A stretch of DNA of 34,500 nt from an uncultured bacterium (GTDB lineage: Bacteria > CAIWAD01). Made by a program: the position numbers and the translations under genes. Positions within the stretch are counted from its first letter, which is position 1. Every line of letters starts with the position of its first letter. Where the stretch lies: the NCBI GenBank assembly GCA_903910645.1, contig CAIWAD010000027.1:1-34500 (forward strand), in the 5' to 3' direction. The notes under the pieces are model-generated. The model was not told where the DNA came from. It searched no databases and saw nothing but the letters and a program-made list of their open reading frames with translations. Positions 1-34,500 of this stretch are shown here, piece after piece.

Positions 1-1507
1 AGGGCTCCAGATCCTTTTCCTGACAGATCAGCCACACAGGGTCGGGGGAAAGGCCGCGCAACTCCACTTCGTTCCGGGCGAATGGAATGGCTGCCTGCAT
101 GTAAAAGGAAGCAGAATAGCGGTCGTTCCGCCAGTTCACGATTAAACTTGAATCACTTGCCACCTCTGCGCATTCGGCATAGAAGGATTGGGGATTGCGG
201 TAGCCGTCCACCGCGCCCAACACGCCGGGAGCCCCACTCCCCAGCAGGAGAAGCAGGGACAACGCCAGACTTTTCAAAGGATCGCGGGGCCCGGACTTCC
301 ACAGCCACAGACTTCCGAGTAGGGCCAACAGGGCCGCCACCATGCTCCAGGGCAAATGGGGGAGCAATCCGCGTGCCATGAGGAGGACGGTGGCCAGGGG
401 CACCACTAATGGCAGGAAGATGGCCAATGAGCGGAGGGCGCCCTTCATCAGTCGCCGCTGATGCAGATCCCCGGCTGCCAGGGGAAGTAGCGCGGCGGCG
501 GGGGCAAGGCTGAGCAGGTAGTGGGTGCGTTTGCTGCCCGCCAGCCCAAGGAACAGCAGACCCAGACCCAGCCAGAGCAGCGGGGCGCGCCTGAGCGGAT
601 GCTTCATCATGTCCATCCGCAGGAAGAGCAGGGGTGGCAGGAAGACCGCCAACCTGGGCAGATAGTACCACCAGGGTTCCCGGTGCACCTGGAAGTCCGC
701 GTCGGTCACCCGGGCCACGCTTTCCCCCAGCCAGATGTCCATGGCGTTGGGCAGTCGCCACAGCACCATCAGGAACCAGGGCAGGGCAAGCACCAGCTGC
801 AGCAGCAGGATGTGGCCCAGGCGCGGAAGGCTGAAGCGACGGCGCGATGCGGGCAGGCCTGTTTCCAGTGCCATGATGCCGAAGAGCGGGAAGAGCCAGC
901 CCAGGGGTCCTTTCACCAGAAAGCCCAGGGCCAGGAAAAAGCCGGGCAAAAGGGCGGATAGCCCAGTGCTGCGTGTTCCGGCGGGGGGCAGGTGCAACCA
1001 GGCCGCCACGGCGGCGGCCGTGCAGGCCAGCAGCAGGGGCTCGGTCTCCGTGTTCAATCCCATCATCAGGACCATGGGCATGGTGATGAGGGCGGCGGCG
1101 GCACGGAAACCCGCTTCGCCCTCGTCCTGGGGGTGGGATTCAACGGACAGATTTTCCAGGTGAAGTTCCCGGTGGTAAGAGCGGCCCAGGCTAAGGAGGG
1201 CCAGCCAGCTGAGCAAGGTTGCCAGCAGGGACGGCACGCGTGAGGCCCAGTCGTGGACGCCCAGCAGGCCCATGGAAGCGGCGCTGCTCCAATAAAGGAG
1301 AGGAGGCTTGGTGATGAAGGGTTCACCCAGCAGGGTGGGCACCAGCCAGTGGTCATCCTGTAGAACTTCCCGAGCCACCTCGGCACGGCGGGATTCACCG
1401 TGGGCGCCCCAGAAACCCTTGGCCATGGACGCCGCCCACAGCGCGGTCAACAGGGCAAGGAGCCATAAAACAGTGCGGCCGTGACGGGATGAAGGGCGAA
1501 AGGGCAT
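1..1507 (-). CDS. ArnT/PMT-like membrane glycosyltransferase (3' end outside window)
   Basis: Open frame from ATG 1507 down to base 1 without a stop, so at least 502 residues are here and the C-terminus is missing. The translation is a polytopic membrane protein. Near the N-terminus it carries GESRRAEVAR (residues 37-46) and PFITKPPLLYW (63-73), which match the first periplasmic loop signature of the ArnT/PMT (GT-C) family (DE.R.AE.AR followed by G.P...KPPL.YW). Further on, SKRTHYLLSLAPAAALL resembles the SK..YLLPLYPALALL segment of the same family. Such enzymes move a sugar from a polyprenyl-phosphate carrier to lipid A, protein or another envelope acceptor; donor and acceptor cannot be read from sequence. 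The start overlaps the stop of the LABN gene by one base (TGATG), so the two are probably translated together, which fits envelope lipid glycosylation. Confidence 0.85.
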   Translation of the reverse strand, partial: MPFRPSSRHGRTVLWLLALLTALWAASMAKGFWGAHGESRRAEVAREVLQDDHWLVPTLLGEPFITKPPLLYWSSAASMGLLGVHDWASRVPSLLATLLSWLALLSLGRSYHRELHLENLSVESHPQDEGEAGFRAAAALITMPMVLMMGLNTETEPLLLACTAAAVAAWLHLPPAGTRSTGLSALLPGFFLALGFLVKGPLGWLFPLFGIMALETGLPASRRRFSLPRLGHILLLQLVLALPWFLMVLWRLPNAMDIWLGESVARVTDADFQVHREPWWYYLPRLAVFLPPLLFLRMDMMKHPLRRAPLLWLGLGLLFLGLAGSKRTHYLLSLAPAAALLPLAAGDLHQRRLMKGALRSLAIFLPLVVPLATVLLMARGLLPHLPWSMVAALLALLGSLWLWKSGPRDPLKSLALSLLLLLGSGAPGVLGAVDGYRNPQSFYAECAEVASDSSLIVNWRNDRYSASFYMQAAIPFARNEVELRGLSPDPVWLICQEKDLEP

Positions 1508-2124
1508 CAGGCGGGATCGCTTTGCTGGTGGCGGAACAGCATCCAGTTTCGTCCATAGGTGAGCAGGCCGAATCCCTGGCTGACGGCAATGACGGGATCC
1601 CGCCGCCAGATGGCATAGCCCAGCAGGAGGAGGCTGCCCACCAGACTGACCTGCCAGAACAGCAGGGGAAGATCCGCCCGGCCGCTCCGCTCGGCCTCCC
1701 ACCACTGGATGGGGAAGCGTGTCAGGAAGATGAATTGGCCCAGCCAACCCACCAGCATCCAGGGAGAGTGATCCAAGCCCAGGGACAAGGCCATGGCGCC
1801 AACCAAGGCCAGTGCCATGGCGCTGAACAACAGACGCAGGGCATTCAGGCTGAGTCGCCGGGGATCCTGGGAAGCCTCCAGGCGCCAGTTGCGCAGGTAG
1901 ATCCCCAGGTTCACCATCTGGCCCAACAGAATCACCCAATCTTCACGAAAAGCTGCATAGACCAACATGAACAGGGCGCCCACCACCGACAGGCTCCAGA
2001 AGCCCGCAGGGACCAGACTGCGTCTTGCCCGTTCACTGGCCAGCCACTGCAGGATGGAACGCCCGAAATAGGCGCCCTGACCTGCCCAGCCAATGAGTTG
2101 AATTCCTGTTGCCATGCCCTTCAT
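1507..2124 (-). CDS. LABN-domain membrane protein with two tandem copies
   Basis: 205 residues, all membrane-type. It contains two copies of the lipid A biosynthesis N-terminal (LABN) motif, about residues 10-82 and 125-198. Each copy reads roughly GW.GQ..F..R...QW..(S/A)ER, then FW..S..G....L.YA..R.D.V...(G/S)Q, and ends Y.RN. LABN domains are usually single and occur beside or fused to polyprenyl-phosphate glycosyltransferases that act on lipid A, which agrees with the overlapping downstream glycosyltransferase. No catalytic role is established for the domain; a scaffold or flippase-like role would be a guess. The start is ATG 2124; ATG 2115 (residue 4) is an alternative. It diverges from the LuxR operon across a 92-base gap. 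Confidence 0.8.
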   Translation of the reverse strand: MKGMATGIQLIGWAGQGAYFGRSILQWLASERARRSLVPAGFWSLSVVGALFMLVYAAFREDWVILLGQMVNLGIYLRNWRLEASQDPRRLSLNALRLLFSAMALALVGAMALSLGLDHSPWMLVGWLGQFIFLTRFPIQWWEAERSGRADLPLLFWQVSLVGSLLLLGYAIWRRDPVIAVSQGFGLLTYGRNWMLFRHQQSDPA

Positions 2125-2187
2125 GACACAAACCTAGCGCCACGAAGCCCCCCTTGCAATGCGTCGGATGTGGTACTTCCCTATTTT

Positions 2188-2204
2188 CCCTTTGATTGAA
2201 AGGG
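2188..2204 (+). promoter_or_regulatory. Palindrome containing the Shine-Dalgarno of the LuxR gene
   Basis: CCCTTT (2188-2193), five-base spacer, AAAGGG (2199-2204): a perfect 6-bp dyad. Its right arm is the AAAGGGAG Shine-Dalgarno of the gene starting at 2217. As RNA it could hide the ribosome site; as DNA it could be an operator used by the autoregulating LuxR protein. Neither role is shown. Confidence 0.4.
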
Positions 2205-2216
2205 AGTTCCCACTTG

Positions 2217-2792
2217 ATGGATCTGGGTTTTTTTGCACGCAAAGGGACAATGGCCCTTTATCTTGCCGTGGCCTTCCTCTTTCTGGCCGTGGATCCCTTG
2301 CTGGATCTTCAGGCGGGGGAAGGCCTGCGCCATGTGCTGCTGGAGCTCCTTTTCGCCCTGTTCACCCTGGTGGGATTGGTGGCGCTGGTATGGGACATGT
2401 ATCGTGAAAAGGGCCAGCGCCTGCGCCTGGAACGGGATCTTCAGGACGCTCACGGCGACGCGGCCCGCTGGCGCAGTGAGGCCCAGGGACTTCTGGAAGG
2501 TCTGGGCCAGGCCATTGACAGGCAATTCCAGCGCTGGAACCTCTCCCCTGCCGAACGGGATGTGGGCATCCTGCTGCTGAAGGGTTTGAGTCACAAGGAG
2601 GCGGCTGAGGCGCGCCACACCAGCGAGCGCACCGTACGCCAGCAGGCTCGGGAGATTTACCGCAAATCCGGCGTGGGAGGCCGGGCGGAGCTGAGCGCGT
2701 GGTTCCTTGAGGATCTGCTGCTGCCGGATTCCGCCCGCCACCATCGGGCAGAGCCAGAGACTTCCACGCAGAATGGCGAGGTCCTGCCATGA
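2217..2792 (+). CDS. Membrane-anchored LuxR-type HTH transcriptional regulator
   Basis: 191 residues from ATG 2217. The frame is open to a TTG at 2196, but that leaves the AAAGGGAG Shine-Dalgarno (2199-2206) inside the gene, so ATG 2217 is preferred. Two hydrophobic segments (about 12-26 and 40-60) are followed by a charged, probably coiled-coil stretch (62-105) and a C-terminal LuxR/GerE helix-turn-helix (about 106-165: LSPAERDVGILLLKGLSHKE, then a TSERTVRQQAREIYRKSGV recognition helix region). No receiver or PAS domain is present, so the membrane region is the only candidate sensor. It is first in an operon with a metal transporter, carbonic anhydrase, HMA protein and nucleotidyl cyclase. 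Its stop overlaps the next start by 4 bases. Target genes are unknown; autoregulation of this operon is a reasonable guess. Confidence 0.8.
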   Translation: MDLGFFARKGTMALYLAVAFLFLAVDPLLDLQAGEGLRHVLLELLFALFTLVGLVALVWDMYREKGQRLRLERDLQDAHGDAARWRSEAQGLLEGLGQAIDRQFQRWNLSPAERDVGILLLKGLSHKEAAEARHTSERTVRQQAREIYRKSGVGGRAELSAWFLEDLLLPDSARHHRAEPETSTQNGEVLP

Positions 2793-3775
2793 CCAATGCC
2801 ACTTATCCCGGCGATTCCTTCCATGTGAACATGCGCGGAGGGAGCGGAAGCCCCCAGCCCCTGGATTCCAGCCTGCCCCCAAGCCTGCCGGAAGGCCTCC
2901 AGTGGATCCATGTGCAGCGTCGCGAGTCCCGGGCGGCGGAACTGCTGGCCAGCGCGGGCCTGGATCATCTGGTGCGCGAAGCTCTGCTGGCCACGGAAAC
3001 GCGGCCGCGCTTCCTTGCCCTGGGCAGGGGATTGCTGGTGGTGCTGCGCGGCGTCAACCTGAACCAGGGCGAGGAGCCCGAGGACATGGTCAGCCTTCGC
3101 CTGTGGCTGGAGCCCGGTCGCATCATCACGGTGCAGGGGCGGCCCATGCTGGCCCTGGGCGATGTGCTGAATCTGGTGGAAGAGGGCCGCGGACCCCACG
3201 ATGTCGGATCCTTCCTGGCCCTGGTGCTGCGACATGTCCTCAATCGCCTGGATCCAGTCCTGGACGAGTTGACGGAGACGGGGGATGGCCTGGAGGATGA
3301 GGTGCTGAACCGACCCATGCCGGGCCTGCGCCGGCGGGTGGGCATGCATCGGCGCCAGTGCATCCAGCTGCGGAGGCATCTGGCGCCCATGCGCGAACTG
3401 GCCACGGCCCTTTCCCTGGAAGAGCACGAATTGCTGGAAAGTCCGGTGCGCCGGCAGCTGCATGAGTCCAGTGACCGCCTGATCCGCCTGGTGGAGGACC
3501 TGGACGCCCTGCGCGAGCGGGCCCTTGTCACCCACGACGAATTGGCGGCTGGGCTGGGGGACCGTATCAACACCACCATGTTCCGCCTTTCCCTCATCGC
3601 GGCGGTCTTTCTTCCATTAAGTCTGCTCACCAGCCTCCTGGGCATCAATGTGGCGGGCATTCCCTTCGCCAATCGCCCATGGGCCTTTGGCGCCGTTTGT
3701 CTTTTGCTGGTGCTGGCGGGCGGGCTTGGCGCCCTGTTGGTGAAGCGACGCTACTGGTCCAGGGGGAAAGCATGA
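2789..3775 (+). CDS. CorA/ZntB-family divalent metal transporter
   Basis: 328 residues with a long cytoplasmic N-terminal domain rich in charged helices and two C-terminal membrane helices (about 267-284 and 299-318). Between them lies the family loop, here LLGINVAGIP (284-293). Classic CorA has GMN at this place; the GIN variant followed by V.GIP resembles ZntB-type members, which move zinc. I therefore favour a ZntB-like zinc transporter over a CorA magnesium channel, but direction and ion cannot be fixed from sequence. The pentamer forms in the inner membrane. Start ATG 2789 overlaps the LuxR stop (ATGA) and the stop overlaps the carbonic anhydrase start in the same way, so the three genes are translationally coupled. 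Zinc transport beside a zinc enzyme and an HMA protein suggests a metal-linked operon. Confidence 0.85.
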   Translation: MTNATYPGDSFHVNMRGGSGSPQPLDSSLPPSLPEGLQWIHVQRRESRAAELLASAGLDHLVREALLATETRPRFLALGRGLLVVLRGVNLNQGEEPEDMVSLRLWLEPGRIITVQGRPMLALGDVLNLVEEGRGPHDVGSFLALVLRHVLNRLDPVLDELTETGDGLEDEVLNRPMPGLRRRVGMHRRQCIQLRRHLAPMRELATALSLEEHELLESPVRRQLHESSDRLIRLVEDLDALRERALVTHDELAAGLGDRINTTMFRLSLIAAVFLPLSLLTSLLGINVAGIPFANRPWAFGAVCLLLVLAGGLGALLVKRRYWSRGKA

Positions 3776-4440
3776 TTGACGCGAAGGGCATGGAGCTTTT
3801 GTTCCACCGCAACCGGCAGTGGGCGGAGGACATGGTGGCGCGGGATCCCGCCTTCTTTTCCAGGTTGCTGCATCAGCAAAGTCCGCGCTGGCTGTGGATT
3901 GGCTGCAGCGACAGTCGCGTACCCGCCAACCAGATTGTGGGCCTGGATCCCGGTGAAGTTTTTGTGCACCGCAATGTGGGCAACCTGGTGCATCCCGGGG
4001 ATCTGAATTGCATGTCCGTGCTGCAGTATGCCGTGGAAGTGCTGCAGGTGGAGCATGTCATTGTGTGCGGCCACTACGGCTGCGGCGGAGTGAAGGCCGC
4101 CATGGAGGACAGCGCCCACGGACTGATTGACTACTGGATCTGGAGCATCCGCGAGATCCGCGACCGCCACCAGACGGACCTGGATCATGTGCCGCAGGAG
4201 CGCCGGGTGGACGCCCTGTGCGAAATGAATGTCATTGAGCAGGTGGAGCGTCTGTCGGAAACCAAGATTCTCAAGGAAGCCTGGTCGCGCAGGCAGGACC
4301 TGCAGGTGCATGGCATCATCTACAGCTTGGCCGATGGGCTCATCCGGGATCTGGAAGTCAGCGCTGGAGCACGGGGCGACGCGGCTCCCGCCATGCGTCT
4401 GGCCCGGGAGGCCACCCTGGCCCGTCACGCCGGTCAGTAA
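3772..4440 (+). CDS. can: Beta-class carbonic anhydrase
   Basis: 222 residues. Catalyses CO2 + H2O to bicarbonate + H+ in the cytoplasm. The two zinc-site signatures of the beta class are intact: CSDSR (C45, D47, R49) and HYGCGG (H101, C104), so the ligands are Cys-His-Cys with the Asp/Arg dyad present. Length is normal for the Can/CynT group. The frame is open upstream, but ATG 3772 has a good AGGGGGA site and makes an ATGA overlap with the transporter gene, so it is the likely start. The HMA gene follows after 15 bases. Its place with a ZntB-like transporter and a class III cyclase raises the possibility that CO2/bicarbonate or zinc level is linked to cyclic nucleotide signalling. Confidence 0.93.
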   Translation: MIDAKGMELLFHRNRQWAEDMVARDPAFFSRLLHQQSPRWLWIGCSDSRVPANQIVGLDPGEVFVHRNVGNLVHPGDLNCMSVLQYAVEVLQVEHVIVCGHYGCGGVKAAMEDSAHGLIDYWIWSIREIRDRHQTDLDHVPQERRVDALCEMNVIEQVERLSETKILKEAWSRRQDLQVHGIIYSLADGLIRDLEVSAGARGDAAPAMRLAREATLARHAGQ

Positions 4441-4455
4441 AGAAAAGAGGACCAC

Positions 4456-4671
4456 ATGGACATGCGCATTGCTGTGGGCGGCATGAACTGCTCCCATTGT
4501 GCGGGGACAGTGAAGCGGGAGCTGGAACGCCTGCAGGAGGGCCTTGCCGTGGAGGTCCAGCTGGAGAAGGGCGAAGTGCTGCTCAGCGCCGGGCACCTGC
4601 CGGACGAGGAGCGGCTCCGGGACGCCGTGGAGCGGGCGGGTTTCCAGTTCGGGGGTCTGCTGCATGGATGA
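4456..4671 (+). CDS. HMA-domain metal-binding protein (copper chaperone-like)
   Basis: 71 residues, a single heavy-metal-associated (ferredoxin-like) domain. The metal loop GMNCSHC (residues 9-15) provides the two cysteines of the MxCxxC motif. Size and fold match CopZ/Atx1-type chaperones that carry Cu(I) or another soft metal in the cytoplasm. No P-type ATPase is present in the window, so its partner is unknown. The gene lies 15 bases after the carbonic anhydrase and its end overlaps the cyclase start by 8 bases. Confidence 0.88.
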   Translation: MDMRIAVGGMNCSHCAGTVKRELERLQEGLAVEVQLEKGEVLLSAGHLPDEERLRDAVERAGFQFGGLLHG

Positions 4672-5500
4672 GCGAGGGACGCGGGATCTGAAATCCTCCC
4701 CCTACACCTACCACTGCCATGCTGAGCACGGCATCCTGGTAAGCGTGGATCCCGCCACCCTGGCCGGCTTTGACGCGCGCCAATTGGGGCTGGGCGACAT
4801 CGGGGCTCCATCGCGCCCCACGGATGTGCTGGCGGTCATTTTCGACCTGGAAGGCTTCACGCATTTCGCTCGCCAAATCGACCCCCAGCTCACGGTGCCA
4901 GCTTTCCTCAACAGCTTTCTCCAGTGGTTGTTCGCCACCATCCGCGGCCAGTTGGTGCAGAAGGAGAGCAGCGCGACCTTGTGGGCCGAGCTGCCCTTCT
5001 TCGCCAAGTTCATGGGCGACGGTGTGCTCTTTTTATGGCGCATCGATCTGGACCGCATTGTGGGAATTGAAGGCCGGGGTCCCGCTGGCAACCTTCAGGC
5101 AGCGGTGCAGGAATTCATTTGCAACATCATCGCCTCCCTGTGGGAAGTCTGCCAGGCCTACCCTGCCTTTCTGGAGACGGAAGGGCGTCACTTCACGGAT
5201 CCCCCTCGCCGCTTGCGCTGCGGCGTGGCCCGGGGCATTGTCATCCCGGTGGGAGACGGCGCCGACCATGTGGGGCCCTGCATCAACATCGCCTCCAGGT
5301 TGCAGAAGCTGGGCGGGCTTAGCTTCGCCTTTTCTGCCCGCGGCATTGACGAAGCCGGCTTCAATCCCAGCTATCGGGCGCGCTTCATCAAGCGCCGCAC
5401 GGAGATCCGCGGCATTGGCGGAAGTGAATTGGTGCACGTGCTGCGTCATGAGCTGGAAGCGCTTTCCCCTGAAGACGCCGCCCTATTCATCGAACCCTGA
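4664..5500 (+). CDS. Class III adenylate/guanylate cyclase domain protein
   Basis: 278 residues from ATG 4664, which lies inside the end of the HMA gene. After an unassigned N-terminal 50 residues there is one class III cyclase homology domain (about 54-225). Expected active-site residues are all visible: metal Asp D61 (FDLEGFT) and D119 (MGDGVLF); adenine-selecting pair K115 and D201; transition-state N208 and R212 (GPCINIASRL). The Lys/Asp pair favours ATP over GTP, so cAMP is the probable product, formed at the interface of a homodimer. No membrane segment, PAS, GAF or HAMP domain is seen. An insert of about 60 residues, not usual for the minimal domain, lies between the GDG strand and the following RCGVARG strand. 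It is the last gene of the operon. Asp at 201 makes it class IIIa-like, whereas the bicarbonate-responsive class IIIb enzymes have Thr there. Confidence 0.85.
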   Translation: MDERGTRDLKSSPYTYHCHAEHGILVSVDPATLAGFDARQLGLGDIGAPSRPTDVLAVIFDLEGFTHFARQIDPQLTVPAFLNSFLQWLFATIRGQLVQKESSATLWAELPFFAKFMGDGVLFLWRIDLDRIVGIEGRGPAGNLQAAVQEFICNIIASLWEVCQAYPAFLETEGRHFTDPPRRLRCGVARGIVIPVGDGADHVGPCINIASRLQKLGGLSFAFSARGIDEAGFNPSYRARFIKRRTEIRGIGGSELVHVLRHELEALSPEDAALFIEP

Positions 5501-5535
5501 TGGCAAAGATGTTGTTGTTCAATGGCATTCATCGT

Positions 5536-5588
5536 GTTCTTATTTGGAACGAAAAAAGTCTTCTCCCTGCTTGTTCTGCCAAACGAAC
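5536..5588. promoter_or_regulatory. Two related GTTC/GAAC dyads upstream of sodA
   Basis: In the AT-richer 159-base gap before sodA there are two inverted repeats with the same half-sites: GTTCTTATTTGGAAC (5536-5550) and GTTCTGCCAAACGAAC (5573-5588). The second extends to TTGTTC/GAACAA (5571-5590). Their centres are about 37 bases apart. This looks like a pair of operator sites for a dimeric regulator. The regulator is not known. Confidence 0.4.
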
Positions 5589-5659
5589 AATGATAGGTTG
5601 GCACGCGATTGACGATTGAAGGCCCTCAGGCATCACTTCCCGGCAAGGAAAGGCCCCGC

Positions 5660-6271
5660 ATGTTCACCCTGCCCGATCTTCCCTACGACTTCAGCGCCCT
5701 GGAGCCCATAGTGGATGCCCGCACCATGGAAATTCACCATGGCAAGCATCACGCGGCCTATGTGGCCAACCTGAACAATGCGGTGGAGCAAGCTGGGGCG
5801 GAAGTGGCCGGAGCGCCGCTCGAGATTCTGCTCAGCGGACTGGGACGAGTGCCGGAGGCCCAGCGCGCGGCGGTGCGCAACAATGGCGGGGGCCATTGGA
5901 ACCACAGCCTCTTCTGGCGTCTCATGTGCAAGCATGGCGATGCGGGCCTCAGTGCAGATCTGGCCAGCGCCATCCAGCGGGATCTGGGTGGCCTGGACGC
6001 CTTGCGCGAGGCCTTTGGCAAGGCGGCCCTCACGCGCTTTGGCAGCGGCTGGGCCTGGTTGGTGGTGGACAAGGGAACCTTGCGGGTAACCAGCACGGCG
6101 AACCAGGACAACCCCTTGATGGACGATGGCGGCTTGCCCATTCTGGCGTTGGATGTCTGGGAACACGCCTATTACCTGCAGTATCAGAACCGCCGGGCCG
6201 AGTACATCGAGTCCTGGTGGAAAGTGGTCAACTGGTCGGAGGTCTCCCGCCTTTACCAGACCACTGTGTAA
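5660..6271 (+). CDS. sodA: Superoxide dismutase, Mn-type of the Fe/Mn family
   Basis: 203 residues; converts superoxide to hydrogen peroxide and oxygen in the cytoplasm. Metal ligands are H27 (MEIHHGKHHAAY), H82 (GGGHWNHSLFW), D165 and H169 (ALDVWEHAYYLQY). The active-site glutamine comes from the C-terminal domain (STANQDNPLM, Q149), and the GGH.NH segment lacks the Gln found in Fe enzymes. Both point to Mn or cambialistic metal use. ATG 5660 is chosen because AAGGAAAGG precedes it and because it gives the family's usual N-terminus (FTLPDLPYDFSALEP); the frame is open further up to 5609. The gene has its own upstream region with two dyads and is followed by a strong terminator, so it is probably monocistronic. 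Confidence 0.93.
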   Translation: MFTLPDLPYDFSALEPIVDARTMEIHHGKHHAAYVANLNNAVEQAGAEVAGAPLEILLSGLGRVPEAQRAAVRNNGGGHWNHSLFWRLMCKHGDAGLSADLASAIQRDLGGLDALREAFGKAALTRFGSGWAWLVVDKGTLRVTSTANQDNPLMDDGGLPILALDVWEHAYYLQYQNRRAEYIESWWKVVNWSEVSRLYQTTV

Positions 6272-6282
6272 CGCCTCCTGTC

Positions 6283-6312
6283 GGTGTGGAGGTCCGGGGG
6301 GGTCTCCACACC
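6283..6312 (+). repeat. Inverted repeat after sodA
   Basis: GGTGTGGAG (6283-6291) and CTCCACACC (6304-6312) pair perfectly around a 12-base G-rich loop. No T-run follows, so it is probably a 3'-end stabilising hairpin just ahead of the true terminator at 6332. Confidence 0.5.
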
Positions 6313-6331
6313 ATGTCTCTTTGCTGGTGCG

Positions 6332-6369
6332 GAACGGGCCGTCCTTTGGGCGGCCCGTTCACGCTTTTT
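6332..6369 (+). terminator. Intrinsic terminator of sodA
   Basis: A 13-bp stem (6332-6344 with 6348-6360, one G-T pair, TTT loop) is followed closely by five T (6365-6369). It ends the sodA transcript before the lipoprotein gene at 6447. Confidence 0.88.
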
Positions 6370-6446
6370 GAGGATGTCCGGGCAACAATACCGGAGCAGC
6401 CCCGTTTTGAAACCATCGAACCGTTGTTCAATAAACGGGGGAAACC

Positions 6447-8204
6447 ATGAAGCGCCTCTCAGTTCCCGAAGCTCGCCGCGCCCTTCACATGTCCCGGATC
6501 CTTCAACCACTCTTTCTGTGCAGCCTGATCCTTTTTACCGCTTGCGCCCAGGACGACACCGAAGAGGAAACCCAGAATGGCAGCCTGGCCGAATACACGC
6601 TGGAGCGGACCTTGTCCGATGAAGCCCAGCGCAAGACCATCGCGTTCGACGCACTGGCCTTCCTGACGGGAAATCTGGGCGACCAGTCCTTCCTGCCGCC
6701 CGGGAAAGTGGCCGACTTCAGTGGCTTTCAATACTTGCGCGACAACGATCCCACAGAAATGGGGCACAACACGGACTTCGTCACCATTGTGGCCTTCAAC
6801 ATCCTGCATCGCCTCTCCCAGGAACAGCTGGACCTGCTGGTGGCCGCCGCCCGGGATCAGGTGGAACGCATCAACGCCTTTGCTTATGCCCGCTTCCCTC
6901 TGCTGGACGCCTTCCGCCGCCAGCTTGAAGCGGACTATCCCACCACATCCACTGGGCTGGACAAAGAAGCCGTCATGGCCTGCACGGCGGATCTCTACCT
7001 GCTGGATGGTGAAATCAGCCTGCGACGGGCCCAGGTGATGGGCCAAGTCCTGCGCGGGCTGGACAATGCCCAGGTCCTGTCCTTGGACAGTCTGCTCAAT
7101 CTGGGTGGAGTGGGGAACTGGGAGCGCGGCTTGAGCGACCCCTTGTCCGGCCTGCACCTGGAGCACGATGAGAATGTGGCGGTGATGACCTTTGCCAGTG
7201 AGATGTGGAGCTGGTACGCAGGGTCCATCGAGGCCGACACCTACTTCTGTCCCGAGCGCCAGGGGACTTACTTCGGGTCCTTCTATCTGAAGGACTGGCC
7301 CGCCATGGGGAATCCGGATTACACCATTGATGAACAGCTTACCGCCAGGGCCGGAGAGGATTTTCTGGGCCTGCTCACCGCCAGCCAGCGCTCCCGTGTG
7401 GAAGGCTTGGTGGATCTGCAGCGGGATGAGCTGCTGGAACTGGTGGAAACCCGCCGGGCCATTGCCACGCTGCTGCGCGGCTACATGCGTGGAGAAGATG
7501 TGGACACCCAGGCGGTCCTCTCCTTGTCCGAGCATTACGGAGCCTTGGACGGGTCCATCTCATGCGAGTACGCCCTGGCATTCTCCCAAGTGGGGCGCGA
7601 CCTGGACGAAGCTCAACGCCAGAGTCTTGAGGCCCTGTCCAGCAGTTTGGGTTATCAGGCCAGCAGCGGGGCTTTCCTCTACTCGGAACCCATCGCCATG
7701 CCGGCCATTCCCAACACCGACTTCCTCTTCGGATCATCCGGGGACACCTTCACTTTGAGCAGTCCCGCTGTGGACGCCCAGGGCCTGCTTTCCGTGGATT
7801 GCACCTGCGATGGCGATGGCACTTCGCCAGCACTGGAATGGGCGGGACTTCCTGAAGCTTGCACCAGCCTGGCCCTCATCATGCATCATGTGGCCATCGA
7901 CAGCACCGTGCACTGTTACTGGATCCTCCACGACATCCCGGCGGACCTTGGCGCACTGCCGGCGGCCGTGACGGACATTGGCATTTGGGGGGCCAACACG
8001 GTGAACGGGCTGGCCGCCTATGCACCGCCCTGCTCCCAGGGGCCGGGCGCCAAGACCTACGAGATCACCTTGTATGCACTGTCGGCGCCAGTGGATTTGC
8101 CGCAAGCCCCCACAGAGGTGGATCGCGACGACATGCTGGCAGCCATGGCTGATCGCACCTTGTCCACAGCCGTCCTACAGGCCACTTATACCCGGCCGGA
8201 ATAG
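6447..8204 (+). CDS. Lipoprotein with duplicated helical domain and C-terminal PEBP domain
   Basis: 585 residues. The N-terminus has a lipoprotein signal ending LFTAC with the lipidated Cys at 33; ATG 6447 follows a GGGGGAAA site. Residues about 40-410 are an all-helical-looking region that I do not recognise. It contains two related segments, about 123-215 and 309-398, sharing L(S/T)..Q, LDG.IS, QV.R.LD.AQ..SL. From about 420 to the end the sequence matches the PEBP / YbhB-YbcL (Raf kinase inhibitor-like) family: SPALEW (460-465), VHCYWILHDIP, then a YAPPCSQGPG.KTYEITLYAL stretch. PEBPs bind phospholipid head groups or small anionic ligands; no enzyme activity is assured. The protein is probably held on the periplasmic side of a membrane. 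It stands alone between two terminators. Confidence 0.75.
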   Translation: MKRLSVPEARRALHMSRILQPLFLCSLILFTACAQDDTEEETQNGSLAEYTLERTLSDEAQRKTIAFDALAFLTGNLGDQSFLPPGKVADFSGFQYLRDNDPTEMGHNTDFVTIVAFNILHRLSQEQLDLLVAAARDQVERINAFAYARFPLLDAFRRQLEADYPTTSTGLDKEAVMACTADLYLLDGEISLRRAQVMGQVLRGLDNAQVLSLDSLLNLGGVGNWERGLSDPLSGLHLEHDENVAVMTFASEMWSWYAGSIEADTYFCPERQGTYFGSFYLKDWPAMGNPDYTIDEQLTARAGEDFLGLLTASQRSRVEGLVDLQRDELLELVETRRAIATLLRGYMRGEDVDTQAVLSLSEHYGALDGSISCEYALAFSQVGRDLDEAQRQSLEALSSSLGYQASSGAFLYSEPIAMPAIPNTDFLFGSSGDTFTLSSPAVDAQGLLSVDCTCDGDGTSPALEWAGLPEACTSLALIMHHVAIDSTVHCYWILHDIPADLGALPAAVTDIGIWGANTVNGLAAYAPPCSQGPGAKTYEITLYALSAPVDLPQAPTEVDRDDMLAAMADRTLSTAVLQATYTRPE

Positions 8205-8240
8205 AAGGCGCAAGGCATCCGACGCGAGATCCCATCTTTG

Positions 8241-8272
8241 GCGGCCGGTTGAGGAACCGGCCGCAGCTTTTT
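8241..8272 (+). terminator. Intrinsic terminator after the PEBP lipoprotein
   Basis: GCGGCCGGTT (8241-8250), loop GAGG, AACCGGCCGC (8255-8264): a perfect 10-bp stem, then five T at 8268-8272. The GGGAG ribosome site of the next gene begins at the very next base (8273). Confidence 0.9.
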
Positions 8273-8281
8273 GGGAGCCCC

Positions 8282-8635
8282 ATGACGATTGTGATGCGCA
8301 CCGCCGGCCTGCTGGCCCTGAGCAATGTCTTCATGACTTTTGCCTGGTATGCCCACCTGAGGAACCTGGGACACAAGCCGTGGATTGTCGCCGCCCTGGC
8401 CAGCTGGGGCATTGCGCTCTTCGAGTATCTGCTGCAGGTGCCGGCCAACCGCATGGGCCACCAGGTCCTTAGCCTTCCCCAGTTGAAGATCCTGCAGGAG
8501 GCCATCACCCTGGCCGTCTTCCTGCCTTTCAGCCTCTTCTACATGAAGGAATCCGTCAAGCTGGACTATTTGTGGGCCTCGCTCTGCATTCTGGGCGCCC
8601 TGTTCTTCATCTTCCGCGAACGCCTCATGGCCTGA
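8282..8635 (+). CDS. DUF486 (DMT-superfamily-like) small membrane protein
   Basis: 117 residues with four hydrophobic segments. The pattern of N-terminal ALSN.FMTFAWYAHL, the mid segment ASWGIALFEYLLQVPANR.G and a C-terminal GALFFIFRE matches the DUF486 family, small drug/metabolite-transporter-like proteins of unknown substrate. Start ATG 8282 has GGGAG 5 bases upstream; the frame is open to 8249, but that part would be terminator sequence. The dihydroorotase gene begins 11 bases after its stop with AAGGAGGA overlapping the stop region, so the two are probably cotranscribed. There is no room for a promoter between the preceding terminator and this start. Confidence 0.82.
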   Translation: MTIVMRTAGLLALSNVFMTFAWYAHLRNLGHKPWIVAALASWGIALFEYLLQVPANRMGHQVLSLPQLKILQEAITLAVFLPFSLFYMKESVKLDYLWASLCILGALFFIFRERLMA

Positions 8636-8646
8636 AGGAGGATTCC

Positions 8647-9996
8647 ATGCAAATGGACGAGTATTGTCTTGGATCGCAGGCGGTTTGGCTGGACGGAGAG
8701 CTGCTTCCGGCGACGCTGGTAATACGGGGCGGCGTGATAGAAAGCGTGCTCTCAAGGGATGGGGCGGCTCCCGCCGGCTTGCCACTGCTGGACCTGGGCG
8801 AAGCCTGGATCCTGCCCGGCATGGTGGACACCCAGGTACACTTCCGTGAACCGGGATTTCCTGAAAAGGAGGACCTGGAGAGTGGCAGCCGCGCCGCCGT
8901 GGCGGGAGGCATGACAGCCTTCCTGGAAATGCCCAACACCAAACCCCTTACCGTGGATGAGGCCAGCCTGGCCGACAAAGTGGCGCGGGCCACCGGACGC
9001 TGCTGGTGCGACTTCGGCTTTTTCATGGGCGCCACGGAAGAGAACGCCCACCGCCTTCACGAATTGGAGGTCCTGCCGGGCTGTTGTGGTGTGAAGATCT
9101 TCATGGGATCCTCCACCGGATCCCTGCTCCTGGCGGATGATGACGGTCTGCGTCGGGCCCTGTCCCACGGACACAGCCGGGTGGCGGTGCACGCCGAGGA
9201 CGAGGGCCGCCTGCGCCAGTTGAAGGCCGCGTTGGAACAGGCCGACCACCCGCGCTGGCATCCCCGTCTGCGGGATCCCGAGTGTGCGCGTCTGGCCGTG
9301 TCGCGTCTGCTGGAGGCATCGGAGACCACGGGCCGCGCCGTGCACATACTTCACATGACCAGCGCGGAGGAGATGGAGCTTCTGCGCGCGCTGCCAAAGG
9401 GCGTGCTGGGCGGGCGCGTGTCGGCGGAGTTGACGCCCCAGCACCTGCTGCTGGAGGCACCGGCCTGCTATGAAGAGCTGGGGTGGCGTGCGGTGATGAA
9501 TCCGCCCATCCGCGAGGCCATCCATCGGGAGGCCTTGTGGGAGGCCTTGCGGGAGGGGAGCATCCACATCCTGGGCAGCGATCACGCCCCGCACACAGTG
9601 GAGGAGAAAGGCCGGCCCTATCCCACGGCGCCCAGCGGCATGCCGGGCACGGAGACCATGCTTCCATTGATGATGGATCAGGTTTTACGGGGGAGGCTTG
9701 GACTGAATCGCCTGGTGGCCCTGCTGGCGGAGGAGCCTGCGCGGCTGTTTGGGATTTCAGGAAAGGGCCGAGTGGCCCCTGGCATGCGGGCGGACTTCAC
9801 GGTGGTGGATCCCGGGCGGGAGTGGGCGGTGGACGAGGCGCTGCTGCAAAGCCGCTGTGGCTGGAGTCCCTTTCATGGCCAAAGGCTGAGGGGAAAGGTG
9901 TCCCACACCATTGTGCGCGGCCAGGTGGTCTACGAAAACGGACGCTTCGCAACAGAGGCCAAGGGGCGGCCACTTGACTTCGATCATGCCCACTGA
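8647..9996 (+). CDS. pyrC: Dihydroorotase (Bacteroidota-like subfamily)
   Basis: 449 residues of the amidohydrolase superfamily; would close carbamoyl-aspartate to dihydroorotate in pyrimidine synthesis. Visible features: DTQVHFREPG (61-70), MPNTKP (95-100), candidate carboxylated Lys K150 (GVKIFMGSSTG), H182 (VHAEDE), H233/H236 (HILHMTS), and SDHAPH (311-316). The usual HxH is QxH here (Q63, H65). From memory, dihydroorotases of Bacteroidota have D-D-Q-V-H-F-R-E-P-G at this place, so this is a subfamily trait rather than decay. The C-terminal CGWSPF.G also fits that group. No other pyr gene is nearby, so a related amidohydrolase role (hydantoinase or allantoinase-like) cannot be fully excluded. 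AAGGAGGA precedes ATG 8647. Confidence 0.88.
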   Translation: MQMDEYCLGSQAVWLDGELLPATLVIRGGVIESVLSRDGAAPAGLPLLDLGEAWILPGMVDTQVHFREPGFPEKEDLESGSRAAVAGGMTAFLEMPNTKPLTVDEASLADKVARATGRCWCDFGFFMGATEENAHRLHELEVLPGCCGVKIFMGSSTGSLLLADDDGLRRALSHGHSRVAVHAEDEGRLRQLKAALEQADHPRWHPRLRDPECARLAVSRLLEASETTGRAVHILHMTSAEEMELLRALPKGVLGGRVSAELTPQHLLLEAPACYEELGWRAVMNPPIREAIHREALWEALREGSIHILGSDHAPHTVEEKGRPYPTAPSGMPGTETMLPLMMDQVLRGRLGLNRLVALLAEEPARLFGISGKGRVAPGMRADFTVVDPGREWAVDEALLQSRCGWSPFHGQRLRGKVSHTIVRGQVVYENGRFATEAKGRPLDFDHAH

Positions 9997-10086
9997 CAAG
10001 CAGATCAGCTCTTTGTCGGCCCTGCTCGAGCTTGCACCTGCAGGGGGATTGTCAGACCTTTGGCCGTCACACAAGGGAAGCGACAC

Positions 10087-10680
10087 ATGACTCTGGCCAA
10101 TTGGCTTACCTCCGCCCGCTTGCTGCTCAGTCCTGTCTTCGTGCTGGTGTTCATGCAGGAGGGACTTTGGGCGCGCGTGGCCGCCCTGGCCATTGTGGTG
10201 GTGTCGGAACTCACCGACGCCTTTGACGGCCACTTGGCTCGTTCCCGTGGTGAAGTGACGGATTTCGGCAAGCTGCTGGATCCCCTGGCGGACAGTGTAA
10301 GCCGAATGAGTGTGTTCATCGCCTTCATGGCGGCCGGCCTGATCCCCTGGTGGATGGTGCTCATCTTCGTCTACCGGGACAGCCTCATCAGCACCATGCG
10401 CACCATTTGCGCCTACCGTGGTGAAGTGGTGGCCGCGCGCAGCAGCGGCAAGATCAAGGCCATCATCCAGGCCACGGTGATCATCGCCATCCTGTTGGGC
10501 CGCATTGTCAGCGTCATGTGGAGCACGGTCCTGCCCGAGCCCCTGCTGAACCAGGTGGCCTGGTGGCTGGTGCTGCTGGCGGCCCTTTACACCTTCTACA
10601 GCCTCTACGAGTATCTGGCCGCCAACTGGAGCGTTGTGTCCAGCGCCGGTCGCGGCAACGCGGGGCGTCAGGCCGCGTGA
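10087..10680 (+). CDS. pgsA: CDP-alcohol phosphatidyltransferase (PgsA-like)
   Basis: 197 residues, integral membrane. Residues 44-69 hold the complete family signature D(x)2DG(x)2AR(x)8G(x)3D(x)3D (D44, D47, G48, A51, R52, G61, D65, D69). These Asp residues bind the metal and the CDP-linked substrate. The start MTLANWLTSARLLLSPVFV is typical of PgsA, which joins CDP-diacylglycerol and glycerol-3-phosphate to give phosphatidylglycerol phosphate. Other alcohol acceptors are possible in this family. ATG 10087 has AAGGGAAG 7 bases upstream. The stop overlaps the HAD phosphatase start (GTGA). A HAD phosphatase beside a PgsA could suggest a phosphatidylglycerophosphate phosphatase, but the HAD subtype does not match the known ones. 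Confidence 0.86.
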   Translation: MTLANWLTSARLLLSPVFVLVFMQEGLWARVAALAIVVVSELTDAFDGHLARSRGEVTDFGKLLDPLADSVSRMSVFIAFMAAGLIPWWMVLIFVYRDSLISTMRTICAYRGEVVAARSSGKIKAIIQATVIIAILLGRIVSVMWSTVLPEPLLNQVAWWLVLLAALYTFYSLYEYLAANWSVVSSAGRGNAGRQAA

Positions 10681-11492
10681 CGGAGCGCTTGAAGCCTCTG
10701 TCCGCATGGACGAGCCAGCAGGCCGCCGCCCTGCGCATCCTTTTCACCGATATCGACGACACGGTCTCCAGCGAGGGCCGCATCACTGCGGAGGCCTACG
10801 CCGCGCTGTGGAAGGCCCAGACAGCGGGGCTGCGCGTGGTTCCGGTCACGGGAAGGCCGGCGGGCTGGTGCGACCATATTGCCCGCATGTGGCCGGTGGA
10901 TGGCGTTATTGGCGAGAATGGCGGTCTGGTCTTCCGGCTTGAAGGGGGGAAGATGGCTCGCCACTTCCTTTACGATGAAGCCACCCGGGCGCAGTTCCGT
11001 CAACGCCTGGAGTTGGTGAGGGAGGATATCCTGCGCCGTGTGCCGGGTGTGGGAATCGCCAGCGACCAGGCCTATCGCGAATACGATCTGGCCATTGACT
11101 TCTGCGAGGATGTGCCCCGTCTGCCCCTTGAGGAGGCGCGCCGCATCCAGGCCATTTTCGAGGAACACGGCGCCACGGCCAAGATCAGCTCCATTCATGT
11201 GAACGGCTGGTATGGGGACTTCGACAAGGTGCGCGCGGCCCAGGACTATGTGCGCCACTTCGCCGGCATGGATCCTGTTGCCCAGCGGGATCAGTGCGCC
11301 TTCAGCGGGGACAGTCCCAATGACGAGCCCATGTTCGCCTGGCTGGAGGAGAGCAGTGTGGGCGTGGCCAATCTTCAACCCTTCCTGCAGTTGCTGAAGC
11401 ACCATCCCGCATATCTGGCCCCTGCTCCCGGCGGCGAAGGCTTCGCCTGCCTCGTGGAGCGACTGGTCTCCCTGCGCAGCAGCCTTGGCTGA
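10677..11492 (+). CDS. HAD-superfamily (IIB, Cof-like) phosphatase
   Basis: 271 residues. Motif I is TDIDDT (nucleophile D25, general acid D27), motif II VTGR (T58), motif III Lys within DFDKVRAA (K184), motif IV GDSPNDEPMF (D212, D216). The cap between motifs II and III is of the IIB type found in Cof, sucrose-phosphate and mannosyl-3-phosphoglycerate phosphatases. The substrate is not predictable; a sugar phosphate or the PgsA product are candidates. GTG 10677 is chosen as start because it overlaps the pgsA stop by 4 bases; the longer open frame upstream lies inside pgsA. It is the last gene of this plus-strand group and converges with mtgA. Confidence 0.84.
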   Translation: MTERLKPLSAWTSQQAAALRILFTDIDDTVSSEGRITAEAYAALWKAQTAGLRVVPVTGRPAGWCDHIARMWPVDGVIGENGGLVFRLEGGKMARHFLYDEATRAQFRQRLELVREDILRRVPGVGIASDQAYREYDLAIDFCEDVPRLPLEEARRIQAIFEEHGATAKISSIHVNGWYGDFDKVRAAQDYVRHFAGMDPVAQRDQCAFSGDSPNDEPMFAWLEESSVGVANLQPFLQLLKHHPAYLAPAPGGEGFACLVERLVSLRSSLG

Positions 11493-11570
11493 GCCTGCTT
11501 GGACCAGAAGCGCTCTCCTGCGGCAGCTATTTATTCAATGATCATCATCCCAGTGAACGCAGAGGTCTCT

Positions 11571-11605
11571 TGTCAGCACGAATTCCCGCATTCGTGGGAG
11601 TGACA
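11571..11605. repeat. Interrupted palindrome between convergent genes
   Basis: CACGAAT (11577-11583) and ATTCGTG (11590-11596) pair around TCCCGC, and TGTCA (11571-11575) pairs with TGACA (11601-11605) outside it. There is no clear T-run. It may act as a weak two-way 3'-end hairpin for the HAD and mtgA transcripts, or be a REP-like element; only one copy was seen. Confidence 0.4.
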
Positions 11606-11637
11606 GCAGGGCCCGCTCCCGAGATGCCGGCCGGAGA

Positions 11638-12378
11638 TCAGGGTGCCAGGGGGCCCAAATAGGAGGAGCCGCCCAGCATGCGCATCTGGCCCTGGATCCA
11701 GGCGGCGCGCTGGCGCACATAGGGACCGGGGCGGGCGGCGCTGTACCTGCGTGGTGAAGGCAACACGGCGGCCAGGCGGGCGGCCTGGGCGGCGTCCACG
11801 CGATCCGGGCGGGTGCCCAGCAGTTCGTCGCAGGCGGCGCCCACTCCGTAGATGCCATCGCCAAACTGGGCCACATTCAGGTAGACCTCCAGGATGCGAC
11901 GCTTGGGCCAGGCTGTTTCCAGCATCACGGTGATGCCGGCCTCCAGACCCTTGCGCAACCAGCTGCGCCCCGGCCACAGGAAGAGGTTCTTGGCGGTCTG
12001 TTGGCTGATGGTGCTGGCGCCCCGCACGCGACGGCCACGGCTGTTGTGGCGAAAGGCCTTGCCAATGGATTCCATGTCGAAACCCCAGTGGTCGGCGAAG
12101 AGCTGGTCCTCTGAAGCCAGGACGGCCAGGGGCAGGTTCGGGCTCATGTCGTCCAGGTCCACCCAGCGGTGGCGCAAGGGCGGCGCGTCCTTACGAAACA
12201 GGGACTGCACCTGATGGCGGAGCATGAAAGTGCTGGTCAGGGGCGGTACCCAACGCATGCTCACCACCATCAGCGCCAGCAGGACAAAGAGTCCCAGAGC
12301 GCCTTTCGCCAGACGCAGGCCCTGCCGCCTGGCCTTCACCTTCCAACCCGTGGCGGGCTGGCCTGCAGATCGCTTCAT
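11638..12378 (-). CDS. mtgA: Monofunctional peptidoglycan glycosyltransferase MtgA
   Basis: 246 residues: one N-terminal membrane anchor (about 26-44) and a GT51 domain in the periplasm that polymerises lipid II into glycan strands. All GT51 motifs are visible: [14 protein letters not shown] with catalytic E90, [13 protein letters not shown] (119-131), RKGLE (142-146), [10 protein letters not shown] (159-168) and RLAAVLPSP. There is no transpeptidase domain, so this is the MtgA type and not a class A penicillin-binding protein. ATG 12378 overlaps the stop of the PHP-sensor fusion gene by 4 bases, and the upstream ATG at 12426 is inside that gene. Coupling to a signalling gene is unexpected for this enzyme. 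Confidence 0.92.
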
Positions 12379-15300
12379 GCACTCCCCAGAAAGTCGTAGC
12401 CAATCTTCTTGCGCAGGTCGCTCCATGCAGCCAACAGCCGCTTGATGGCCGCCTCCTCCGCGGCGCTCCAGTCGGATGGCGTGGTCCAGTTCACGGGATC
12501 CCGCCCTTCGCTCAAGGCCTGGGCCTGCCGATAGAGGCGCAAGCGCTGGATGCTCTCATAGTCCGCCGCCAGATTCTCATGCAGTTCCCGTCCCAGGCGT
12601 CCCAGCTCATGCAGGCGTGACAGGCGATCCATGGTGTGCGTCTCCACCAGCTCGTGGCGCAGGGCGTAAAGACGGCCGGTGTTCACCAGAGGAAGCAGGA
12701 CTTCCTTCAAATTCAGCGCCCGCGCGCCGCCTGGTGTGCTCATGGGCAGCAGGATGTTGCCGCGCAGACCCAGTCCGGGCCTGGACAGCAGCGTGTTCTG
12801 GGCAAGGTGTGGCAGGAAGGGGGGGTGCTGGCGGATCTCGGCGGCCACATGGGCGCGCAGTTCCCGCGTTAGGGCCTGGCAGGCCTCGCCTCCCGAACCC
12901 GCCACGGGCCGGAAATCGAAGGCGATGTTCAGGTCCAGCAGCTCCTGAGGTCCGGCTTCGCGGATCCAGCGGCTGAAGGAGTTCTTCCAGCCGTCCAGAC
13001 TCTGGTTCCAGGCGGGACGGGACGCCATTACGCCGCCCAGGCAGGGGCGATAGCCGGCCTGGGCCAGGCCTTCGCACACGCGCCGCCCCAACTCCAGGAA
13101 CCAGGCGGCGCATACCTCCTCGCGGCCCGCTGGAGGATTCTGATAGACAATGCCGTTGTCCTGGTCGGTGAGCAGGGTCTGCTCCATGCGGCCCTCGCTT
13201 CCCATGGCCAGGAAGGCGAAAGGCAACGGCGCCGGACCCAGATCCTCCAGCGCCAACTCAAGCAGGCGTTCCACCACCGCGTCGGCGGCGCTGCTAACCA
13301 GCCGGTTCAGGGCGCGCACACGCGTGCCGCTACCCAGCAGCGCATGCACCAGGCGTGGCAACCGCTCCGCCGCCTCGGCCAGGGCCACGGGACCTGACGC
13401 GTGGCGCAGGCTGTGGGTCAGGATCATGGTGCTGTAGTGGCGGAAGTGCACCAGATTGCGATCGCGCAACAGACCCACCAGACGACCGGCCTCATCCACC
13501 GCCACCAGATGGCCAATGCGGCGGTTCTGCATCTGCAGGATGGCCTCGTGCACCAGGGCATGCACGCTGATGGTGCTCAAGGGCGCGCTCATGATCTCGC
13601 GGACGGGGCGGCTGGGATCCAGGCCGCCGCCAGTGACGCGGGCGCGGAAATCGCGGTCGGTGACCAGTCCCACGGGCTCGCCCGTGTCGGTGACCACCAC
13701 CAGGGCGCTGGAATCCGCCAGCACCATGCGCCGGGCGGCCTCGGCGATGCTGCGTCCTGGTGGCAAGGTGGGCGCGGGTCGGATCGCCGGCGCCACGGGT
13801 TCCTGCAAGTGGAAAAGCGTGCTCTGCAATTGGCCGATCAATTCGTTGCGTCTGGCTTCCTCGCGCAGCTTGTCGCTAAGGTCCTCCAGCACGCCGTCGC
13901 ACAGCACGCGGCCCTCTTCCCTCACCAGCACTGCGAAGAGCCTCGCCTCCAGCCGGGATCCATCCATGCGTCGCAGGGCCAGGCGCGGAACCTCCACGCT
14001 GTCCTCGCGCTCCAGGCGGCCGCGCAGCTCCTGCCTGGTTTCCGCGTCTGCCACCTGCTCCAGCCAGTCCAGACCTTCAATGGACGCGTCGTCGGCCATT
14101 CCCAGCAGGCGGCGCAAGGCGGGGTTGGCCTCGCGCAGCAGGGCGCCATCCGTCCACTCGCTGCGGAACACTCCCATGCGGATGCTGCGTGTGAGTTTGC
14201 GGTAATGCACGCGGCTGCGCTTCAGGGCGGCGGCCAGCTCCTTGTGCCGACCAATGTCACGCGCCACCAGGATGAATCCCCGGCGTCCGTCGAAGGCGAT
14301 GGGCGTGGCGCTGAAGAGCACTTCCGGGCGTGTGTCGTCCAGTGCCCGCAGACGCGCCTCCAGCGATGGAGCGGCGGCGCCGCCATCCATCAGGGCCTGC
14401 AACCACTCCCGGGCACGCCGGTCAGTCGTGTTCTCATCCGGCAGAAGGTCCAGGGCATGGCGACCCGCCAGGGCCCCCGGCCCGCCGCCGCAGAGCAGTT
14501 CCATGGGGCGGTTGGCGTAGCTTACATCGCCGTCCAGCACCATCAACATGCCTTCACTGCCAGCCTCCGCCAGGCTGCGGTACTTCTCCCGGCTCTCCTT
14601 CAACTCCCGCTCGGCCTGGGCGCGGCGGGTCTCCAGCAGGAGACTTTGGCGCATGGCATAGAGCTGAAGCAGGCCCACCGCCAGCGCAATGCCCAGGCTG
14701 ATCCACACCAGACGCGTGCGCACCCTGGCAATTTCCGCCTGCACATCCTGGGTGTAGATGCCGGTGCCAATGACCCAGCTCCACGGGCGGAAGGCCTGCA
14801 CATGGGAGAGCTTGGGCACAATCTGATCCGGATCGTCCTTCCACTGCCAGTCGTAGCCCACATAGCCGGACTCGCGCTCCTGCACGGCCCGCACGAACTC
14901 CACGAAAACCAGGAAGCCCCGGGGATCCTTGAAAGTGGACAGGTCCTTGCCTTCCAAATCCGTGCGCCAGGGATGCATCACCATCACCGGCCGCATGTCC
15001 GTGATCCAGAAGTAGTCCTTGCCCTCGGCGCCATAGCGCATCAGGCGAATGCGTTCGGCGGCCTCGCGCTGGGCCTGTGCCAGGGGAAGGCGTCCCGCCG
15101 CGGCATCATCGGCGTATTCCTGCAGGATGCTGGCCGCCACCCGTGTCAGTTCGCGGATGGTCTCCTTCTTGCGCTCCAGCAGCTGCTCCTCCATGGCAGG
15201 GATGAGAGCGCCGAAGATGGCCCACAGGAAGAGCAGTCCCGCCAGCATGGCGGGCAGGCCGATGTGGAGCAGGAAGCTTCGCCAGTTGCCCGCGCCGGAC

Positions 15301-16052
15301 AGGCCCCTGCGTCCCCGCCCCTCCCGCAGGAACTCGCGCCCCGCCCAACCCAGGCGGCGGGCCAGGGGAAGCCAGTCCTCCTCTGGAATGTCCACGCCGG
15401 GGGAATCCGGCGGGAAGCCACTGCCCGGGCCGTGGAAGTCGCTGCCCGCGCCACAGAGCAGGGCGTGGCGCCTGGCCAGACCACGCAGGGCATGTCGGGT
15501 GGCATCGTCATAGGTGGCGTAATGGACCTCCAGACCATCCAGCCCCGCCTCCACCCAGGCGGGGAGGCGTTCCTCCAGTTCCTCCAGGCCTGACAGGCCG
15601 GCCAGGGGATGCGCCGCCAGGGTGATGCCACCGGCGGCATGCACCAGTCGGCACACCTCATTCAAGGGAAGAGCGCCCTGGCCCAGTCCAAGGGAAACGG
15701 CCCCTGGCGCTGGTCCGCCGCGCAGGGCACCCGTCACCCGGGACAGTTGGGGATGGCGGATGGAATCAAGGGCCAGCAGCAGCTCCGCATCGTGCTCATT
15801 GAAGTGGTAGGCCAGCACATGCAACACGCCCTGTGGCCCCAGCGCATCAATCTCCACACCGCTCACCACATGGACGCCGCTGGGCTCCAGCGCGGCCCGG
15901 AAACGCTCCAGTCCCTCCACGGTGTTGTGGTCCGCCAGTGCGGCATGCCGCACACCGGCGCGCACCAGCTCGCCGGCCAACTGCTCCGGACTCAAGGTGC
16001 CGTCGCTGAAATGGCTGTGGGTGTGCAGATCCACCGGCCGCATGCGGGCCAT
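12375..16052 (-). CDS. PHP phosphoesterase - Cache - PAS - PAS - CBS - CBS - DUF294 nucleotidyltransferase fusion
   Basis: 1225 residues in one uninterrupted frame. Domains in order: PHP (about 5-245) with the expected metal residues H10, H12, D17, H42, E67, H78, H148, D205, H207, closest in style to TrpH/YciV-type 3',5'-bisnucleotide phosphatases or 5'-exonucleases; membrane helix (261-283); periplasmic Cache domain (284-445, with [36 protein letters not shown]); membrane helix (447-466); PAS (488-603); PAS (612-728); CBS pair (757-870); DUF294 nucleotidyltransferase (895-1050) with [10 protein letters not shown] and D963/D965; DUF294 C-terminal region (1080-1220). Both ends should lie in the cytoplasm. 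ATG 16052 has GGGGAGGA; a longer frame to 16148 lacks a start site and would cross a hairpin. It follows the DUF485/ActP genes after a terminator and overlaps mtgA. The Cache ligand may be a small carboxylate. Linking ligand sensing to phosphoesterase and nucleotide transfer is inference. Confidence 0.85.
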
Positions 16053-16086
16053 GGTGTCCTCCCCTGGGGTGCGTCGCGCGGGAAAG

Positions 16087-16109
16087 GGCGGCACCGCCCT
16101 GGTGCCGCC
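16087..16109 (-). promoter_or_regulatory. Leader hairpin before the PHP fusion gene
   Basis: GGCGGCACC (16087-16095) and GGTGCCGCC (16101-16109) form a perfect 9-bp stem with a 5-base loop, 35 bases before the start at 16052. On the minus strand it is followed by CCTTTCCC, not a clean T-run, so a structured leader or weak attenuator is more likely than a full terminator. Confidence 0.45.
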
Positions 16110-16127
16110 TCGCTTGACCACGGAATG

Positions 16128-16164
16128 TAAAATCCCGGCCCTCTCCACAAGAGAAGGCCGGGAT
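16128..16164 (-). terminator. Intrinsic terminator of the DUF485-actP operon
   Basis: ATCCCGGCC (16132-16140) pairs with GGCCGGGAT (16156-16164), with further pairing inside the 15-base interior. Read on the minus strand, the stem ends in a short T tract (16131-16128), so it fits the transcript coming from the symporter gene. Confidence 0.7.
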
Positions 16165-16302
16165 GCCAGTCATGAAAGAGGTCTGCGTTTCATGGCCACT
16201 TCGCGCTTCTCATCGCCTCTGCCGGACCAACCTTTCGAAACCGCGCGGCGCGATTCTCCAGCAAAGCGTTTGAAAGGCCCGGCCCCACAGGATCCCCCGA
16301 CC

Positions 16303-18213
16303 CTAGTGCTCCACGCCCGTGGTGGTGCGCGTGGTGGCCAACGAGACCAGCACCAGCACCAGGAAACTCAAGGGAATGGAGATGATGCCCGGATTGTCCA
16401 GCGGGAAGGGTGCCGTGGTGGGATCCAGCCCGTACTTCTCATACATGGTTGGGCTGAAAAGAATGAGTCCCACGCTGCTGGTGATGCCCGCCGTGATGCC
16501 CGCCGTGATGCCCCGGGCCGTGGTGCGCTTCCAGAAGAGCATCATCAGGATGGCGGGCAAATTGGCGCTGGCGGCCACGGCGAAGGCCAGGCCCACCAGG
16601 AAGCTCACATTCATGCCTTTGAAGAGGATGCCCAGCACAATGGCCACAATGCCCACCACGAAGGCGGCAGTCTTGCCGGCGCGCACCTTTTTGTGCTCAT
16701 CCATGTTGCGCCCCGCCCAGCGGTCCATCAGGTCGTGGGCCACGGCGCCGGAGGCGGCAATGATGAGCCCGCTCACCGTTCCCAGCACCGTGCTGAAGGC
16801 GATGGCGGAGATGATGGCGAAGAGCAGTTCGCCGAAGGACCGCGCCAACAGCGGCGCCGACATGTTGTTGTCCAGCGGGTTCACCACGGCGCTGGTCATG
16901 GCGCCCAGACCCATGAAGAGGGTGAGCACATAGAAGGCGCCAATTGCCGCGATGGCCACAATGGTGGATTTGCGCGCGGACATGGGACTGGGCACGGTGT
17001 AGTAGCGGATCAGGATATGGGGCAGGGCCGCCGTGCCGAAGAACAGGGCCAGCATCAGGCTGATGAAGTCCAGGCGCTCCAGGGGCGTGCCTTCCACCTT
17101 GAACTTCAGGCCGGGGCGCATGATGCGGTTGCCCGGCGTCTCCAGCGGGTAGATGACCTTCACCTTGGCGCCAGCCTCGTCCGTGAAGGATGCATCCTTC
17201 CAGCGGCGCACCTTGGTGTCCTTGTGGGACATCAGGGACAAGTACTCCAGTGGTCCCACGGGGCCGGTGGAGGCGCCGTCGCCCGCCTTGCCCGCCACAC
17301 TCACCAGGTTGCCCACCTGACGCAGCTTGTTGGTTTCCGAGGCCGGCGCGCCATTGATGATGTGGCTGCCGTCCGCTCCCTTGGCTTCCCACTGGGCCTC
17401 GGCCAGGGTCAAGGCGCCATCCTTGCCCTCTTCAACATGGTACCAGCCCTCGCCCGCGGGACCGGTCAGGCGCACGAAGCGGGCCTTCTTCACCGTGGCC
17501 AGCTCCGTTACGCTCACTGTGCTGTCCGTGGGAAGCACCGCTTCGCCACTGGCCGTGGCGGCCAGCATGTGGGGTTCCACGAAGGGTGTGGTGCCACCCT
17601 GGTCCGGCGCCGTCTCCAGGCCGCGCCACAGCACCGCGCCCACCAGCACGGTGGAGAAGACCACCAGCAGGGCGCCCTTGATGAACTGCACATAGGTGGT
17701 GGAAGTCATGCCCGCTGTGGCCACAATGGTGATCACAATGGCGCCCACCATCACCACGCCCCAGGCATGGGGAATGCCCAACAGGGGCTCCACCAGCACA
17801 CCAGCGCCCACCATCTGCGGGATGAGATAGAAGATGCTCACCACCAGGGTGCTGATGGCCGCCGCCAGCTTGATGCCGCGATGGTCGAACTTGGCGTCCA
17901 GGGCGTCGGTGAAAGTGTACTTGCCCAGGCGCTTCATGGGTTCGGCCACGATGAAGAGGGCCACGATCCAGCCCGCCAGATAGCCGATGGAATAAAGGAA
18001 GCCATCGTAGCCGGCGGTGGCGATCATGCCGCAGATGCCCAGGAAGGAGGCGGCGCTAAGGTAGTCGCCGGCGAAGGCGATGCCGTTCACCGCCCAGTGG
18101 ATGCTGCCGCCCGCCGCGTAGTAGGCGCTGGCGGAGGTGGTGCGGCGGGCCAGCCAGAAGCTTAGACCCAGCACGCTGGCCACGAAGAAGAGGAAGACCA
18201 GGATGGCCATCAT
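16303..18213 (-). CDS. actP: Sodium:solute symporter, ActP (acetate) type
   Basis: 636 residues, SSS family, many membrane helices. N-terminal SFWLARRTTSASAYYAAGG, GIAFAGDYLSAASFLGI and the later LFFGTAALPHILIRYYTVP segments are typical of ActP, which takes up acetate and other short carboxylates with Na+. It is longer than Escherichia coli ActP (549 residues). The extra length sits in one hydrophilic block of about 180 residues (200-380) between two membrane helices, where E. coli ActP has a short loop. The block is rich in charged and Gly residues and I do not recognise it. ATG 18213 overlaps the DUF485 stop and has AAAGGAGG upstream; ATG 18210 is an alternative. Preceded by a DUF485 gene as in yjcH-actP, and followed by a terminator and the CBS/DUF294 fusion. 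Confidence 0.88.
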   Translation of the reverse strand: MMAILVFLFFVASVLGLSFWLARRTTSASAYYAAGGSIHWAVNGIAFAGDYLSAASFLGICGMIATAGYDGFLYSIGYLAGWIVALFIVAEPMKRLGKYTFTDALDAKFDHRGIKLAAAISTLVVSIFYLIPQMVGAGVLVEPLLGIPHAWGVVMVGAIVITIVATAGMTSTTYVQFIKGALLVVFSTVLVGAVLWRGLETAPDQGGTTPFVEPHMLAATASGEAVLPTDSTVSVTELATVKKARFVRLTGPAGEGWYHVEEGKDGALTLAEAQWEAKGADGSHIINGAPASETNKLRQVGNLVSVAGKAGDGASTGPVGPLEYLSLMSHKDTKVRRWKDASFTDEAGAKVKVIYPLETPGNRIMRPGLKFKVEGTPLERLDFISLMLALFFGTAALPHILIRYYTVPSPMSARKSTIVAIAAIGAFYVLTLFMGLGAMTSAVVNPLDNNMSAPLLARSFGELLFAIISAIAFSTVLGTVSGLIIAASGAVAHDLMDRWAGRNMDEHKKVRAGKTAAFVVGIVAIVLGILFKGMNVSFLVGLAFAVAASANLPAILMMLFWKRTTARGITAGITAGITSSVGLILFSPTMYEKYGLDPTTAPFPLDNPGIISIPLSFLVLVLVSLATTRTTTGVEH

Positions 18214-18497
18214 GCCTGGCCTCCTTTCCCGCCGGACTGCCCGCGCTCGTGGTTTGAGCACATGCGGTCATAGATCAAGGCCAGCACCAGGGCGATGACA
18301 ATGAGACCCATGCCGTAGACCACCGCCAGGTTCAGTCCGCCGGCCACCACAGCCTCCATGGCCAGAGGATCCACCACATTGATGGCCACGAATCCCGCGT
18401 ACACCAGCGCATACACGATGAACATCCAGACTCCCACGCGGGCCTTGAAGGCCGAGCTGGGATCCTTGCCTGAGGACGCTGCCGGTTGGTGGAGCAT
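18210..18497 (-). CDS. DUF485 small membrane protein (YjcH-like)
   Basis: 95 residues with two membrane helices (about 21-41 and 57-77). The FKARVGVWMFIVYALVYAGF block and the second helix ending IYDRMCSN resemble DUF485 proteins such as YjcH, which are encoded directly upstream of ActP-type symporters and are presumed accessory subunits. ATG 18497 is preferred since GGGAGG lies 4 bases before it; the frame is open to 18581. The stop shares ATGA with the symporter start. Confidence 0.82.
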   Translation of the reverse strand: MLHQPAASSGKDPSSAFKARVGVWMFIVYALVYAGFVAINVVDPLAMEAVVAGGLNLAVVYGMGLIVIALVLALIYDRMCSNHERGQSGGKGGQA

Positions 18498-18623
18498 GGA
18501 ACCTCCCATTCCTGATGAAGGGCCGTGATACAATGGCCCCAGTGGGGCTTGGCTTTTGACTGCGGAAGGAATCGATGACAAGCGTGTGGACCGCGTGGCC
18601 CGTTGAACAATTCACAAGATAAC

Positions 18624-18653
18624 GGGACGCCCCGCCATCAGGCAAGGCGTCCC
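18624..18653 (-). terminator. Hairpin after the RND operon
   Basis: GGGACGCC (18624-18631) and GGCGTCCC (18646-18653) pair around a 14-base loop, 17 bases past the RND stop. The sequence after it on the minus strand (GTTATCTTG) is only mildly T-rich, so termination may be incomplete or Rho-assisted. Confidence 0.55.
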
Positions 18654-18669
18654 CGCGAGGCAGAAATTT

Positions 18670-21600
18670 CTATGCGCCTGGCAGGCTGCGCAGCCAGCGG
18701 CGGCGGCGCATCTCCCGCAGGGCCTCCACCGCCTGGTCGGCCTTCAGGTGGAAGGCCGGCACCACCAGCAGGCTCAGGGCCGTGGAAACAAACAAACCCG
18801 TCAGGATGCCGATGGCCATGGGCGAGCGCACCTCGGCGCCCGGGCCCAGGCCCAGTGCGCTGGGCAAGGCCGCCATCATGGTGGCCGTGCTGGTCATCAG
18901 GATGGGTCGCAGGCGCTTGGGCCCCGCCTCCAGCAAGGCATCCCGGGCGTTCAGGCCCCTGGCCTGGGCCTGTCGGGCGTAATCCACCAGGATGATGGAG
19001 TTCTTCTTCACGATGCCCATGAGCAGGAGCAGGCCGATCATGGAAAAGATGTTCAGCGTCTTGCCCGCCATCCACAAGCCGCCCGCCGCGCCCGCCACCG
19101 AAAGGGGAAGGATGGTGAGCACGGTCACCGGGTGCAGCAGGGAGTTGAACTGGCTGGCCAGCACCATGTAGGCCACGGCGATGCCCAGGAAGAGCGTTAC
19201 CAGCAGGCTGCCCATGGATTCCTTGAACGCCACGCTGGCCCCGCCCAGCACCAGGCGGTAGCCCGCGGGCAGTTCTTGTTGCATGTCCTCCACGCTCTTT
19301 AGCACATCCTGCTGGGAATGGCCGGGCGCCACATTGGCCGTGATGGTGATGGCGCGTTCGCGATCCCGCCGGGTGATGGCCTGCAGGGCGGGCAGCTCCT
19401 CCACCTGCACCACGCTGGACAAGGGAACCAGCTCCCCGCTGGCGGTGCGCACGCGCAGGCGCATGAGGTCCTCCGGGCGCGCGCGCTGGCTGGCCAACAG
19501 ACGCATGCGCACATCCAGGCGTCGTCCACCCTCGCTGTACTTGCCCACGCGCACTCCGCCCACCAGGGCGTTGATGGCCGCCGCCACATCCTCCACGGGA
19601 ATGCCCAGGTCGGCGCAGCGGGCCCGGTCCGGTGTGACGCGCAGCTCCGGCATGCCCACCTGGTAGTCGCTGTCCACATCCACCGCCAGTCCACCGCTTT
19701 CCAGCTTGCGACGCAGTTCGCCGGTGACATCCACCAGGCCGTCCCAATCTGAGCCGCGCACGGAGAACTCCACGGGAAATCCACGCCGCGCGGTGAAGCC
19801 CTGTTGGCTGGGATCCTGCACCATGGCGCGCACGCCCGGAATGGTGTTCAACTCCTTGCGCAGCTGGGCGGCGAAGTCCATGTGCCCCAGTTCGCGCTGG
19901 TCCGGCGGCACCAGGGTGACGAAGAGGAAGCCCGAGTTCACCTGACCGGAGCCAAAACCGCCCACATTGCCGAAAACGCGCAGCACTTCCGGATGGGCGA
20001 GCACGCGCTGCTCCACCTGGTTCATCAAAAGATCCGTCTCGCGGATATGGCTGCCCACGGCGGTCTGCACGCGGATCATCAGACGGCTCTGATCCTGGCT
20101 GGGAACAAACTCGCCGGGCAGGCTGCGCAGCAGGAACACGGCACCCACCGTCAGGGCCAATGCCCCCAGCAGGATTTTGCCAGGATGGTTGAGCACCCTG
20201 TCCAGCGTGGTGTGGTAGGCCCTTTCAATGCGTGTGAAGACAGCGTCGGCGGCCAAGCCCACCCGGCTGCGGCGTTCCCGGCTGGTGTCCAGCATCTGGG
20301 AACAGCGGGCCGGCGCCAGCGTGACGGCTTCCACATAGCTGAAGAGCACGGCCAGACACAAGGTGACGCCGAACTGCAAAAAGAAGCGCCCCACGATGCC
20401 CTGCATGAAGATCACCGGCAGGAAAATGGCCACCACTGCCACCGTTGCGGACAGCGCGGCAAAGGTGATCTCCGCCGTGCCTTCGCGGGCCGCGGCGTGC
20501 CGGTCCTTTCCCATCTCGCCATGCCTGTAGATGTTCTCCATCACCATGATGGCGTCGTCCACCACGATGCCCACCGCCAGGGCCATGGCCAGCAGGGTGA
20601 ATGTGTTGAACGTGTAGCCCAGGAAGTGGATGACCGCCACCGTGCCCAACAAGGACATGGGAATGGCCAGCACCACATTCAGCGTGGAGGAGAGGCTCCC
20701 CAGGAAGAGCCAGCACACCAGGGCCGTGAGGAGCACGCTGAGCACCAGCTCGAACTGCACCTCGTGCACACTCTCCGCGATGAACTCCGTGCTGTCGAAG
20801 TTGATGGCCAGGGCCATGCCCTCCGGCAAGGTGGGTTGAAGGGACTCCATCACGGCGCGCACCTTTTCCGCCACTTCCACGGCGTTGGCGCCACGCTGCT
20901 TGCGGATGCCCAGGCCAATGGCCGGCTGTCCGTTCACACGGGCCATGTTGCGCATGTCCTCGAAGCCGTCCTCCACCAGGGCCACATCCTCCAGGTGGAC
21001 AGGAGAGCCCCGGCGGCGCCCCACCTCAATGGAGCGGAAGGATGCCAGGTCCAGGGCCTCGCCCAGCACGCGCACATTGATTTCGCGGCCCGTGGTTTCA
21101 ATGCGTCCGGCGGGCAACTCCACATGGCCGGCTTGCAGGGCGCGGGCCACCTCCCCGGCGGTGAGACCGAACTGGTCCAGCCGCTCGGCGTCCAGCCAGA
21201 TGCGCACATTGCGCTCCAGGTAGCCGCCCATGGTGATTTCGCCCACGCCGGGGACGGTCTGCAGCTTCTCCTTGATCTGGTAACGCGCCACATCGGTGAG
21301 TTGCTGGCGCGGAACAGGGCCGGAAAGGCCCAGCCACAGGATGGGCTGATCCTCGGGATTTGTCTTGGATACCGTGGCCGGATCCATGTCCCGGGGCAGG
21401 CGGCGCTGGGACTGGGCGATGCGCGTTTGCACATCCTGCAGGGCCAGGTCCACACCCCGCTCCATGGCCATTTCCAGGGTGATGCTGGCCTGTCCCTGGC
21501 GGCTGGACGAAGTGATGCTCTGCACGCCCTCCACCTGCACCAGAGCTTCCTCCAGTACCTCCACCACATCGGTTTCCATGGATTCCGGCGAAGCACCCTC

Positions 21601-21753
21601 CCAGGCCAGTCCCACAGTGATGGTGGGAAAATCCACATCGGGGAACTGGCTGATGCCGATGCGTCGGCCGGCCACCACGCCGAAGAGCACGGTGGCGGCG
21701 ATCATCATCCAGGCCAGGACCGGCTTGCGGATGCAGACTTCGGTCAAATTCAT
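18670..21753 (-). CDS. RND multidrug efflux permease (HAE1/AcrB-MexF type)
   Basis: 1027 residues, normal for the HAE1 class. Inner-membrane trimer that exports hydrophobic compounds using the proton gradient. N-terminal MNLTEVCIRKPVLAWMM, the proton-relay Asp pair D399/D400 in GIVVDDAIMVMENI of TM4, and the duplicated 12-helix plan with two large periplasmic loops are visible. The tandem order TolC, adaptor, pump with 4-base overlaps on both sides shows a complete tripartite system. The Asp pair separates it from heavy-metal (CusA-type) pumps, but the actual substrates cannot be told. Confidence 0.93.
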   Translation of the reverse strand: MNLTEVCIRKPVLAWMMIAATVLFGVVAGRRIGISQFPDVDFPTITVGLAWEGASPESMETDVVEVLEEALVQVEGVQSITSSSRQGQASITLEMAMERGVDLALQDVQTRIAQSQRRLPRDMDPATVSKTNPEDQPILWLGLSGPVPRQQLTDVARYQIKEKLQTVPGVGEITMGGYLERNVRIWLDAERLDQFGLTAGEVARALQAGHVELPAGRIETTGREINVRVLGEALDLASFRSIEVGRRRGSPVHLEDVALVEDGFEDMRNMARVNGQPAIGLGIRKQRGANAVEVAEKVRAVMESLQPTLPEGMALAINFDSTEFIAESVHEVQFELVLSVLLTALVCWLFLGSLSSTLNVVLAIPMSLLGTVAVIHFLGYTFNTFTLLAMALAVGIVVDDAIMVMENIYRHGEMGKDRHAAAREGTAEITFAALSATVAVVAIFLPVIFMQGIVGRFFLQFGVTLCLAVLFSYVEAVTLAPARCSQMLDTSRERRSRVGLAADAVFTRIERAYHTTLDRVLNHPGKILLGALALTVGAVFLLRSLPGEFVPSQDQSRLMIRVQTAVGSHIRETDLLMNQVEQRVLAHPEVLRVFGNVGGFGSGQVNSGFLFVTLVPPDQRELGHMDFAAQLRKELNTIPGVRAMVQDPSQQGFTARRGFPVEFSVRGSDWDGLVDVTGELRRKLESGGLAVDVDSDYQVGMPELRVTPDRARCADLGIPVEDVAAAINALVGGVRVGKYSEGGRRLDVRMRLLASQRARPEDLMRLRVRTASGELVPLSSVVQVEELPALQAITRRDRERAITITANVAPGHSQQDVLKSVEDMQQELPAGYRLVLGGASVAFKESMGSLLVTLFLGIAVAYMVLASQFNSLLHPVTVLTILPLSVAGAAGGLWMAGKTLNIFSMIGLLLLMGIVKKNSIILVDYARQAQARGLNARDALLEAGPKRLRPILMTSTATMMAALPSALGLGPGAEVRSPMAIGILTGLFVSTALSLLVVPAFHLKADQAVEALREMRRRRWLRSLPGA

Positions 21754-22913
21754 GGACGGGCTCCCGTCTGGGCCTTGCCACCTCCCGCTTTGCCGCCGCC
21801 TGTGCGCACCGTTGCGCCATCGCGCAGGGCTTCAGCGCCCCGCACCACCAGGCTCTCCGCCGCCGCCAGGCCCTTGCGCACTTCCACCAGACCGTCCACC
21901 GTGCGCAGTCCCAGCTCCAGCACGCGCTCCTGGGCCTTGCCGTCCTTCACCACATAAGCCAGGAAGCCGCGCTCACTGGGACGCACGGCACTTTGCGGCA
22001 CCACGGGGCGCTCGGCGCTGTCGCCCACCGGCACCGACACCTCGGCAAAGGCGCCAGGCCGCAGGGAGGCATCCGGCCGCATGACCTCGGCGGTGACCTC
22101 CACCATGCGCGTGTCCTCATTGGCGGATTCAGCCACATGGATCAACCTTGCCTTGCGCTCCACTGGCGATCCCGCCACGCGGAAGCGGGCTTCAAGGCCC
22201 GCATGCAAGCGCTCAGCCTCTGCCTCGGGCACGCGGAAGCGCAGGAGCAGCGGATCCCGGCGCACCAGCGTGGCCAGCAAAGTGCCCGGCTGCACATAGC
22301 GGCCCGTTTGCACATCGCGGCTTTGCACGGTGCCCGCCAGGGGCGCCTTGGCGCGGGAATCCTCTGAGTTGCGCCGGGCCTGGGCCAAGGCCGCCTCGCG
22401 GGAGCGCAGCTCCGCCGTGGCGGTGGCCACCCGCGTGCGCCAGGCCTGCACCTCCTCGCCGGCGATGATGCCGGCGTTGCGCTCATTGGCGGCGTTGCGC
22501 CGCTCAAGTCCGGCTTCGGCCTCGGCCAGGGCTGCGGCGGCCTTCTCTCGGGCGGCCTCGGCTTCCTCCACCAACAGGCGATAGCGTTCGGGCTCAATCT
22601 CCACCAGCGCCTGGCCTTCCTCCACCCGCTGTCCCTCACGGAAGCGCACGGCCTCCACCGCGCCGGGCACGCGGGCGGTGACCTGCACCACTTCAAAGGC
22701 CTCAACGGAACCCACCGCCGTTACGGTGGCCTCAACGGCGCGGATCTCCACCAGGCGGGCCTCCACGGCCACCGACTGTGGACCTCTGGCGCCACCGCCC
22801 GGTCCACCGGCTCCCGGAGCGCCCGCCCCTTCACCCTTGCCCTTTGAACATGCCGCAGCCAGCACCAGCAGCATTCCCAAGGTGATGGCCCCTGTGCATC
22901 GCATCCTGCTCAT
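21750..22913 (-). CDS. RND periplasmic adaptor (membrane fusion) lipoprotein
   Basis: 387 residues. Lipobox LAAAC puts the lipidated Cys at 22, followed by a Gly/Ala-rich linker. The MFP plan is visible: barrel-sandwich halves (GSVEAFEVVQVTARVPG with V.FREGQ.VEEGQ.L, and AKAPLAGTVQSRDVQTGRYV), separated by an Ala/Glu-rich alpha-hairpin (about 105-185), then beta-barrel and membrane-proximal parts. It links the pump to the TolC-like channel. ATG 22913 overlaps the TolC-family stop, with GAGGAGCGGAG upstream. The C-terminus ends in a Gly/Lys-rich tail. Confidence 0.92.
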   Translation of the reverse strand: MSRMRCTGAITLGMLLVLAAACSKGKGEGAGAPGAGGPGGGARGPQSVAVEARLVEIRAVEATVTAVGSVEAFEVVQVTARVPGAVEAVRFREGQRVEEGQALVEIEPERYRLLVEEAEAAREKAAAALAEAEAGLERRNAANERNAGIIAGEEVQAWRTRVATATAELRSREAALAQARRNSEDSRAKAPLAGTVQSRDVQTGRYVQPGTLLATLVRRDPLLLRFRVPEAEAERLHAGLEARFRVAGSPVERKARLIHVAESANEDTRMVEVTAEVMRPDASLRPGAFAEVSVPVGDSAERPVVPQSAVRPSERGFLAYVVKDGKAQERVLELGLRTVDGLVEVRKGLAAAESLVVRGAEALRDGATVRTGGGKAGGGKAQTGARP

Positions 22914-24232
22914 CTCCGCTCCTCAGGGAATTCCCCCTCCACGGGGCCCAAACCTTGCCTTGCCTGCAGCTGAAGCCAGGCCTGGGCCTGCCCCACCTGG
23001 GCCTTCGTGTGTTCCACTTCCGCCTCGAAGAGCTGCACGGCAGCGTCCGTTACCTCCAGCGCGCGCACCAGGCCTTGGCGATAGAGTTCGGCGCTTTCCT
23101 CGGCATTGCGTCTGGCAGCCTGCCTGGCCACCTCGGCACGGGCCAGACCGGCCTGGGCGCTTTCCAGGGCGGTGGTGGCCAACGCCAGATCCAATGCCAC
23201 CTGACGCTCGGCCCACTCGGTGCGCAGATCGGCCGCCCGCGCCATGGCTCGTCGCTCAGCCTGCTGGGAAAGGCGCAAGCCGCCATCAAACAACGACCAA
23301 CCCAGATTCAGGGCCCAGCTCCAATGGGCGTCGGCGGCGGAGAAATCCTCCGATTGGTCCGTCCAGCTGTCCAGACCCACGCTCAAGTCCGGCACCCAGC
23401 GTGCCAAGGGTTCGGCCGCATAAGCTCTGGCGGCAGCGGCCTGCTCACGCAGGACGCGCACATCGGGACGCTGCTGCAGCACGGTCTGCCCATCCAGGGG
23501 GCCGGGCCGCTGGGCGGACCTGTCCAGCAAGCTTTGGGGTGCGGCCAGACTGTCCAACTGGCCGGATCCCGTGAGCGCGGACAAACGCAGGCGTCCGCTG
23601 TGGGCATCACCCCGGGCGCGCACCAGGGCCCGCTCGGCATTGGCCATTTCCAGCTCTGCTCGGGTGAGATCGTTGGAACCCACCAGTCCGCCTTCGTGGC
23701 GGCTGCGAATCTCCTCCAGCGAGCGCTTGGCCAGGGATAGACGCTCGGCGGCTGCACGCTCCACCTCGTGCAGACTGAACGCCTCAAGGAAGGCGCCGGC
23801 CGTCTCGTGGGCCAGGGCCAACCGTTCCGCACCTTCGTCCGCCTCGGCTGCCTGGCCGGCATGGCGAGCCTGGGCCACCAAAGGCAGGGCCTGGGCATCG
23901 AAAAGCAGTTGATCCGCTCCCACGCGCAGCTCCCAATCCTCGTAGTTCTGGGTGCCGGAAGCGGCGCCCTCGCTGCGGGCGAACTCGCTGCGTCCCAGGT
24001 CCAGGCGCAGGGAGGGCAAGAGCACGCTCCAGGCCTGGTTCACTCTGGCGCGGGCCGCGCGGGTGCCCTGGGCGGCAATGGCGGCGCGCTCATGAGTGGC
24101 CAGGGCACTTCCCAGAGCCTCCTCCAGGGAGAGCGGCGCGGCGGCCAGGGGTGCGGCTGCCACCAAAAGGGCCAGCCAATGCGCTGGAACGGGAAGGGGT
24201 CGGTGGCCGACGGGTTGGAAGCAACGCGTCAT
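22910..24232 (-). CDS. TolC-family outer membrane efflux channel
   Basis: About 440 residues from ATG 24232. This start gives a signal peptide ending VAAAPLAAA before PLSLEEALGSAL, the usual mature start of outer membrane efflux proteins. No strong Shine-Dalgarno marks it, and in-frame ATGs exist up to 24349, so the start is uncertain. The rest shows two OEP repeats with long Ala/Glu/Arg-rich helices, and LGWSLFDGG in the second repeat. First gene of the efflux operon. The 269 bases upstream to the DinB-like gene hold no recognised gene, only GC-rich sequence with short imperfect dyads. Confidence 0.87.
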   Translation of the reverse strand: MTRCFQPVGHRPLPVPAHWLALLVAAAPLAAAPLSLEEALGSALATHERAAIAAQGTRAARARVNQAWSVLLPSLRLDLGRSEFARSEGAASGTQNYEDWELRVGADQLLFDAQALPLVAQARHAGQAAEADEGAERLALAHETAGAFLEAFSLHEVERAAAERLSLAKRSLEEIRSRHEGGLVGSNDLTRAELEMANAERALVRARGDAHSGRLRLSALTGSGQLDSLAAPQSLLDRSAQRPGPLDGQTVLQQRPDVRVLREQAAAARAYAAEPLARWVPDLSVGLDSWTDQSEDFSAADAHWSWALNLGWSLFDGGLRLSQQAERRAMARAADLRTEWAERQVALDLALATTALESAQAGLARAEVARQAARRNAEESAELYRQGLVRALEVTDAAVQLFEAEVEHTKAQVGQAQAWLQLQARQGLGPVEGEFPEERR

Positions 24233-24501
24233 CTGTTGTCCCATCACTTGAACGAGTTCCATGGATTGGTGCCCGGGTCCCTGCGGCCCTTCGCCGATCC
24301 GCATCTTCCATGCACCGGGCGGCATGCCCGGCTCTTCAACGGCACTCATTTGGAGCGAAGTCCACGCCGCGCCCGCCAGAGACTGAAGCGCCCAGCCGGA
24401 ACGCCGCCAGGCGGGGAGTTCTCATCAGACCATCTGCACGGGAGTGGGGGGAACTGGCAGCTCCCGCTGGGTCACTGCAACCGTGCCGCCTGCGTGGCGG
24501 A

Positions 24502-25008
24502 TCACGCCTGCTCGTCCGCGCTGGGGCCGTAGACGGCGGGCAGGGGCTGCTCCAGCAGGCGCAGGCACACGGAAAGCTGCCCGCGATGGTGGATAAGGTG
24601 GTTCATGATCATGCCCCGCCACACTTGCAGGCGGGTGTGGGTGCTGAGCACCTGCCCGCCTCTAAGCAGGGACCAGGGCCAGGCCAGATCCATGTCCTCG
24701 CAGGATTCCAGCGCGGCGCGGGCCTGGGCTCCATTGGCATCCAGGCGCTCCAAGGCCTCCTGGATGCTTGTGACAAGGGTGGGGCTGGGAATGGCTCCGC
24801 CTTCGGGGGCAATGTCGAAACAGGGCGTGGCCAGGGTCACGCGACCCCACTCGGGGATCATCAGCATGTGGGTGGTCAGCTGGGCCATGTTCCATGAGCG
24901 CGGGTGGGGGCGCCAGGCCAGGTTCTCGTCCTTCAGGCGGCCCAGCATGGCCCGAGTGGCGGCCAGCTCCGTGTCCAGTTCACCCAGCAACAGCTCCTTC
25001 ACATCCAT
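24502..25008 (-). CDS. DinB-family putative metal-dependent protein
   Basis: 168 residues, four-helix-bundle DinB/YfiT-like. The metal triad is H47 (TTHMLMIP), H137 and H141 (NHLIHHRGQL). Family members include thiol S-transferases (bacillithiol, mycothiol) and many proteins of unknown role; this one cannot be assigned. ATG 25008 has AAGGAG upstream. It lies downstream of the pyrophosphatase terminator, so it needs its own promoter or readthrough. Confidence 0.8.
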   Translation of the reverse strand: MDVKELLLGELDTELAATRAMLGRLKDENLAWRPHPRSWNMAQLTTHMLMIPEWGRVTLATPCFDIAPEGGAIPSPTLVTSIQEALERLDANGAQARAALESCEDMDLAWPWSLLRGGQVLSTHTRLQVWRGMIMNHLIHHRGQLSVCLRLLEQPLPAVYGPSADEQA

Positions 25009-25057
25009 GCGTCTGCTCCTTTGCTCCTTGCCTGGAAGTTAGGGTGCGGCGGGCGGC

Positions 25058-25086
25058 AAAAAGAACGGGGGCCCGAAGGCCCCCGT
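25058..25086 (-). terminator. Intrinsic terminator of hppA
   Basis: On the minus strand ACGGGGGCC, loop TTCG, GGCCCCCGT (25086 to 25065) is followed by TCTTTTT (25064-25058). A perfect 9-bp stem with a UUCG tetraloop and U-run, 23 bases after the hppA stop. Confidence 0.92.
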
Positions 25087-25108
25087 GTGGTGAACTGTGA
25101 CCAGAGGC

Positions 25109-27550
<2,442 letters not shown>

Positions 27551-27741
27551 CACGGCGTGTGTCCTCCATGACCTATTGAGTTGTGTTGACATCGGGTTTG
27601 CGGCCGCACGGGGCGGGCGTCTGGCGCGGCACGCACAATCCCGCCGGGGCCGCCGTCCAGGGCGGGCCATCGGTAGCAGGCACGGGAATCGAGATGGGGC
27701 GTGACGTCGCGTCGGACGACAATTAGTGGCTTTTCCCCTTA

Positions 27742-27778
27742 ACAAGCAACAGGATCGCCTTCCGGGAAGGGTGCTTGT
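27742..27778. promoter_or_regulatory. Nested palindrome upstream of hppA
   Basis: CCTTCC-G-GGAAGG (27758-27770) is flanked by ACAAGC (27742-27747) and GCTTGT (27773-27778). The one-base centre suits a protein operator better than an RNA hairpin. It sits between the end of the 27788-33232 operon and a possible hppA promoter, so it could be an hppA operator or a poor terminator of that operon. Confidence 0.3.
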
Positions 27779-27787
27779 GTGTCCGTT

Positions 27788-27988
27788 TCAGCGTGTAAGC
27801 GCGTAATAGGCCACATAAAACCAGGACAGGATCCCGTGCAGGATGGCCCACAGGATGGACTTGTGGAGGCTCCACGAGATGCTCACGGCCAGCGCCGTTC
27901 CCAGGCCGATGCCGGCTTTGGCGGCGAAGTCTCCGTGTCGGTTGCCGCCGGGCCCATGCTGGATGTCCACCTTGATGGTTTCACTCAT
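27788..27988 (-). CDS. Small two-helix membrane protein, unknown
   Basis: 66 residues. The first 25 are polar (MSETIKVDIQHGPGGNRHG), then GIGLGTALAVSISWSLHKS and ILWAILHGILSWFYVAYYAL form two hydrophobic segments. I do not recognise the family. ATG 27988 overlaps the SnoaL-like stop by 4 bases and has AGGAGA upstream. Last gene of its operon. Confidence 0.65.
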   Translation of the reverse strand: MSETIKVDIQHGPGGNRHGDFAAKAGIGLGTALAVSISWSLHKSILWAILHGILSWFYVAYYALTR

Positions 27989-28401
27989 GGAGTCTCTCCT
28001 TGCTGTGTGGGAAGGGACAGGGCACAGCCCTGGTCGAAGATCACGCGCCAGGCGCCGTCCTCTTCACGCCGCCAGACGCTGCTGAAACGGCCTGTCAGGC
28101 AACCACGGGCATCATGGACGGGTCCGGTGCTCAGCACCAGTCCGCTATTTGCCGCCTCCACGCGCTCAGGCATCCAGGTGAATGGAGCTTCCACCCCTTC
28201 CAGCAGGGAAGCCCAGGCCAGGGCCACCGCCTGCCGGCCTCGGTGGGTGGTGGCCTCGCCCAGGAAGACCGCGTTCTCGCTTACAAAAGAAAGGAAGAGC
28301 TCACGGTCCCTGTTGGCGAAGGCGGAGGAAAAAGCGCATTCGGCGGCGCGGACCTCCGCTTCCACACGGCCCAGGAGTTCTGCCCGATTGTCCTGGTCCA
28401 T
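27985..28401 (-). CDS. SnoaL/DUF4440-like (NTF2 fold) protein
   Basis: 138 residues from ATG 28401, which overlaps the previous stop by one base (TGATG). The pattern AFANRDRELFLSFVSENAVFLG, then HRGRQAV, VEAANSGLVLSTGPVHDARG and FSSVWRREEDGAWRVIFDQG is typical of SnoaL-like / DUF4440 proteins of the NTF2 fold (ketosteroid-isomerase-like). These form dimers with a small pocket; function varies and cannot be assigned. No signal peptide, so cytoplasmic. Confidence 0.75.
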   Translation of the reverse strand: MDQDNRAELLGRVEAEVRAAECAFSSAFANRDRELFLSFVSENAVFLGEATTHRGRQAVALAWASLLEGVEAPFTWMPERVEAANSGLVLSTGPVHDARGCLTGRFSSVWRREEDGAWRVIFDQGCALSLPTQQGETP

Positions 28402-28607
28402 CAGGCCCCCAGTTTCCATGCCACCACGCTCACACCTGCCGCAAGCAGCACCAGCAGGAGGGCGTTGCTCACCATGTACGGCATCACCGCCAGCAGGATG
28501 CCGGCGATGGTGGCAATCCAATCCCGTTGCCGTCTTCCATGGGCCAGCCAAACCATGCCCACCAGGCTGACCAGGATTTTCCAGAACAGGGGAAAGGGCA
28601 AATCCAC
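28401..28607 (-). CDS. Small membrane protein, unknown
   Basis: 68 residues starting at GTG 28607 with AAGGAG 7 bases before it. Two or three hydrophobic stretches separated by a basic loop (HGRRQRDW, 23-30). I know no family for it. It begins 10 bases after the stop of the secreted propeller gene and is coupled to the SnoaL-like gene. Confidence 0.6.
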   Translation of the reverse strand: MDLPFPLFWKILVSLVGMVWLAHGRRQRDWIATIAGILLAVMPYMVSNALLLVLLAAGVSVVAWKLGA

Positions 28608-28617
28608 GCGGGCTCCT

Positions 28618-30795
28618 TCAGGGGATGAGCAGCAGTTTCACGCTTTCGACATCACTTGCCGTGCGCACCTGCGCCAGGTAAAGACCCGCCGGCAGATCGC
28701 CAAGATCCAGCGCCAGCCTGTGCGAGCCGGCCTGCAGCGGTCCGGTTGCCAACTCCTTGCATCGCCTTCCCGCCACATCCCACAGCGAGATGCGCGCCTC
28801 CGTCACGGCGTGCGGCAATGTGAAACACAGGCGCGTGCCGGGATTGCAGGGATTGGGCGCCGCCAGCAGGCCCAGGCGTCCTGGTCTTGGTGGGCCGGGA
28901 TGGATGCTCACCTCGTCAGTTCCCGCCACCAGGACAAGGTCGCCATTTTCCAGCGCCACCCAGCCCAGGCCCATCACGGATCCGTCCGTCACCCGGCGTC
29001 CCACGGACAAGGGCGCGGCGGGGAGGTTCAAATGGTCGCCGGATGAGTGCAATGTGCCCTCCCATGCGTTCACCCCCATTTCCGTCACGACGGGCGGATT
29101 GTCCCTGCCGGCGAAGAGGTAGAGGGCATTCACGCTGGCGCAGGTGAAGGGCCAGGCCTGGGCCTCCACGGAATCCGCCATCTGCCACGCGTCGGTGTCA
29201 TAGGGCGTGCACAGCAGGTAAAGGGAAGTGGCGGCCACCACGCCGCTCATTCCCTGCTCCCAATCCATGCTGATGTCCCGCACCGGGCCGGCCAGCTGGT
29301 GCACGGCCTCCAGCACGGGGGCCTGGGGGTTGCCCACATCCACCTGGCACAGACGCCCGTCCTCCAGGCCCACCCACAGGTGCTGGTCCGGGGACCAGGC
29401 GGCGCACAGGGGCGTGCCACCCAGCGCGAGCGTGCCCAAGTGACGCAGGAACCAGGGGCTGCGGTTGGCCTGCTTGATGGCGATGAACGCGTCCGGCGTG
29501 ATGTAGGCCACAAGGTCCTGCGGTCCCCAGCTGAGCAGCTTCACCGGGTCGGTGGGATGGATGCCCTCCAGGTGGAAGCCCTCGCCCTCCTCAGCGTAAT
29601 AGCGCAGGCCGGCGCCAAAACGGCAGCCTGCCAGAAGGCCGGCGCGCCAATCGCCGCCATCCACGGGCAGTGGCAGCCCCACGCCGGGCAATTCCACGGG
29701 CTGGGGATCCTCCCCCGGCCAGCCGACCCTTTCCGGCCAGTGAAAGCGGCGGAAGCCCTGCTGGCGGTCCAGGGCCCACGCGGTGGTGGCATCCCACTGG
29801 CCCTCTTCCCAGGAGAGGATTCGCGGGCGCGTGGCGTGCCGCGCCAGCAGCTCGGGCAAGGCCACTCCAGCGGATTCCCTCAACACATGTAGGCTTAGAC
29901 CGTCCGGGCCTTCGCCCACCAGCAAGCTGTCGCCGCGCAGATCCAGGGTCCGGGCGCTGGCCACGGTGCGCCAGCGTCCCACCAGTTGTGGGGCATCCGG
30001 CTGGGAGAAATCCGCCAGGGCCAGGCCACTGTCCCCCGCCGCCAGCACCCACAGGGCATCGCGCCACCAGCGCAGGTCCTGCACGGGGAATCCGGGTTGC
30101 CACCGCGTGCCCAGTGTGGGCGCCTGGATGTCCTGTGCGTGGATCACGCGCAGCCCCTGATCTCCCAGCGCACCCAGCACCAGGCCTCCACCCGCGTCCA
30201 TGGAAAGGGGTGCCTCCAACCACGGCACCTGGCCCGGCGTGGGCGGGAGATCTGACAGCACGATGGAGCGCAGGGTGTCGGCGGCCAGCACCCAGGCCAC
30301 GCCGCTGCGCAGGCAAAGAGCCCTGGGCGCATGGGAGAAGGCTCCCCACACCGGTGTCCAGATGGCGTCCTGACTGTCCAGGTCCAGGCTTCGCAATCCG
30401 CTTGACGAGGCGGCCAGCAAGGTGCCCTCTTCGCTGGCCAAGCGCGTGGCCACCCCGGCCTCCAGACTTTCCCAACTCTCCAGATCCAGCATGCGCAACT
30501 GGCCCGAGCTTCCCAGCAGGGCCGCCTGGCGCAAACCGGCACGCAAGTCAATCAGGGGCATGTCCAGATTCTGTCGGTGTTGCAGCAGCAGGCCCCAGGC
30601 AGGTTGACTCAGATCCAAGAGGCGCAGGGTGGAGTCGCAGGCCATGGCCACCCGGCCCGCCCCCGCCCAGGAAGCCTGCCCGGCATCGCAACCCGGATGC
30701 CGGTCCATCAGGATGGGCCACCATTGGGCTTGGGCGGGACCACTCAGCGCCGCCGCCAGGAGAGCTCCCACCAGGACACTTGGCTGCCAGTTCAT
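28618..30795 (-). CDS. Secreted beta-propeller (LVIVD-like) protein with FlgD/T9SS-type tail
   Basis: 725 residues. Signal peptide MNWQPSVLVGALLAAALSGP ending AQA, cleaved before QWWP. The body has repeated LR.LDL-type strands (for example LRLLDLSQPA, LRMLDLES, LRSLDLDSQ, LALADFSQPDAPQLVGRW) as in LVIVD beta-propellers, which usually bind other proteins or surfaces. The last 85 residues form an Ig-like tail: AAPNPCNPGT at its start, then LWDVAGRRCKEL, LPAGLYLAQV and a basic-hydrophobic end. This layout matches FlgD-like / type IX secretion sorting domains of FCB-group bacteria. The protein is probably on the cell surface or released. ATG 30795 has AGGAGA upstream and lies 10 bases after the M1-like gene, so both are in one operon. 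No ligand can be named. Confidence 0.75.
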   Translation of the reverse strand: MNWQPSVLVGALLAAALSGPAQAQWWPILMDRHPGCDAGQASWAGAGRVAMACDSTLRLLDLSQPAWGLLLQHRQNLDMPLIDLRAGLRQAALLGSSGQLRMLDLESWESLEAGVATRLASEEGTLLAASSSGLRSLDLDSQDAIWTPVWGAFSHAPRALCLRSGVAWVLAADTLRSIVLSDLPPTPGQVPWLEAPLSMDAGGGLVLGALGDQGLRVIHAQDIQAPTLGTRWQPGFPVQDLRWWRDALWVLAAGDSGLALADFSQPDAPQLVGRWRTVASARTLDLRGDSLLVGEGPDGLSLHVLRESAGVALPELLARHATRPRILSWEEGQWDATTAWALDRQQGFRRFHWPERVGWPGEDPQPVELPGVGLPLPVDGGDWRAGLLAGCRFGAGLRYYAEEGEGFHLEGIHPTDPVKLLSWGPQDLVAYITPDAFIAIKQANRSPWFLRHLGTLALGGTPLCAAWSPDQHLWVGLEDGRLCQVDVGNPQAPVLEAVHQLAGPVRDISMDWEQGMSGVVAATSLYLLCTPYDTDAWQMADSVEAQAWPFTCASVNALYLFAGRDNPPVVTEMGVNAWEGTLHSSGDHLNLPAAPLSVGRRVTDGSVMGLGWVALENGDLVLVAGTDEVSIHPGPPRPGRLGLLAAPNPCNPGTRLCFTLPHAVTEARISLWDVAGRRCKELATGPLQAGSHRLALDLGDLPAGLYLAQVRTASDVESVKLLLIP

Positions 30796-30805
30796 GGCTG
30801 CTCTC

Positions 30806-33232
30806 CTACTTCATGCGGATGCGGGCGGGCAGGCTGCCGCCCGGCGCGATTTCCATGCCCGTCACCCGCGCGGGGTCCACTGGCAAAAGAAAGCTCTCCT
30901 CCTGCCGAGTGCAGCGCAGGGAATAGCTTTCCAAGCCTTGATCATGGCGAAGCAGCACCGGGAGCACGGTCCCTGCGGCCACTGGACTTTCCCACGCCAC
31001 TTTCAGCGCCAATTGGGCACCCTGAAGAGTTTCCACTCGTCCACTCTCCACCTGGACCGTGGGCAACGCGCACTGCGTCCATTGGCAATCCAGCCACTGG
31101 CGGAGCACCGGCATGGTGCCGAAAGCACTGCCATCCAGCAGCTCCTCGCCCACCAGCAGGCCGCCCAGGGCGGATGCCAGATCGTCCAGGGGGCGGCGCG
31201 GGGACAGGGCCTCCATGCGCCGATCCCGCCAGGCCACCAGCAGGTCCAGGTAGAGCGCGTCGTCCAGGCTGGCCGGGTCCCGCAGTTGCCAGCGCAGTTG
31301 CTCCAGGGCCAGAACCAGGCGCCAGGCCAGGCGCTCCTGCAGGTCGTGGGAGGACCAGTCCCCTTCGGCGCGCTCCCCCAGCCATGGCAGGCTGGCGAAA
31401 GCCTTGGGCTGGAAAGATGCGGCTTCAGCCTTCAAGGCATCCTGGCGCAGCCGGGAGGGAAGCTCCGCTCCCGTGCGCATCTCCAGCAGGCGCAAGGCAC
31501 AGGCGCGGGCCGCGCCCAGGGAGAGCCAGCGGGCCTCCCCGGCAGACTCCATGGAAGGGGCCTCCCACCAGGCAAGGCAGAGCCTTTCCAACACGCGCAG
31601 GCGTGCGTTGGCATCGGCGGAGCGCAGGTCGCTGGCGGTGATCTCCAACGGCAGGAGGCCGGGGCCTTCCGCCAGGAGCAGACGGTCCCGCTCCTCGCTT
31701 TTCCCCAAGGCGCGACTGCGCTCCCACAGCCGCACCGGGAAGGCGGGCGCGCCCAGCCATTGGCGCATTTGTTCCGCCGCCCAGGCCAGCTCCGCTCCGC
31801 CGTCCTCGCCCAGCATGGCCAGGCCAAGACTGTCCTGGCCAAGGGCAAGGTCGCGGGGCTCCGCCGCTTCCTCATGGCCGGGCGGCCTTAGCTCACGATC
31901 TCTTTTCAACTCCAGGTTGGCGATGTCCCCCGTGTGGCGTGGCGGGGGCGTCCAGGCGGGGCGCGGACGGGACGCCTGCTCCGCAAGTGGCGTCCAGCAC
32001 AGGCTTAGATCCTGGGTAAGTTGTTCGGCATTGCCGGGACATGGCAAAAAGCGACGGGGGGCGCGCCCGTCCAGCAGGCCACTCCAGCGTTCACCCACAC
32101 CCAGGAGCTGCCGCTCATCCGTGACAGTGGTGGGCAGGGCGGGAACCCACCAGGGATGGCGGGGAAACCAATCCGCGGCAGAACAGGCCATTTGGCGTGG
32201 GCTGTCCTCGCGCACTCTCACCCGCTGGATGGATCCCTTCAATTCAAGAGTTGTGTTCTTCGCGGTCCCTGTTTCCTCCACCACCACCCAGGCGCCATCG
32301 CGGGCAAGCTGGGCCGGGGTGGATGGGCTTCCCGGCAAAGTCCACCACCATGTGGCCTTGTCCACTTTGGCCGCTGGATCCAGCAAGAGAAAAAGTGGGG
32401 CGGTCCCCTCCTTCAGCGTGGTCCGCCATGTCCACATCAGACGCTCGCCCTGGGAGTCCAGCTCCAGACTCTGGCCATCCACCGCACAGGCGGGCGCATG
32501 GAAGGTGGGAGCCAGCCAGGCCCCTTCCATGGGGCGTGACGACTGGGCCACCACCGCCTCGATGCGGCTGCCATCATGGAGAGGGCGCGACAGTCGCCAG
32601 GACTCACCTTTCATCCGCAGGTGCAGATCCCCGGGTTCGCAGCTCAGCCACAGGCATGCGTCCTCCTTCCAGGACCAAAGCAGGGGATTATCCGGATGCA
32701 GCCTTTCCAGTCCTTTGCTGGAGAAGAAAGGTCGCGGAGGCAGGAAGGGGAGGACAGGCCGTTGGCGTGCCCATGCGAGGTCTTTCAGCGCCAAGGGGAG
32801 GGTGGGAAGAAGCAGGCAGACGCGGCGCACCTTGTTTCGCTGCCAACGCCGGCCCAGGAAGGCGCGCGTGGACAATGCCTCCAGGCTGTCGGCCATGTCC
32901 AGCTTCAAAAAGCCGCTTCCCACCAACTCCACCGCCAGGATCGTGTCACTGTCCAGGGGAAGCGGAAGAATCCGGCATCGACCCTCCAGCCACTGCAGCT
33001 CGCCACAGGGAAGGGCAAGAGCGAAGGCACCCACAGGGCTCGACAGAGCCATGACGGGTCTATCCAGGCTCTCGATTCTCGCCACATGTTCCCGCACTGT
33101 CCAGGCGTGCAAGGGATGGACCAGGCAGGCCAGCAGGAACAGCAGACAGAGAGAGTGTGAGACGGCCCTGGTTTGCGCCCGTCGCCTCGGAGCGGCGGAT
33201 GGCACCCTGAAGCTGCGCGGGGAGCGGCACAT
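30806..33232 (-). CDS. Exported M1-peptidase-like protein lacking the zinc site
   Basis: 808 residues from ATG 33232 (GGAGG 4 bases upstream; the open frame to 33349 is rejected). A basic N-terminus and hydrophobic stretch (about 26-43) form a signal peptide. DWFPRHPWW (354-362) resembles the M1 N-terminal domain. In the catalytic part, ERLCLAWW (549-556) stands where M1 enzymes have HExxHxWW. Twelve residues later WLSLG (569-573) stands for WLNEG, with HExxH-x18-E spacing kept exactly. The three zinc ligands and catalytic Glu are E549, L553, L572 and R550, so hydrolysis is not expected. The helical region to about 690 and RQWLDCQWTQCALPTVQV (711-728) with beta strands after it fit the M1 C-terminal parts. 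Probably a binding or scaffold protein. First gene of a five-gene operon with the secreted propeller next. Family assignment is by eye. Confidence 0.6.
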   Translation of the reverse strand: MCRSPRSFRVPSAAPRRRAQTRAVSHSLCLLFLLACLVHPLHAWTVREHVARIESLDRPVMALSSPVGAFALALPCGELQWLEGRCRILPLPLDSDTILAVELVGSGFLKLDMADSLEALSTRAFLGRRWQRNKVRRVCLLLPTLPLALKDLAWARQRPVLPFLPPRPFFSSKGLERLHPDNPLLWSWKEDACLWLSCEPGDLHLRMKGESWRLSRPLHDGSRIEAVVAQSSRPMEGAWLAPTFHAPACAVDGQSLELDSQGERLMWTWRTTLKEGTAPLFLLLDPAAKVDKATWWWTLPGSPSTPAQLARDGAWVVVEETGTAKNTTLELKGSIQRVRVREDSPRQMACSAADWFPRHPWWVPALPTTVTDERQLLGVGERWSGLLDGRAPRRFLPCPGNAEQLTQDLSLCWTPLAEQASRPRPAWTPPPRHTGDIANLELKRDRELRPPGHEEAAEPRDLALGQDSLGLAMLGEDGGAELAWAAEQMRQWLGAPAFPVRLWERSRALGKSEERDRLLLAEGPGLLPLEITASDLRSADANARLRVLERLCLAWWEAPSMESAGEARWLSLGAARACALRLLEMRTGAELPSRLRQDALKAEAASFQPKAFASLPWLGERAEGDWSSHDLQERLAWRLVLALEQLRWQLRDPASLDDALYLDLLVAWRDRRMEALSPRRPLDDLASALGGLLVGEELLDGSAFGTMPVLRQWLDCQWTQCALPTVQVESGRVETLQGAQLALKVAWESPVAAGTVLPVLLRHDQGLESYSLRCTRQEESFLLPVDPARVTGMEIAPGGSLPARIRMK

Positions 33233-33334
33233 GCGGCCTCCAGTTGACATTCGGTGCCTGGTGAGCATAGCCCAGGGCCGTGGCTCCTGCAAGGGAGGAA
33301 TTCCAATCCTTGCCTCGCGTCTTGGCCGTTCAAC

Positions 33335-33343
33335 TGCTATGCT
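33335..33343 (+). promoter_or_regulatory. Extended -10 element before ssrA
   Basis: TGCTATGCT fits an extended -10 (TGnTAT..T) 11 bases before the mature tmRNA 5' end. No good -35 is seen. It would start a short 5' leader trimmed by RNase P. Confidence 0.4.
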
Positions 33344-33354
33344 CCCCACCGTTC

Positions 33355-33703
33355 GGGGACGTTCGTGGGATTCGACGGGATTGTCGGGACTCCGGGCTGC
33401 ATGTCGTGGACGCGCCGAAGCACCACGTTAAAAGTTTCGGCAAAACTTAATCGGCAACGATTACGCTCTCGCTGCCTAAATAGGCAGCCGAAGCCCCGGG
33501 TCGCGCTCACGGAGCCGGGATCCTTCGTCATCCAGTGAGCTGGTCCCAAAGATCCGGCTGGGTCGGAGGGATGAGAACCCACAGCCTGGAGGCGACGCAG
33601 CGTGACCGTCCGCGTCGGCGCCTTGAGATCAAATGACGGCCTACACATGTAGACGCCCAGGGAAGCGCTTTTTCGGACGAGGGTTCAACTCCCTCCGTCT
33701 CCA
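33355..33703 (+). ncRNA. ssrA: tmRNA
   Basis: Transfer-messenger RNA that frees stalled ribosomes and tags the nascent peptide. The 5' end GGGGACG (33355-33361) pairs with CGTCTCC (33696-33702) to form a 7-bp acceptor stem containing a G3-U pair, the alanine identity element. Discriminator A is 33703. The T arm is GAGGG, TTCAACT, CCCTC (33679-33695), and the conserved GGGATTCGACGGGA follows the 5' end. The middle holds the tag reading frame and pseudoknot-like sequences. CCA is not encoded (TGC follows), so it must be added by the CCA enzyme. Size of 349 bases is normal for one-piece tmRNA. It is read away from the M1-like gene. Confidence 0.95.
33453..33479 (+). other. tmRNA tag reading frame
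   Basis: GGC AAC GAT TAC GCT CTC GCT GCC TAA encodes GNDYALAA. It follows TTAATC, which aligns with the TTAGTC before the resume codon of Escherichia coli. Gly as first tag residue resembles Bacteroidota (GENNYALAA). The TAA lies in the loop of a perfect 6-bp hairpin (33471-33476 with 33483-33488). Confidence 0.8.
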
Positions 33704-33718
33704 TGCTCCCGAATGAAG

Positions 33719-33742
33719 GCCGGCCGAAAGGCCGGCTTTTTT
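33719..33742 (+). terminator. Intrinsic terminator of ssrA
   Basis: GCCGGCC (33719-33725), GAAA tetraloop, GGCCGGC (33730-33736), then six T (33737-33742), 15 bases after the tmRNA 3' end. Confidence 0.92.
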
Positions 33743-33775
33743 AGTCGACCTTGGCCCAACACGCCGGAGGCCTTC

Positions 33776-34500
33776 ATGTCCCTTTCCCACTCCGACCTTG
33801 CACATCGCCTGCGGGTGGTCCTTGAAGCCGCCCAATTGGGCGCTGTCCAGTTGCGGGAGGAATTCCATCGTCCAGGCGGGCCGCGTGGAGAGGGCAGCCA
33901 TGCCCATGTGGACGAGGAGGTGGAGTATCTGATCCGCCAGCATCTGGGCCGGCACTTCCCGGGTGAAGCCTGGCTGGGGGAGGAAACTCCCGAGGGCGTG
34001 CTGGGGGACCAAGTTGCGGACGTTGAAGGCGGACCGGTGTGGGTGGTGGATCCCAATGACGGCACATCGCCCTACTTGAAAGGGTGCCGTGGATCCGCCG
34101 TGTCCATTGCCCTGGTGGAGGACGGCTTGCCCGTGCTGGGTGTGGTGCAGGCCTGGGACGGTGCCCTTCCCCACGGCGACGTTTTCGCCTGGTGCAAGGG
34201 TGGAGTCTTCACGCGCAATGGGAAAGCGGTGCTGCGCCGCTGGCCGGCGGGCATCCAGCCCGGACAAGTGGCCCTGCTCTCCCACCAGGCGGATGTGCGC
34301 AACACCCTGGCCCATGCCCAGGCCGTGCTTCCCATGCGATTCATGGCCTTGCCCAGCATCGCCTGGCGCATGGCGCTGGTGGCGGCAGGCGAGGGCGATG
34401 TGACCGTCTCTCTTGGAGGCCCGGAGGCCTGGGATCTGGCGGCGGGCCATGCCCTGATCATCGGGGCGGGCGGGACGGTGCTGGATCGCCAGGGCGGGGA
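33776..34500 (+). CDS. Inositol monophosphatase family protein (3' end outside window)
   Basis: 241 codons visible, no stop before the edge. ATG 33776 has CGGAGG 5 bases upstream. Family signatures: LGEETP (acidic motif), WVVDPNDGTSPYLKG (the D-P-x-D-G-T metal motif), AVSIALVEDG.PVLGVV, and GPEAWDLAAGHALIIGAGG (the WD.AAG motif). These enzymes use Mg2+ to remove phosphate from inositol phosphates, 3'-phosphoadenosine phosphate or sugar phosphates. The PNDGTS variant in place of PIDGT.NF suggests a divergent subgroup, so the substrate is open. Whether another domain follows cannot be seen. Confidence 0.85.
   Translation, partial: MSLSHSDLAHRLRVVLEAAQLGAVQLREEFHRPGGPRGEGSHAHVDEEVEYLIRQHLGRHFPGEAWLGEETPEGVLGDQVADVEGGPVWVVDPNDGTSPYLKGCRGSAVSIALVEDGLPVLGVVQAWDGALPHGDVFAWCKGGVFTRNGKAVLRRWPAGIQPGQVALLSHQADVRNTLAHAQAVLPMRFMALPSIAWRMALVAAGEGDVTVSLGGPEAWDLAAGHALIIGAGGTVLDRQGG

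Follow-up and report, generated by a model that had tools for sequence, protein, structure and literature searches.

A PHP phosphoesterase fused to a membrane-bound Cache-PAS-CBS-DUF294 protein: a candidate GlnD-like regulator of monocarboxylate uptake

Results

In the window, a stretch of 34,500 nucleotides from an uncultured bacterium, we found one gene that joins a PHP phosphoesterase to a sensor and nucleotidyltransferase (NTase) of the Cache-PAS-PAS-CBS-DUF294 type (the core). The encoded protein is rather likely to be a membrane-bound, carboxylate-sensing, GlnD-like writer and eraser of reversible nucleotidylation that controls monocarboxylate uptake. More tentatively, we propose that it belongs to a widespread new class of transmembrane carboxylate receptor. 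Members would regulate ActP-type uptake through reversible nucleotidylation, with an eraser drawn interchangeably from four unrelated phosphoesterase folds: PHP or DnaQ within the chain, or a neighbouring calcineurin-like, DnaQ or AP-endonuclease-like protein. The window would hold the single-chain PHP form. The features of the locus are listed in Table 1.

Table 1. Features of the fusion locus (positions in the window; residues of the fusion protein)
Feature	Position	Strand	Evidence
Fusion gene, 1225 aa, PHP - TM - sCache_2 - TM - PAS - PAS - CBS - CBS - DUF294 - DUF294_C	12375..16052	-	Frame, Pfam, full-length orthologues, ribosome-binding site
PHP phosphoesterase part, residues 1-255	15288..16052	-	Pfam, conservation, AF2 model, Foldseek
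sCache_2 sensor domain, residues 293-444, flanked by hydrophobic segments 258-288 and 444-467	14721..15176	-	Pfam, alignment
Two PAS domains and linkers, about residues 485-739	13836..14599	-	PAS_9 and sensory_box, two stretches each
CBS pair, residues 758-870	13440..13779	-	Pfam
DUF294 nucleotidyltransferase domain, residues 897-1036, motif GSxGRxE...TDQD	12945..13364	-	Pfam, conservation, Foldseek
DUF294_C, HEPN-like substrate-binding helical domain, residues 1078-1221	12388..12821	-	Pfam
Hairpin resembling a terminator, with a stem of 15 pairs and a T-rich tail, between the symporter and fusion genes	16132..16164	-	Consensus match only
Sodium:solute symporter, ActP/MctC-like, 652 aa, upstream of fusion gene	16303..18261	-	Pfam SSF 2.5e-69, NCBIfam, synteny

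The frame runs without interruption from the ATG at 16052 to the stop at 12375, as an earlier sequence-only reading had claimed, and a good ribosome-binding site (AGGGGAGGA) lies immediately 5′ of the ATG. We dropped the GTG at 16148 as a start because of this ribosome-binding site and because homologues begin at the ATG. All domains named by that reading were recovered by Pfam, each above its curated cut-off: PHP (PF02811; 3.3e-10, 41 bits against a cut-off of 26.4), sCache_2 (4.3e-35, residues 293-443), PAS_9 (2.8e-12, in two stretches, with sensory_box also matching the PAS region in two stretches in an NCBIfam-type search), CBS (1.7e-18, in two stretches) and DUF294 (PF03445; 2.3e-47, residues 897-1035), on whose detection, together with that of PHP, it had let its case depend. 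In addition, DUF294_C was found (PF10335; 1.3e-25). The two hydrophobic segments around the Cache domain are the only ones in the protein, a hydropathy pattern that places the PHP and C-terminal parts on the same, predicted cytoplasmic side.

Each of the two other genomes in the genus encodes a full-length orthologue of the fusion (72% and 62% identity). In other lineages, from several phyla, another 29 loci carry the fusion in frame. The fusion is therefore not an assembly artefact, and the full-length orthologues in independent assemblies also exclude a frameshift as its source; homologues consistently split after the PHP part, which had been considered beforehand, were not seen. In one locus from an Anaerolinea MAG, PHP and core lie in different frames, which may be a frame error or reflect overlapping genes. 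We did not accept this locus as evidence for separate genes, because its PHP frame continues, in a different register, into the stretch that encodes the TM segment. Homologue retrieval further showed that the core forms a large family in many phyla. The sequence-only reading had stated that CBS-DUF294 proteins normally carry a cNMP-binding or no sensor domain; cNMP-CBS-DUF294 proteins do exist, but this large family had been overlooked. Nor is the layout a one-off: the architecture is found widely, and cNMP-CBS-DUF294 with a DnaQ-like exonuclease forms a sister system that is already known.

The profile match and the metal ligands of the HxH...D, DH, E, H, H, DxH pattern place the N-terminal part in the PHP superfamily. 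All nine ligands (H10, H12, D17, H42, E67, H78, H148, D205 and H207) are invariant in the 33 fused copies, which rules out a degenerate domain. A search with the AF2 model of this part (pLDDT 90.3) in Foldseek gave RNase AM (7ug9/9etk) as the best match, followed by 3e0f and 2yb1. RNase AM (YciV) and the nucleoside 3',5'-bisphosphatase Cv1693 of C. violaceum have the nearest PHP domains in both sequence and fold, with identical metal ligands. Differences are the free-standing form of these enzymes and a shorter segment separating the two PHP halves. The window PHP scored 75.7 of the 375 bits required for the RNase AM equivalog (NF047791) and 102.2 of 400 for the nucleoside bisphosphatase (NF041577), far below both cut-offs, which points to a shared superfamily but a different enzyme.

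At the other end of the protein, the NTase residues G951, S952, R955, E957, D963, Q964 and D965 are invariant in 83 of 83 copies, so that the catalytic residues of both halves are intact, as had been claimed. The PF03445 and PF10335 matches and the GS...D.D motif assign this half to the DUF294 / GlnD-GlnE type, and DUF294_C has been put into one class with the C-terminal domains of GlnD and GlnE (PMC3710099). The nearest solved folds to the modelled NTase plus helical domain were the protein AMPylases GlnE (1v4a, 3k7d) and DrrA/SidM (6yx5), at 13-15% identity across the match, whereas GlnD was absent from the solved-structure matches listed. Unlike the window protein, GlnE and DrrA/SidM have no CBS, Cache or comparable hydrolase partner.

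The pocket with which PscD binds C2/C3-carboxylates consists of Y90, W92, H103, F126, Y143, W145 and K156 (PMC5062169). Alignment of the window Cache domain to PscD (5g4y) and Adeh_3718 (4k08) gave Y347, W349, H360, F383, Y400, W402 and K414, i.e. all seven residues are identical (Y347, W349, Y400 and W402 are part of the patterns with which Cache homologues were retrieved). This agrees with the earlier suggestion that the domain senses an outside ligand, with a predicted pocket equal to that of an acetate/propionate/pyruvate sensor. In the sCache_2 chemoreceptors PscD and McpP the shared pocket serves a chemotaxis output domain, whereas the window protein has an enzyme as output. CBS structures with bound adenosine nucleotide were among the best folds in a Foldseek search with the modelled C-terminal part.

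Of 79 loci, 76 pair the core with exactly one putative phosphoesterase, which belongs to one of four unrelated folds. This count is partly self-referential because the partner queries were drawn from the loci being counted. The partner is a fused PHP domain in 30 loci, a calcineurin-like protein in 28, an AP_endonuc_2 TIM barrel in 12 and a DnaQ exonuclease in six, at a median distance of 88 nt from the core; one locus (L077) had no recognised partner. At the same sensitivity, the four families were found nowhere else in 747 kb of flanks, and the 3 Mb genome of the window has just 14 matches to them. The nearest solved relatives of the AP_endonuc_2 partners are MJ1311 and tagatose epimerases, and we assign phosphoesterase chemistry to these partners tentatively; the family also includes epimerases. 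In one locus (L109), a DnaQ exonuclease with its DEDDh residues is fused exactly at the PHP position. The tree favours replacement of PHP by the Myxococcota DnaQ form within the PHP clade (SH-aLRT 95-96). We do not claim this replacement as certain, because the AU test (p 0.41 and 0.17) is compatible with a single PHP clade. Four unrelated hydrolase folds sharing one slot, one of them N-terminally fused in place of PHP, lend indirect support to the pairing of opposite putative chemistries that had been proposed from the window.

The neighbouring symporter scored below the NCBIfam equivalog cut-offs of both MctC (2.9e-138; 461.6 of 670 bits required) and ActP (7e-125; 417.5 of 750), and is a close relative of these with a predicted carboxylate substrate. 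Relatives 57-86% identical to it adjoin the core in most loci. The SSF gene was not found in 15 of the 79 loci, some on short contigs and others with long flanks. Symporters of several types occur with the core, a pattern that singles out no particular target site. The gap between SSF and PHP genes is shorter in most homologous loci than in the window.

The known sister system is the uncharacterised, acetate/pyruvate-regulated pair PP_0354/PP_0353 of P. putida, a cNMP-CBS-DUF294 protein and a DnaQ-like exonuclease. Together with PFLU5625 and PA3232-PA3235, it shares the CBS-DUF294-DUF294_C catalytic part, an ActP-type or DUF4212 symporter context and an adjacent hydrolase with the fusion locus. 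It differs in that a cytoplasmic cNMP sensor takes the place of Cache-PAS, and in that its DnaQ-type exonuclease is a separate protein whereas PHP is part of the fusion chain. The fusion protein gave no Pfam match to a cNMP domain; in L036 such a domain is present in a second gene. Among six sampled annotated Pseudomonadota records, a 3'-5' exonuclease adjoins cNMP-CBS-DUF294 in five, three of which also have DUF4212-SSF and two acs. On pyruvate, a pp_0353 mutant of P. putida was impaired like an actP-I mutant, whereas a pp_0354 mutant was not (PMC9927547). This would be expected if lost erasure, rather than lost writing, shuts the transporter.

Discussion

We infer both enzyme activities, the target and the direction of control as follows. 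The periplasmic Cache domain would bind a C2-C3 monocarboxylate (acetate, glycolate, propionate or pyruvate), and the PAS and CBS domains would relay and adjust the signal, CBS probably reading adenine nucleotides. DUF294 would then move an NMP onto its target, for which a protein side chain, as with GlnE and DrrA, is the likeliest candidate, and the PHP domain would cleave the resulting phosphodiester and take the NMP off; elsewhere in bacteria the eraser would be a separate or differently fused enzyme. The likeliest target may be the neighbouring ActP-type symporter or a small DUF485/DUF4212 partner, so that uptake could track supply and energy state. The protein would be GlnD-like in its working without being GlnD. 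Both combine a GlnD/GlnE-type NTase, a metal hydrolase and small-molecule regulatory domains in one chain, and would share the writer/eraser logic. However, GlnD has an HD eraser, an ACT sensor and a nitrogen context, whereas the window protein has PHP, periplasmic Cache with PAS and CBS, a membrane location and a monocarboxylate transport context; Pfam found no HD or ACT match in it.

What counts against an eraser is that the known enzymes most closely related to the PHP part, RNase AM and the nucleoside bisphosphatase, use RNA or nucleotides and not nucleotidylated protein. The partner might instead degrade RNA or short oligonucleotides, controlling uptake or central-carbon mRNAs, while DUF294 acts on something else. 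We regard this as unlikely, even though the nearest solved PHP folds belong to a 5'-3' exoribonuclease, the DnaQ relatives are nucleases and Hernandez et al. proposed mRNA decay as the role of PP_0353 (PMC9927547). Of the proteins found in the slot, neither the calcineurin-like nor the AP_endonuc_2 type is a typical mRNA exonuclease, the equivalog scores lie far under their cut-offs, and PHP and DnaQ are both physically fused to the same NTase, which indicates a shared substrate.

Slightly less probable still is a second-messenger module, in which the NTase would make a small nucleotide signal or nucleotidylate a metabolite and the phosphoesterase would degrade the product. Pol-beta-fold NTases such as kanamycin NTase do yield small-molecule products, every partner fold could catalyse nucleotide diester hydrolysis, and synthase-hydrolase fusions are common in such systems. 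Yet the fold neighbours of this NTase modify proteins, the chain carries a HEPN/GlnE-like substrate-binding domain, and no recurrent separate receptor gene adjoining the core was seen in the locus neighbourhoods. That PHP is merely structural or regulatory, with DUF294 alone active and reversing itself by phosphorolysis as in GlnE, seems improbable: the invariant metal ligands span phyla, and unrelated hydrolases with active sites fill the slot in other loci. In favour of this reading, PHP domains in polymerases are sometimes partly structural, and the N-terminal domain of GlnE, the fold match 1v4a, is itself an adenylyl-removing NTase.

DUF294/CBS proteins are widespread, yet our literature searches found no activity for DUF294/COG2905 and no biochemistry for any Cache-DUF294 protein or partner. 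The repeated swaps of the hydrolase partner suggest that its required job is to remove what DUF294 adds, which can be tested. Reversible nucleotidylation could also account for the pyruvate phenotype, so far unexplained, of P. putida lacking the exonuclease PP_0353. Should this reading hold, central-carbon acid transporters would be controlled by nucleotidylation under direct sensing of extracellular carboxylates.

Architecture and active sites of the fusion protein

The sequence-only reading had described one frame joining a PHP phosphoesterase to a Cache-PAS-PAS-CBS-CBS-DUF294 chain. This was confirmed: the frame is intact, its ATG is preceded by the ribosome-binding site AGGGGAGGA, and all named domains were found by Pfam, each above cut-off. 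Just two hydrophobic segments are present (residues ~258-288 and 444-467) and they flank the Cache domain, so the PHP domain and the PAS-CBS-nucleotidyltransferase (NTase) part are predicted to share one side of the membrane, the cytoplasmic one.

None of the PHP ligands (H10, H12, D17, H42, E67, H78, H148, D205, H207) varies among the 33 aligned copies (32 distinct, as the L035 and G002 rows are one gene), and the NTase residues G951, S952, R955, E957, D963, Q964 and D965 are invariant in 83/83 cores (the protein without PHP). As shown by alignment, the window Cache has all seven residues defined as contacting propionate in PscD (PMC5062169). H360, F383 and K414, absent from our search patterns, are conserved in 83/83; Y347, W349, Y400 and W402 were in the patterns, so their conservation within the set is biased.

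The AlphaFold2 model of the PHP part (pLDDT 90.3) was closest to RNase AM, BAD_1165 and Cv1693. For the CBS-NTase model (pLDDT 89.1), the best matches were DrrA and adenylyltransferase domains of GlnE, followed by CBS structures, several of them AMP- or ATP-bound. GlnE attaches AMP to a protein tyrosine. The same holds for DrrA, and Anantharaman et al. class DUF294_C with the GlnD/GlnE C-terminal domains (PMC3710099).

Features of the window and of homologous loci
Feature	Position	Strand	Remarks
Fusion gene	12375-16052	-	1225 aa, start ATG 16052
Symporter gene	16303-18261	-	ActP/MctC-like
Terminator-like hairpin	16132-16164		strong; separates symporter and fusion gene
Monofunctional transglycosylase gene	11638-12426		overlaps fusion-gene 3′ end by ~50 nt; order retained in both sister genomes
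585-aa frame	6447-8204		phosphatidylethanolamine-binding-protein domain confined to last 135 residues; no Pfam family match in remaining 440
H+-pyrophosphatase gene	25109-27745		adjoins the two putative frames below
Large putative frame	28618-30795	-	725 aa; no Pfam match at 0.001
Large putative frame, adjacent	30806-33349	-	847 aa; no Pfam match at 0.001
Second DUF294-type protein, L036	2136-3959		cNMP-CBS-DUF294
Second DUF294-type protein, L044	4024-5952		cNMP-CBS-DUF294
Second DUF294-type protein, L055	1957-3567		cNMP-CBS-DUF294
Second DUF294-type protein, L059	3646-5271		DUF294_C alone recognisable
Second Cache-PAS-CBS-DUF294 protein, L094 (Spirochaetes)	9618-12188	opposite to first	856 aa, single PAS; beside first

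Distribution of the fusion

Conservation in related genomes, which the earlier reading had named as support, was found. Five genomes of this tiny phylum were compared; the full-length gene is present in 3/3 genomes of the genus and was not found in the two others. A scan of genome contigs for the Cache-to-DUF294 core yielded 80 loci; candidate relatives numbered 422 in total. In 30 of the 80 loci, an in-frame PHP fusion occupies the same N-terminal position. One of these loci (L035) belongs to the sister genome G002, and the other 29 come from different lineages. By record title, where MAG labels can be wrong, the fused loci belong to Chloroflexi, Armatimonadetes/WS1/Zipacnadia, Verrucomicrobia, Omnitrophota, Gemmatimonadetes and Acidobacteria/Holophagaceae, and one titled as a Deltaproteobacteria bin groups with Holophagaceae. 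The remaining loci have the same core without PHP. The sister genome (DYSB01000003.1) is labelled Acetofilamentum (Bacteroidota) at NCBI, as opposed to its placement in a tiny separate phylum; the label is probably wrong.

Usually one putative phosphoesterase per core

Where PHP is missing, a different putative phosphoesterase gene almost always accompanies the core. It encodes a calcineurin-like protein (four sequence clusters, with the gene 5′ or 3′ on the same strand, 3′ convergent, or following the symporter), an AP_endonuc_2 TIM barrel, whose gene is 3′ convergent, or a DnaQ-type exonuclease, either neighbouring or, in L109 (Bacteroidales), fused. The L109 exonuclease occupies the PHP position (RNase_T 1.9e-15, DEDDh residues present) and leads straight into the first TM helix. 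With partner sequences as queries, exactly one class was found in 76/79 loci: PHP in 30 (29 of them fused, the other being L045 with its broken frame), calcineurin in 28, AP_endonuc_2 in 12 and DnaQ in 6 (including L094, a motif-level case without Pfam match). Two classes at one locus were never observed (0/79), and partner-class sequences had no other match across the flanking DNA (747 kb). For two of the three partnerless loci (L081 and L084, both Elusimicrobia), the contig stops within the symporter, short of the site where relatives carry the partner gene.

Since these queries were drawn from the counted loci, an independent Pfam check of flanking ORFs was made: among families matched in at least two of the 108 ORFs at PHP-type loci (single matches unlisted), there was no calcineurin, AP_endonuc_2 or DnaQ family. 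Chance neighbours of these types are rare, given the few matches in the window's 3 Mb genome (calcineurin 6, RNase_T 3, PHP 5, AP_endonuc_2 0). The AP_endonuc_2 partner consensus has an endonuclease IV-like set of metal-type residues. Among solved structures, however, this partner is most closely related to MJ1311 and sugar epimerases, which makes its chemistry the least certain among the classes.

On a core-only tree, partner classes require 12 changes, versus 46.6 with shuffled labels. The four Myxococcota DnaQ loci nest in the PHP-fused set beside the window's genus (SH-aLRT 96), and L109 nests in the calcineurin-type set (SH-aLRT 99); a single grouping of all PHP rows was not rejected by the AU test (p 0.41 and 0.17).

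Four Myxococcota/Deltaproteobacteria loci (L036, L044, L055, L059) have a second DUF294-type protein beside the Cache-core gene. The DnaQ gene adjoins both, and one DnaQ eraser is possibly common to two writers.

Symporter neighbour and sister system

A symporter gene lies directly upstream in most PHP-fused loci, mostly within ~100 nt, and these symporters are 59-86% identical to the window's. Given the terminator-like hairpin in the window and the shorter gap in most homologous loci, symporter and fusion gene may be expressed independently here.

In a known sister system, CBS-DUF294 proteins that begin with a cNMP domain adjoin an exonuclease in 5/6 annotated Pseudomonadota records sampled; DUF4212-SSF is also present in three of those five, and acs too in two. 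The P. putida pair is PP_0354 (CBS-DUF294) and PP_0353 (exonuclease), and the P. aeruginosa pair adjoins actP-yjcH (PMC9927547; PMC9765439). For PFLU5625, a nucleotidylation prediction is mentioned by Sepulveda and Lupas (PMC5715377). Growth on pyruvate was impaired by deletion of pp_0353, not of pp_0354, and likewise by deletion of actP-I; the explanation offered by Hernandez et al. is mRNA decay (PMC9927547). Our own putative writer/eraser reading fits this asymmetry and requires no further assumptions: with the eraser lost, the transporter would stay modified and off, and with the writer lost, it would stay on.

Proposed mechanism

Cache would read a carboxylate outside the cell, the signal would then pass via TM2 and PAS, and CBS would read adenine nucleotides. 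DUF294 would add NMP to a target and PHP would remove it; the ActP-type symporter and its small partner are the probable candidates for that target. The function put forward in the sequence-only reading is partly supported and can be given in sharper form. The analysis establishes the domain layout, active sites, topology and gene neighbourhood; that both enzyme halves are active, what they act on and which way control runs are inferred. The protein belongs to a known kind, GlnE/GlnD-type NTases with a paired hydrolase, of which it is a variant; it would work like GlnD, yet is not GlnD. If confirmed, this would define an undescribed, widespread signalling class.
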